A DNA stretch of 64,000 nucleotides from Viridothelium virens (lineage: Eukaryota > Ascomycota > Dothideomycetes > Trypetheliales > Trypetheliaceae). A program made the translations under genes and the position numbers. The notes beneath the pieces were generated by a model that was not told where the DNA came from, did no database searches, and worked only from the letters and a program-made list of their open reading frames with translations. Below, one piece after another: positions 1-64,000 of this stretch (positions are counted from its first letter, which is position 1; every line of letters begins with the position of its first letter). Where the stretch lies: positions 124,001 to 188,000 of the forward strand of contig ML991825.1 in NCBI GenBank assembly GCA_010094025.1, in the 5' to 3' direction.

Positions 1-2115
1 ACCATTAAACGTGTGGGGGCATTTGCATGAGAGTCTCGTGTTAAAAGTCCTACCGAGGTCGAGGAGGACGGAGCCGGTCTTCATATTTCTTTTTACCTAG
101 GATCTCAAGCCACTGACGCGGATATCTAGTAAATGTGCACGCCTCCACCCTTCGATGAAGGAAATCTACAGCGTGATCGAAGGAGGCAGGCATACCTAGA
201 GCAATGTGGCCTTCGGAAGAGGCACGAAAAGCAGTGAAACGCCAGGGCCTTTGCAGGAGACTGTTACTGTTTGCAAACGAAAACAAGCACAGTCCGTCGA
301 TATTCCAGCTCTTTGGAATTCCATCCGCCCTTGGTCAGGGGTGTTGCTGAATTCGGGTCTAGGCCCGCAAACACTTCTCGGTGAAGGGAAGGAGCTAGGT
401 ACCTACCTACGGAGCACTCGTAGGGCAGCTCTCGTCAGGTCTAATCTCCATGTGCTCACCATCTGTCATCCTGAAGCCTAAAATAATCATACAATCGAGA
501 GAATTGTCAGCTCGGCGTCGAACTCGATGAAGGCGTTGCTCTTTATCACTGCTCACATCAGACTAATCTCCTGAAAGGCAGTTCTATGCTGGGCGTGTAG
601 TACTAGGCATGCCTCTATGCACGCCATCTGCAAGCCAGACGCGGGCACAAAGGCAAACGCCAGAGCCAGACTCTCATCGCCTCTTCTCCGCAATTCCGCA
701 ACTTCCCACGTGCGTCTGGGGTGGCACAGACGGATCAAGCCAGAATTCTCGAACTGTAGCTTTACCTAGATACTTGGTTAGTACCCCGAAGGCTTGATTG
801 GGAAAGGTCGCAAGTCGTAAGGTAGTCAGATGAAATTAGAAAATTTTATTTGCGGATGTTGGCTTGTTTAGGAACTCGTTTGGCTCACGAGTTGGTTCCT
901 TTGTTTAAACGGTGAAACATTGGATTTCTGTTGGCCATGCAAAATCGTCTTTGCTACAATCCGCGTGTGAAGACTTGTGCAGTGTAAAGAACCGAAGAGG
1001 GGGCAAAACTGCGAGCATACCTACTCGTCCACTTGTCCGGTGGTAGGCGCCGGGATCCTTGACGCCGAACCAGTCGTGGGGACAGAGTGAAGCTGGTCGT
1101 AGCTCACCGCCGCGATTGGTCCGCCGCCTGTTTCATCACAGTTTCTGAGATTGGCTACGCCTTGCTGTGCCCTGCGATCCTGCATTGCGCCCTTTATCGA
1201 TTGGGGCTCTTTGAGGACGAGTCCTTCTTGAGCACGTATGCTAACTTGCGGGTTCTCGCCCCTTGCAAGGTTTGTATGCGGCTCGAGGATGCACGACTGC
1301 GCTGTCTCCTCGACTACTCCTTGCAGCAAGCACCCGCTTCCGGCTGGACATCCCAGACGTGGCTCGCGGTCATGCATCCCTCGGAATGATCGTCAGGCAC
1401 TGGGTGCACTGGCTGATAGTTCTTCTGGGCCATTGGTCTGTCACTTCCGCCCTGACATCGTCATCAACAAACGGAATCATCCTGCCCGGAACGCGTTCCA
1501 GCTTCCCGCCAGCTGGTCCCTTCGATCATGGCGAGGAGGATGAGACCGACGGGCCGTGGGATGTCGCTGGCCAACTGTTTGGGTTGCCGCCGCGCTTTTG
1601 GGCACCGGCCCTGGCTGTGGCGTCCACGCAGCGTGGCATCTTGGCGGCTAGAGATGTGATACAATTTTATGATCACGCTGGTTTGCCATATCACTGAGCC
1701 CGCCGCTCAGCACATCGACTCAGATTTAACATTAGTAACTTGCCCGGGAAACGCGCCATCAACTACTTCCACGCGACATCCCTACCTGTGTCTGACTAGA
1801 GTACGGCTGGGTACACAACGTGCAGCTATCGCCGTCCACATGCAAGGTCTAAACTTACCAAATCAACAAATGCTACCGAACGTCAAGCCGGCTCAGCAGT
1901 CATCTGCCCCTTCAAGAATGCTAGTGCCCGCTGCTCCTCCTTGCTCGATATCTACTCCAATCTATAATTCACGAAATCGTCACACTCCTGAGCAATATTA
2001 TCAGGAGCTCTTTCGACCGACTACTGTGACTACTGTCACTGCTGGGAAACCCGCTGAGGCATGTAAGAACCGCACAGATTCATACGAAACGAAATCAAAA
2101 GGAGCTCCCGTCACC
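1..2115. other. intergenic, no supported gene
   Basis: Open frames of 60-170 codons occur on both strands, but none shows a recognisable motif, codon pattern or plausible splice chain, and several overlap antisense. The frame open from 1669 runs into the first exon of the next gene, but the better start is the ATG at 2116, so 1669-2115 is most likely 5' untranslated region and promoter. Confidence 0.6.
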
Positions 2116-4027
2116 ATGAAAACTCAGGTCCTCACTGAGACGGAATTTGACTCTCTTCCTCCCTCTATTCAGTAAGTTTACCATGTTTACTTTCTTGTCG
2201 ATCATTGTTTTCGTCTTGTAAACGTATTACGCGAGAATTGTTTTTGTCCCCTCTCTTGATCAACATCGGCAAAAGAATTGAGGACTAGTCCTGTTCTATG
2301 ACGTGCACCTACCCATATTCAATGCTTTAGACGTCTTGAAACGCTGTCTTATGTATACTGTCGTTGCCATCTTTATTTGCAAGAATTGCCTCAGTAGTAC
2401 ATACTAATATGTCTAAAGGAGAAAATACTTCTCTACGCTCGAGCGTCTTCGAATTGCCGATGGTGCCGCCACCTCCTCCAGTGGCCGATCGTCCCCTGCT
2501 AGCACCAGTCGGCCTTCGACTTCGAGTAGTTCACGTCCAGGACATTCTCGGGCCATCAGCCGAGTCGAGCAAGCTGATGTGTCACGATCCCGCACTCGTC
2601 TAAGGCGACGTCCATCAGGACGGGAAGACTACGCATTAAACCAATTGGAAGCTCAGTGGTTCATGGCATTGCCGGAAAAAATCAAGAGGCAACACTTTTC
2701 GAGAGAAGAGCAGGCTCTTTTGACGAAGCAATGCGACACTGTGATCATGGATCCTGCGGATGAGGCTCTGTTGAGGTCTCGCTCAAGAACGAGGACTATC
2801 TCAGAGACAAGAGAAGGCGCAACATCATCAATATCAATGCCATCGCACAGCAACCCTGAACTGATCGTGGGATCTCGTTGGGATCCAGAGCGTCGACCAT
2901 CGGATCCTACTATGTCCACGTCACCAGGTTACTCGGAAACGATAGGGAGCCAGCTCCGTAGACCACCAATCCAACGAAATCGTGGTTTAAACACTTTCGG
3001 CCCTTTTCCATCTACACCAACTAATGCAAGTCGGCCGGCGACTCACGCAGGTAGATCTGCATCTATCACTACGCTGACAAATGCTCCTCGACCATCTACA
3101 CCCCGGGAGGTTCCGACTGTGTTCTATCGCGATGCAGACGTGAGGAAGAAGTTGCGACTCTATCTCGGATCTCCTCAGAAGTTTGATGAAGCCGTGGAAT
3201 TTGGGTTTCCCTCTACAATGCAAACTACTGAGGACGAAATCAACCCTTTAGAGAAATCTCTGCAACAGCCACCTCATGGCAACCGAATCTTGAACAACGA
3301 CCTTCAAAGATTTCTCGCGGGCACTCAAGACTCACTAGCATTCCTCGATATATCTGACGAAACCTCAGCTTTCCTCGAGGACGAAGAGGATAATTCCGAC
3401 AATCGCCTCGACAACCTCATTGACGATCACAAAGGGTCCCTCGTCGCCGACACCTCTTCGGTCTCCGATCTCGAAGACCCATCAACTCCATCATCCGAAC
3501 TCGATGACCAATTCGAAATGGTCGGACCAACACCCGGCCACTACCTGCCCTCCAAAAAGCCCTCCCTCGCCTCCATGAAGTCCTCCGCCACTCCCACATC
3601 CACCACGAGCAGCACTCTCACTCCAACCCCCACGCGCAAACGCAAACCCTCCGATCCCGAACCCCCTCAAACCAACAAACCGCTCCCGCCATCCCCCTCC
3701 ACTCTTCCTCTCCGTCCCCGCCCCAGCGACTCCTACGAGCGCGCTCTCCTTTCGAATCGGGAGATGACGCTGCGGCTCACGCTCACGCGGCCCGATCTCC
3801 GCGCTGCTGATGAGGATATCTATGGATGGCAGAACGAGTTCCAGCATTCTTACTCTGCATCGAACACGAATAAGAAGTTGAGGGTGAGGCAGCTGCAGCT
3901 GAATGCGGATCCGTTGGCGTTGGAGGATCTGCCGCCGTTGGTGGAGGATGAGCGGGGCGCGATGGGGGCGTTTGGTGGGAGGAGGGGTGCGGTGGTGAAG
4001 GTGAGGAAGTTGATGGGGATGAAGTGA
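2116..4027 (+). CDS. conserved fungal Ser/Thr-rich protein (often labelled mucin)
   Basis: Two exons, 2116-2171 and 2419-4027, sum to 555 codons (554 aa). The start ATG lies in a good Kozak context (gtcaccATG). The donor is CA|GTAAGT and the acceptor follows a TACTAAT-like branch site. The spliced N-terminus reads MKTQVLTETEFDSLPPSIQ then RKYFSTLERLRIA, followed by a Ser-rich stretch and the block ALNQLEAQWFMALPEKIKRQ. From memory, this N-terminal layout belongs to a conserved Pezizomycotina family of unknown function that is sometimes named mucin because of its composition. No signal peptide is visible, so a true secreted mucin is unlikely. The middle is Ser/Thr/Pro-rich and acidic, hence probably disordered; the C-terminus is basic and rich in Gly and Val. 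Function unknown. Confidence 0.75.
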
Positions 4028-5030
4028 GTTGGAGAAAGTGGTGGATGGCGAGAAGGGGGATGGAAGCGGCTACGATTCTTGTAAATAGTACTCTGTCATG
4101 TTTTTCTTGGGCCTGCATAGCGTGTCACGAATCGCTGGGAGCGACTGGTTGAGTTCTAACGATATGGGGTTGAGCAATTTGGCTGCGACCACAATGGTCG
4201 AGCATGGGTATTGCCGAGTATCATGAATGTTCTTTTTCTTGAGAGAACTGTGTACTAATAGCAAAAGTATGAAATCGGTCACAAGTTGCAATTCTGCATG
4301 TTCAAACTCCCGGTTCGACTGCTCATCTGGTACAAATCTCCGGATAGGAAGTCAAGCCGTTATCAGACCGAAGACTATGCAAACACGGTTTGCAAGGACG
4401 TAACGAGGTTTACAAATAATATATCACTCAATCCAAGAGTCTTCGTTAGTCGACCAGCTGGAATGGTCCCAGGCCGTGAAGATCGGAACAACCACCACGA
4501 TCCCACCCGAGCGAGGACCTTCATGGTCCCCACGCCGGACTTCGCGTCTCCTCCAGGCTCCACGGCTCTGGTGTTTATGTTGACCCTTTTTCTGATATTG
4601 TCATAGGAAATATACTGGAGGCTGTAGGATTCTGGTGCACGCACTTTCTGTGTTCTCTCATGTGTCAAGCGGTTAGTAGAAGAGAACTCCTGGAGCAATC
4701 CCGCTCATGCTCGGTGAGGCGAGTTCAGCACGTGTCTATTCTATGGCTTTGCACTCGGTGTTAGCATTCAACACAGCAACCATCAAAGAGGTGTCTCATC
4801 CTATGATTCTGACTCTGCTGCGTGTATGAACTCTCAAGATGAACTGTACAACTTTCTCAGGGACCGAAGTTTTCCTATCTCGTCGTTGCTTGTTTCCGTT
4901 TATCTTACACCCTTTAGAGTAAATTATCCAGAAATACCATCTTCCGATAGAATCCAACTCTTGAGACGTGCAGTCAAGGGAATATTATATACAGATGTTT
5001 TGAAAATTCCAGACATGGCAAAATCCTTGT
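4028..5030. other. intergenic, nothing recognised
   Basis: About 1 kb between the end of a plus-strand gene and the 3' end of a minus-strand gene. It must hold both terminators. Frames at 4286-4606 (+) and 4375-4698 (-) overlap antisense and have no recognisable features. Confidence 0.6.
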
Positions 5031-5870
5031 TCAGCAGCTTTTCTGGGTACTGCTCTGATTGTAGTACATTTCGATGCTCCGAATCTTCAAGACACTGTCT
5101 TGTATCGGCGGACCCACGCTCCAACCCTTGTCGCCGTTGCTCCAGTTATTCCAGAGCCAGGTGCCAGGAACTGTAGGAACATTGCTGGTGAAAGTCTTTG
5201 CCACGACCCCATCCACGTAGAAAGTAGTCGTCCCCGAGGTCCAATCGACCCTATACTCGTGTTCCTCACTGTTCGCAGTGTCTGGAGCCGGATATGTCGT
5301 GTAAGTTTCGTCATCGTGCACTCCGTCAGCCGCCTGGTTGGTGAGCTGCAATGGGACGCTTCCATTTTGGGGATTGCTTGTCGAGTCTGGATCTGTCAAG
5401 TACTCGATGTCGGTCTCCTGCGTGTCGCTCTTGTAGAAAAACAGGCCGTGGCAGACTCCCTTGACAGGGCTGAAGATGGCCCGTGTGCGAACGGATGCAT
5501 ATAGAATATCAGTAACAGCGGTGCTGACCTCCCCTCCCTGAATAGGAGACTGGGTTTGTCCTCCAACTACCGTTAATTCAAGGTACGGAGCTTGAATGGA
5601 CACTGACGATGCTGTCATCACGCGCGTGTAGGGCGCTCCAGGTGTCGTTACCGGCGGTTGTCCATCAGAGATTTGTAGACCATCTGGCATGGTGGACGAT
5701 TCAAATGTGTACAGAGCGTGCTCCATGAATGTACCGACGTCTTGAATGACATGACACTGGCCTGGACTAGAATCTTGAGGTGCGCGTGCGATCTTGGAAT
5801 CATGTCCTTGAGGCACAACACTCGCAAATGTTCGTCCGAAAGATAGTAAAGAAAAGAAAATAGCCTTCAT
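5031..5870 (-). CDS. secreted glycoside hydrolase family 16 (GH16) enzyme
   Basis: Single exon, 279 aa. I chose the ATG at 5870, which begins a typical signal peptide (MKAIFFSLLSFGRTFAS, cleavage near residue 17-18), over an in-frame upstream ATG that would put extra residues before the hydrophobic core. The GH16 catalytic signature is at residues 152-156 (E-T-D-I-E: nucleophile Glu152, helper Asp154, acid/base Glu156). The order of the surrounding beta-strands (LTVVGG, ASVRTRAIFSPVKGVCHGLFFY, HEYRVDWTSGTTTFYVDG, WLWNNWSNGDKGWSVGPP) fits the jelly-roll fold. Such enzymes hydrolyse or rearrange beta-1,3(4)-glucans in the wall or the environment. Single N-glycosylation sites are visible (NGS, NWS, NQS). 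No GPI signal or carbohydrate-binding module follows. The exact substrate is not predictable. Confidence 0.85.
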   Translation of the reverse strand: MKAIFFSLLSFGRTFASVVPQGHDSKIARAPQDSSPGQCHVIQDVGTFMEHALYTFESSTMPDGLQISDGQPPVTTPGAPYTRVMTASSVSIQAPYLELTVVGGQTQSPIQGGEVSTAVTDILYASVRTRAIFSPVKGVCHGLFFYKSDTQETDIEYLTDPDSTSNPQNGSVPLQLTNQAADGVHDDETYTTYPAPDTANSEEHEYRVDWTSGTTTFYVDGVVAKTFTSNVPTVPGTWLWNNWSNGDKGWSVGPPIQDSVLKIRSIEMYYNQSSTQKSC

Positions 5871-6829
5871 GATTATGATTAGAAGAAAGAAGTACACAGA
5901 GAGATGCTAGACCAATGGCAAAGACAGCTACGACAGTGAGCGACTAAAGGGAGTGGACTGAGCCCGAAGCATCTATAAGAATTTTGACTACTTATACGAG
6001 CGTCAAGGCCTAGGCTAATCAGCCCCTTTTAGCCACTTTGGGTCGGCTTTCCTCGGTGCCAACATCGTAAGAATCCCTTACAGGCATCTTGAAACAAAGC
6101 GTCTAATCAAGTTTGGTCAGCCCTGAACCTCCTGATACATTTGTCACTTAAGAAGACTTTTGCGATTCCGAAATGTTTATGACAGCGATAGTAAAAAACT
6201 ACAATGGCAAAGCAGCAAGAGATATGAAGTTTGCCACTAGCAAGCGCGAATAGCTCTCGGGGCGCGTTGTTTTGCTTTTTGAGTCTGACTCGTGCTGCAA
6301 AGGGGTCTCACCTCATTTTTAGTGCATCGATGGAAGTGCAACTCGACATGCGCCCTAGTCAGCATCTCTAGTGGTACCGCAAGATGGGTACGAGATTGTT
6401 GTTGGAGTCTTACCAGCCATGTCTCTAGGAATGGACTGCGGAAGAAAGATTAGAAAGGCATAGGGTACCGTATGTTTCACATTCCGTGTAGCTTGCGCTT
6501 GAAGGCGTTGTGAAAGCCTCGATCTGGCTTGCGACCCGGCAAAGTATTATCTTCGAAAGAACTCCTAGTATAAGAGCAACTTTCTCTCTAACGCAACTCG
6601 CCCTTGCGCAAGATTTTAGTCGGAAAGTTTTCCAGGAATATGGGCTACGTCCGTGTTGGGTGATATTTTACAGTAACTCCCGGCCGTGCCTTACTGGGCC
6701 TCGGCAAACCCCGGTCCCCTCTTAGCCTCGATCTGCGTAGTATTCTACTGAAAAGAAATAGCAAGCCTCCATCTAGGCACATCTTGTCGAGTATGGAAGT
6801 AAGTCCTACAATGTGTTGATGCCTCAATA
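5871..6829. other. intergenic, divergent promoter region
   Basis: About 960 bp between the divergent starts of the GH16 gene (minus) and the thiolase-like gene (plus). I see no gene and no repeat in it. Confidence 0.6.
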
Positions 6830-8805
6830 ATGGGTCACTCGGTACCGATCATTATTGGAGTTGGAGATGTAGTAAACAGGTCACTGAAACCCGAAGACGC
6901 CGTGGAACCTTTGCAACTCATGTTTCAAGCCATCTGCAAGGCGATCGAAGACGTCCAGCTTTCCAATCAGGTCGAGCAGAAATTACGATCTCAGATCGAT
7001 AGTATTGATGTTGTCCGAACCTGGACATGGCCATATACTGACCTCCCAGGTCTCCTATGTCATCAACTCGGCATTAATCCACATCACAGAAAATATAGTG
7101 AGCACGGGGGAAACCAGCCAGCAAAATTGTTTGACGATGCTGCGCGCCGCGTGTCACTCAATCAGAGCAAAGTTGCAATAATAACAGGTGGCGAAGCTCT
7201 GGCATCGCGTATGTAGAAGCCGTTAGCAACTAAAATCAAGATAGCAATGCTGAAGTGCCTGTTCGACTTTAGTGACCGGCTGTGTAGCTGCGAAGAAGCT
7301 GCCTCCCCCTGGATGGACAAGCGTTGGAGAAAGCATAGACTCTGTGTTTTCTCCTACAACCCGGGGGCTGGGAGACAGTATGTTCCTACGGCAGGCTTCT
7401 CCCTCAAGTTTCACTCACGATGTCGAAGGTCTGGGCGCCATACATTCTATTGGCAATCCAATCCACATTTATCCTCTATACGAAAACGGCCTTCGAGCCC
7501 ATTTAGGTCAGTCCATCGAAGAAAACCACCGGGAATCAGCCCAACTTTATGCCGAGTTCGCTAAGGTAGCTGAGCAAAACCCTCACGCATGGAATTACGG
7601 ACGCCCGGCGGATGACGCGGAGGCAATTGGGAATGTCACAAAAAGAAACCGAATGATTTGCTTCCCATGTTAGCTGAGTTCTCAGAGTTTACTTACATAT
7701 GGCATTAATAACGGCTTCAACAGATCCGCTGCTCATGAATGCATTCAACACCGTAAATCTCGCTGCTGCTTGTATTTTAACAACCACAGATTATGCTCAA
7801 GAGCTAGGAATAGACCAGAGGCGTTGGATCTATCCACTTGCTGGCGCGGGTACCAGAGATAGCGACAATTGTTCGTTCCTCGATTCCTTATAAACTCTAT
7901 GTTCTGAGGCATTCTAATTTTACTAGTCTGGGAACGGCCCAACTTTCATTCAAGCTCTGCCATTTCGAGATCATTGGACGCCGCGCTTGCAGAATCGAAA
8001 ATCGGCAAAGATGAGATCGATCTATTTGACTTCTATTCGTATGTGCAAGATTGTGGCCCTTTCTCTTTCCCAGGCATGCGGAGTTAATGTCGTCTAAGCT
8101 GCTTCCCCATTGTCCCGAAAATCGCATGCCGACATCTCGGCTTGTCAATTACGTCTCCGCCGAAGCCCATCACTCTTCTCGGAGGACTTACATCCTTTGG
8201 AGGCGCAGGCAACAACTACTCAATGCATGTAAGACATCATCGAATGCTCTCGTATAGTTGAGAAGGTACTGATGGCGTGTAAGGCTATCACTGAGATGGT
8301 CCGTCAGCTGAGGAGGGGAAATGGCCATCACGGGCTCGTACTTGCGAATGGGGGTGTCCTCACCTATCAACACGCCATTTGCCTTTCATCCCGACCCCCT
8401 AAAAGCAAATCGGGATACCCGGAGCGCAATGCTCTGCCAGAAAAGATCACGGACTTCTCCTCACCACCTATCGAGTCGCATCCCAAAGGTCTTGGAGTAG
8501 TAGAAGTAAGCAAAGCGCCATCAAGGCTTCCACTGTGGGTCTTATCGCAACTCAGCTGACAGTTGCCTTGCTAGACATACACCGTGGAGTTTAATCGCGA
8601 TAACACGCTCCTCCGAGCTTATATAATTGCCCGTCTCAAGGATACTGGAACACGTTTTTTGGCGAACCACGGGGATCAAAAGACCCTGCAGCAACTTGCG
8701 AGTAAAATTCAAGAACCGATAGGTGCAATGGGAAATGTACATCAAGACCCAGAGAACCCAAAGAGAAATTTGTTCATCCTACAAGACGAAAATGCGAAGC
8801 TGTAG
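6830..8805 (+). CDS. thiolase-like (acetyl-CoA acetyltransferase family) protein
   Basis: Seven exons: 6830-7208, 7273-7668, 7724-7870, 7927-8038, 8099-8228, 8284-8505 and 8575-8805, together 539 codons (538 aa), all with GT..AG junctions and continuous frame. The thiolase fold is recognised from IIIGVGDVVNR at the N-terminus, TGGEALAS near residue 123, NTVNLAAACILTTTDYA, FYSCFPIVPKIACRHLG, and LLGGLTSFGGAGNNYSMHA, which carries a conserved His. The C-terminus (TYTVEFNRDN..., to residue 538) matches the extra C-terminal domain of the fungal subfamily related to SCP2-type thiolases. The usual N-terminal nucleophile motif (CSSG-like Cys) is not visible: the matching place reads EHGGNQPAKLFDDAA. 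Reaction and substrate are therefore uncertain; peroxisomal or cytosolic acyl-CoA chemistry is an inference. Confidence 0.8.
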
Positions 8806-9444
8806 CTGAATCAAAGAACAAACAAGAATCAATGGTCTGGAAAGCAAAGAGCCTCCATATTACAGGTAATGATGACTACTCTGGACATCTTCCGGGCCGG
8901 ATGGCTTCGAGTAGATGAATTATCTGTAAATTGTGGTGGCTTAGTTTCGTATGCGAGCGATGCCTCTCCTTCGTTATGCAGCCCTAGTGCACTAAGCAAA
9001 ACATTGCACCGATTGACACTAGTCGTTGGAGGAATTTTGTAGTCCAGCGCGTCGACACAAGATGATAATAGCTGGATATTCAAATAATTAGCCACTGATG
9101 CGGTTCGAGCTGAGGTATTATCAGGACTCAAATCATTTTTTTGAGCATCTCCGAAGTCAAGTGGAAGAAGATGGAGAGGCCGAACGCGATAATAGCGCGG
9201 TTGCCCTGGCAATGTGATCAAACATCGGCAAACGCGACACCCTCAGAAAAGCCGAACCGTCCATTATCGCGACCCGCGCCTCCGTACCTCGAATTCCTCA
9301 ATGTGGCCCGACAGATTTTGGATTGCTTCGACTTCAAGGACGCGCAGCATAATACGAGGCATCTGATACATGGCAATTGTATCTTGCCACCGGCTGGCCA
9401 TACCCATCGATCACGACATTCGTTTATATAGCCTGCGGCAGTAG
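8806..9444. other. intergenic, nothing recognised
   Basis: About 640 bp between two plus-strand genes. It holds the thiolase-like terminator and the MPS1 promoter. Open frames on both strands here show no motif. Confidence 0.6.
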
Positions 9445-12110
9445 ATGGCTTCCCTTTTAGCTTCGCAGCACTACAATAACGACAGCCTTGCACACAGGAA
9501 AATACCGACACGCCCTCAGCTTCCACGTCAATCGCCCTGGTCTGTACTTGGACAATCCGATGGATTTCACGCCAATGCTCCCGCCCTGCAGCGCATCGAC
9601 GTGGGAGGAGAGAGTTCTGACGATGAAGTTCCTCAACCGATGAAGTTCAGCGCGCTCACGAAAGCTCTGTTGGAAAATGATGGGTCGGCGGCAGGAAAAT
9701 CCTCTCCAGTCAAAGAGAGTCCAGTCAGGCAAATGAGGGCAGCTTCTCAACCTCGGAGCGCGGATACACCTTCTCGAGCACCCAGTTTGCGCATATCCCG
9801 GAGACCGTCCCCGAACCTTCTCAATACTTCGCAAAATAGCGAGCGCACATCCCCAAGAGTGGTCCGCGTCGGTAGTGCGCAAGCTTCAGGAAGTTCACGC
9901 AGAGCAACATCAGTTTCCGGGACGTCAACTCAACAAACGTCAATCTCTAGGGAGAATAAATTGCACGAGTTGGTAACTCCAGCTCCAGCTCCGCGTGCGA
10001 TTCGTGTAGGCAGGTCAAGAGCTGGGTCTAATACATCGAATGCCACATCAACAAGCAGACCGGGTTCATCTGCTGGCCAAGCAACTGGACCGTCGGGGGA
10101 CAATGCTCGCAATGCCTCTGCAAGTTTGGATAGAAACGATACGGGCAAGGAAGATGCGCTGAATAAGTACACTGGTTCAGCGATTGGCCGGTCAAGGCAA
10201 CCATCTGCCGAAGCGGGCGGCCCTCCTGGGTCTATGAAGTTCAAAAGACCCATGGCGGGGAGCTTTCTTCGAGGCGCTCCAATTCGAAGAGGATTCCGGC
10301 GACGAGACAGTGACGAGAATCACAGTCCTAATGACGAGTATATAAATTTGGCTACGGGAGGTGCAGAAGACATGCCGCACGAGGATCCACCACGAGCACG
10401 GTCGAAGGAGAGAAGTTTGAGCCCCGGAATCAACCACCCACCGGTCTCAGTGCACGACTTTGCTCGGCCGCCATCGAAAGCAGACAACCAACGACCGAGT
10501 GGTGAAGACTCCGCGAAACCCATTGCTGCTGTTTCAGAGCAAAGTCGACCTAGTACTAGCGAGCGAGCATATGCCCTTCCGCCTCCGCGTTCCGCCATCA
10601 GTGGAGATAAGGAGAATGAACCACCTCCCACTTTTAAGCGCAACAAGGACCAGGAGTTCAAGATACTTGGGAGATCTGAGAAAGTTGCAGTGCTTTCCGA
10701 TGCCGAAAAGCCTCGTCAAGTCGCCGACACACCCGTTCCAAATCGTCCCTCGTCGCCTCGTCGTGACGCTCTCGCTCCACTTAGCAAAAATACACCCCAT
10801 CGATATGTTCCTCCACCGCCACCAAAAATGACTGTGCTGGAGACCGCCACTGCACAAGCCGGAGCCTCAGCTGTCAAGTCGAAGAAAAAGCGAAGTCATG
10901 TCCTTGTCAATGGTAAGGCCTTTACTCTCATGGGTAAAATTGGAAAAGGCGGTAGTAGTGATGTATACAGGGTCATGGCGGAGAACCAAAGGATGTTTGC
11001 ATTGAAGAAAGTCAAGCTGGAGGATTGCGATGAGATGGCAGTACGGGGATACAAGGGTGAGATCGAATTGCTGCAGCGGTTGTCAAATGTGGACAGAGTG
11101 GTACGATTACTCGACTGGGAATTGGACGAGGAGAAGCAAAGCCTTAGCGTGGTGAGTTCACATCAGCAACTCTGGAGAGACCTTCGTCAACTAATCGGAA
11201 ATAGCTCATGGAGATGGGTGAAGTGGATCTTAACCGCCTAATTAACTCCCGCTTGAACTCTGCATCTACATCCTCGTCAAGAAGCGACGCCGATCGACCT
11301 TCAGATAACGGCACTCCCGGTCTCGATCTCGCCTTCACACGCTTCTATTGGCGCGAAATGCTCTGCTGCCTCGATGCCGTCCACGCTCACGACATAGTGC
11401 ACTCCGACCTCAAGCCTGCCAACTTCTTACTAGTCCAAGGTCACCTCAAGCTCATTGATTTCGGGATCGCGAACCGCATAGAGACCGACATCACCATGAA
11501 CGTCCACCGTGAATCTCATGTCGGCACACCGAATTACATGTCACCCGAGAGCATCATTGACACGAACGCCAGTGTGCCGGTGCAGAAGGGCATGCCAACG
11601 GGCACTGGCGCAGCGGGGAAAATGATGAAGATTGGCAAGCCGTCGGATGTTTGGTCACTGGGATGTATCCTCTACCAGATGACCTACGGACGGCCGCCCT
11701 TCGCACATATCCCCAATCAAGTTCATCGGATTATGGCGATCACGAATCCCAATGTCGAAATCAGCTTCCCGGAGCGAGGCGTCGGAGGCTCGTGGGTTCC
11801 CCACGCACTACGTAGTACGCTGCGAAAATGCCTCAACCGAGACCAAACGAAACGTCCGACTGTTGCAGATCTGCTGTCCGAGCGAGACCCATTTCTCTAT
11901 CCTGAGGGTTACACCACTACCGACAACAAATTTGGACAACGTCATGATTACGAGGCAATACCAATCAGTCAAGAGCTCCTGGGGCAGGTCATTGCTCGTG
12001 TGGTTGACCGATGTAGGGACACGAAGAGAGGATTTCCAAGTGAAGAGGAGGTGCGACAGTATCCGTCTAGCTTTTTCGCGAAGATTGCAGAAATGATGGA
12101 ACGAGGATAA
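9445..12110 (+). CDS. MPS1: dual-specificity spindle-checkpoint protein kinase MPS1/TTK
   Basis: Exons 9445-11151 and 11205-12110 (donor GTG|GTGAGT, acceptor AATAG|CTC) give 871 codons, 870 aa. The first ~480 residues are Ser/Pro/Arg-rich and disordered, as is usual for Mps1. The kinase domain starts near residue 486 with GKIGKGGSSDVYRV (Gly-rich loop) and FALKKVKL (catalytic Lys). Exon 2 supplies the MPS1/TTK-specific catalytic loop HSDLKPANFLLV, LIDFGIAN (DFG), GTPNYMSPESI in the activation loop, and SDVWSLGCILYQMTYGRPPF. The HSDLKPANF...LIDFGIAN combination is characteristic of the family. Mps1 drives the spindle assembly checkpoint and kinetochore phosphorylation. The C-terminal tail after the kinase is short and basic/acidic, consistent with fungal Mps1. 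Housekeeping gene, no oddities. Confidence 0.95.
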
Positions 12111-12609
12111 GCATTTTCCATTCCACCTTTCACACCCTGTCCTTTTTAACGGCAGGCTCTGGATTGAAAAGGAATCACCCTATTTCTAACTGGTCGTTGG
12201 TGGTTGACTTGGATACGTACAAGTCGTGGGAGACTTTGAGTGTGTTGTTTTAGCGAGGGAGCCTGGAGTTCTCTTCTGCCCTACCCAGCATTTTCACGAT
12301 TAAAAAGCACTGAGAAGTAATGACAGGGGCTAGGCTGTAAGCAGTCCGTAGGAGGTCTACGTGGACATGTCCATCGTGTATATTGCTAAATCAAAAAGAC
12401 AAACAATACCAGACAGTCGGGATATGCCATCTGGCCCCAAATTTGATTGGATATCTATTGCTCTGTTCATGGAAACTGTTCAAGTAATGAAGTCTTCGGC
12501 TGAATGCATCCGTATCATTCGGAGGAGCCAGTACGGCCACTGACGCAGCTCTGTTTGTACTTTGCCATGCCACGCCCAGAACGCCAAGCAATGCAGAGTT
12601 AACAAATCA
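12111..12609. other. intergenic, convergent 3' regions
   Basis: About 500 bp between the convergent MPS1 and NSA2 genes. No gene supported; the short frames at 12361-12591 lie antisense to one another. Confidence 0.6.
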
Positions 12610-13491
12610 TTAAACAAGCAAAACACTAGAGCAGGTTAGCGAAATCACGCGGCGGGATGTGAGAGGACTCACGCATTGACGCAGCCATCATTTTCTACAT
12701 TATTCGTGATTTGAGCCCATCGCCCCCAAACCACTTTTCCTCCGGCCGTCACCATACCCAACTCACTTACGTTGACCTCGATGATCGTGCCCTTGGTCAA
12801 GACACCTAACTGCGTGTACAAGGGATTTTGCGGATTCTTCTTCACCCCAATTATGGGCAACTGCACAGTCACACCGAGCTCTGGGTGCGTACAGTTACAA
12901 ACCTTCTTCCGGAGACCCATCGGCCGGATGAAGCGTTCGTACTTGACTGGCCTTCTTGTAAAAGAGTCACCAACAAATGTGGGCTTGGTCACAACACGCT
13001 TCCAGTTCCTATTGGAGTTTCTCGATGTTTTGACCACACTGAACATCTCCTCTTCGGTGATGCCTTTGACGCGCGGGAGAGGGACGCTGAATTTGGCAGT
13101 CTTCTCAGCACGCTTGTTTTTGATTGCAGATGAGAGAGCCTTGGCATTGGTCTGGTTCGATCGATCAAGCAAGTATTGTGGGATCGGGGTCTGGTTGTCG
13201 GTGGCGGGCTCGGAAGACTTGACGTTCTTCTCCTCGTTGGCTTTGATTTGCTTCTTCATCTGTATCTTCTGCTTATGCCGTTTCTGCTGGTACAGTTTGG
13301 CCCGCAGACCACGCAGATTCTGTGCATCATCGGATTGCTTGTGGCTTTCGCGAGCAAGGCGTTTGCGTTTTCGCTCCTCGTAGTCAAGCCTAGAAGTTGT
13401 TAATCAGGTTACGGAGGAAGTCAAGTAGAAGAGCGGGATACCTGCGCCCATGCTGCTTTTGCCAACGCTCAATATACTCATTTTGAGGCAT
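12610..13491 (-). CDS. NSA2: ribosome biogenesis protein NSA2
   Basis: Three exons on the minus strand: 13491-13442 ([17 protein letters not shown]), 13389-12673 and a 16-nt last exon 12625-12610 that adds VLLV. The sum is 261 codons (260 aa), almost the length of the yeast protein. Recognisable parts are the basic N-terminus ([13 protein letters not shown]), [40 protein letters not shown], and the S8e/KOW-like C-terminal domain with [27 protein letters not shown] and DGCVNAVLLV. NSA2 is a nuclear assembly factor of pre-60S ribosomes needed for 27S pre-rRNA processing. The tiny terminal exon is easily missed by gene callers. The gene is divergent from the mitochondrial ribosomal gene next to it. 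Confidence 0.95.
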
Positions 13492-13740
13492 GGCGAAGAC
13501 ACCAAAGTCGGACTGAATGGAAGACCTGTCCTGGTGCGCGGGCGGCGATGAGATGTATTGTAAAGAAATATGCTGGTGGGACTACAATTCAAAAAGTTCG
13601 GCGGGGCGGCGAAGAGCATGTTTGCATTACGTGCAAACTCCCAACTTTGTCTTCTCCCGAATCAATTTTCCGCAATAACAATTCCGAGTACTGCATACAA
13701 CTGTTCCATCTTGCAGAGCTGGCGACACCGCTTGACAATC
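13492..13740. promoter_or_regulatory. bidirectional promoter NSA2 / bL21m
   Basis: 249 bp separate the divergent ATGs of NSA2 (minus) and the mitochondrial ribosomal protein (plus), so both 5' UTRs and core promoters must share it. I see no clear TATA box, which is common for such genes. Confidence 0.6.
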
Positions 13741-14466
13741 ATGCTTTCTAGGACTGTACGGCGTAGTCTCCTTGACGCGTGTTCAGTGCTACCCCCGACT
13801 TTCTTGCTTCCCTGCCGCGCCCGCTTAATAAATACTGTTTCTCACAGTACAGAAGCAGACCAAGTCCCAGAGCCCCTTCTCAACTCCGGTGTGCACATTT
13901 CACCATCGCCCAGAGCTGCTCTCAAGTCTTCAGAAACACCTACAGCTCCGTCCTCAGCTGCTAGACTCCCTCAACCAAACTCAATCGCTCCTTCGCAGGC
14001 CACCACTCCTATCGCCGACTCAGTCAAGGAGCTTCTCCCCTCCCTACGCGCTCAGCAACCACACTACATAACCGCACACATTCATGCTCGCCCTTACGTC
14101 GTCACACAAGGCGATATCATTCGGTTGCCCTTCTTCATGCATGGCGTCTCTCCTGGCGATGTCTTGCGCTTGAACCGTGCATCTACAATTGGATCGCGGG
14201 ATTACACACTAAAAGCAGGAGCGGTTGATCACCATCTCTGGAACGGAAAGACGAAGAGGAAAAACGGATATCTGGATGAGCGGTTATTTGTGTGTCGGGC
14301 GGTGGTAGTGGGAACGGAAAGCGAACCGATGAGATTTAAAGAGAAGACGAAGCAGAGGCAGAGACACGTGAGGACAGTAAGAAGCAAGCACCGGTATACG
14401 ATACTGAAGGTGAAGGAACTGACAATTCGATCGCCGGATGAGATCGAAGCGAAGTCAGACCATTAA
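13741..14466 (+). CDS. MRPL49: mitochondrial large-subunit ribosomal protein bL21m
   Basis: Single exon, 241 aa from the ATG at 13741. The frame stays open upstream to 13570, but the 13741 start begins a typical mitochondrial presequence (MLSRTVRRSLLDACSVLP, Arg-rich, no acids at first). The bL21 domain follows a low-complexity linker: HYITAHIHARPYVVTQGD, RLPFFMHGVSPGDVLRLNR and IGSRDYTLKA, then a basic C-terminus (KEKTKQRQRHVRTVRSKHRYT...) that binds rRNA. This matches yeast MRPL49. Works in the mitoribosome large subunit. Confidence 0.92.
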   Translation: MLSRTVRRSLLDACSVLPPTFLLPCRARLINTVSHSTEADQVPEPLLNSGVHISPSPRAALKSSETPTAPSSAARLPQPNSIAPSQATTPIADSVKELLPSLRAQQPHYITAHIHARPYVVTQGDIIRLPFFMHGVSPGDVLRLNRASTIGSRDYTLKAGAVDHHLWNGKTKRKNGYLDERLFVCRAVVVGTESEPMRFKEKTKQRQRHVRTVRSKHRYTILKVKELTIRSPDEIEAKSDH

Positions 14467-15226
14467 AGCGGTGTCCATGGTATTGCTGATACGCAGAGCG
14501 GCTTGGATAAGCACTCTTTGAAGCGGCAATAGTGGGAGAAGAGATGACTGCGCGATACTCAAGGGGCTTAAAGCTCCGGCTTGATAACATCGTACGTGAT
14601 CTGCACTTCGAGTTCTGTATATGGCTACGATTACCTGCTACCATGTTGATTACTTTGGCACTTCCAGCGTTTTACAGGTCACTACGTGAAGTGTACACTA
14701 TGTCTCGTTCAAGTTGCCTATCTCAAAGCTCAAGGCTGTTGTAGCTACCAAATTAGACTTCTCATTTGTTCCGAGATCCCTGAAAATCCGCGTGATGGAT
14801 CGAAGTGTTATCAACTTGGATCATCGTCTGCTATGGCATATTCGACATCCCTACTACCGCAAAGCATTCGACGTATGCAGACGATATCTGTATTTTCCAA
14901 CAGGAAGAGTTCCGGAGAGACGATTTTGTCTACTGTCAAGTCGGAGGCAGTAGATTCCCAGAAAGATTAACTTCAGTCCAGGACGACGTTGGCATTATAC
15001 CTACCGGGAAACCTTTAGGTCTCCCAGATCTCACATTTCTTTCTGCCACTTTCACATATTCATTCTAGTTTGTCTCTCGGTCGAGTTTCAGAACGACGAT
15101 TATTCTTGTTGTTCGGTCTTATCTGGGGGGTCGACCGTAAAAAAAGTTGGAGCAGCGCCACAGCTTGCTCGGCCTTTTGAACAGGGACGGTTGTCTATAT
15201 TCCTGCTGATTGTGGCAAGGCCTTGA
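14467..15226. other. intergenic, nothing recognised
   Basis: 760 bp between the bL21m stop and the 3' end of the DUF7730 gene. Several overlapping plus-strand frames of 70-95 codons lie here; they have no starts in good context, no shared splice chain and no motif. Confidence 0.55.
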
Positions 15227-16252
15227 CTAATATGGTCGCGGCGAAGGACTGAATAAAATCCCCACCCAAGACCGATCAAAGTTCGGCGGGGGACAAAGGC
15301 CTTCATTCGGTCGCCTGAATCGACAAGAATATTCGCTGAGATCCGCCTCATCCATTCGCTGCGCAGCTTCTGCAAAGGGCAAAAGTACCTCAAACTCACG
15401 TGGATCCCTGACTGTTTTCACTGGCTCGAGTACTTTTGGTTCCAGTTCCAGCCAATCTTGTTTGTACACCCAGTCGAGCATTATCCTGAAATATAGCTCC
15501 TGCAGTCCGTGCATGGCAGCTAATGAGCACCATATCTCCTTCCACGATTTATCCGTTTGACCTCGACCAGGGACCGAAGGCAGATGACAGTCGACATAAA
15601 GATGCCGGATTGCATTAAGTCGCGGCGTCGGCAGGATTTGAGGAAAATGCACAAGAACCGTGGCCCACGGCATATCGAATACGTTCTGTGAGTAAAGAAC
15701 ATCGATCGCTTCGGAATAGCTGCGTTATATCAGTCGGGATCTTGGGCAAAGAGAATGTAAGAGCGTATATGCTTACATTTGGCGGCAAGTTAGCAACAGC
15801 GACAGAAATTGCTTGCGACACGTGAAAGCATCGTAACCCATTTTGTTTTGAAACAACGGATGGTCCCACTGCTTTAGCCTATCCTCTGCTGGCCATATTG
15901 AGTAGTTAAAGTGTGCTGAGTCGCCCCTCGTCATTTTCAACGAGATGTACAGACCCCCTAGGGCTTGACAGAAGATTTCCCTGCGCAATTCCGCTGGTAG
16001 TCTTGTGAAAAGCAGGGACTCTTCTTGCTCAAAGTACACCAGATTCGAACTTGCATGGAGAGGCGTCGTGAGAGCTATTCCTCGCATATGAGGTGATCTT
16101 ATCGGTGGCGGAGCCCAATAGCGATACTGACTGTTCGCCTCGTTACGTCGACGGCGCTGGCGCTCAGCTTCAGGAAATAGGCAACAAAAGCACTCGATCA
16201 GCGCAATTAACGGGTATTTAAGCAAGCCATGCCCGAATGAATTCCATTCCAT
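15227..16252 (-). CDS. DUF7730 domain protein (2EXR-like, unknown function)
   Basis: Two exons, 16252-15777 and 15719-15227, sum to 323 codons (322 aa). Donor AT|GTAAGC and acceptor ACGCAG|C restore the frame as CRQIYSEAIDVLYSQNVFD. The pattern LLFTRLPAELRREIFCQALGG ... LSLLLTCRQIYSEAIDVLYSQN is the hallmark of the Pezizomycotina DUF7730/2EXR families, which resemble F-box-associated proteins. A hydrophobic stretch near residues 10-25 (LLKYPLIALIECFCCLF) could be a membrane anchor, followed by a basic cluster. I chose the ATG at 16252; upstream only a TTG is available in frame. These families are large and variable between species; no function is established. Confidence 0.8.
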
Positions 16253-16708
16253 CTTCTCTCTGGACTTGGACAATATGAAGTGATCTTACATGGTCAGCGT
16301 AATCTTGAACACGAAGACAGATGTGACTCTGCTGTGCCACGCGGGTCACAGAAGAACGCGAGACGCCCAAGGAAGTGAAATTTGAATCTTTAACCTCTTT
16401 AGGTCTGGGAGGTCCCCCAGCAATACTTTTTTGCGAGTTTAGATGAAGCGTCTAGTAGAGTTTAGAAGAAAATTACAGGATCTCCTTAGGTTTTTATTTT
16501 CAACTCATACAACGTGGGGAGACCCTAATTAAATTCTAGAGTATCTACAATACTCTAAGCGAGAGCAAGTCCCGAATCTCCTGCGGCTCGCCGACCTTTC
16601 CTTGTTGCAACCCGCTCACTACACTCTAACACTATTAATCGCAGTCCGTTACGGCCTCTCGAAAATTACAGAAATCGGTACAACGACGCTTTGGGGATAA
16701 TATACAAC
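16253..16708. other. intergenic, AT-rich, nothing recognised
   Basis: About 450 bp separating two minus-strand genes. It holds the DUF7730 promoter and the terminator of the upstream gene. No open frame or repeat supported. Confidence 0.55.
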
Positions 16709-18185
16709 CTAACTACTCCACAGCCACGGTCGAAGATCGACACTTCGTTTGCCACTACTTGGATTTCCTGTATTCGGTTCCGTGACCTTTCCTTCATCAT
16801 CAATAGAAAATCCTCGGAGTAAAAGATCAACGGCTAATAATAGTCAGCAAGAAAGAGTGTCATGAAACTTTGCGTCTATTAGTAGAATCAGTCCATACCA
16901 GAACCGAATAAAGCATAACAGTCTACAGCACCGTCGTTAGCTCCCTTTCTGCCTGGCATCATCTCTCGAATGCACACTTGCTTACCTGCGTTTCTATCCG
17001 ATGCGTCACCTCCAGTCGTGACCGCCAGCTTCTTACAACTCTTCCAACCGTAGGCGTTCCGAAATCCACCCACATCAATCTTTTGGCCTCCAGCTCGGGT
17101 ATGAGTTAACTGGCAACAGTCAATATTCGTCGGCAAGGTTGGAATTTCAATTCGGTTCACCTCATGAAGCATCACCTTATCCGCAAGCGACATGAGGTCC
17201 ACCTTTGTCAACAGAAGTTTTGTTACCAATGTGTCCAGACCACGTCCCAAATTAGCCCAGAAAGAGTCAGATAATGACGAGGAGGACTCAAATCGATGCT
17301 TGTTCGCATACTCTAGGAACCATGGACAAAAGGTAATCTGGCTATATCGCTGTACCTTACGCTCGGCTCCTCCTTCAACTTTCACCCAGAATTCTGGGTT
17401 GACAGTAAAGGCAAATATCCATGGTTTCTTGCAGTCCGTCTTGACATCCTTATCGACAGCTACCTGCAAGTCTTTTGGAGATCAGTAATCGCACGCAAAC
17501 AGCGAGTTGCTGGGGAAAGAAAGCAAAGCGAGTTAGTCGAACTTGCCATTATCCCAAAGTTTACCATCGCCGATATTATCCCTGAAGGAGAGCGGTCCAC
17601 ATCAGCATATGCCTTGGTGACATTCAGTAACCCGATATGACAGACCTCTCGGAGAATCGACTCGTATCGCAATAGATCACCTAAAGGGGGTGTTGAGCGG
17701 CAAAACTTCATAGGAAGAGAATCAGAGGACCGGATTGACGTACGATTGCCAATGCATCATTCAGATTAGGTTTCACATTCGTTTGGGTCTTTGCCTGCTG
17801 CCAAGGAAATGACCCAAAGGTGCCTGAATCCGCGTCAGAATTCGTCGAACGCCGAGTGACAGCGAGCACCAAGACCCTTGCTCACTTCGAATTCCGGTGT
17901 CTCTAACTGTGGCAGGGAAGAGGTTTCGGACCAGCGATACCACCCCGGGCCGTTGAGGCTCTTGTTGAACCTCATGTAGGGCTAAGTCTGCGAATCTGAA
18001 CGCATTGTCCGTTATACGCCTTATAAGATTGAGTTTGTCTTTTAAATCAGTATCGTCTGCTGAGCTTGCCAAGTTTGATGAATACCTTGACCTGAGGTGC
18101 AAGATGCATCCAGATAGTACGCCCGTACCTGTTGCAGAAGCCCGCACAGCAACAACCAATAAAAGGCAGAGACAGCTTTAATCAT
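16709..18185 (-). CDS. secreted metallo-endopeptidase-like protein (M35/Lys-MEP type), altered zinc motif
   Basis: Multi-exon gene. Confident exons: 18185-18086 (signal peptide MIKAVSAFYWLLLCGLLQQVRA, then YYLDASCTSGQ), 18038-17886 (DKLNLIRRITDNAFRFADLAL), 17823-17744 (STFGSFPWQQAKTQTN), a piece near 17690 reading VIYCDTSRFSER, a piece near 17585 reading DNIGDGKLWDN, a long exon 17469-16899, and a last exon 16833-16709 ending DLRPWLWSS. The junction around 17475-17570 is unresolved. The layout (signal peptide, YxxDxSC start, AYGWKSCKKLA and DCYALFG near the end) resembles fungal secreted lysine-specific metallo-endopeptidase-domain proteins. The expected HExxH helix reads LHEVNRIEIP, so the second zinc His is absent in place. 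It may be catalytically dead, or the family assignment may be only distant. Confidence 0.6.
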
Positions 18186-20129
18186 GGCAATAATTAAAGC
18201 AGGAAAAGCGCCTGCGTCGAGGAAACCGATGAAGTGTACAGTAGTAAGGAAGCAGCGGAAATAGATGAACTGTGATTTCTAGCAGAAGCTGAAGGTTATA
18301 TACAGCTGAGGTTACCTCTAACATCTGTAGGCCAGTTTCTTGGGACTGGACCTGCCTCTACCTCCTAACCTGGACAGAATGGCGGCTGCTCCTTTCAACA
18401 CGGTAACCCATAATATCTCTGTTATCTTCCTAAGTCTAGCTTAGCAGGCATTGCGGAAGTGGCTCCTGCCAGCATAAATGCAGAATATGGCCGCGGAGTA
18501 TCCTCAAATTGGCCAGATATCTCAAGAGATCTCGGTCGATCTCTGGTTTGCGACTTTGCGCTTCGACATCGAAAGCTCAGGTGGACCAAGTCTGCATTAG
18601 CTGGACCGGCAAGAAAACTTCACTGCCTCCATGATCGGGGCTTACCCGAGAGGAAGGCGAAATGACGACATTGTTGTATCTGGAGACCAGGCGTTGAGCA
18701 ATGAATGTGCCTCTTTACAAAAAGGTCATTGATGACGCAACGTCCATATCCAGAATAAGAGTTGTGTGTTAGGCGTTGGATGTCGTGGAGTTTCTAGAGG
18801 GCGCAGAACGTCGAAATTACCAAGTATGCTATTCCGGTATGTTAGGAGCTGTACGATAGCGTACTGGCGGCACAGCGGAGTCCGAAGGCGGCGGCTGTTG
18901 ACAGAGTTGTCGAACTATCAGATGTATTCTTTCAGCTCATCTCTTGCTCTTGCCATAGAAGTCAGAGACATGCCATCCACTCAAAATGACGTCGTATTAC
19001 CTTCTCTGCCAGCGGCTTGGAGGTGCTTGACACTAGCCGGATGGACAATGCCGTCCGATGGTACTTGCAAACATCGACAGAGCTTTATCTGGACATAACT
19101 ACGATAGCATGCTCAAGCCTACTTACCTTGCTGCGAATGGTCAACTTGATCTTGGGCATCAGAATACTAAGGCTCCTAGCATCGCTTGGTTGCTGCTGCC
19201 ATAATTTGGCATCTGGTAGCCTTTTGGCTACTGTCACCTAATATTTCGGAAGCCAGCTAGACTGAGGAGCGATCCTCAGTAACACACCCTAGACTTGCTG
19301 TGCCAATTTAGGTAAGAAAGTGGCACAGATGAAGTCGGTTGTGGGTGAGTTGTACTCCCTAGAAAACCCTTCTTTGACCGAGGTAAGCGTCCCCTTATGA
19401 TACTCTATCGTAGAGTACGGTTCTACGACCGAGGACGGATGTGTGTAGGGTAGACAGAGACACAGCGATGGCAACCGTCCTCGTAACGTCGATGCAATTC
19501 AAGAAGTACCCAGCTTCACGCCTGGCGACATTGCCCGCGGGAATCCCAAAGATGTTAGAGCTGCTGGCGGCTGTGATTGGTGGAAGGAATGCAGCAAAGT
19601 AGCTTATGTAAACATTCAGGCCTTAAGTAAGGATCCTTCGGAGACTTTTCTCTACTCTACCTCCAGTACTTGAGGCTCACACTAGGTCCACCTCCTGCTT
19701 TGACCACGGGGTTACCTACGTACTCATGTTCCTCGCCTTCTGTCTGAACCAAGAAAGACACCTAGTGTATTGCAAAATATCTGGGCATTGTGGGATTCCA
19801 GTTGGCTTGGGCTTCTGGGCAATCTTGTGCGGCACGAATTACCAGCACCGACGCTACTCCATGGCAACATATCTTGCAAGAAGCCCGAAAGATGACATGT
19901 TGTCCCATGCGCCCCCTGTATTCCGCACCTTGAGCCCAGATAATGAGAAATTACGCGTGAAGTGACGCCGAAGCCAGATACTGATGCAGCTGCACTTAGA
20001 TGACATCTTGCCTGTCAAGGGCCGTGGACATGATATGAGGAAACACCCGCCCACAATAGCTTAGGGTTAATCTCAAAGTAAGATTCGATTATATCTCTTT
20101 CCAATTCCTGATCTCTATGCGTCATAGCT
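18186..20129. other. long intergenic stretch, no supported gene
   Basis: Almost 2 kb without a convincing gene. Small frames (18459-18665, 18766-19098, 19017-19241, 19726-19965) have no motif, and no joining splice chain gives a longer protein. It may be a degraded gene or simply the start of the accessory region. Confidence 0.5.
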
Positions 20130-22531
20130 TTGACATTTGCGATGCGCGATGAGCTGCGAGGATTATTTCTGGCAGGCACTGGCCTCGCGCAAGCTTTCGG
20201 AGTTGTGCCTTTAAGCGATTCTATTAGCGCAAGAGCTTTAAACAGTTCCAATGGAATTTTGAGCAGCTTACCGATTAAAGCCATCGTACCTACACGTTCG
20301 GGACAGATTGGCGTGAACCCGCTCACTGCATATATCGGTCCGATCTCCCAATTGTAAGTCAGTAATGGAGATATCGTTTGGATGTGTAAGAATGTTCACT
20401 GACTTCATCCAGTATACAGGATCCAGTCGGCCAAGAGACAATACTGGTCGCTCCCAATCCCAGCGCTACAAGTGTAAGGCCTCGCCCGCTGAATGCAGCA
20501 ACCTACTACAAGAACTAAGCAATGTAGTGGATCGGTTCAAACACTATGAATCTGACGGATTTTACTTCTACAAGTGGCACGTTGACCACGACAGAGAGCG
20601 TGCCCGCCTCAGTAACTACAGTAGCGTCAGCGACTGGGGCTCTCAGCGAGGGCGATGTGTCCTTGGTACTGGCTCCCTTTCTTCGGGATCAACTGGAAGT
20701 TGCTGCAAAGGCGGCAGTTTCAGCATGCGAAGCTGTCAACAAGGCAAAACGAAGTGATCTAAGTTCTGAGGATGGAGGTTCGCGGATCTCCCCTTACCCC
20801 GATTCTGTTCCCTTGGTCTGCCGTTACAAACTGGAACAGACGAGTGCTAATATTTTACGCTAGGATTCGAGTCTTGCCTTATATCTGAAGCACTAGCAAC
20901 TGCACAACCTGGTGGTATCATGGATGCAGCTGCCGGCTACATTGAATCCCTTAACCTGGACGTGTCCTCGTCTTTTAAAAGTCCTTTGGACGCGGCCATT
21001 GCAGTGGCAAAGTCTCAAGCAAGACGAAAGACGTTCTACGTCGCATTTACCTTTTTCAGCATCTATGCGACGAAAAAAGCGGTAATGTGGCAGCTTCGAT
21101 TTCCCAAGGCTCCAAAAATCCCCACCAAAGGCTGGGCAGCACCATCATCCACGTCATCTCCGACGACGTGCCCTCCAGGGGCTCCAACCGGCAGTAATAT
21201 GGTATGTCTTTCATCATTCCCTCCGTGTATCTGTATTTGAAGAATGCTAATGCTTCTTCAGCCAGTGTGCGAAGACGAGGACTGCAATGGACTGGATCAG
21301 AAGTGCAGCAGCGTAAGTTAAGGTCCAACGTAGAATCGAGTTTGTCTGATGTGACATTCAACAGGGCCCTTGGAAAAATTGCGACTGTGCAGGTTTAATA
21401 CACTATGGAGAAGGAGACGGATACGAAGGCATACTTGACTGGTAGCGAGGTCTCATCTTATAGCGATCTATATTGGTCGCACCGTGAAGCTGGTGTGCTG
21501 ACCAAGTTTAGGTTCGATCAACAACAAGCCATTCTAACATCCATTGATGACTTACCCGTTCCTAAACCAACGCCATCTTGTTTCGCTAACTCTGACGGTC
21601 CTGACTTTAGTGGCAAAGCCAAAGCTACGCCAGCAACATGGTGTGTCTGCGGTGCCTCGAAAAAAATCTACCCAACATTGTCATCTACAACCCGATCCCC
21701 GTGCGGCTACACTTCGCTCCCTAGTACAACCATTTCAATAACAAGGGATCCCCTACCCTCAGCTGCCCCAACGAGCTGTAGGTTGACAACTGTGAGCTAC
21801 CCCGCTGATCTATCCGCAGCATTGACAGGTACCTATACTGGATGTACATGTAATGACAATCGGCACTGGGGCATAACAACCTATTCAAGTGGCAGTTTGA
21901 CAAGCGTTGGTTGCGTAACGCCAACTTCTTCTTCCTCTTCGGCTTCTTCTCTACCTCCGGTGACTACCGGCGGCGCGGGAACCGTCCAATGTTTAGCAAA
22001 GCACCAGAAAGACGACCAGAACTGGTATATGAACGCTGGGTTGGGTTACTCAGCCGTCAGTAATTTTTGCACGGGCATAGCTCCTTACGAGACTATTGGA
22101 CCTGGCGGTCAGTCTTCAGATGGGTAAGAGATTCACAAAGCCGTGCCACATTCTTTCTTCCTGAGCATTGCACAAGAGAGAGCTACTCTGACACACGGGC
22201 TTTAGGTATTGGACGAACCCGAGCACCACATATCCCCCTCCAAATCCGATTATCGCTGCGGTTACGTACGAGGGTGGAGATTGTCCGCCTATTGACTTTC
22301 ACGATCACTCAAATGTTGACCTTTGCCTTACCAATCTCAAAATTCCGCTAGATAATTGTAAGTCGGGCTTGCTCGAGGTCCACGAGTCAACTAATGAATC
22401 TCCCAGGTGATCATAACACTGGAAGTTGGTTCAATACACAGGGAGGAAACCTGACTCAGGGTTGCTATGTCTGGTCTATCTTCATGTGTAACGATCAACA
22501 TCGCATCGGGCAATGTCCCAACTTCGGGTAA
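20130..22531 (+). CDS. predicted secreted Cys-rich fungal protein, function unknown
   Basis: Approximate multi-exon model. An N-terminal signal-like segment (MRDELRGLFLAGTGLAQAFG) starts at about 20142, with an ATG also at 20130. After an intron near 20355-20411 comes IQDPVGQETILVAPNPSATSV, then a Thr/Ser-rich part (LTDFTSTSGTLTTTESVP), then ALSEGDVSLVLAPFLRDQLEVAAKAAV. Later exons read TTCPPGAPTGSN, PVCEDEDCNGLDQKCSS, GPWKNCDCAG, a long part 21405-22127 with TWCVCGASKK and TYTGCTCNDNRHWG, then YWTNPSTTYPPPNP, GGDCPPIDFHDHSNVDLCLTN and a C-terminus HNTGSWFNTQGGNLTQGCYVW ending with a stop at 22531. The Cys-rich blocks and the closing NTGS...GGNLTQGCYVW pattern resemble C-terminal regions of large secreted fungal hydrolases, but no catalytic domain is visible here. 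Exon limits are tentative; the gene could be a truncated remnant. Confidence 0.45.
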
Positions 22532-23009
22532 CGGTAGCGAAGCTAATAACGCGGCAGTGACGCGTGTCAATATTAATGCAATTTGTCATGTATAATGTAT
22601 GTGTACGTCAAAGTACTGCGATCTTGGAGAGGATGCTTGTTAGCAAGTCAAGCTGCTGAATAATAATATTCCTCTCTCTGATCATGTTCATCACTGATAA
22701 TGTCGTCCTGGAGCTGACTCGGATTACTTCCTAGCTGAAAGCAGTGCTGTTCTTGTGGTGATACTTCAGAATGCCATCAAAGAAGCCGCAGCCCAAGCTT
22801 GACATTACGATCGGAGATATGTATTGCGCTGACACCCTTCACCAGATGTCTCAATAATCACTCATCTATCCGCGCCCCTAACCTCTCCCCAACTTAATTT
22901 CTTGCGAATATGGCCCTCGCTCGTTACATGCTGCTCCATTGCTTAGTGTCCAACCACGTTTATATGCATTCGTTACGCTATCGACTTCCATTGGCCTGGG
23001 ACAACTTGC
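22532..23009. other. intergenic, nothing recognised
   Basis: About 480 bp between the secreted-protein gene and the first sign of the adenylosuccinate synthetase remnant. No feature supported; a frame starting at 22910 runs into the remnant but has no recognisable start region. Confidence 0.5.
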
Positions 23010-24120
23010 CAGACATCAAAGGTTCGGAGGGCAGTGGAACGGGCAAATGGGGGGGCGCGTGGCTCTTGAAGATTGTCGCAACAGGGACTCAACTACCAGT
23101 ATGTACACACCGCGCTTTGCGGCGACTGGGACTTCAGGCGACGAACAGGCCCGCATTGAACTCGTTACTCCTTTATTCGCGGCAGATGTACACCATGCCT
23201 ATCTTTGAGAGCAGAAAAGGCTGCCTCGACCCTAAAGATGTCGATCAGCTGGGATGCTCCATTATTGCGACAGCGGGCTCGGATCCGAAGGCACGCGGAG
23301 AGCACTTCGTCTGATAACTTGGTACGGATCGTGCATCACTTCAGTTGGGTCAAGATGCCGGTCGGTAAAATTTGCAAGAAGATGGAGAATACATAGAGCG
23401 GGATGTTTGAGCAGCCGCCTGGCAGTGAACGGATTGACCGTTTCAAGACCCTGGGAGTCGAGGTCCTCACCTCAAGCTACCTTGAGGCAAGGGCTCGGCG
23501 GCGTCTTCACCAGCCTCTCCATCTCCCCCTCAAACTCACCTCCATCATCGTCAAGGCCTATACCACCGTGTCGGCCCAGGGCTCTTTCCGACCAAGCAGC
23601 TGTATAAACCGTCGTCCGCCGTCGATACTACGCTACAATCCGTAGGGCATAGGAAAGGAGTCACATCCGGCGGCAAATGGCGCTGCGGCTGGCTCGACCT
23701 CGTTCTCGTGAAATATAGCTGCGCCATCAACCACTACGCCTTACTCAGCCTCACCAAGCTCGACGCTCTCGACGTCTTTTACGAGGTCAAAGTCGCCGTC
23801 GTGTACAAGTACAGGCGCACTGGCAGGCCATACGTCGAGGGCTAGAGCTTCGCCGCCCCACCTGCAGGCACGAAGGAATTAGACAACGCTGAGATCGTGT
23901 ATTAAACACTGTAGGGCTGGGGAGGCAGTAAGGGCGGTAAGACCGAAGATGTTAAGAGGGGGGAGAATGTGCTGCTACCGGCAAAGAAGGACGTCAAGCG
24001 GATTGAGGAGAACGTGGGTGTGAAGATTAGGTGGATTGCCACTGGACCTAGAAGGGAAGATCTACTTATGAGATGGAATTTGAGCATTGGAGTTGCGGAA
24101 TGTACTACATGGGGTAGTGT
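23010..24120 (+). pseudogene. broken adenylosuccinate synthetase (ADE12-type) copy
   Basis: Pieces of adenylosuccinate synthetase appear in order but in different frames and with stops. They are [13 protein letters not shown] (~23488-23526), [16 protein letters not shown] (~23540-23590), [21 protein letters not shown] (~23647-23710), [21 protein letters not shown] (~23711-23775), VKVAVVYKY (~23788-23815), and after a stop GWGGSKG...ENVGVKIRWIATGPRRE (~23912-24057). These match the family blocks [42 protein letters not shown] and VGVKVKWIGTGP. A weak N-terminal trace (GGQWNGQMGGRVAL, near 23026) may correspond to the GSQWGDEGKGKLVD P-loop. The enzyme makes adenylosuccinate from IMP and Asp in AMP synthesis. 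This copy cannot encode an intact enzyme; the functional gene should be elsewhere in the genome. It lies directly before another purine-pathway gene. Confidence 0.75.
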
Positions 24121-24590
24121 GCAGCAATTTGATGAGCTCTCTTCCTTCCGCGTTTCCGACCATTTTGTTCGATGTGGCGGCGATCTCTCTGCCTGCATCT
24201 TTCTGTTCGTGTCCGCAGGCTATTTTCCATAGCGAAGTTGTTGACTAGGTGGGGGTTCGAGAGGGCATGATTTCGCAGTTAATGGCGATTCAGCAGTGGC
24301 ATCGGCGTGTAGGCTAGGCAGTGAAGCAAATCGATTTGAGGTAGGCCGTGAATTAAGTCTCCCTGCACCAATCCTTACGCAAGTTCGCCTTGGTGTACTA
24401 TGATTTTGCAATCGGATTTGTTGGACGAGAAATGGATTAACTCTTGGCGCTCGGAAGCGATTGACTTTTCCCTAATTACCGAACTGATTTGCCCCAATCC
24501 ATCGATTTCACCAAATATTTTCCAATAAGTGGGCCCGGCCTGCGCCACGTATCCAGAAGATTTATCGACTGATCAATGCGGAATACTAAA
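24121..24590. other. intergenic / promoter of GARS-like gene
   Basis: 470 bp upstream of the GARS-like ATG. No gene or repeat seen. Confidence 0.5.
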
Positions 24591-26147
24591 ATGGCTTCCA
24601 ATCACAGCCTGCGAGTACTTTTGGTGGGGGAGCGGGGCGCGTGAGCATGCACTGGCTTGGAAGTTAGAGTATGTAAATCTCTAAAAGTCGAACACGTCTA
24701 TGTTGTTCCTGGAAATGCAGGCACTGCAGCGCTTTATAAGGCATCGAATCGCGCTGACACAGCAAGCGATGACTACCCAGGACTAGTTGTTCTAGCAAAG
24801 AACTTACAGATAGGCCTCGTGGTTGTTGGCCCTGACAGGGCGGTCGTGGATGGCATTGAAGGATACTTCCGACAGAGTGAGTTAGCACTCTCCCATGTTA
24901 TAATGGAAATCACTCTTACACTTCGAGGCGGAATACCTTGCTTCGCGCCGACTAAGGAAGCCGCTGAGTTGGAAGGATCCAAAAGCTTCGCCAAGGACTT
25001 CATGAGAAGGCACAACATTCCCACCGCCCGCTATGAGAACTTCAACGATCTGGAGGCTGCAAAGCGCCACGTTCTCCAGATCGGTTACCGAGTCGTGATC
25101 AAGGCATCTGGTTTGGCTGCCGGCAAAGGCGTCATTCTTCCATCATCAACCTATGAAGCAGTCAAGGCTCTCGAGGACATCCTTGTCAACCGCGTTTTTG
25201 GCGCCGCAGGTTCTTCGGTTGTTGTCGAAGAATGCCTCGAAGGGCAAGAAATTAGCATTCACACTCTTAGTGACGGAACCCATACTTGGTCCTTTCCGCC
25301 TGGACAAGACCACAAACGTGTCCATGATGGAGACCGCGGACTGAACACAGGAGGTATGGGGGTGTACACACCAACACCGTTCGTCACGCCGCCTATGATG
25401 CAAGATATCGAAACATTAATCTTAGAACCAACCTTTGAAGGCCTCCGCCTCGAAGGTAAGCATTATATTCTCGCATTATCGTGATTTAAACGCCAGATTA
25501 ACCATGGACTAGGTCGTACATTCGTTGGTTGTTTATTTTCCGGCGTCATGCTCACCTCTTCGGGACCGAAAGTGTTAGAGTACAATACTCGCTTCGGCGA
25601 CCCAGAGACGCAGTCCATGATACCACTCCTCGACGAAACAACCGGTCTGGCGGAAGTCTTTCTCGCTTGCACGCAGGGCAAGCTCGATCAGGTCTCTATC
25701 AAGACAGTGCCTGCCTTTGCGTGCAATGTCGTTGTAGCCGCCAGAGGATATCCTCAGTCCTACAGCTCCGGAGAAACCATCGAGATTGGCAAAAGTGACA
25801 CTGGTAATGACCTTATTACTCTTGAGAGCTCTTGACAATCTGGATAACTAATGCTTTAAGATTTTATCATATTCCACGCTGGCACAAGGATAGTAGATGG
25901 AAAGGTTACAACTGCAGGTGGTCGAGTGCTTGCAGTTGCTGCTGTTCGGGACACTCTTCAGGACGCGGTCCACGCTGCATACGAAGGGATCAATTCGGTA
26001 AAATTTCATGGTATGCATTACCGGAAGGATATTGCACGACGGTACGTCAGTCCTCTGCGATACCGACGATCTTGCGCAAAACCAGTTGCTACGTACTCCC
26101 TCTTACTGAGTCCTAGAGCTTTACCTGATCATCCGTCACCTCCGTAA
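24591..26147 (+). CDS. stand-alone GARS (phosphoribosylamine-glycine ligase)-like gene, 5' frame disturbed
   Basis: Exon ends: 25455|25513, 25803|25861, 26041|26117, stop at 26147. Splicing gives the whole GARS fold: an N-terminal domain (VEHVYVVPGNAGTA, LVVVGPDRAVVDGI), an ATP-grasp domain (RVVIKASGLAAGKGVILP, GQEISIHTLSDG, DGDRGLNTGGMGVYTPTP, VLEYNTRFGDPETQ) and the C-terminal domain (FHAGTRIVDGKVTTAGGRVLAVAAV). It catalyses step two of purine synthesis, 5-phosphoribosylamine plus glycine plus ATP to GAR. Two oddities: the start MASNHSLRVLLVGERGA runs into a stop while the expected REHALAWKL lies in another frame (24640-24666) before the frame returns, so two compensating indels or sequence errors disturb the 5' end; and it stops after RRALPDHPSPP, where fungal ADE5,7 normally continues into an AIRS domain. 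It is therefore a shortened paralogue, possibly inactive. Confidence 0.8.
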
Positions 26148-26443
26148 CGAATTCTTCAGAGCATGACATCAGCCACATTAAATTGGAGAATTGAAGGAGA
26201 TGCCAACTACAAAGTCGATCCTGTATATCCGCATAGCGACCAGCAATCATTGCGCCGGAGTTTCTGTTGTAGGGTTTGGAGGCAAATCGATCTTGTGGAT
26301 AGAAGGATATACTTGGTAACCTTTTGTGTGCGACACTAATACTACCGGTACGTATTCGGAGTCTTGTCATCACGCACCCGTTGTATGAAAGCTCGCGCGG
26401 ATTCTGTACGCTGTCAGTGATAATGATAGAGAAGTGATTTGGA

Positions 26444-29400
26444 TCACAAACCATCCGCTCCCTGGTGAGTTGATGTAATGTAGCTCTTGAAAGCTCGCGA
26501 CATTTTAACAACTTGTTCCAGATGTTTCGACGTGATAGTAGGAGTCTCGTTCTCTTTGCTTTGGTAAAGGGCAAGGGCAACTGCTGTTTGAAAGGCTGCT
26601 CTTTATTAGCCTCAAGGCTGCCGCGTACAAGTGCAGATCGACGTTACCGTTGCGGATTTCTCGTCCGTTCCATTCCAGTTTTCGCAGCATCTCCGACTCC
26701 TCGACGTATTCTTTGGCGCTCTGGGCAACCTTGATCGCCTTGCCACGAGTCGAGGCATTATCGGCTAGCATATCGAAATTATTCGTCCAGATTACCTGCC
26801 GTGCTGGCTCTTCAAGCTTGTCATATCCGATTTGCACATGGATACGGGACATGAATGCATCGTCAAACAAGCCAACTCGATTAGTAGTCAAGAAGAGAAT
26901 GCCTTTGAAATAATCCAAAGCTCGAAGGAAGACTATTGGTGCTCTATCAGCCCCTTGAGACCAGTTGGGGACTCACTCTGCTGCACTTACTAGATACAAC
27001 GGAATTTCTCATCAGGTCATCGATACTTCTGCGCTCCATGTATACATCGGCCTCATCAAGTAACACGATCGCTCCCCAGTCGTTGGCATCTCTAAAGAAA
27101 GTGAGTAAATTGCGCTCCAGCTGAATGGGATCATCCCCCAAATCAGCAGTGGTAATGCTTAATAGAGGTCGTTTCGTAAATTCTGCAACCGATTCTGATC
27201 GACCTTTAGTAAATTTCTGGCAATTCAGCGCAGCACCCACCGGCAGTAAGCGTCTTTCCAGTACCCGGTGGCCCGTGGAGCAAAAAAACCTGGCCCTCGC
27301 CTTTTCCCTGGATGTAATCGGTGAAGTATGGCTTGCCGCCATGCTCTTGCGATGTATACGCGGCGCAGATTGCCTTGATCAGATCCTTGTTGCTCTCCGT
27401 CTTCATCACAAGCTTATCGATGGCATGAGCATCAATCTCAGCTTCCTCGATTCTGTTGACGTCGAGAAGATCTAACGTGCGCAAATCAGCATAGTCATCC
27501 TCGAAAATTTGGTCTCGAAGGTGCAAGGTCACGAACCCCATATTCTGTCCTTGAGCATGAATGCATGCAAGCGCGAATCGCAGAGAAAGTACTTATGATC
27601 ATCAAATGCGTGATCATCCCTCGGATTGAGGTCATCATATGAGCCAAATGTTAAGGGAGCATAGATCTGACGCTCAGAATTGTGTCTCTGACAGTTTTCA
27701 CATTTACACTCAGGCATTCTTGCTCTGGACCCAATCTTAGGATCATCCCCGGGTATTCTATCCCTTCCGGGGAAAGGAAAAGCGAAGGGGTCATTGATCT
27801 CGTAGGGATCGAACTCCAATATTCCTTTGGAACTGTGGGATGTGGCGATCTTATTTCTCTTGTAATCGACTACTGCTCGTGCCCGATCGTACTGATAGAA
27901 CGGTCAGACTGGGGATCCCGAGCCATGTTGGTTAAAGACTTACATCCTTGGTCCCAGATTGCAGACCCTGACCGGAGTATGCCATATACGATGGACCACG
28001 TGCTAACGACACGTATTTTTTGCCTCGCTCGACTAGTTCCTGCCGCAGCGATTGCTGATCTTCAGATCTTTTAGGGTGAAATCTCTCCGGATACAATGGT
28101 AAACTTGTTATTTCGCGCTCTCCGTCGAATACTGGTATGAGGATGGTTTTGGTCTGTCGCGAAATCGCTCTACCATTAAATACGAGGTTCCAAACCTCGA
28201 TTGCATAGCATCTGGTCTGATGCTTCTTAGAAAACTGTTCTCTGGTCAATTCTATGACGTATGCGTTGTGAAGACCGTACTCCTTCACATAGACATCAGT
28301 TCCGGGTTTCATCAGAAGCCAAAGCGAGCCAAATGTCGTCGTCGGAACTGTCTTTTCCCATCTTTCCTCCGCCTGTTTGAGCCGTATCTCATCCTGAAGA
28401 TAGAGATAGTCAATAAGCGCATTGATGTGGCGATCACATGCGTTATTGTATTCTTCACTGTGCCTTTCACGCGAGGGGTGCTGCTTTTGATATCTTCTCA
28501 GATCGTCCTTGTGGAGATATAGATCTCTATAGGGATACTGAAATTCCCCCTTCTCGAAGATGTCACTATTGCTTTCGTCGACGTCGTTGGTCTCGTCTGC
28601 CTCATGAGAGGTGTAGCAAACCACAGCTCTCAGTGCATTGAGTAATAGAGGAGAATTGATGATCAGATGACGCGTCAAAACTCTATCTTGCGGACCCAGA
28701 GCCGTTGGATCAACTTTTCCGTCTTCGTCAGATTCGTCTTTGGCCTTTCCGTTCAATGTTTCGCTGGTGCTATCGTCTGAGTTCCGTCTTCGCAATCTCC
28801 GGCGGGGGGCATTCTCGGGATGAACGATTTTGATGATCTCTTGGATCACTGGCAGCCTTTTGGGTCTCGTGTCCTTCTTCTGAAGCAAGGGCTTAGTCTC
28901 GAACTCTTGTTCGTAGTCGAAATGATATTGGAATGGTCCAAACAAATCACTGATCACAAACCTCAGCATGTACGAAACTTTGTCTTCATAGATAGTCTCC
29001 TTCAACTCTTTGTCTGCGTTTTTGACGGAGTCGTCTTTCTCATTGTCTGTTACCCCCTTAAGTTTCTCTGCTTCAAAAGGCTGCGTTTCGCTGCAAAATT
29101 GGAAGGTGATTTCCCATCCAGGTTCGACAAGCTCGTTCCATGCGCTCGAATGTATAAGACTGCCATCAGGAGCTCGAATCTCGAAGTTGTAGGTCTCAAT
29201 TTCCCAGAGACTAGTGGCACTCTGACCATATATTGCTTTCAAGAAGCCATGAAAGTCCTAGAGGTTCAATTAATGGAAGAGCGGACTCTGGAAGAACACA
29301 GTATACACACTTTCCATGTTTTGACTTGACTATATGCAAAGATCCATGGGTCATATAGATTTCCTTTGCGATCGCGCCTTCTCAGCTTTATTGATGATTT

Positions 29401-29589
29401 GCTGGAGACGTGATTAAGGGACTGCTCGGTTACCATAACAACATTGTCAGACTCTGCTGAGTGAGTCGGTCCATCGGTCTTCGAGTCTCCTTCTCCGAGA
29501 TCTTCAGGTCCATGCTCTGTCGTATGCAATACTTGCTCGGACTCGATGGGATTTGCGGCCAGGACCGCTGCGCCCTCGCCGTCCTCCAT
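26444..29589 (-). CDS. AAA+ ATPase with N-terminal DUF7025-type region
   Basis: Minus-strand multi-exon gene from ATG 29589 (MEDGEGAAVLAANPIES) to the stop at 26444 (AFKSYITSTHQGADGL). I reject an in-frame GTG 12 nt upstream. The long exon 29242-27932 carries the N-terminal region (LWEIETYNFEI, VRFVISDLFGPF, acidic and Arg-rich linker, VYVKEYGLHNAYVIELT). Next come a zinc-ligand-like CKCENCQRH, Walker A GPPGTGKT (27259-27285 region), Walker B AIVLLDEADVYMERR, sensor 1 ILFLTTNRVG, an arginine-finger region DAFMSRIHVQIGYDKL and the AAA lid with LEWNGREIRNG. This architecture is common in Pezizomycotina as DUF7025/AAA proteins of unknown role; BCS1-like or STAND-associated roles are only speculation. 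Several introns of about 50-70 nt separate the C-terminal pieces; not every junction was fixed. Confidence 0.8.
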
Positions 29590-30409
29590 TGCCTTTGACA
29601 CTCGTGTGATGTTTTAGGCAAAGAGCTGCTGATTACCACTAATAGCCTACACACCGCACATTAATGAGTACGACAGGACTGACACAAAGGTGAGTTTGAC
29701 TGATTGCTCGCTCATTGAACAATCTGGGCACATCAGGACGTTGCCGTCCACAAATGGAGTTCTGCTTGCTGCTTGCTTCGGGAAGATTGCTGCGTTGCAG
29801 ATTCAGGGTTCCGGGTGATAGATAGCAGGTTTGCGGCATCTAAGATACAAGCTGGGACTCTTCACGCAAGCTCATTGTTGAGATTGATGAAGGTCAAAAA
29901 TGAGTGACGCACATGAGAAGCACGTAGAGAGGCACCGTTCTTCTCAGCCCAAGGGGCGAGCCAGGTTAGTGAAACGAAAAGAAAGATCCTCCATGCAATG
30001 CAGGGGGGGCAGCTTCAGCCGCATGACGGAAATTATACCAAGTATGGAATAGACCATCCATCAATCATCTGATCGAGATGGATCACCACTCACTTTATTA
30101 CTTGTGGCCTAGTATCAATAATGGCGGACTTAGTTCTTGTCCACTGTACTAATAAGCGTTGAGGTAGAGTACTGTCGGCATGTTGGGGGCTGAAACGACT
30201 TGGCGTGGGACGGAAGGAGGGCGAGGGGCGAGGCGGGCTCCAAGGATCCGCTCAGGCGCCTAGTATTTCTAATAAGACGGTACTTGATGGCTGCTGTGTC
30301 TCTCCGCACAGAATGCCCAAAGTGCCATAAGGACCCAGTGAGTGATCGCACATAGAATCTGTTATGCAGGGCCCTTGTGCTCGATCTTTCGCTTTGTAGA
30401 AAGAGGCAA
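29590..30409. promoter_or_regulatory. divergent promoter region AAA ATPase / DUF7708 gene
   Basis: 820 bp between two divergent ATGs. Frames of 60-75 codons on the minus strand show no motif. No repeat or clear promoter element recognised. Confidence 0.5.
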
Positions 30410-32591
30410 ATGTCAGAGACTCGAGCTGAACGCGAAGGCTATGCTGTCGCTCGGCGATTTGCAGATGAACTGGACGAAACCTCCGATCTATCGCGCGAAA
30501 CCAGGTTAGCAAGTATACGAGAAATCATAGAGAAGAATGAAAAAGATACAGCCGACTTAGAGCAGGATTATGGTACACTCCGTGGAAATCCAAGGTGATA
30601 ATTCAAGTCTTGTCTTAAAGCAACGTCCGTGTTGACCCTCCGTTTCCTGCGGAACAGAAATTTTGATGCTGCTCAAGTTGCACGGGACGAATTGCGCAAA
30701 TGCTGTGAACATTTTGTGGCTTCTCAGAAAGAGTCGAAATGGATCTTGAAACGCAAATCAGCTAAGATCCGCGCAAATGAGCGACTCCAAGAGTACATTG
30801 ATCAAGATATTGATGAGGTGAAGCTCATGGTGTATGGATTGGACACAAATTGGAAAGAGAATCATCAAGGGGTACGTTTTACTGGACTCGATTGGACAAC
30901 AAATTTGCCGCTTGTTTAATACTACGGGAATATAACGTCAATTATCACTCCCAAAGTTTCCTTGCTAAGATTTCTCCGTAATAGCAGCTGACCTCGATAG
31001 GCATATAAAAATTTCTCCCAGATTTGCGACGTGCTAGCGTCTCATAAGGATGTATTCGCAATTTTTCCAAGTCAAAACATATACACTTCAGTCCTTTGTG
31101 GTAGCATCTCTATGCTCGTGCAGGTGAATACCAAGAACGCAATTATTTGAGCCCTCTCAAAACTCATTCGAAACATTAGGCTGCCGTCAATCACGAGCAA
31201 ATCGCGGATACGATCTCTACGACATTAGCTGAGATCTCCGATCGCGCCATCCAATGCAAGAAGTACTTGCATAGTGCTCGGACTTCAGAGATGGAGCGAC
31301 GTCTCAGCTCGATCTATAGTAAAGTGTTTGCTTACTATCGCGAGATCATGTCGTGGTATCTTGCTCCAAAGGTCGAAAGGTTCTTCAAGAGCTTCAATGA
31401 TAAAGTCAACGACCAATTTGGAAAGATGTCTCAGGCAATTAAAACCGATATCGAATTGTTGAAGAATGAAGCCGACGCCGCCCACATGGCCATGACAAGA
31501 TCGAGCCTGATGGCTCACAAGTATACCATGGAAGGTCTCCAAGTCGTAGATGATAAAATTGATCGAATAGGGGAAACGCTCCGTCAGCAACGACGAGACT
31601 CTTATCGAGATTTCCAGAAAGGATACGAGACAGGCCAAGCAATGTTCCAGACTTTTCTAGCGACTTTCGAGAAGGTAACTCTTACTGGCCCAAATGGCGA
31701 GGTAACCTTAAGTAAGCTCTTGTTATGTACACGAGAACGACTGTATCACTGATTGATAAAGGCAAACCCGGGGAGCAGCTTTTACGGGCGGCCACACCAG
31801 AAATGCTTGCTCCGGCCAGTCAAAGTAGCACGGAAATATCTCGTGATCAAGCTCTGCTGGCTGCGCGACATCTCAAAGAGTTCATTGTTGGAGATAGTGG
31901 CGTATCATATTTAGCCCACAGTCAGACAAGACTCATCGACGGTGCAATCACTTTTCAGCTCAAGCAATGGCTTGAACTTCCAAACAAATCCCAGTCGCTG
32001 TGGATGTATGGGCGTATAGAGTCTCAATTCGATTCCACTATGCGAGATGCGAGCCTGGCTATGATTAGCACTGCTTTCCAAGCAAAGGCACCTTTTATCT
32101 CACACGTCTGCGAGCGACCTCATCAAACGGACCTTGGAACCGGGCAAACAGCAGATAAAGCCGGCTTGTTAGGACTAGTGTACAGCCTGATTCACCAATT
32201 GCTAGAGTTCGATATCCAGAATCAAAAACTCCCGTTGAGCGCCGACCGTCTTGAGAAACTCGATGGTTCCAGTTCTTGTTGGAACGAAAGCCTTAATCTG
32301 CTTCAAACTTTATTGGATGCAACGCCTCATCTAAGATATTGCATTATACATGGTCTCAATATATTCGAATGGTCAGACGGGGCAGATTGGTGCGTTCAGC
32401 TAGTCGATGTTTTACTTCGACATCAGGAACAGCAGGACGTGACTTTCAGCATTCTTTTCACGACCGCGGGACAGAGCAGAATTCTAACGATGATTCCCTT
32501 TGAGAACCGGTACGAATCGACACGCAGCGTGAAGGATACTTCGATCAGGGGTGAGCGTTTAGAAGCATCACCAGCACATCGCAGAGCGTGA
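30410..32591 (+). CDS. DUF7708 domain protein (STAND/NLR-like family)
   Basis: Five exons: 30410-30594, 30658-30871, 31001-31123, 31180-31711 and 31762-32591. Spliced protein: a charged N-terminus (MSETRAEREGYAVARRFADEL), then the DUF7708 core AYKNFSQICDVLASHKDVFAIFPSQ, YTSVLCGSISMLVQAAVNHE, a helical stretch with YYREIMSWYLAPKVERFFKSF, and a second part resembling the ATPase section of STAND proteins (KQWLELPNKSQSLWMYGR..., GLLGLVYSLIHQLLEF, LRYCIIHGLNIFEW). The P-loop position reads SLWMYGRIESQFDSTMRD without a GKT/GKS, so no functional Walker A is visible. Related fungal proteins belong to NLR-like repertoires linked to non-self recognition; that role here is inference. The 3' end may be incomplete, because a possible donor (GGG|GTGAGC) lies just before the stop. 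Confidence 0.7.
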
Positions 32592-33565
32592 CCAAGAAAA
32601 TAGAAAGGCTTTGAGTGCTGAATGAAACCAATATCGCACCGGGATCCATCATTTGCTACACTCATAAAGTGTAGAAACACAAAATCGACCACACAGCCGG
32701 GGATCAAAAGCTCAGAAAGAATTAATTCATCAATTCTCGCCTTCATTGCATCTTGTGTAAAATGCAATAGTGCTGCCCTAAAGCTTCATACGATGTCGAA
32801 GGATGGTCGAACCAACTTTGGAAGATAGTGGACTTTGATGGGAGTTTCCACTGGTGGCAAAAGCTTTTGCCATTGCAGATTACCTGGTTCACCGTCTAGG
32901 CACACTTTTGAGCGCTCACAAACTCCCCTTTAGGAATCTGCACACCTCAGAGGCTGCATGAATGCTGAAATAGAAATGCTACAAGCATATGCTACTGCAC
33001 AGCAATACCCAGCAAGCCGAGCCAGAAGCTGCTGAGCGCCGAAGCGCTCGACATCAGTTCATTTGGGCCGCTTCAGAAATAGCTCTATAGCCCGAGTCGA
33101 TATTGCAGGATAACAATTTACTTTCAGCGAATTCCGGTTCGGTGGAAATAGACGGACAATCTATTTCTTTGCTTCGACGAATCGCTGAAGAAGCACTCAC
33201 AAAAAGTAAGGCCACCCAGCCCCGCCTTCCGTCTTTCCAAGTCCAATACTCCGTACTGTTGGTGCCATACGAACATGACGCTTGCCGGTCTGTTGTTCGC
33301 TCTATGCGCAGGGAATTCATTGCAGGCGTAGACGCATCCTGATCACGCTCTGGCAATTGCGCAAGCAAAGAGGGGATGGTGTTGGTGATAAGCATTCACG
33401 TGGCATCGCCAAAGTGAAGCTTACTCAGCAAAGCTGCACTGTCCCTCGCTGTAGTCCCTGCTACAGATTTGTCAGCGAAATACACCGGCTGAGGCATGCT
33501 TGTTTATTTGCCCCTCCCCGGCTCGCTTAACAATAATTTGGTCACTAAAAAGCGATTTTGCCAGA
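32592..33565. other. intergenic, nothing recognised
   Basis: About 970 bp. A plus-strand frame at 33103-33342 and one at 32622-32828 could be degraded or unspliced tail exons of the upstream gene, but no splice chain is convincing. The methyltransferase promoter lies at its right end. Confidence 0.5.
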
Positions 33566-34264
33566 ATGGCCGACAAAAATGCCAGTCAAAAGGATCATGT
33601 CGTCATAAATGCGGACTTCTTTGACTCGATGGGGGCCGATTATGAGAAGGCTTTCGGACATGACGTCGGCCTACACAATTTCATCAAAAGAGCTGTCACC
33701 TTTTTCCCTCCGGCCGCTACAGTCTTGGATATTGGGTGTGGTACTGGTACTCCTGTCGCCAGTACTATAGCAGCACATGGACACCGAATCATCGGCATCG
33801 ATTCTTCTCAATCCATGGTAGATCTAAGTCGGAAAGCAGTGCCAAGCGGCACGTTCGAAGTCGTGGATATGAAAGAGTATAGCCCTAAAGAGAAAATCGA
33901 TGTGGTTTTGAGCATACTTTCTCTCTTCCAGCTTTCAAGAGAGCAAATAGAATTTATGAGCGGGAGATGGGCGGACTGGTTGGCGCCAGGTGGAATCCTC
34001 TGCATTGGAACAATGGATCCGGCTGAGTTGGACCTGAAAGATGCAATATATGATGAGGATAAGATGTGTGTGAGAGGAATCTCTCACTTATTCATGGGAG
34101 AGCCAGGTCATTTGATCTTGATGACGCGAGAAGGTTGGGGGAATATGCTGAGAACAGCAGGATTTGAGGTGATTGAAACCGAGAAGGATACATTTGAGCC
34201 CCCGCCAGAGGCAAAGTGCGATCCAGAACCGCACTATTTCGTCATTGCCAGAAAAATCTCATGA
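33566..34264 (+). CDS. class I SAM-dependent methyltransferase
   Basis: Single exon, 232 aa from the ATG at 33566. The frame is open upstream to 33500, but those residues do not fit the family. Motif I is VLDIGCGTGTPVA (residues ~52-64), followed by an acidic ribose-binding IIGIDSSQSMVDLS, motif II region FEVVDMKEYSP and WLAPGGILCIGTM (motif III area). The fold is the small UbiE/COQ5-like Methyltransf_11/25 type. Substrate unknown: neither a C-, N- nor O-specific signature is visible. It is the leftmost plausible tailoring enzyme of the NRPS cluster, convergent with the dehydrogenase gene but separated from it by a decayed remnant. Confidence 0.85.
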   Translation: MADKNASQKDHVVINADFFDSMGADYEKAFGHDVGLHNFIKRAVTFFPPAATVLDIGCGTGTPVASTIAAHGHRIIGIDSSQSMVDLSRKAVPSGTFEVVDMKEYSPKEKIDVVLSILSLFQLSREQIEFMSGRWADWLAPGGILCIGTMDPAELDLKDAIYDEDKMCVRGISHLFMGEPGHLILMTREGWGNMLRTAGFEVIETEKDTFEPPPEAKCDPEPHYFVIARKIS

Positions 34265-35071
34265 ATTTAATGAGAAGGGCTGAGGTCCTAAGAAAGCCAG
34301 AAACTGGTTGATCAAAACGGAAGATAAACATGGGATCTTAGCCTGAACATGGGATCTACAACCCAGTTCGATTATTAATCAAATCAACAAAAGAATTCCT
34401 TTCTCATAACTCTCAGGGATACACTAATTTCAATGAAGATTATATATGCAGCATACCATGACATCTCTCGATGATTTTGGAACCACGATGAGCGCCCGGT
34501 TACTAGCATTGCCACTTCTTGAACAGCTGATATCCTCCAATACTGGACTAGCTTAAGAACGGTAACGTCTAGAAATTAATAGCACGAATCCGGTCCTGAT
34601 TCAAATGTCAAAGGTCTAAGATATAAGACTCCATAATCCTGAGTAGCTTCGTAGGGTCTTTCCAGACAACTCATTGGAAAAACTGCGGAGGAGTAAATAC
34701 ATCTAGCCAAATTCTTGAAGCTATTGGATAATGTAACGTGTGTCTATACTCCTCTACGTATAATTCAAGAGCGTTAAGGACCTGTATGGATGGGGCGGCG
34801 TAAGTGCTCTGTAAATACTGGTCTATATGGGGTAGGGTGCTCTTCTCGTCCTGAAACCATTAAGGGATACGGATGGAACCTATTTGTAGCTTCTTGAGTG
34901 GATAGATCAAAAAGCCACGGTGAACCAAATAGCATTTCTTAAAATCTAGTCCTGGTGCTGAGGCCGGAAGATCTTTTTAGAAAATATTAGCCTAGGTATT
35001 GCTACGGACATAATGGATGGGCTGTTTACCGCAAAACTCCCAGAATAGAGGCATTAGGAGACTTCTGAATT
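34265..35071 (-). pseudogene. decayed coding remnant of unknown family, TA-rich
   Basis: Between two intact genes lies a TA-rich stretch. Read on the minus strand (about 35065 to 34560) it still gives long protein-like pieces such as LLMPLFWEFCGKQPIHYVR, DLPASAPGLDFKKCYLVHRG, PHIDQYLQSTYAAPSIQVLNALE and LYVEEYRHTLHYPIASRIW, interrupted by several stops. The bias toward TpA is compatible with repeat-induced point mutation, which would imply a once-repeated, transposon-like or duplicated sequence. I cannot name the family. It is broken. No terminal repeats were recognised. Confidence 0.45.
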
Positions 35072-36228
35072 CTATTTTACTGACGAGAGGTCAAATTTTT
35101 GACCTACAAGCTGTTCACTCAACTCCCAAAGCTTTGTAGCAACCTGAAGACTACGGGCGTGAGGTGCTGGGTCAGCGATCTTGCATTCGTCGAAATATAT
35201 GTCTGAAGGATTGCCTATGTTCGAATCAATAATGCTTGTCCTGGGAGCGCTCTTCGCCGGTAAAAATCCACTGGAGACGTACTATTGTTCAAGCTGGGGT
35301 CGAAAGCTGCAACGACCATGGGTGCTGCGCCTTGGTCTTGGTTTTTCGAGAAATCTCCCGTTCGCGCGATAAAGTCCCTTTGCTCGTCATCGAGTGACCG
35401 AGACAAGTTCGTCCAAATAGCTTCATCATATCAGTAGTCATTCTTCAGTGGAACAGATTCAAGATATTGTGGATGCATACACCCTGGATGTACAGCAAAA
35501 GATAAGATACCACTACCATGTAGATGCTCACGTAGAAATATTGAAAATAGAATGTTCCCCGTCTTAGACTGTCCATATGCAAGGAACGGATTGTAAGCTC
35601 CTTCAGAGGTCCTTGTGAGTGATTCGGGCAAGTTTACAGGCGGCCTCTCGTCCAGAGGTACCTCCTTCCCTTCAAAATTGTAATCGTGGAATCGAATTGG
35701 GGACAGCCTGTGCCCAGTGCTCGAGACGTTCACTATGCGCGTACTTCCATGGCTTGTGACCTTGGCAGCATTGCGTAACTCAGGGAGCAGTAGGTTGGTG
35801 AGGAGGAATGGCCCGATATGGTTTGATCCAAACTGCATTTCGATTCTCTCTGGCGTAAATTCGTGCGTTCCGGGGTTCGTCGCCGCATTGTTGATGAGAA
35901 TGTTAATTTTTTGCGTTACTTCCCTGATTTGATCTGCTGCCTGTCGGATTGAGACCTGTGAGGAAAGATTGAGAAGGATCAATTTCACGTTGGTTGATGG
36001 ACTTCCAGTTGCAACCTGTTTAGCTACTTCTCTGAGCTTTGCATCGGTCCGCGAGGCCAATATGAGCAATCCAGGATTTTGTGATGCTATGGCAAGAGCG
36101 AGAGTTTCACCGAGACTGTTGGGACTAACGCCTACAATCACAACTGTTTTCCCTGATATGGTCGATGCGAATGCACTTGCTGCTTCTCTCGCTGTCGTTT
36201 GTGGATTAAATTCGGGATGAGTTAGCAT
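35072..36228 (-). CDS. short-chain dehydrogenase/reductase (SDR)
   Basis: Three exons: 36228-35481, 35420-35283 and 35214-35072, 343 codons (342 aa). Junctions CCAGGGT|GTATGC, AATA|GTACGT and their AG acceptors restore SFAVHPGS-IWTNLSRSL and FDPSLNNS-NPSDIYFDE. I chose the ATG at 36228; upstream in-frame residues are Lys-rich and unlike the family. SDR features: the cofactor motif VVIVGVSPNSLGETLA (classical TGxxxGxG altered to VGVSPNSLG), NILINNAATN (NNAG-type), the catalytic Ser in IVNVSSTGHRLSP, YGQSKTGNILF (YxxxK) and HPGS. Closest in style to the WW-oxidoreductase/retinol-dehydrogenase-like fungal SDRs (C-terminus ALxxxVDCQIA...ELVGQKF). Probably NADP-dependent oxidation or reduction of a pathway intermediate. 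Divergent from the FAD monooxygenase. Confidence 0.88.
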
Positions 36229-36780
36229 CTTCGGCCTTCGCAATCCTGAGTGAGGGAGTCTTAATTCGGGATTCTTTATTTTATTATCTTTTTTTTCCTT
36301 CTCTATTTCTCTATATTCCAAAAAGAGAGAATGAAGATTACGGTGCGCTTTGAGATTAGTGAATATGAAATTTCTTTGATCCTTCGCAACGAGATTTGGC
36401 AGTACAGTAGAGTACCAACCTTCGCGTTTGGAAAATGGCTACGGTTTATCAACTACCAACAAGCCAAAATCCCTTTACAAAGGAATAGCACGGTACCAAA
36501 AAAGCGGACCCCGTGCATACGTACTAAAGTTTGTCGGCAGTTTCTACCTCACGGAACTGCCTTGTTACCCCGCATGGATGGATAAGTTGTGCTGCGACTT
36601 GAAGTCAAAAGGGCTCAAGTCCGGAAGCTACTGCTAGCTTCGGCAATCGAGAGGCATTAAGTAGCCGATCCAGTTGCACCTATGGATGTATATCTACACG
36701 AAAGGTGGCATCTCAGAAAGTGTATCAGACTCTGCGCTTGAAGAATCAAATGCGTGTTGATACAGACACGGGTAATCTAA
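36229..36780. promoter_or_regulatory. divergent promoter region SDR / FAD monooxygenase
   Basis: 552 bp separate the two ATGs. Next to the SDR start the sequence is rich in T/A (tttattttattatctttttt on the plus strand). The rest shows short frames without motifs. The two genes probably share regulation. Confidence 0.5.
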
Positions 36781-38530
36781 ATGGATGGACGTTCATCACA
36801 CGAGGCTCCTGCGTCGAGGTCCGGTATTAAGGTCATAATCGTGGGCGCTGGTAACTCAAAATGCCACAACTATCTCTGGATTGCCCCTGCAAGTGCTAAT
36901 AACGCTTCTAGGCTTCGGTGGTCTTACTGCAGCCATTGAGTGCCACCGCCAGGGCCATGACGTCGAAGTTTACGAGGCGTTTCCTGAGCTCAAAATCTTA
37001 GGCGATATCATCTCGTTTGGACCCAATGTGCGCTTGGCTCCTACCTTTTGAAGTTACATCTATCGTAACCTTGATGCTTACACCCCGAATAGGCCGGACG
37101 GATCTTCCGACGCTGGTCCGATGGCAAAATTGCCGATCGGATGCGAGCGCTCAGTATAGACCTCACCAATCATGGTTTTCATATCCACAAGTGGACCGGC
37201 GAATTGATTACAGTCCAAAAAACTCCACCGCGAGATCCCGAGGCCCCGGTCTTCAATGGCCATCGTGGCGAACTGCATGAGGTGGTGTTTCGTTATGCAA
37301 GGGACGAGCTTGGGATTCCAATTCACCTTGGAAGGAGAGTGAAGGGGTATTTTGAGGAGGAGGAAGCAGGTGAGGCAGGCGTGTTGTTTGAGGATGGAGG
37401 AAGGGCGGTGGGAGATGTGGTAGTGGGATCAGATGGAGTAAGATCAAGAGCGAGGGAGTTGGTACTCGGTAGGGAGACCTGAACACCCCTTCTGTCCACA
37501 GTTGTTGGAAACCGGAGCTAACGATGCGATGGCCAGGATATGACGACAAACCAAAGAGTTCGGGATATGCCGTTTTCCGTGCTTGGTGTAGGTTTCCGTT
37601 ATGTAATATTCTTCAGATCATGAGCAGCGATTTGCTGACTTCAAGGAGTTCCGAATACGGATATGTTGAAAGATCCGAGGACGAAGCATTTCTGTGATCA
37701 TGGTGTAAGTTACGGACTGCTACCGAAGAGACAACGACTTGCTGCTCAAGCAAGATATTAGGATACTTTCCAAGGATGGATTGGCCCAGACGTCCACTTC
37801 CTCTTCAGCACCATCAAAAATGGTACCGATTGCTGTTGGGTTCTTACCCACAAAGATGAAGCAGATATTGAAGAGTCGTGGTCTTTTCCCGGGAAACTCG
37901 AAGAAGTCTTCAAAGTGATCGACGGGTACGATCCAATCTGCAGAGCGATCGTAGAGAAAACGCCGCCCGAGAGATTGGTTGATTGGAAATTAGTATATCG
38001 AGATCCCTTACCTCGGTGGGTAAGTGAGAAAGGAAGGATTGTGTTGTTAGGCGATAGCGCGCATCCATTTTTACCGACGAGCGCGCAAGGAGCTACACAA
38101 TCTATGGAAGATGGTGTGGTTCTGGCAGTTTGCTTGAGGCGAGGTGGAAAGAATAATGTCGCAACTGCAACACGAAGTTATGAAGAAATGCGGTATGCTA
38201 CCACAGAGACGCTCCTTGCCCTCATTCTGACCAGAATCCAGGTACGATCGTGTAAAAGCAGTCCAAAAGACTGGCGAGACAACAAGGTCATGTGTCTACT
38301 CGGGGGTAAGTTCAGACTAATTTGCTAACATTTTACAGAGATATGTGGCACAAAGCCGATTGGGATAAAGTCAAGGAGGATCCAGAGAGTATGCATATGC
38401 CACGAGAAGGTAATAACCTGTCAATACCGGGTCCTTTCGTGGCTGACTTAAAGCAGACTGGATATTCAAGTTTGATGCGGAGCGAAATGCGGAGGAAATG
38501 TATGGCCAGACGGTGAGGTCTCATATCTAG
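36781..38530 (+). CDS. FAD-dependent monooxygenase (salicylate-hydroxylase-like)
   Basis: Multi-exon. Firm exons are 36781-36850 (MDGRSSHEAPASRSGIKVIIVGAG), 36912-37027 (FGGLTAAIECHRQGHDVEVYE...ISFGPN), 37093 onward (AGRIFRRWSDGKI...), middle exons to about 38240, then an exon from about 38340 and a last exon ending EADWIFKFDAERNAEEMYGQ...SHI, stop at 38530. Motifs: dinucleotide-binding GAGFGGL with acidic end of beta-2 (VEVYE), DG motif (VVVGSDGVRSRAR) and GD motif (IVLLGDSAHPFLPTSAQGATQSMEDG). This is the group A flavin hydroxylase family (salicylate 1-monooxygenase / 6-hydroxynicotinate 3-monooxygenase type), using NAD(P)H and O2 to hydroxylate or epoxidise. A role as NRPS tailoring enzyme is inferred from position. 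Confidence 0.85.
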
Positions 38531-38765
38531 GGACACTCCGAAAGTAATACTCGACAACCTTGGGCGCTCTCGGCGCCTTGTCTCCGATTAAAGTCAGTAA
38601 TGTAAAGCCCGGTGCTCAAGTATCTACTTATACATCGCCCGCAATAGAAAGATCTTCAGAAATTCGTAGCCGCAAAATAAGCAAGAGTACTGGGATACAA
38701 TCTGAACATGAAGTTGGATCGAAGAAGCTTTCCACGCAGGAGATGGAGTTTCGTCTAGTGGGTGT

Positions 38766-40787
38766 TCAGGCAATAGAAACAGTCGTTTCGGCGACAACCT
38801 TTGGATCCGAGAAGACAATGTTTGTCGCGTCGATTTCAGTCACAGTACTTCTGCCTACGCATTTGTAGGTGCGGAATTTCCTAGCTGGTAGGCGTTTCTC
38901 GAACTATCATCATACATTAGCATATCTCCTAGAGAGTCCAACAAAGCAATTTTACCATCTCATCGATTTCCTCAAGGGTTCTATCCTTGACCTCAGGCAT
39001 GAACAGTATTACAAAGATCTGATCGTGATTAGCAGTATAGTTGAAGAGCTCGTTGAGACCTTACCATAGCGACCATGCATGATGGGAACCAGATGAATCC
39101 GTACTTTGGACCTAAGCATCATTAGTACCTAAACTCGGCCAAATCAGAATGATCATAATTTACCCCAATTTAAGGCGTCAGGGTTGATAAAATACGGAGC
39201 TGTGAAGGTAGCAAGCCAGGCGCCCAGGAAGCCGACTGCTGCAGCAAGACCGAAAGTATAGGAGCGAAGTCGTTGTGAAGGCAGTTCGCCTCCCAACACC
39301 CATGCGTAGGTCGAAATCAAGCCGTTGTAACCACCAATGTATACGACGGATATGCCTACAATCGCCTTCGAAGTGGACTCTGCTGCAGGCCGAGCCTGGT
39401 AGAGGAGGGCAATGATCAGCTGCGTAACTCCGCACAAGGCCAATCCACTGATAAGCATTGGACGGCGACGACCAATGCGTGTGATGACGGAGCTGTTGAT
39501 AATGATGGCGACGACGCCAACGGCAACGAGAATGCATGAGTTGGCGAATGGGGAGCCAACATGAGCCTTGTCAAGTCAGAACAAAGTTGAGCATCGTGCC
39601 AAATCAACTTACCATCTCGAAGAAATATGTGCCGTAAGCGATCATGAACATGGCTCCGGATGCTGCTTGCAGGCTGACTGCTGCGACCGACAACAAAGTT
39701 CGCCGGCGGTCCACCGGGTTCCGAAAAAGGTCGAGCCATGACACGCCCTTGATAAGATTCTTCTCCGAATTAAGTGCTGTTTCAATGCCGTCAAGCTCGT
39801 CTTGAACTGTATCTGGGTAAGGTCTGAGCCACAACAAAGCTGATCGCGCTTTATCGGCATGGCCATGAGTAAGCAGCCATCTTGGACTCTCAGGTATCTA
39901 AAGCAAGAGTGAGAGGAGCAACAGTTATCGCAGTGTCGCTTGAACTCACGAAGAGGATGCCGACGCCAACGATTGTAGGAACAATGAATACCAGACCCAA
40001 GGGAACCAAGTATGAGTTCTTGCCCATAATTGGGGCTGTAAAGTTGTCAACGATGGTACCAATTAGGGTACCGGTGGATGTCCAGAACTGAAAGCATGCA
40101 ATCAACAGACCGCGATACTTGGCAGGTGAGCATTCTTGCAAATAAAGCTGGCTGAATGTCATACTGCAGAGAGGTAAACATGTGAACAGCGAATGGATAA
40201 CCAAGCAACAACTCACAAACAACCATTGCCTAGCCCAAGGATCAATCGGCCAGCGTAGAGGCCTCCAAGGCTGGTTGTAGCCATCATGAGTATTGTTCCC
40301 AGCGTTATCAAAACACCTCCGAGCCAGATGCCGGATTTGCGGCCGAACACCGTTGCGATGGGTCCTGCCAGCTTCAGCATTGTTTAATGTTCCAAATGAA
40401 GACAGACACACCAACGGCGCAAGAGGCAAGGAAAGCTCCGAGAGTCATGAGACTGCTGATGAGCTGTTGACGGCCGGGGGAGATATTGTATCCCTGCGAG
40501 TGTCAGATATTTCGGCATAGCCTCAGATTCCTCAAATTAAAAAAGAAAAGCCACTTACAATCGGACTTGCTGGATCAGGGTTCCCAAAGACCTAGAGAGA
40601 AATCCACAATTTGTACTTGTCCTGTGCTTGACATTGATCTTCATACCTTAAGGAAACCAACCATGGCCTGCAGGCCGCCGATGAGTCCGAAGTCAATGCC
40701 ATATTGAAAGGGGCACATTGAAACAAGTGTGCAAGCCAGAAGGCACTTCCAGTTTGCCTTCAGGCCATCTGGTCGATTGTCTGCCAT
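38766..40787 (-). CDS. MFS sugar-type transporter
   Basis: Minus-strand multi-exon gene from ATG 40787 (MADNRPDGLKANWKCLLACT) to the stop at 38766 (PKVVAETTVSIA). Twelve-helix sugar-porter signatures: FQYGIDFGLIGGLQAMVGF in TM1, SSLMTLGAFLASCAVGPLA, FGRKSGIWLGGVLI, LYLQECSPAKYRGLL, IPESPRWLLTHGHADKA, RRRTLLSVAAVSLQAASG, ARIGRRRP-like TRIGRRRPMLISGL, and the terminal LPEVKDRTLEEIDEMF. These define the hexose/alpha-glucoside (maltose) permease family, not the drug:H+ antiporter families that usually export peptides. Neighbours: convergent with the FAD monooxygenase (235 bp apart) and divergent from the P450. It could import a precursor or a nutrient, or it may be a chance neighbour. Confidence 0.9.
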
Positions 40788-41163
40788 CCTGATTTACGAA
40801 TTGATGATTGTTCTTAGCTCGAGTTCTCCGACAATGTCCACAAGACCTTGGGCGAGCGAATTGAAGATTAACCATCGCCAGCAATGCCGAGACTAAGTAT
40901 TATACAGACATATAGAGAGTTACCTCCGCATTAGCTCATCCTGACCGATCCTCAAATCATCCTGGGCACGAGCTACGCGTTCTGGAACAGTTTCCACAGA
41001 CCTTGATCTCTGCCTAGCGCGTGGCAGCCCCATGGGGTTCTTTGCCGACGCTCCTTCGGCTCGGCAACGCTTTGCCTCATGAAGACGATCTGCTTTTGTA
41101 GGTCTCGGGAAAGGCTTTCTTCGGCAAACACTAGGAACAGTGGGAAAGTTGGCGAAGCATAGT

Positions 41164-41215
41164 GATCGCCTCTCCAGGGAAGGAAAAACCGTCCGATGTT
41201 GACACAGACCACCTG
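41164..41215 (-). repeat. left arm of imperfect inverted repeat (candidate regulatory motif)
   Basis: On the minus strand this arm reads TCGGACGGTTTTTCC then TTCCCTGGAGAGG, preceded by a GGTGGTCTGTG stretch. It matches the right arm at 41377-41429 in opposite orientation, with core TCGG(A/T)CGGTTTT(T/C)CC(T/A)TCCCTGGAGAG. Position is about 380-430 bp upstream of the transporter ATG, in the sense orientation of that gene. Confidence 0.6.
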
Positions 41216-41376
41216 CCCTTATCTTCTGCCCTATCTCCTCTCACCTCTCATTATTTTCATGTTTTTGCTGCCTGAAATGCCCAGGGAGATTATTTTCCGA
41301 TATTAATAGAGCAGAAAGTCAAACATTTACTGTCAAATTCCAAAACATATGACTTGGGAGGTGTTTGTTGTTGTGT

Positions 41377-41429
41377 GGGTGGTTGGTGGCAATTTCGGTC
41401 GGTTTTCCCATCCCTGGAGAGATCGCGTC
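41377..41429 (+). repeat. right arm of imperfect inverted repeat (candidate regulatory motif)
   Basis: Plus strand reads TCGGTCGGTTTTCCCA then TCCCTGGAGAG, preceded by GGTGGTTGGTGGC. It mirrors the left arm at 41164-41215. Position is about 300-350 bp upstream of the P450 ATG, sense orientation. CGG-containing cores are typical of Zn2Cys6 regulators, but no such regulator gene is in the window. Confidence 0.6.
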
Positions 41430-41724
41430 TGGGGTCTTTTAACCGGCGAGACTAAAGCTTCCGGGGAGAAGATACCGAAGTTCTGCCGGCCGCCAGATGC
41501 ATGTTTACCCCGCCCGCGCTCATCTGGCGACGCGAACCACTGGGGTCAGGTACCTGCACGCGACGTTGGTGAGCCTGTGGAACGGCAGATACTCTTCCGG
41601 AATTCTGACGGAACTGGTGACCCTCTGATCCATGTTGAAATGGGTGTTATTTCGAGAGCGAACGTGAGCAGTTCAAAGCAGACGAGGTATTGTTTGTTCT
41701 CCCGCTCATTCTGCACTCGATACC

Positions 41725-43636
41725 ATGTTTACACAGCGCTCGACAGAGATAGACTTCGGAAACTTGCTGGCACGATTGCAGCTGCTCGTCAAGCGATTTG
41801 AGTTCACGACCCTCGTAGTATGGATCGCTCTTCTGATGAGCGGGTGGCTGGTGGTGGATTATGTACGAATGCTATGGCTTAGAGCAAGAATGGTAACCAG
41901 TGATGCCACTTGATTCATCAGCCATCTTCTCGACCGCGCTGATTTCGAGGAAGCCACCAGGCCCCTTCCCTCTTCCTGTCGTCGGTAATACCCATCTGCT
42001 CCCCGACAAGAAGCCGTGAGTCTCTCAAATCTTCAGACTCTAGCCCCTCAATACTCAGTGCAAATAGATGGATCTACTTCGAGACCCTTTCTAAAACCTA
42101 CAATTCGCCCCTCATCACCTTCTGGGTTGGTCGCCGCCCGACTATCTGGCTTAACGATGCCTGGACCGCGTCCGCCCTCCTCGATAAACGTGCTGCTATC
42201 TACTCCTCTCGACCGCGCATGGTCGTCTTCGCCGAGTTGGGCGCCGGCCAATCCAATCTCGTCAACATGTACTACGGTGACCGATGGAGGCTACATCGCA
42301 AACTCACCCACCTCGGTGTTGGGCTACAGCAGGTACGGAAGTATCGCGGTTTTCAGAACGACGAGTCGAAGATTGTGGCTTGGAAGATTTTGGAGCAGCC
42401 TGAGAAGTATGCAGAGCATTTTGAGCGATATGCTACCTCGGTCGTGAGCATTATTGGGTTTGGGAGACGAGTCGCATCAGAGGACGATCCAATCGTGACA
42501 GAGGTTATCAAGGTCATGCAACGGGCGGCGGAGCTGAACGTTCCAGGCAAAAGATTCCCCATGCTGATGGAGACGCTTCCCTTCTTGGCTCGCTTTCCAA
42601 CGGCAATCGCCCCATGGAAGCATGGACTGGGCCGTAAACGTGGCATCAACTTTTTCTATGCCCTTGCTGAGGAAGCGAACGAGACTGAAGGACATGAAGA
42701 CTCCTACATCAAAGCGATTTTCCGGGAAGGGCCCAAGTATGACCTTTCCATCGATGAAATCGCCTCCTTGTCAGGCAACTTGTTCGGTGCAGGAAGCGAC
42801 ACATCCAGCTCGACATTGATTACCTTTGTGCTTGCTTGTTGTGCGTTTCCTGAGACGCTACTGCATGCATGGGAGGAGCTCGACAAGGCCGTCGGCCCTT
42901 CGCACAGTCCGAATTGGGACGACCTCGAGCAACTGCCCTATGTCAAAGCATTCGTAAAGGAAGTCTTGAGGTGGAGGAGTGTTGCCATCATTGGCGGGCA
43001 ACCACACGCACCCATCAATGACGACACTTACAACGGCTATCACATTCCGAAAGGTCAGCGAGAGCTCTCCTGTCCTAGCGATTTGATTGATCGCATACAC
43101 TGACTTTATTCCAGGTACATGGGTCCAAGGCAACGTGTGGGCAATCCATCACCATGAACGCGAATTTCCCGATCCCGATCGCTTCAAACCTGAGCGGTTT
43201 CTGGGAGACGATTCGTGGACGAGGCCATTTCCGAATGAAAAGGGATACATGACTTTCGGCTGGGGGCGTCGCGCATGTTCTGGTCAAGGTCTCGCTGAAC
43301 AAGGAACTCTGATTACTGTTGCACGATTGCTCTGGGCGTTCCGCATCGAAAAAGCGCTAGATAAGACAGGTCAAGAGATTCCGGTTGATATCTTTGCGTA
43401 CACGTGCGTATATCACGTCAGCGCTTGATCCATGCGGTAGCTAACACTTCCGTAGTGATGGACTCAACATGCGCCCACAGCCCTTTAAGGCACGATTCAC
43501 GCCAAGAAGCGAGGAGATTCGAGCGACCATTGAGAGAGAAGGTAGACAAGCGCTGCAAGATTTGGCGGAATACGAAGGGGAGACTAATTATCGGATGAGT
43601 ACATTTTACCAGAATCCTACCCGGTCGAAGAAATGA
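41725..43636 (+). CDS. cytochrome P450 monooxygenase
   Basis: Five exons: 41725-41892, 41954-42015, 42068-43053, 43115-43403 and 43456-43636, 562 codons (561 aa), all junctions in frame. The N-terminus has a membrane anchor (TTLVVWIALLMSGWLVVDYV) and the proline hinge PPGPFPLPVVGN. The oxygen-binding I helix reads GNLFGAGSDTSSSTLI (AGxDT), the ExxR is in VKEVLRWRSV, the PERF motif is FKPERFLGDDSW, and the heme-binding loop is FGWGRRACSGQGLA with the axial Cys. This places it among ER-anchored CYP620/CYP2-like fungal oxidoreductases similar to O-methylsterigmatocystin oxidoreductase types; the subfamily is a guess. Probably hydroxylates the peptide product or a precursor amino acid. Divergent from the transporter, convergent with the 2OG oxygenase. 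Confidence 0.93.
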
Positions 43637-43950
43637 CCCTACCAGATTGGCTTTCAGTATGTTAGACAGTCCAGAGGCAGTCTGTATGACGAAACTGTCT
43701 GGAAAAGTTCCCAGATAACCTTCATATTTGCACAAGCCTCATGGGAGATCGTGCCAGGGCCATAGATGTCAGGGGGGCCTCCCTCCATTGATCAGCTATA
43801 TAACGGGCCAGAGCCTGTCGCTTCGACGCTTAGTGCTTAAGGCTTGAGTCGTCCGTATCCGGCGGTCTTTGAGAAGACATGGGCTTCTAGGTACATAAGA
43901 ATTTTGACAGAACGAGTTCCCACCTTGGACAATGCCCTGCATGAACCTTT
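43637..43950. other. convergent 3' region P450 / 2OG oxygenase
   Basis: 314 bp between two stop codons. No gene; must contain both polyadenylation regions. Confidence 0.6.
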
Positions 43951-45116
43951 TCAAGCATATCTTCCCTGAATCCTCATGTGCTGAAACTCGCCTGCAGTTA
44001 CAAACTCCGAGGACACCTTTGCTCCGAGACCCGAGCCGTCCAGCAGAGGGCGCAGAACGGCTGTCCGATCAGGCTTTGCAAAATAAGCTATTGAAAAGCG
44101 CTCTTCAACGACATCCCCCTTTCTTGCTTGTTCGTTACCTTGTGGTAATTCAGGTAGATGAACACGATGTCGTGCGCTACAGAGACCAGTCCATTTCTGC
44201 AGGCAATCTCCCGCATTCAGGATGCACTCGTACGGGCCTCCGCTCGCGATGCCGACGAAGCTCCCACTCCCGGGCGGTGATTCGACCTCAAGACCTCCTA
44301 CGCGGTCTTGGAACAGGAGCGTGATGCTCCCAAAGTCGGTGTGCGCTGCAATCCGCGTCGAGGTAGAGAATGCCTCTTGCGGTACGGCTGGGTAGTGGGT
44401 TAAGCGTAGCTCATTGTGCTGAGCTGCGTGGAGCTGGCTTAGTGTCTGTGTTGGAAGGCCCAGCCCTATGGAAATAGCCTCGAGAATGAGCAGTTGTGTG
44501 CGGTAACATACTTCGAAGAATTCGACGAAGGTGGGCTCAAAAGTGTCACAGACCCCAGTAGGTGGCCAGATGTTGCTGTAGAGCTCGTCTCGTTCAGACC
44601 CAATGTCATATGACTCCTATCCGAAGAGTTTGGTAGCTGTGTCAGAGACCAGAAGTGGGGTTTGTAGCAGACCTTCATGTCTTTCAGAAGAGGAAGTTGG
44701 GATGACTTGTCCTCACGCCCATAGTTCGAGATGGTGGAGACATTCTCTAAACCTACCGCGCTGAAGCCTCGGTGTGGGTTTGCTGTAGGAGGATGAGGAG
44801 ACTTTAATTTCTGGTTTAATGGTAGTTGGAAGAAATGCCGACTCTGGTCGATTCATTAGCGAATAGCACCTTTCGTCGGTTCACTTCGACTTACCGTTGC
44901 AAATGCCTTGTCAATTGTCGAAGGCTCGATGCCGTGATTTACGAGTCTCACGAAGCCGCGTTGTCTGAGGCCTGACACGAGTTTGCGGCAAAATTGATCA
45001 CGCTTTGCTACATTGCCGCTTTGATAATTCGCAAAGTCAAGTCGCTCAAACATCCCTTGAAAAATCGTCAAAATGCCGCGAAGCGCTCCCAAAGTCCAGG
45101 AAGTCAGACTCTCCAC
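43951..45116 (-). CDS. 2-oxoglutarate/Fe(II)-dependent dioxygenase
   Basis: Three exons: 45116-44895, 44843-44673 and 44616-43951, 353 codons (352 aa). The frame stays open across each junction (FAT-SRHFFQLPLNQKLKSP, LLKDMK-ESYDIGSERDEL). N-terminal DIOX_N domain (DFANY...LVSGLRQRGFVRLVNHGI, SPHPPTANPHRGFSAVG). C-terminal Fe(II) domain with HTDFGSITLLFQD (HxD), the distal His in SARHRVHLPE and the 2OG-binding Arg in ERFSIAYFAKP. This is the isopenicillin N synthase-like superfamily, used widely in fungal pathways for hydroxylation, desaturation or ring closure. It starts 554 bp downstream of the NRPS stop, same strand, which supports a joint role. A TATA-like sequence (TTATTATATC on the minus strand near 45361) precedes it. 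Confidence 0.9.
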
Positions 45117-45670
45117 ACCGAGATGCCATCATAAGTTCGGCGTGACTGCTCGTCTTATAGTCTCCTTCCTTCGTATCGGGATCCTCACCAATCTTGTCTC
45201 ACTAAGGCAGGGGCCGTCTCGGTGATCCTTCAAAAAATTTTGGACTCTATCGCACGGTGCACTTTGCCAAGGGTCTTCGTTCCGTGGCTCTAAGTCCTAC
45301 TCAGCGAGGCGGTGAAGCTCGGATGTCAGCCGGTGAGGCCAGTGCCTAAGCGTTCTCTTTGATATAATAAAAGTAGTTCTTGCGAGTCGGAGGCACGATC
45401 GGAATAGTAATCCATATCGTACTTGACCAGACTCGCGGTGGAATGACTGCCACTCAATGGCCCTCCAAGCGACTCACATTTTATTCTGAATACAAATCAT
45501 CTCGCGAGCTCGCCATGAGCTTTGCGATGCTCGGCTCACGAAATTACGTTACAAAAGTGCCAGGCTGGGTACAAAGAAATTTGTCCTCAGAATTTCTCTT
45601 TTTAGTGCGGACAAGTGCCAGGTCAGATCATGGCAGCACTAGACTACCCCCAGCAAGCTTCTACGTATTA
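45117..45670. other. intergenic between NRPS 3' end and 2OG oxygenase
   Basis: 554 bp holding the NRPS terminator and the 2OG oxygenase promoter. A TATA-like element (plus strand gatataataaaag, 45360-45372) fits the oxygenase. A plus-strand frame at 45380-45706 overlaps the NRPS end antisense and has no motif. Confidence 0.6.
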
Positions 45671-48600
45671 CTAGTGCTCACACAAAATTGTTCGCAGTCG
45701 AAGTAAAAACTCTCGCACTGTCCCCTCGTCAATAAGTTTCCTGTTGCCTTCAAATTCTAGCTCCAGCTTCCCACTTCGCGGTGTAGCGTAAATCTCTGGG
45801 CGATTGCGCGGAAGTAGGTCTCTTTCATAGACGGATACATTGCTCTGCCATCCCGCAAACGTGAACTCTGTATCCTCTTCTTGCTGATAAGCAGTACGCC
45901 ACCCAAAGTCTTGCACTTCCTTCGGCCACTCAGTGCAACTTTTGATGATTTCAACCATTCCCATGGCTTCATGAACCGAGTCTTGTATAAACTGGGGCTG
46001 TAACTGCATTGCGATGTCACTCATCGAATCACCCGCTTCTATGCGCAGTCTGACAGGGACTTCCGTTAGACAAGGGCCGACGACTTTTTGAAGCCGGGTT
46101 GGAAGCATTGAACGGCCCGTAACCAAGCGACCAAATACTACCTCATCTCGTTGAAATTGTTGCGACAGGGCCAGAGCACAAGCAGCATGGAAAACTGTCG
46201 CAGGAGAGACTCCATCGAACCATCGTACACTGGGCATTTCAATGGTTTCCTTCATTGTCAAGCGATCTCCTGTGTTATAAGCTTGACCTGTCGGGTCGCC
46301 GGTACTCGACTCCGGAAATGGGCAGCCGTTCAGCCTTGAAGCCCAATACTGCATGCTGTCATTTTTCTTGGTCTCATTGAAAGCGATCACCTCACCAAAA
46401 GCAGGTGGTATTGGTAGACTCTCTTCACTGTAAATAGACGACAAACTTTTTAGGACGAGTCCAAAGCTGAACCCATCAAATTGAGCGTGAGATAGCCTGA
46501 AAATGAGCCTGTGCTTTCCGGAGTGATGCTTGATAGCCATGAAACGAATGAATGAATGGCCCAATTTTCGATCCCTTTTGAGATCTTCCTCGCAGATAGT
46601 ATTCGTGAAGGAGGACGCGGTTCCGTCATCGACTTCGAAAAGGTCAAAGGTCGGCTTAAAATCCGCTATCAGTACTTGCAAAAAGCCGTAATCTGCTGGT
46701 ATGAAGACTGTATGAAGGATGTCGAAGTATTTCACTAGTTCTTCACATGCCCGCTTAAGCCTCGCGAAGTCTATATCGCTAGACAGGTCAAGGATCCAGT
46801 GCGGAAATCTGTTAGGCGGATCTTGTAGCGCATCTAGGATCGCGCGTTCCTGGAAATCCGTCGTCGGAAAAACATTCTTGATACTTCCCACGTCTTGATC
46901 AAGAAAAGGTTGCACAGATTCCTGCAGAAATATTTCTACATCACTCACTTTGAGTAACGAGAAAGGCGGCAATGCCTGTGAAGACTCCTTCTCTCCAGTG
47001 ACTTCCGTCACTAGCTGTGCCAACTGAGAGAGACGAGGCGCTTTGAAGATATCAGCGACGGTTAGCAATAGCTGTTGGTCCCGTGCGGCTGCCACCAAAC
47101 GCATAGCTGCAATAGACTCTCCTCCAATCCTCAGAAAGCTACTATCAGCACTAATGCTCGAAGCCTCGATCCCGAGGACCGCGGACCACAAGATTTGTAA
47201 CCGCTTCTCCATCATCGTGGATGGTGCGCGGCGCTCTTTACCTCGTGGTTGCAGTTCAGCAAGACGCTCCAGTGTCTTTGAACCTCCCAACTCTCGCAAG
47301 GCTCGTCTGTCTGTTTTGTTGGTCGTCGTCATAGGAATTTTATCAATAGGAATGTATGCGCCTGGGACCATATACTGCGGTAAATGCTCCGAGAGGCTCT
47401 CCTCAAGGTCCTCCACAAGTCGCCCAAGCCTGGACCGGATATCTGAATTTGACCGATTTCCATTTCTCGCGAGACTTAAGAACACGGCAAGGATAGGGTG
47501 CTCGCTATTTTGTGGCATGATAATCTCTGCAGCCACGCCATCGCAATAGCTGGACTCCCTCAGACTTGCTCGGACATGGTGTTCAACTTCTTCCAATTCT
47601 ATTCGCTGCCCTCGTAGCTTGATCAATGTGTCTTTGCGGCCGATGAATTGCAAGGACCCGTCTGTGTTGTATTTCAGGAGATCCCCTGTCTTGTAAAGCC
47701 TGCCATGCCGGCCTGGATGTCCTTCCAAGCCACGGGTGAGCCATGGCGGGTCATGCATGAATGCTGCTGCTGTTTTGGCCTCGTCGTCAAAATAACCCTG
47801 ACTAACAGTTGGTCCTTCAATTAAGAGCTCTCCAATGGCGCCAATGGCAGCCAGATGATTTGGACGATCAGGCTGGACAAGCCATGTCAGAGCACCAAAT
47901 GAATGGCCAACATGGTTGTTGGGTGTCCTGGGGCCAAGAGGGACTATTGAAAGAGCTTGCGCGCATTCTGCTGGGCCATAGATCCCAATGATTGTCTCTG
48001 CTTGTGCCCAGCGTGCGACCTCGGCACTTTGGATCGGCTCGCCTCCCATCGCCAATGTTCTAATACCCGGCATGGCAGATGGGTCCAATGACCGAGCAAC
48101 TGAGGGTGTGAAGTACACGTAATCGGCGTTCATACGGTTGAGGGAACTAGGAATGTCATTTTTGCGCTCCCATTCCGATGGTATGCAAAGGCATCCGCCG
48201 CATATCAAAGTATTTAAGGTGTTGGACCAGGAAACGTCAAAATTGTATGAGACGAAGTCGAAAACGCGAGTTCCCCGTTTGACATGTAGGGCTTTTGCCT
48301 GATGCATTGCTGCGGATGAGAAGTTTTCATGCGTCGTTACAACACCCTTAGGAGTGCCCGTCGATCCAGAGGTGAAGACGATATACAAGATATCTAATGG
48401 CGAAACTTTGGGTAACTGAATCTTGATCGGGCTTTGGCAAGGTTGCAACGGGAGAGTTGTCTTATCGGCCACGACGACATAGGAATTGGATATCCGTGTT
48501 GCTAGTGTTTCGTTGGCGACAGAAGAGATAATTAGCCTTGGATTGACTTGTTTGACTATAGAACGTAGGCGTGCTTCTGGCTGGGTTGAGTCCATTGCTA

Positions 48601-51600
48601 GACAAGCCGCACCCGATTTCATTGTTGCTAATGCAGCTACTGGCATCCACAGTGACTTTTCGAAGCACAAGGGGATAACAGTCCCGGGGCCGGCACCAAG
48701 AGTAGCCAGTTGAGAAGCTAAGCGGTCAGAAAGATCATCCAGTTCTGCATATGATAGATTTCCGTCCCACGAGCATATGGCTGGCGCCTGAGGTTGTTGC
48801 AATACGGTGTCCCTGATCGAATCGTGCACGCATGCTTGGTTAGGTCTCGGAACAGAAGAATTCCAGCCCCAAAGTTCTGTAATGTCCTGCGTGCTAACCG
48901 TCTCAATGTCTTCAACCAAGTGAGTCGAAGACGTACATACTTGACGGAGAACTTGTTCAAACTGGGAGGCAATGCGTTCCATTTGCACTACATCAACAAC
49001 CTTCGAATCAAAGCTTATCTCTATTGATAGATCACTTGTATGTCTGAGCTGGCACATTATCATTACAGCGTGGGGATTGAAGGTATCGAGTCCATCGGTG
49101 GAAACTTTTAGTTCGGAATGGGTCCGGAATGGTCCACCGCTGTGATTCACGTGCGCACCATCTCCGGCTGGCTGAACGACAAGAAGAGTATTGAAATGAC
49201 CGCTTGTTTTGGTATTCGTATCGGTGCGGCAAGCATCAAGCAATACCGTGTGCTCATAAGGGATCATGTCAATGGACTGTTTCTGTAAGTTCTCCAGAAG
49301 GTCGTTGACGGTCATTTTTGGGTTGAACTTTACTCGCACGGGAAGTGCACTTATGAGAGGCGCGATCATGCGCTCAATGCCCGCTATTGGCGCCTGCCGT
49401 CCCGTTACCAGCGCCCCGAAGACTAAATCTTTGGAATCGGTATAGCATGCGGACAAGATCGACCAAGCTGTTCTTATTACGGTTGACGCTGTGACGTCTC
49501 GATCGGGCCATCGCATATCATTTATATTGCGCTTCACCGTACTGTCGGCCTTTGGTTGATAATCCTGATAAGGTAGCATCGGAAAAGGAACAGCCTCAGA
49601 GTCTGAGAATTGATGGCGCCAGAACTCTCTGGCATTTTCCTTATCAGTTCTTACGGTGTGCTTCAAAAAGGCCTGGAAAGGTGCCACGGGGTATTTATTG
49701 ATCTCGCCCATGTAGGAATTCGAGACTTCTTCAAGAAGCAAATCTAAAGAATGCCCATCATATATTGCGTGATGTTGAGTAAGAACACAGTAGCGTCGTC
49801 CAGTTTCTGATTGTTCAACAATCGCTAGTCGAGTAAGACGGGAGGAGAGACCCATTGGTCTTCTTTGATCGTATTCGAGATACGCCTGCAGGCTTGGGCT
49901 GGTTTGCCATTCTAATTGTTCGCCCAGCTGTACCTGTATCAACCCTTCGATGGGAATATCAACTATCCTAGAGCGAAGAATCGGCGCAGTCGATCGGCTG
50001 ACGTCTTCCCATGCTTGCTTCAGGCGATCAATGTCGAGATCGTCTCGTAGCTCCAAGAGAAGTCTTGCAATATAATCCCCAGGCCGTTTCGCTGTCACTG
50101 AAAGAAGTGATTTTTGGACATCAGTACAAGGGAATGCGTCTTCAATGTCTGATGCCTGTGTACCGCATAGCCTAGATATATGTGCAATACTCTTGTCCTT
50201 CATATTTGCCATCCGTAATAACGAGAACGGCTCCACCGTTTCTTCCTCCACCAAAGTGTCGGAGGGTCGAGATCGGGATGTGATTGCTTTTGCCATTTCG
50301 GAAAGTCGCGGCGAACGCAGAATATGTTGAACTGTTAGGTCAATACTTTGACTACGAGCTAGAGCAGCTAACCGCATGGCAGCGATGGAATCACCACCCA
50401 AGCGTAGAAAACCGCTGTTGGCGCCGATGGTTTCGATAGGAAGACCTAGCACTACTGCCCATAACTGTCGCAGGCAGTGTTCTGCATCTGTGGACACTGG
50501 CACCTCTGCCGCAGCTTCAGTTGCACCAGCCAGTTGTTCAATTGTCAGATCTGCGCCTATTTGCCGTAGGTGTCTTCTGTCGATTTTTCCACTCGCGGTT
50601 AATGGGACAGCTTCAATCGGTATATAAGCACTCGGCACCATGGATAAAGGAAGTCTTTCTGGCAAGGCAATTTGAAGATGGTTCACAAGCTCGTCCAACT
50701 GAGTAGTCGACTGTGACTCATGCTGTATAAAGACAACAAGGGTATCCTTCTCCGTCGCTTTTGGGACAACAATGTCGGCGATCATAGTTGGCACTGAGTG
50801 CGTACGTCCTAGGCATTGTTGAACATGGTGCTCTACTTCGGAAAGTTCGACCCTCTGCCCTCGAAGCTTGGTCTGTCTGTCTTTTCTTCCGAGGAAGAGC
50901 AATGTGCCATCGGCCGGATTGTATTTTACGAGGTCGCCCGTCCTGTACACACGGCCGCCCCTTCCAGGAAGTGCACCATCAGGAGAACCTTCCATCAGCC
51001 AGGTTGGGTTCTCTAGGAAAGCTGACTCTGTCTTTTCTTCGTCATGTAGATACCCTGCACCCACAAGCGGTCCCTCTAAACAAAGCTCTCCGATGGTACC
51101 TATAGGGCATAATCGCGTATTTGACAGTGGGTCTATTACCCAAGTTAAGACTCCTACTCCAGTGCCTATGGACAGCTGACGGGGTAATGTGCTTGGAACG
51201 CTCCAATACGTCGCCATTGCGGAGCACTCCGTTGGCCCGTATACTACAGCGACATTGGCAGATGAGACCCAGGGAGCAAGGTCATCTGTTTTCACTTCTT
51301 CACCACCAAGGTAGACACTCTGAAGCGTTGGTATTCTGGTAGGGTCAATGAGTCGCGCAGTAGCGGGCGTCAGAAAAATGCTGGTGGTCCGAAATCTTCG
51401 AATGCTGTCAGTTAAGTTATTTTTCCGCTCTTCTTCACTGGGAATGCACAAGGTCCCGCCGGCACAAAGAACATGTAAAGCACTCCAGTGGGCTGCATCA
51501 AACGCGTAAGATGAGAAGTCGTACATGCGCGAACTTCTATCCAATTGGAGAACGTCGCGCTGATGTGATACGGCACTGCTGAAGTTCCGATGTTGTAACA

Positions 51601-54600
51601 AGCAGCCCTTAGGGGATCCTGTGCTTCCAGAAGTGAAAATAGCGAACAAGAGATCGGCAGATCCGACATTGGGTAGGGGGTCTTCACGCTTGTCAGTAAC
51701 TGCAGCGTTGCAACTACGCAAGAGGTCCGTCTCTGCACCTAACAGCAAGACATTTGCGACCAGTCTTGAGGACAATCGTTTATTGGAGGGAGAAGATAGG
51801 ATAATTCGGGGCTCGACTTGGTCCAATGTGGCCTCAAGACGGGATATCGGAAGAGTCGGATCCAGAAAGAGCCCGGCGCCACCAGCTTTCATTACGCTCA
51901 GAAAAGCGACAGGCATCCAGAGTGATTTTTCGAAACATAACGGAACGATCATGTTCCGATCAACACCATATCCGATCAACCGATGAGCAATGGCACTTGA
52001 AAGTTCATCTAGTTGGCTGTAAGTGAGTTCACCATCCCAGGCAGAGATCGCCACTGCATCGGGATGAGCTTGAGCAATATTGGTGATCATGTCATGCGCA
52101 CAAACTTCAATACTTTTAGGCAATCTGGCATTCCACTTCCACACTTGATCGAGGTCCTGGTGTGTCATCATGCTGACGTCGCGAAGGCATACTGTGTCAA
52201 GGTCCCGAGAACAGAGGTTCCTCAACAGCTGCTCGAAATGCTGCACCAATTTCTGTATGGTAGCTTGGCCGATCACCTTAGAGTCGAAGCTAAGCTCTAA
52301 CTTCAATTGCCCCGCTTGAACTGTGCACACAGCCAGCAGCGCATATGTGTTAAAGGCATGAAAGCGGTGTTCTTCCTTGTGGCGCTTACTTGGGCCAACC
52401 TCAGAAACAAATAATCCACTGTCCATCATGTCTGGTTGCTCCGGCTGCACGACCAACATTGTCTGGAACTGGCACGCAGTTTTCGCTTCCTCACTGCATC
52501 GACTTATCTTCGACAGCCCTGTTTGCTCGTATGATATCATCTTGGTCGCCTGGTCCTGTAGAGCTTGTAGAAACTGGACGATGTTTCTTCCATTGTCAAT
52601 ATTGACTCGGATTGGCAGAGCAGATATAGTCGGACCAGCAATTCGTTCGATCCCTACAGTGGGAGCCTTACGGCCCGAGACAATTGTTCCAAATACTGTA
52701 TCCGAGAGATTTGTGTACCGTGAACATAGTATGGCCCAGGCCCCCCGAACTACTGTTGAGGGTGTAGAGTCGTCCGTTCGCCACGTTATCCCGTCTACCA
52801 TATGAGTATAGGACGAGTCTGCTTTCGGTTTGAACGAGCTAGAGGGCAAAGCTGGGAATTGAGTTGTTTCCAAGCCATCGAACTGAGCTTTCCAAAATTC
52901 GCCTTCTGCATCCCAATGTTGACTGCTGACATATTCAATGAATGATCGGAAAGGGAAGAGGCGGAGAGGTGTTTCACCATTGTAATAACGTTCCAGCACC
53001 TCAAATATAATGGGTGTAGTAAGTCCATCGTATATCGAATGATGCAGCGTCAATGCAAAAACATGGGAGCGTTCGCCTCCAGGTCCACTTTCGGGGTCTA
53101 GGAAAAGGCCGCACCTCATGAGAGGAGACCCAAGTACCATCGGAAGCTCCTCTTGTTTGCTCAGATAATCTTCAATACTTTCAGCTTCCATCCAACATGA
53201 GATGTGTCGAATGACTGCTTGGACTAGGCCTTGAGCAGGTAGGTCAATGATGCGGGTTCGCAGGATTGGGATGACCGAAACAACTTTTTCCCAAGCCTCT
53301 TTCAGTCGTCTAACGTCCACGGTGGAAGCCAGTTTTAGCATGTTGTGACCGACATAATCGTCCTTCCGCATCCCAGTCAAGGCCAATAGGCCCTCTTGTA
53401 GCGGTGTACAAGGATATAGGTCTTCGATAGTATCCTTCTCGACGTTGCAAAGGGATGCTGCATGCTGACGTGCTTGATCGACGTTGACTTTCGGATTGAG
53501 GAGTAAGAAAGATTTAGACGACTCCTCATCTACCTCATCTTGATTCCTTAGTAATTTCGCCATATTCTTGAGTTTTGGGAATTGAAAAATATCGGCCACC
53601 TTCAGCGACAGGCCTTGCTGCCGAGCTGCGCCCACCAAACGCATGGCCTGAATTGAGTCACCCAGTCGAAGAAAGCTATCACTCGTTGAGATTTTCTCGG
53701 CGTCCACTCGAAGGATACAAGACCACAGTTCCCGTAATGTTCTCTCAGCCGTAGTCGCAGGCTCTCGTTTCCCGTCGGTCCCCTGTTGCTGCGGTTGAAA
53801 TGAAGCTCCAATCTCTCGGAGGCGGATTCGGTCCTTCTTGCCTGTCGAGGTCATCGGAATGCTGGCAACTGGTATGTAGTAGGAAGGAATAGCAAATGCA
53901 GGTAAAGACGCCTTGAGTCCCTCATTCATCCCAGCTGTCAGACTTTCGAACTCATCTTGTGACGCCGTTTCCGCCTCGGCAAAACTAATGAAAGCCACGA
54001 GACATGCGTTGTTGCCATCCTTGGGGACTATGAGTTCAGCCACCACATCAATGTTCGCTCTTCTCGAGAGGCGCCGTACATGAAACTCCACTTCCTCAGG
54101 CGCAACAAGCTGGCCTCGAACCTTGAATAATGCGTCTTTCCTCCCCAAGAAGATGAGTCTGCCACTTGAATCGTATCTGGCTAGGTCGCCGGTGCGATAA
54201 ATCTGGCCGTGCCTGCCGGGAGATCCTTCGCGTCGTCCGCACAAGAGAAAATCCGGATCTTTGCAGAAAGAGCGATTGCTTAATTCTGGATTGCCTTGAT
54301 ATTTTTCAGCGCATGCCGGCCCTTCGAGTGCGATTTCGCCTATCGCACCAAATGGAACAAGTTTGTTATGGTTTTTAGGATTGACAAGCCAGCAAAAAGT
54401 TGACGGACTGGAGTTAGATCGTCCAATCATACCGTTGTGCCACCCTTCTTCGTCAGCAGCGCAGAATGCCGCTGCAGAACATTCACACGGACCATACCAG
54501 TTGAGGATGCGACTTCTGCCTCTCCACCGGTCGACTTCCTCTTGCACGAGGTTCTCTCCACCCAAAAAAAGCGTGGACAGGCTAGGAACTTCCTGAGGGC

Positions 54601-57600
54601 TGAGAAGTTTTGCAGTTGACGGGGTAAGACATGCAAGATTGCAGTCAAAACGGTTGATGGCAGCCGTCACTCCGTCGAACCTCTCAGACTCGGACGGAAT
54701 ACACAGACAAGCGCTGTTTGCAAGTGTAGACATCGTCTCAATAGTACAGGCATCGAAGTCATGTGATGTAAACTGGAAGGTCCTTGATGATGTACTCAGC
54801 GCAGCAACTTCTTTGTGCGCGTTCATATTAGCTGCAAGAGTTCTATGAGTCCATAAAATCCTTTTCGGTTCGCCTGTGCTACCAGATGAGACCAATATCG
54901 CGGCTGGGTCATTTATAGACATTTCTGGTAGGCTCGTGCGAATGCTATCCTCAATCGGCCTTTCCATGAGCCGACTTATCGTGAAGCAACGAATGTATTT
55001 GGTCACAATCTTCGAACGCATCTCTGAGGCTACTGCGAGGTGAGGACCAACGCTGCTGAAGATGCTACTCATTCGGCGCTCTGGCATATGCACTGACTGT
55101 AATAAGCATACGCCTCCTGCTTTGAGCACCGCCAGCTGTGCAATGGGGGTCCATTTTGACTTTTCCAGGCACAAAGCGATGATCGAACCTCGCGTCACAC
55201 CCAGGCTAATCAGATTCTGACAGAAGATATCAGAAAGCTCGTCAACCTCTCGATACGAGAATTTCCCGTCCCATGCATCCACTGCTATCGATTCCGGAGT
55301 TTTCCTGGCTGCAGAGGCAACTTGGTCATGCGCACACATCTGAGGAGCCCGATAAGGCTCTGCATTCTCGCTCCAGAAAAAGCTGAGGTCAATGTCGCTG
55401 GCAGTGCAAATATCGCCAAGCTTCCTGCTCTCAGCATCTGCTATGCACATCTGATGAAGAACAGTCTCGAATTGGTGCGCTATTCGTTGAATCTGCCCAC
55501 TTTGGACAAGCCTGTTGTCAAAACTGATGTGCAGCTGCAGGCCTGAAGTCTTTAGCTCACATATCAGCATCAAAGCATACGTGTTGAAAGGATCAGTGCC
55601 TCGCGTATCAATATTCGAGGAGAAACTTCGGGCCTTGAATAGTAAGCTATCCTCTTGTAAGCTTTTGCCTTGAGCCACTGGTTGTACGACGAGTAACGTC
55701 TGGAAAAGGCCACTTCCCGGGTCTCCGATAGCACGTTGAATATTCGACAAACCGTAGTGTTCATATGACATCATGCTCACCGATTGATGCTGAATACGTT
55801 TCTGAAAATTTCTAATTGTCTCGTCCCAATCGATTGAGACGGCCACGGGCACCGTAGATATGGTAGGACCGACGCAGTCCTCGATACCTTTCATGTCTGC
55901 TTGACGCCCGCTGACAGTGGCACCGAATATAACATCGCCGGAATCTGTGTATTGAGCAGAAAGAACGGCCCAAGTGGAGCGTATGATTGTCGACGGTGTC
56001 ATCCCCGAAGACGGCCAATCTAATGATATACCGTGCGACAGATCTTCATTCGCTTGTGGATCATAAGTTGGAGAGGGAACGACTGGAAACTGCCTAAATT
56101 CCAAGTTTGGAATTTGTTGCTTCCAGAACTTTGATGCCGCTTCCGGGTCAACATTCGTTGAATACTGAATAAAATTCTGGAAAGGCGTGACATTCATGCC
56201 TCCTTGTTCGAGGTACTTCGACTCCAACTCATCCAACATCATCCTCAACAAGCTTCCGTCGTAAATGCAGTGATGAATTGTCAGGATGAACCTATTGTCG
56301 ATAATAGCAGCACGGCAAAGATCCGTACCTAGTCCCATCTCCTCGCGCTCATCCTCTTTCAAATACGCGTCTACGTTGTCGCCAGTCCGCCATGAAACAT
56401 TGACGAGAATGACCTGGAACAATCCCCGACCAGGGTAGTCAATGATTCGAGTTCTCAGGATGGTCAGTTTCTCGGTCGTAGCTCGCCATGCCTTTTCTAG
56501 CCGTTCAGGATCCACACCAGTCTGAAGCTCGAGGACACTTCGTGATACATATTGGCCCGGCCTCCTCACAGTCATTGCGAGGAGACCTTCTTGAAGAGCC
56601 GTGCAAGGATACATGTCGATAACGTGAGAATGTGGAACCTGGCAAACTTCGGCTGCATACAATCGAGCTTCAGTATGAGCAATGTTCAGGTCGAGAAGTG
56701 TGAAAGGAGGCACTCCTTGCTGGGGAGAGTTGACGTCTTGCTTAACTACTTCAGCCAATTTATCTAGTTGTGGGGTCTGGAATACTTGCGCCACGGTCAG
56801 CGAAAGCCCTTGGGCATAGGCTGACGCAACAAGACGCATCGCGCTGATTGAGTCGCCTCCTAGGCGCAGGAAGTTGTCGCCAGCATGTATAGTATCTCTC
56901 TCGATCCCGATTATTTCTGCCCAAAGGTTTTGTAATACTTTCTCCATGTAAGTGGAGGGTTTTCTCAGCTCACGACGAGATGGTTGTATCTTTGCCAGCT
57001 GGTCAAGCGTCAGCGAGCTTCCAATCTGCCGTAGGCGCTGCCTGTCAATTTTTCCGGTGTAACCTGTTGGGATTTTTAGAATCGGAATATAGAGCTTGGG
57101 AATCATGTACGGTGGTAAGACATCGGAAAGGCTTCTTTCAAGATCGTCCACCGGGAATATTCGTTTCATAAAGTGATCAAGTTCCTTTGCAGAGCCAGCT
57201 AAAACAGCAGGGGGGCTGACGAAGAGAGTTAAAACTTCATTTTCGCTTTTCTGCGGCCGGAAGATCTCTGCTACTATTGTTGTATCGGTTGTCTTCGATA
57301 AGAAGCATTGAACTTGGTGCTCAATTTCGCTCAGTTCGACTCTCTGCCCACGTAATTTTCTTTGGAAGTCATCACTACGTCCAATGAAAATTATGCTACC
57401 TTTAGAATCGTACTTCACAAGATCCCCAGTTTTATATATTGGCCTATTTCGTCCTGATATCACATCGCGACCGTGATGAAGCCAGCGTGGGAAGATGAAA
57501 GGGTTTTCCGGTGATGTCTGGCTGTCGCCACCAATATAACCATTTGCAAGAATTGGACCCTCAATGCAGAGTTCTGCAATCGTACCAATAGGGGCCAGAA

Positions 57601-60600
57601 AGTTGTGATCTTTCGGATCAACGAGCCAACTCGAGCCGTATATGCTGCGACCAATCATCCCTGGCTTCCAAGTCTCGTCTTCGACTGTGCACACGGTCGC
57701 ACAAGATGCTTCTGCTGGTCCGTACCAATTGTACAAATGGTGGAGAGTGCTTGTCCATCTGGTTGCAGGATCTTGTAGTAGCTTTTCGCCTGTGAATACC
57801 AGAGTTTTCAATGAGGGGACATCTTTGGGAAGGATCGTGTTGGCAACTGACGGTGTAAGACAAATCCAATTGGCCTGCATCTCATGAATGGCTTCAGCTA
57901 GGTGGTCAGACCTGTGATCCTCTGATGGAACGCACAAGCAGCCACCAGCGACTAGCGTCGCAAGGGCCTCCAAGCTGCTCACATCAAAATCATATGCTGA
58001 GAACTGGAACACTCTACTACCAGTAGTGATCTTGAAAGCCGATACAGCTGCATGGACATTGCTTGATAAACTTGCGTGACTCCAGGAAATGCTTTTCGGA
58101 GTACCAGTCGACCCAGAAGTGAAAATAATTATAGCAGGGTCGGCCGAAACTGGCTGGGCTAACCGGGTCTTCTCGGTGCCATCTACTCTATCTGGTTCGA
58201 CAAGTTCAGAGATGTGGAAGACTGGTACGAACCCATAAAATGCGGACGACTCGGGTATGCTTGATGTTATGACTAGCTTAGGTCCTAGGGCATGGAGAAC
58301 CTTATGAGCACGATGAATAGAAGCGGATACAGACATCGGCAGTGCTGTGGCCCCGGCTTTGAGGATCGCTAGTATTGAGACTGTCATCCAGGCTGACTTT
58401 TCAAAGACCAATGGAATGATGCTCCCAGTGCCAACACCTTTGTCTCGCATCTTAGCCGCGAGAGATGTTGATAAGCGTCCCAATTGGTAATAGGTAATTT
58501 TCATATCCCAAGCCGAGACGGCAAGAACGTCTGGTTGAGCGAGCGATTTGGTGTCGATCCAGTCGATGACAGGATTCAAGGTCGGTCGAGGAATATGTCT
58601 ATTCCACTCCGAAATCTCTACAAGGTCTTGCTCACTGAGAGCTGAAACATGACACAATTTCATATTTCTGCCTTCTTCAGTACAAAACTGCCTCAGTAAA
58701 AGCTCCAGCTGGTGAGCAATACGTCGAACCTGTATGTCTTGAATTGCTCCGGAATCGAAATTTATTCTAAGCTTGAGACCTGATTCTTCCAATTCGCAGA
58801 TAATCATCATTGCATAGGAGTTGAACATGCCCATACTTTTTGTCTGCTCGAGTATAAGGTCATCTCCCGAATCTGTACAACGCCGAGAGAAAAGGCCTCC
58901 TTGCTGTTGGCTGGATCCCTGTACAGCAGGCTGAACAACGAGTAAGAGCTGAAACTGACTGGCTTCCTGGGTATCTTGAGTGATGTGCTGGATTCTTTGT
59001 AGGCCAAATTGCTCGAAGTCTGTCATTTCTAATGCTTGGCTTTGTATTTGTTCGTGTAAATCTTCTACGGTCTGGTCCCATCCGAATTTAATTCGTACTG
59101 GTACTGTCGCGATGGTGGGCCCCGCCATTCGCTCTATACCAGTGACAGACGCTTGTCTACCGCTTATAGTTGTCCCAAATTTGACATCGTCCGAATTGGT
59201 GTACAATGCTAATAGCATTGCAGTTGCTGATCTTATAATTGATGAGGCAGTAATGTTCGTGGATGGCCATTGTAGTCCGGAAATTGGGTGATAGAAATCC
59301 ATGTTAATTCCACCATTGGAACTTGGAGATGGGAAGACTGTTGCCCGTAACCCTGACAATTGCCTTTCCCAGAATTCTGTAGCTTTGGGCACATCTATGG
59401 CCATTGAATATCTAATGAACGATTGGAAGGATACAAGAGGCCAAAACGTTGTCTGTTCAGCACGATAAGCTTGCGCAATAGTATCCAGGATGAGCATCGT
59501 ACACCAGCCGTCATGGATAGCATGATGCATTTCCAAATAGAATAGACGTCGATCACCATTGAGAAGACCTGCTCGACATAGCGGTGTTCCGAGGCCCATT
59601 CCTCCTCTTTGACTCAGTGAAGCGCCATCAGGAAAGTGTGCATGTAATGTTACTGGAGAGCTCAGAACCACGTTCACAAGACCATTTCGCGAGAGTTCAA
59701 TGATGCGAGTACGAAGGATGGATATCTGCTTGACCGTGGCTTCCCAAGCCTTTTGGAACTTTCCAACATCAAGTTCATGAGGCAACCGGAAGACTACCTT
59801 TGATATGTAGTCTCCTGCCCTTCTGGAAGTCATTGCAAGCATTCCTTGCTGAAGCGGAGTGCAGGGATATACGTCCTCGATCTCAGTGATTTCAACGCCG
59901 CAAAGCCTTGCAGCTTCTTGGCATACTGCGAGCTTCTCTTTCTTTCCATTCAACAGGGAAAATGGCGCAGGAGCTTCGTCATGCTGTGATTTAGCCTGAG
60001 CTCTAGTGATATTGGCCAGGTCGCTCAGCTGTGGTGTTCTGAAGATATCTGCCGCCGTAAGCATTAGGCTCTTCTCGCGCGCTGCTGCAACCAAACATAC
60101 AGCAGCTACTGAGTCGCCTCCTAACCGGAAGAAACTATCTGTTGTGCTGATACGAGCGGGACTCAAATCCAATACTCGTGCCCAGAGCTGCCGAAGATGA
60201 TGTTCGATCTCGTTGGAGGGTTTGCGATACTCGGCACTGGTCATGATCGACGACTGTAAGCTGTTCAGATCTTCCCGAGAAAGACCATTCCCAATCTCTC
60301 GAAGTCGCCGTCGATCTACCTTACCAGTGGCAGCAAGCGGGATCTCTTCGACAGGAAGGTAAAAACTAGGGACCATGAAGCTCGGTAACACTTTAGAAAG
60401 CTTCTGCGAAAGACCGTCTATTAGCGGCTTGGCTCGTTCCCTCTCGTGTTCTTTTACGTTTACGAACAGCACGAGCGAGGGGCTTCCATTGCCGGCAGGA
60501 TGGACGACATCTGCGATAATCGGGAGCTCATCATCCAAGCAGGCGCGCGCATGATATTCGACATCACCGATCTCGACTCGTTGACCCCTGATCTTGAGTT

Positions 60601-61933
60601 GCGACGCATCTTTCCGGCCAATGAAAAGGAGCTTCCCATCTGTTTTATACTTTACAAGGTCCCTAGTCTTGTAAAGTCTGCCTCGCCTACCAGCGAACTT
60701 ACTGCTGCCGGTCAATAGCCAAGGAGGATCGTGGATAAATGCTGTGGATGTCTGTTCTGGATTGGATAAGTAACCTTGGCCAACAAGTGGCCCTTCTAGA
60801 TACAGCTCCCCTACAGCTCCCCTCGAAACGAGTTTGTCGGTATCGTGTGGATGAACGATCCAGGTACCAAAGCCAACTCCTACACCGATATCCGGGCGCT
60901 CGTCTTTTGTAGAAGGAAGTAGTGAGAAAGCACATTTAAAAGTGCATTCAGTCGGTCCATAAGTATTCAGAAGCCTCACATGCCTAGCCCAGATCAAGTT
61001 TTCGCGGTAAGGCATTTCACCGCTCAGGAGCACTGTGCGAAGAGTGGACGGGATCGGACTGATAGTCCGTAGAACTGTTGGGGTGACGTTGATCAAGGAC
61101 GCGTTGAATACCTGTATTGTTGAAGAAAGATCGTTCATCATGTCTTGTTCTGATGCGATACAGATACAGCCACCGGCGCATATGGTGTGCAAGAAGTTAC
61201 TCCACGCTACGTCAAAGGAGTATGGTGCAAAGTCCAAGACGCGCGACTCGCAGCAAAAGCCGAGCTTCTTTCCTTGGTATTCAACAGCGCTCCTTACATT
61301 GGCATGGCTGATGCAGGCTCCTTTGGGCAGGCCCGTGGTGCCAGATGTGAAGGAAATATAAGCCGTGTCTAAAGGCGAGACCACAGGGAGTCGGGATGAG
61401 TGCTCTGGGAGATGAAGCAATGTTTCGTCAAGTTTGAATACTGGCACGTCCGCCAGAAGCGAAGCCCTCTCGTAATTAGCGGTGGATGAGATGATTACTC
61501 CCGGCTGCGCCTGCTGAACAACGGATCGTAGCCTAGCATCTGGTTGAGCAGGATCGAGGGCAATGGCAGCACATCCTGACTTTATGACGCCTAGCATTGC
61601 AACAGGAGTCCATCTCGTCTTCTCAAAACAGATGGGGACGTTCGACTTCGGAGTAATGCCCAGATCAATAAGTTGCTGAGCGACCCGATTCGCTAGAGCA
61701 TCTAGCTCAAGATAGGTCAATTGGCCATCCCAGGCATCTACTGCCAGCGCTGAAGGCTGAATTCCAGCTATCTCTGCGATCAAGCTGTGGACACAACCAT
61801 GGACTGGGTCCGGTACAGAAGAATTCCAGTTCCATATTAGGTCGAGATCCTCCTGACTAGCATTGACAGAGACGGTGGGCTCCTCTGAAGAGAATTCGGC
61901 TGTATTAGCTAGGAGGTCATTGAGTAGGTGCAT
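45671..61933 (-). CDS. five-module non-ribosomal peptide synthetase (A-T-C)x5
   Basis: One uninterrupted 16,263-nt frame, 5420 aa. The start is fixed by an in-frame stop 21 nt upstream (61955-61957). Domain order with approximate residues: A1 46-560, T1 Ser608, C1 687-1105 (HHAIHDG 803); A2 1118-1640, T2 Ser1695, C2 1773-2185 (HHCIYDG 1887); A3 2198-2710, T3 Ser2760, C3 2838-3258 (HHSIYDG 2964); A4 3275-3795, T4 Ser3849, C4 3932-4350 (HHAIYDG 4054); A5 4367-4885, T5 Ser4940, terminal C 5020-5415 (SHAQFDG 5148). No E, MT, KR or TE domain. All A domains keep the A5 GPxE core and the A10 Lys. Departures: YKTRDL in A1, PKS/PKR after the A3 loop of A2/A3, LGDS instead of LGGDS in T3, LGGES in T5, TNKTD instead of TGKxD in A5. 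Expected product: a pentapeptide, probably released by cyclisation. Confidence 0.95.
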   Translation of the reverse strand: MHLLNDLLANTAEFSSEEPTVSVNASQEDLDLIWNWNSSVPDPVHGCVHSLIAEIAGIQPSALAVDAWDGQLTYLELDALANRVAQQLIDLGITPKSNVPICFEKTRWTPVAMLGVIKSGCAAIALDPAQPDARLRSVVQQAQPGVIISSTANYERASLLADVPVFKLDETLLHLPEHSSRLPVVSPLDTAYISFTSGTTGLPKGACISHANVRSAVEYQGKKLGFCCESRVLDFAPYSFDVAWSNFLHTICAGGCICIASEQDMMNDLSSTIQVFNASLINVTPTVLRTISPIPSTLRTVLLSGEMPYRENLIWARHVRLLNTYGPTECTFKCAFSLLPSTKDERPDIGVGVGFGTWIVHPHDTDKLVSRGAVGELYLEGPLVGQGYLSNPEQTSTAFIHDPPWLLTGSSKFAGRRGRLYKTRDLVKYKTDGKLLFIGRKDASQLKIRGQRVEIGDVEYHARACLDDELPIIADVVHPAGNGSPSLVLFVNVKEHERERAKPLIDGLSQKLSKVLPSFMVPSFYLPVEEIPLAATGKVDRRRLREIGNGLSREDLNSLQSSIMTSAEYRKPSNEIEHHLRQLWARVLDLSPARISTTDSFFRLGGDSVAAVCLVAAAREKSLMLTAADIFRTPQLSDLANITRAQAKSQHDEAPAPFSLLNGKKEKLAVCQEAARLCGVEITEIEDVYPCTPLQQGMLAMTSRRAGDYISKVVFRLPHELDVGKFQKAWEATVKQISILRTRIIELSRNGLVNVVLSSPVTLHAHFPDGASLSQRGGMGLGTPLCRAGLLNGDRRLFYLEMHHAIHDGWCTMLILDTIAQAYRAEQTTFWPLVSFQSFIRYSMAIDVPKATEFWERQLSGLRATVFPSPSSNGGINMDFYHPISGLQWPSTNITASSIIRSATAMLLALYTNSDDVKFGTTISGRQASVTGIERMAGPTIATVPVRIKFGWDQTVEDLHEQIQSQALEMTDFEQFGLQRIQHITQDTQEASQFQLLLVVQPAVQGSSQQQGGLFSRRCTDSGDDLILEQTKSMGMFNSYAMMIICELEESGLKLRINFDSGAIQDIQVRRIAHQLELLLRQFCTEEGRNMKLCHVSALSEQDLVEISEWNRHIPRPTLNPVIDWIDTKSLAQPDVLAVSAWDMKITYYQLGRLSTSLAAKMRDKGVGTGSIIPLVFEKSAWMTVSILAILKAGATALPMSVSASIHRAHKVLHALGPKLVITSSIPESSAFYGFVPVFHISELVEPDRVDGTEKTRLAQPVSADPAIIIFTSGSTGTPKSISWSHASLSSNVHAAVSAFKITTGSRVFQFSAYDFDVSSLEALATLVAGGCLCVPSEDHRSDHLAEAIHEMQANWICLTPSVANTILPKDVPSLKTLVFTGEKLLQDPATRWTSTLHHLYNWYGPAEASCATVCTVEDETWKPGMIGRSIYGSSWLVDPKDHNFLAPIGTIAELCIEGPILANGYIGGDSQTSPENPFIFPRWLHHGRDVISGRNRPIYKTGDLVKYDSKGSIIFIGRSDDFQRKLRGQRVELSEIEHQVQCFLSKTTDTTIVAEIFRPQKSENEVLTLFVSPPAVLAGSAKELDHFMKRIFPVDDLERSLSDVLPPYMIPKLYIPILKIPTGYTGKIDRQRLRQIGSSLTLDQLAKIQPSRRELRKPSTYMEKVLQNLWAEIIGIERDTIHAGDNFLRLGGDSISAMRLVASAYAQGLSLTVAQVFQTPQLDKLAEVVKQDVNSPQQGVPPFTLLDLNIAHTEARLYAAEVCQVPHSHVIDMYPCTALQEGLLAMTVRRPGQYVSRSVLELQTGVDPERLEKAWRATTEKLTILRTRIIDYPGRGLFQVILVNVSWRTGDNVDAYLKEDEREEMGLGTDLCRAAIIDNRFILTIHHCIYDGSLLRMMLDELESKYLEQGGMNVTPFQNFIQYSTNVDPEAASKFWKQQIPNLEFRQFPVVPSPTYDPQANEDLSHGISLDWPSSGMTPSTIIRSTWAVLSAQYTDSGDVIFGATVSGRQADMKGIEDCVGPTISTVPVAVSIDWDETIRNFQKRIQHQSVSMMSYEHYGLSNIQRAIGDPGSGLFQTLLVVQPVAQGKSLQEDSLLFKARSFSSNIDTRGTDPFNTYALMLICELKTSGLQLHISFDNRLVQSGQIQRIAHQFETVLHQMCIADAESRKLGDICTASDIDLSFFWSENAEPYRAPQMCAHDQVASAARKTPESIAVDAWDGKFSYREVDELSDIFCQNLISLGVTRGSIIALCLEKSKWTPIAQLAVLKAGGVCLLQSVHMPERRMSSIFSSVGPHLAVASEMRSKIVTKYIRCFTISRLMERPIEDSIRTSLPEMSINDPAAILVSSGSTGEPKRILWTHRTLAANMNAHKEVAALSTSSRTFQFTSHDFDACTIETMSTLANSACLCIPSESERFDGVTAAINRFDCNLACLTPSTAKLLSPQEVPSLSTLFLGGENLVQEEVDRWRGRSRILNWYGPCECSAAAFCAADEEGWHNGMIGRSNSSPSTFCWLVNPKNHNKLVPFGAIGEIALEGPACAEKYQGNPELSNRSFCKDPDFLLCGRREGSPGRHGQIYRTGDLARYDSSGRLIFLGRKDALFKVRGQLVAPEEVEFHVRRLSRRANIDVVAELIVPKDGNNACLVAFISFAEAETASQDEFESLTAGMNEGLKASLPAFAIPSYYIPVASIPMTSTGKKDRIRLREIGASFQPQQQGTDGKREPATTAERTLRELWSCILRVDAEKISTSDSFLRLGDSIQAMRLVGAARQQGLSLKVADIFQFPKLKNMAKLLRNQDEVDEESSKSFLLLNPKVNVDQARQHAASLCNVEKDTIEDLYPCTPLQEGLLALTGMRKDDYVGHNMLKLASTVDVRRLKEAWEKVVSVIPILRTRIIDLPAQGLVQAVIRHISCWMEAESIEDYLSKQEELPMVLGSPLMRCGLFLDPESGPGGERSHVFALTLHHSIYDGLTTPIIFEVLERYYNGETPLRLFPFRSFIEYVSSQHWDAEGEFWKAQFDGLETTQFPALPSSSFKPKADSSYTHMVDGITWRTDDSTPSTVVRGAWAILCSRYTNLSDTVFGTIVSGRKAPTVGIERIAGPTISALPIRVNIDNGRNIVQFLQALQDQATKMISYEQTGLSKISRCSEEAKTACQFQTMLVVQPEQPDMMDSGLFVSEVGPSKRHKEEHRFHAFNTYALLAVCTVQAGQLKLELSFDSKVIGQATIQKLVQHFEQLLRNLCSRDLDTVCLRDVSMMTHQDLDQVWKWNARLPKSIEVCAHDMITNIAQAHPDAVAISAWDGELTYSQLDELSSAIAHRLIGYGVDRNMIVPLCFEKSLWMPVAFLSVMKAGGAGLFLDPTLPISRLEATLDQVEPRIILSSPSNKRLSSRLVANVLLLGAETDLLRSCNAAVTDKREDPLPNVGSADLLFAIFTSGSTGSPKGCLLQHRNFSSAVSHQRDVLQLDRSSRMYDFSSYAFDAAHWSALHVLCAGGTLCIPSEEERKNNLTDSIRRFRTTSIFLTPATARLIDPTRIPTLQSVYLGGEEVKTDDLAPWVSSANVAVVYGPTECSAMATYWSVPSTLPRQLSIGTGVGVLTWVIDPLSNTRLCPIGTIGELCLEGPLVGAGYLHDEEKTESAFLENPTWLMEGSPDGALPGRGGRVYRTGDLVKYNPADGTLLFLGRKDRQTKLRGQRVELSEVEHHVQQCLGRTHSVPTMIADIVVPKATEKDTLVVFIQHESQSTTQLDELVNHLQIALPERLPLSMVPSAYIPIEAVPLTASGKIDRRHLRQIGADLTIEQLAGATEAAAEVPVSTDAEHCLRQLWAVVLGLPIETIGANSGFLRLGGDSIAAMRLAALARSQSIDLTVQHILRSPRLSEMAKAITSRSRPSDTLVEEETVEPFSLLRMANMKDKSIAHISRLCGTQASDIEDAFPCTDVQKSLLSVTAKRPGDYIARLLLELRDDLDIDRLKQAWEDVSRSTAPILRSRIVDIPIEGLIQVQLGEQLEWQTSPSLQAYLEYDQRRPMGLSSRLTRLAIVEQSETGRRYCVLTQHHAIYDGHSLDLLLEEVSNSYMGEINKYPVAPFQAFLKHTVRTDKENAREFWRHQFSDSEAVPFPMLPYQDYQPKADSTVKRNINDMRWPDRDVTASTVIRTAWSILSACYTDSKDLVFGALVTGRQAPIAGIERMIAPLISALPVRVKFNPKMTVNDLLENLQKQSIDMIPYEHTVLLDACRTDTNTKTSGHFNTLLVVQPAGDGAHVNHSGGPFRTHSELKVSTDGLDTFNPHAVMIMCQLRHTSDLSIEISFDSKVVDVVQMERIASQFEQVLRQVCTSSTHLVEDIETVSTQDITELWGWNSSVPRPNQACVHDSIRDTVLQQPQAPAICSWDGNLSYAELDDLSDRLASQLATLGAGPGTVIPLCFEKSLWMPVAALATMKSGAACLAMDSTQPEARLRSIVKQVNPRLIISSVANETLATRISNSYVVVADKTTLPLQPCQSPIKIQLPKVSPLDILYIVFTSGSTGTPKGVVTTHENFSSAAMHQAKALHVKRGTRVFDFVSYNFDVSWSNTLNTLICGGCLCIPSEWERKNDIPSSLNRMNADYVYFTPSVARSLDPSAMPGIRTLAMGGEPIQSAEVARWAQAETIIGIYGPAECAQALSIVPLGPRTPNNHVGHSFGALTWLVQPDRPNHLAAIGAIGELLIEGPTVSQGYFDDEAKTAAAFMHDPPWLTRGLEGHPGRHGRLYKTGDLLKYNTDGSLQFIGRKDTLIKLRGQRIELEEVEHHVRASLRESSYCDGVAAEIIMPQNSEHPILAVFLSLARNGNRSNSDIRSRLGRLVEDLEESLSEHLPQYMVPGAYIPIDKIPMTTTNKTDRRALRELGGSKTLERLAELQPRGKERRAPSTMMEKRLQILWSAVLGIEASSISADSSFLRIGGESIAAMRLVAAARDQQLLLTVADIFKAPRLSQLAQLVTEVTGEKESSQALPPFSLLKVSDVEIFLQESVQPFLDQDVGSIKNVFPTTDFQERAILDALQDPPNRFPHWILDLSSDIDFARLKRACEELVKYFDILHTVFIPADYGFLQVLIADFKPTFDLFEVDDGTASSFTNTICEEDLKRDRKLGHSFIRFMAIKHHSGKHRLIFRLSHAQFDGFSFGLVLKSLSSIYSEESLPIPPAFGEVIAFNETKKNDSMQYWASRLNGCPFPESSTGDPTGQAYNTGDRLTMKETIEMPSVRWFDGVSPATVFHAACALALSQQFQRDEVVFGRLVTGRSMLPTRLQKVVGPCLTEVPVRLRIEAGDSMSDIAMQLQPQFIQDSVHEAMGMVEIIKSCTEWPKEVQDFGWRTAYQQEEDTEFTFAGWQSNVSVYERDLLPRNRPEIYATPRSGKLELEFEGNRKLIDEGTVREFLLRLRTILCEH

Positions 61934-62715
61934 CTTACTCTGAGAGGCGGGGCGTTACTCACGGCGAACGTCTGGCTAGAAATGGACTGCGAAACATGCG
62001 GAAGATTTTTCAAGGCGGACAGGGGTATTGCAGCTGCACCCGTATTTCTTCGCTTACACCGGAGGGTGGGAGAGCGTTCCTGACATGAACCAGCGGATCC
62101 ATCGCGTGTTCATAGAGACCGCTAGGATGTAGGGCGGCGTGGGCGGCTTGGCGGTGGCTGGTGCTGGAGAACGAAGCAGACGGAGACACGGTGAGACGGT
62201 GAGACGGTGCTGGTGCTCATCTCCTGCTTAGTCATTGAAGTCGGAAGATTGGGCGCGGGATCGTTGCGTCAGCGCCCCGATACTCTACTGTACTGTCTCA
62301 CCAGCCAATTGCTGCGTCCTCTGCATCAACCTTAGCAAAACGAACATATTTCTCTTACATCCATACACCATGCAACTCAGGTAGCATTCATCTCGCCCGC
62401 GTTATCCGCACTATCCAAGGTTTCACTATCTATGGCTTTACCTGCGGTATCAGTGGTTTATTGATCATCGAAAGGCAATTCTCTGAATGGATGAAGGAAC
62501 TCAAGGTTGGGTGAATTACCTTGAGCACTGACCTGCAAGTTATCCTGGTCTAGGTCTGTGTCAATGATCCATCTCCGTCGCAAGTCTTGCAAACCACATC
62601 GTTCTTTAGTCGTCGAACTCTATCTAGCTCATGTGAAGGATTGATAGAACCTCATTTTCTGATCAGACCTTGTCGACTGCAAAGATATAGTTCGAACACA
62701 TTGGTCCGATATCCC
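61934..62715. promoter_or_regulatory. divergent promoter region NRPS / ankyrin protein
   Basis: 782 bp between the NRPS ATG (minus) and the ankyrin-protein ATG (plus). GC-rich on the NRPS side. It contains a short tandem repeat (62188-62211). I could not find the CGG motif of the P450/transporter promoter here. Confidence 0.6.
62188..62211. repeat. short tandem repeat, 8-bp unit GGTGAGAC
   Basis: Two and a half direct copies of GGTGAGAC within the NRPS promoter region. Too short to interpret. Confidence 0.5.
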
Positions 62716-64000
62716 ATGGATCCGGTGACTGCGATCGGCTTGGCAACCAACGTTGCTCAACTAGTGGAAATCTCGTGGAAAATCGTGTCAAAGAGCCATG
62801 AAATCTATAGACACGGCGCTCTGCCAGAGCATCGGGAAACTAAAGCGGTGACCACAGACCTGCAAAATGTGAATAATAAGCTACTCGAATTTTGGTACAG
62901 AGCTGAAAAGGATAAAACCACGACTGACGACGATGAGTCTCTCCGTCGGCTATGCGAGTCTTCAAATCAGATCGCGAACGTGCTGATCAAACGACTCAGA
63001 ACTCTTGAGCCTGGTGATGAGTACCGTAGCTGGAAGAGCCTACGGCAGGCACTCAAGTCAGTGTGGCTTAAAAGCGAGATTGACGAAACCGCCGCCCGAT
63101 TGCAGGCTTATCGTACACAGTTGAACACGCGCATCTTAATGTCATTGAATGACAAGATCGACCGCCTTGATGGAAATTCCAAGGGCATCATGACCAACCT
63201 CGCCGAGAATCGAGCTCTTCTAAACGTCAATCAAGAGATTCACACCCAATACCTCACAAAGTTAATCACCGCTCAACGTGATAAGACACGGGGCATACTT
63301 GCTGATCTGGCCAAGGTCAACCGAGCTCCCAGGTCTTTAGTACCTCACCCAATGGAGGCGATTTCGCAGCCTAAGGACTATGACCCGCGCCTTGTAGTAC
63401 TTGAGGCGGCGAGTGAGCGGAATATTGCGACGCTACGGCGCGCTTTGCGGGAAGATCCCTCAGCTATCTTTGCTTCCACTGATTCTGGTCAGACCGCACT
63501 TCACTTTGCAGCCAGTGTCGGCGATGCGGACTTGGTAGCGTATCTGATCCGCAACGGTGCAAGAATCAATCCTGATGATGACGAGGGCAGGATCCCTCTC
63601 CATTGCGGTGTGGAATCCGGATCAGATACCGTTGTACGGGCGTTAATTGCAAAAGGGGCCGACGTGTCGGCCAAAGACGCTCAAGGGCACACTCCTCGGG
63701 ATCTATGCAGTCCTTCGACTCTTCTGGAGTGGACCGTCACTCATGGTGCTCATATCGAAACAAAGGATAATGAAGGATGCTCGGCGCTCTTTCACTTCAC
63801 CGAGCAAGGCGATGTCGAAGCTGTCTGCACGCTGCTAGACCAGGATGCTGATAAGGAAACCATTGGCAGATTGAATCGAACCCCGCTATTAGAAGCAGCC
63901 AGACAAGGTCACGTAGAGATCGCCCAGCTCCTCCTCGCACGAGGCGCAGATGTGCATCAAGTTGACCACATCAACGAAACCGCGCTAGTGATCGCTGGCT
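62716..64000 (+). CDS. N-domain plus ankyrin-repeat protein, 3' end beyond window
   Basis: Frame open from the ATG at 62716 to the window edge (428 codons). N-terminal region MDPVTAIGLATNVAQLVEISWKI, KAVTTDLQNVNNKLLEF, LRRLCESSNQIANVLIKRL and ETAARLQAYRTQLNTRILMSL is the helical fungal STAND N-terminal (Helo-like/PF17111-type) domain. From about residue 235 come ankyrin repeats: SGQTALHFAASVGDADLVAYLIRNGARIN, EGRIPLHCGVESGSDTVVRALIAKGADVS, ...GCSALFHFTEQGDVEAVCTLL and RTPLLEAARQGHVEIAQLLLARGADVH. It lacks a NACHT or NB-ARC domain between the two, at least up to the edge. Such proteins belong to fungal non-self recognition or signalling repertoires; a role in the cluster is not implied. It marks the probable right border of the cluster. 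Confidence 0.85.
   Translation, partial: MDPVTAIGLATNVAQLVEISWKIVSKSHEIYRHGALPEHRETKAVTTDLQNVNNKLLEFWYRAEKDKTTTDDDESLRRLCESSNQIANVLIKRLRTLEPGDEYRSWKSLRQALKSVWLKSEIDETAARLQAYRTQLNTRILMSLNDKIDRLDGNSKGIMTNLAENRALLNVNQEIHTQYLTKLITAQRDKTRGILADLAKVNRAPRSLVPHPMEAISQPKDYDPRLVVLEAASERNIATLRRALREDPSAIFASTDSGQTALHFAASVGDADLVAYLIRNGARINPDDDEGRIPLHCGVESGSDTVVRALIAKGADVSAKDAQGHTPRDLCSPSTLLEWTVTHGAHIETKDNEGCSALFHFTEQGDVEAVCTLLDQDADKETIGRLNRTPLLEAARQGHVEIAQLLLARGADVHQVDHINETALVIAG

What the first reader, a model, noticed from the sequence alone, without database searches (positions are those of the whole stretch)
45671..61933. Uncharacterised five-module NRPS predicted to make a cyclic pentapeptide
The protein reads A-T-C five times, with no loading C, no E, no MT and no TE domain. 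With five A domains and five T domains, and the last C domain placed after T5, a pentapeptide closed head-to-tail or side-chain-to-tail is the simplest outcome. The gene has no intron in 16.3 kb. I do not recognise the product from known clusters.
Basis: partly seen in the sequence, partly recalled or inferred. Interest (0 to 1): 0.8.

Follow-up and report, generated by a model that had tools for sequence, protein, structure and literature searches.

The report
Fungal five-module cyclic-peptide synthetase
A fungal gene encodes one giant enzyme that most likely strings five amino acids together and closes them into a ring; this is a known type of assembly line, and only its product, which is not identified, could be new.

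Summary
Window 45671-61933 (-) is one uninterrupted 5420-aa frame with five adenylation, five thiolation and five condensation-type domains in the order A-T-C x5; Pfam shows no thioesterase or methyltransferase. The last C looks like a fungal terminal cyclising C domain (CT): motif SHAQFDG, 21-24% identity to C1-C4, and TqaA as its best single-stretch match among solved structures (74.9 bits), against 43.7 and 59.5 bits and rank 11 for C2 and C4. A cyclic pentapeptide is the best reading. The same minimal five-module, CT-ended plan is published for the cycloaspeptide synthetase (CT motif SHAQYDGVS; PMC5941284, passages), so the architecture is not new. The gene sits in what looks like an ordinary biosynthetic cluster: 2OG-Fe(II) oxygenase, P450, sugar-type transporter, FAD monooxygenase, SDR and a free-standing methyltransferase. 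No fungal sequence collection was available and a literature search by substrate code was uninformative, so the product and its novelty are untested. Departures worth a bench look: T3 reads LGDS, A1 has TRD in motif A7, and A2/A3 lack the last Gly of motif A3.

The parts
45671..61933 (-). NRPS gene, single frame, 5420 aa, A-T-C x5
60281..61801 (-). A1 (code DVSNLSTFKK; motif A7 reads YKTRDL); slice limits approximate
59999..60238 (-). T1 (FFRLGGDS)
58550..59893 (-). C1 (HHAIHDG)
57011..58573 (-). A2 (code DVLCVTWCAK; motif A3 ends PKS)
56738..56977 (-). T2 (FLRLGGDS)
55292..56635 (-). C2 (HHCIYDG)
53798..55342 (-). A3 (code DAICFGWAAK; motif A3 ends PKR)
53540..53779 (-). T3 (FLRLGDS: one Gly fewer than T1, T2 and T4; carrier Ser kept)
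52097..53440 (-). C3 (HHSIYDG)
50546..52087 (-). A4 (code DAWFYGVAMK)
50276..50515 (-). T4 (FLRLGGDS)
48815..50158 (-). C4 (HHAIYDG)
47276..48826 (-). A5 (code DVSYAGIQAK, read from the alignment)
47003..47242 (-). T5 (FLRIGGES)
45674..46894 (-). C5 = probable terminal cyclising CT domain (SHAQFDG)
43951..45128 (-). 2OG-Fe(II) oxygenase in pieces (DIOX_N, 2OG-FeII_Oxy; probable introns); approximate limits
41668..43428 (+). cytochrome P450 (FGWGRRACSG read as haem motif); approximate limits
39153..40444 (-). sugar-type MFS transporter, three pieces; approximate limits
36839..38328 (+). FAD-dependent monooxygenase (weak FAD_binding_3 in one of three pieces scanned, NAD_binding_8 below cut-off in another); approximate limits
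35431..36321 (-). short-chain dehydrogenase/reductase, N-terminal part
33500..34264 (+). free-standing SAM-dependent methyltransferase; cluster membership uncertain

Best explanation
A linear, non-iterative fungal NRPS. A1 loads T1 directly, so no loading C is needed; C1-C4 each join the growing chain to the next residue; the pentapeptide on T5 is released by the CT domain, which lets the N-terminal amine (or a side-chain nucleophile) attack the thioester and closes the ring. With no E domain, residues are L unless an A domain picks a D- or achiral residue. Neighbouring 2OG-Fe(II) oxygenase, P450, FAD monooxygenase and SDR probably oxidise precursors or the ring; the free methyltransferase may act in trans. 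Shown: frame, domain order, motifs, likeness of C5 to TqaA. Inferred: one pass per module, ring size, ring closure, membership of the neighbours. Unknown: the five residues, though A4 (DAWFYGVAMK) looks hydrophobic/branched-chain (recalled likeness to a cyclosporin Leu code).
For: Domain content and order. C5: SHAQFDG instead of HHxIxDG; 21.1-24.1% identity to C1-C4 against 35.7-41.3% among C1-C4; best single-stretch match TqaA (entry 5dlk), 74.9 bits, over 49.5 bits for the best stretch of bacitracin synthase 3, whose whole-sequence score is 75.7 bits from two stretches; that the TqaA entries are its CT domain is recalled. C2 and C4, the two controls run of four possible, put TqaA 11th at 43.7 and 59.5 bits. 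The cycloaspeptide synthetase, shown by deletion and by expression in A. oryzae to make a cyclic pentapeptide, is described as a minimal five-module NRPS without MT domains and with CT motif SHAQYDGVS, beside a trans-acting N-methyltransferase (PMC5941284, passages). Tailoring neighbours. A 2OG-Fe(II) oxygenase also adjoins the five-A-domain MbjA synthetase (PMC13036780, section 10).
Against: T3 has one Gly fewer (LGDS), A1 has TRD for TGD in motif A7, and A2/A3 lack the last Gly of motif A3; any of these could weaken a module. The SH motif alone does not prove a CT: a fungal chain-extending subtype (LCL-A) usually has SHxxxDxx(T/S) too (PMC10212144, passage). A terminal C domain can release a linear acid, as proposed for Fda1 of Fusarium poae (PMC12751119, passages), and some fungal NRPSs work non-linearly. 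No expression data, no relative and no product. C4 also matches TqaA fairly well (59.5 bits). The C5 structure model was of low confidence (mean pLDDT 57.9) and adds nothing.
Confidence: 0.75

Rival explanations
1. Non-linear use: one module (most likely module 3, with the LGDS carrier) is skipped or works poorly, or a module is reused, so the ring has four, six or more residues.
For: T3 lacks one Gly of the carrier motif while T1, T2, T4 keep LGGDS and T5 has IGGES. Non-linearity is stated for a fungal siderophore NRPS (PMC10192304, seen only in the search listing and the start of its abstract).
Against: The carrier Ser and the rest of T3 are well kept (41.8-49.4% identity to the other T domains); A3 keeps the code Asp (alignment) and the A10 Lys.
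Confidence: 0.12
2. The terminal C releases a linear pentapeptide acid, or one condensed with an outside amine, instead of a ring.
For: A terminal C domain proposed to hydrolyse is reported for Fda1 (PMC12751119, passages).
Against: In that paper Fda1's last C did not group with cyclising CT domains, whereas C5 here has the SHxxxDG motif and TqaA as its best single-stretch match. No C-domain tree with reference CT domains was built here.
Confidence: 0.08
3. The gene is decaying or silent and makes no product in this organism.
For: Motif departures in T3, A1, A2 and A3; expression cannot be seen here.
Against: 16.3 kb open with the five carrier Ser, five C active-site motifs and five A10 Lys kept; the neighbouring 2OG oxygenase and P450 also show what I read by eye as their metal- and haem-binding motifs (motifs recalled).
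Confidence: 0.05

Closest known systems
Cycloaspeptide synthetase PscyB/PjcyB (Penicillium; PMC5941284)
   Same: Minimal five-module NRPS, no embedded MT, CT-ended (SHAQYDGVS there, SHAQFDGFS here); a free methyltransferase gene lies in the region.
   Different: PscyB codes begin with an anthranilate domain (GVIFIAAGIK) followed by Ala, Phe, Leu, Tyr/Phe codes (Table 1); none of the five codes here equals any of them. Its methyltransferase gene adjoins the NRPS; here it is about 11 kb away with five recognised genes between.
MbjA, cyclic pentadepsipeptide synthetase of Penicillium expansum (PMC13036780)
   Same: Five predicted A domains and an adjacent 2OG-Fe(II) oxygenase; homologues reported in Eurotiomycetes, Trichoderma and one Dothideomycete.
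   Different: No sequence comparison was possible; the MbjA products hold Ile (or Val or hydroxy-Ile), Pip, Pro, Asp and hydroxy-Pip, and no such assignment can be made here.
Cyclochlorotine synthetase CctN (Talaromyces islandicus)
   Same: A cyclic-peptide NRPS located through the CT signature (PMC8949500, passage); that the product is a pentapeptide is recalled.
   Different: Cyclochlorotine is dichlorinated by CctP2 (PMC9144378, passage); no DUF3328/UstYa-type gene (class recalled) appeared among the neighbour pieces scanned here.

Membership tests
Fungal modular NRPS | Ordered A, T and C domains on one chain with core motifs | tested here: met
Fungal modular NRPS | Core motifs canonical in every module (not strictly defining) | tested here: not met
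   T3 LGDS, A1 TRD, A2 PKS, A3 PKR; canonical forms recalled
CT-terminated cyclic peptide synthetases | Terminal C with SHxxxD(G) motif, nearest to TqaA, distinct from chain-extending C domains | tested here: met
   tested by pairwise scores, not by a tree with reference CT domains
CT-terminated cyclic peptide synthetases | Ring closure activity | not testable with these tools
   needs enzyme or product
Cycloaspeptide-type synthetases | Five modules without MT, CT end | tested here: met
   against PMC5941284
Cycloaspeptide-type synthetases | Anthranilate code with Gly at position 235 in A1 | tested here: not met
   A1 has Asp there, code DVSNLSTFKK
MbjA family | High identity over five modules and same A-domain specificities | not testable with these tools
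   no fungal protein collection; PARAS not available
Cyclochlorotine/astin clusters | CctP2-like halogenase/oxidase gene in the cluster | tested here: inconclusive
   not among the 17 gene pieces between 33.5 and 45.1 kb scanned against Pfam (10, 2, 5); other pieces unscanned and cluster limits unknown

The most novel reading that the evidence does not exclude
The enzyme makes a cyclic pentapeptide scaffold not yet described, with unusual (non-proteinogenic) residues at positions 2 and 3, where A2 and A3 share Trp at code position 322 and a non-glycine end of motif A3, and with oxidative tailoring by the adjacent 2OG oxygenase and P450.
Probability: 0.35. Interest if true: 0.4.

Novelty: new member of a known kind. 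Interest (0 to 1): 0.2.

Why it matters
Fungal cyclic pentapeptides include insecticidal compounds (cycloaspeptide E, PMC5941284, passages) and antitumour leads (N-methylsansalvamide, search listing), so an unassigned cluster is a reasonable discovery lead. It does not change what is known about how such enzymes work. The one mechanistic point of some use is whether a carrier domain with LGDS in place of LGGDS still works.

Tried and rejected
Relatives: no fungal collection is offered. A scan of genome contigs and one of viral contigs with the last 1360 residues found no relative (14 and 1 pattern matches, none confirmed); this says only that no close relative lies in those prokaryote and viral records. 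The window's own genome is not held, so paralogues, expression and species stay unknown. NSA2 in the window is nearest to entry 8i9t (311 bits) ahead of 8esq (295) and 3jct (287); that these are Chaetomium, fission yeast and budding yeast is recalled, and it only suggests a filamentous ascomycete.

Product: a literature search for the first eight letters of the five codes found 0 papers, but the sixth term, a recalled cyclosporin Leu code meant as a positive control, also found none, so the search was uninformative. Code positions come from recalled GrsA anchors applied to the alignment; the script writes the first D and last K itself (checked by eye) and misread A5 as DFYYAGIQAK because it caught an earlier FD; the alignment reading is used instead.

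Structure: AlphaFold on C5 with C1-C4 as alignment gave mean pLDDT 57.9, pTM 0.49; no fold search was run on it. Repeats: none of 30 bases or more, with 14-base seeds, between 33 and 64 kb. Rfam: no match at gathering score. tRNA: none. NCBIfam (the best 25 of 92-104 families shown per piece) gave the general AA-adenyl-dom model above its cut-off; the other listed families were below theirs, and the search added nothing.

Papers: PMC5941284, PMC8949500, PMC9144378, PMC12751119 and PMC10212144 were seen as passages; PMC13036780 as sections 8 and 10 and passages; Gao et al. 2012 (PMC3505271) is not held, so the CT mechanism is cited through the others. Literature searches.

Full report
What is there. 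The - strand frame at 45671..61933 is open for 5420 codons. By composition such a run has a chance of about 10^-116, and the other five frames of the stretch carry 171-267 stops. Pfam on three overlapping pieces shows AMP-binding, Condensation and PP-binding domains, with an AMP-binding_C match below its cut-off. The motif scan puts them in the order A1-T1-C1-A2-T2-C2-A3-T3-C3-A4-T4-C4-A5-T5-C5. No thioesterase, reductase or methyltransferase family, no extra epimerase-type C domain and no loading C is present, and no other NRPS piece lies in the window (0 hits with the gene masked, against 1 hit, the gene itself, unmasked).

The last domain. C5 has SHAQFDG where C1-C4 have HHxIxDG, and is 21.1-24.1% identical to C1-C4, which are 35.7-41.3% identical to one another. 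In the search of solved structures C5's best single stretch is TqaA (entry 5dlk, 74.9 bits; whole-sequence E 3.5e-20), although bacitracin synthase 3 has a marginally better whole-sequence score from two stretches (75.7 bits; best stretch 49.5). As controls C2 and C4, two of the four other C domains, rank TqaA 11th at 43.7 and 59.5 bits, below bacterial C domains. That the TqaA entries are its CT domain is recalled. This is the pattern expected of a fungal cyclising terminal domain, but the SH motif alone would not prove it, since a fungal chain-extending subtype usually carries it as well (PMC10212144, passage), and the margin over C4 is modest.

How it most likely works. A1 starts the chain without a preceding C, C1-C4 make four peptide bonds, and CT closes the ring: a cyclic pentapeptide, L-configured unless A domains choose otherwise. 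The published parallel is the cycloaspeptide synthetase: a minimal five-module enzyme without MT domains that ends in CT with SHAQYDGVS, with a trans-acting N-methyltransferase gene next door, shown by deletion and by expression in A. oryzae (PMC5941284, passages). A second parallel is MbjA of P. expansum, five A domains with an adjacent 2OG-Fe(II) oxygenase (PMC13036780, section 10). Closure of the ring, ring size and one pass per module are inference here.

Substrates. Codes read from the module alignment with recalled anchor positions are A1 DVSNLSTFKK, A2 DVLCVTWCAK, A3 DAICFGWAAK, A4 DAWFYGVAMK, A5 DVSYAGIQAK (the script's reading of A5 was wrong and is replaced by the alignment). All keep the Asp of position 235 and the A10 Lys. 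A1, A4 and A5 are the closest set (42.6-44.2% identity); A2 and A3 share 39.2%, no more than A2 and A5 (39.4%). I do not assign residues, beyond noting that A4 looks like a hydrophobic branched-chain code.

Departures from the norm. T3 reads FLRLGDS, one Gly short; A1 has YKTRDL for YKTGDL; A2 and A3 end motif A3 in PKS and PKR where A1, A4 and A5 have PKG. These are in-frame and single-residue. They may be tolerated or may weaken modules; nothing here decides it.

Surroundings. Working away from the NRPS on its 3' side: a 2OG-Fe(II) oxygenase with probable introns (43951-45128 -), a P450 (about 41668-43428 +), a sugar-type MFS transporter (39153-40444 -), a FAD monooxygenase (about 36839-38328 +, weak), an SDR (35431-36321 -) and a methyltransferase (33500-34264 +). 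This looks like an ordinary secondary-metabolite cluster. On the other side an ankyrin-repeat gene starts at about 62587. No transcription factor appeared among the 17 pieces between 33.5 and 45.1 kb that were scanned against Pfam (10, 2, 5); 5 of the 17 gave no family (1, 4) and 2 gave only matches below the cut-off. Many other short frames there were not scanned.

Novelty. The kind is known. Whether the product is known could not be tested: no fungal or MIBiG collection is available, the prokaryote and viral scans found nothing, and the literature search by code was uninformative because its control also failed. I therefore rate it a new member of a known kind, of low general interest.

Noticed in passing
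24529-26147 (+): A phosphoribosylamine-glycine ligase (GARS) gene in pieces separated by likely introns, with GARS_N, GARS_A and GARS_C. Four + strand pieces just after it (26148-26731) gave no Pfam family, so no AIRS half was found there. Fungal ADE5,7 is normally bifunctional (recalled), so this may be a second, single-function or cut-down copy; it lies about 7 kb from the methyltransferase.
   Followed up: partly
62587-64000 (+): Ankyrin-repeat protein running off the window, facing away from the NRPS.
   Followed up: no
31180-32591 (+): DUF7708 protein in its first part, no family in 31725-32588; perhaps a STAND/NLR-like protein (inference) at the other edge of the cluster.
   Followed up: no
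26505-29257 (-): AAA+ ATPase of the fungal type with DUF7025 and AAA_lid_13; the AAA match itself lies just below its cut-off.
   Followed up: no
53654-53656 (-), T3: Carrier Ser of T3 sits in LGDS, not LGGDS.
   Followed up: partly
12669-13403 (-): Ribosome biogenesis protein NSA2 (12672-13259 searched), a housekeeping gene that fits a fungal origin.
   Followed up: yes
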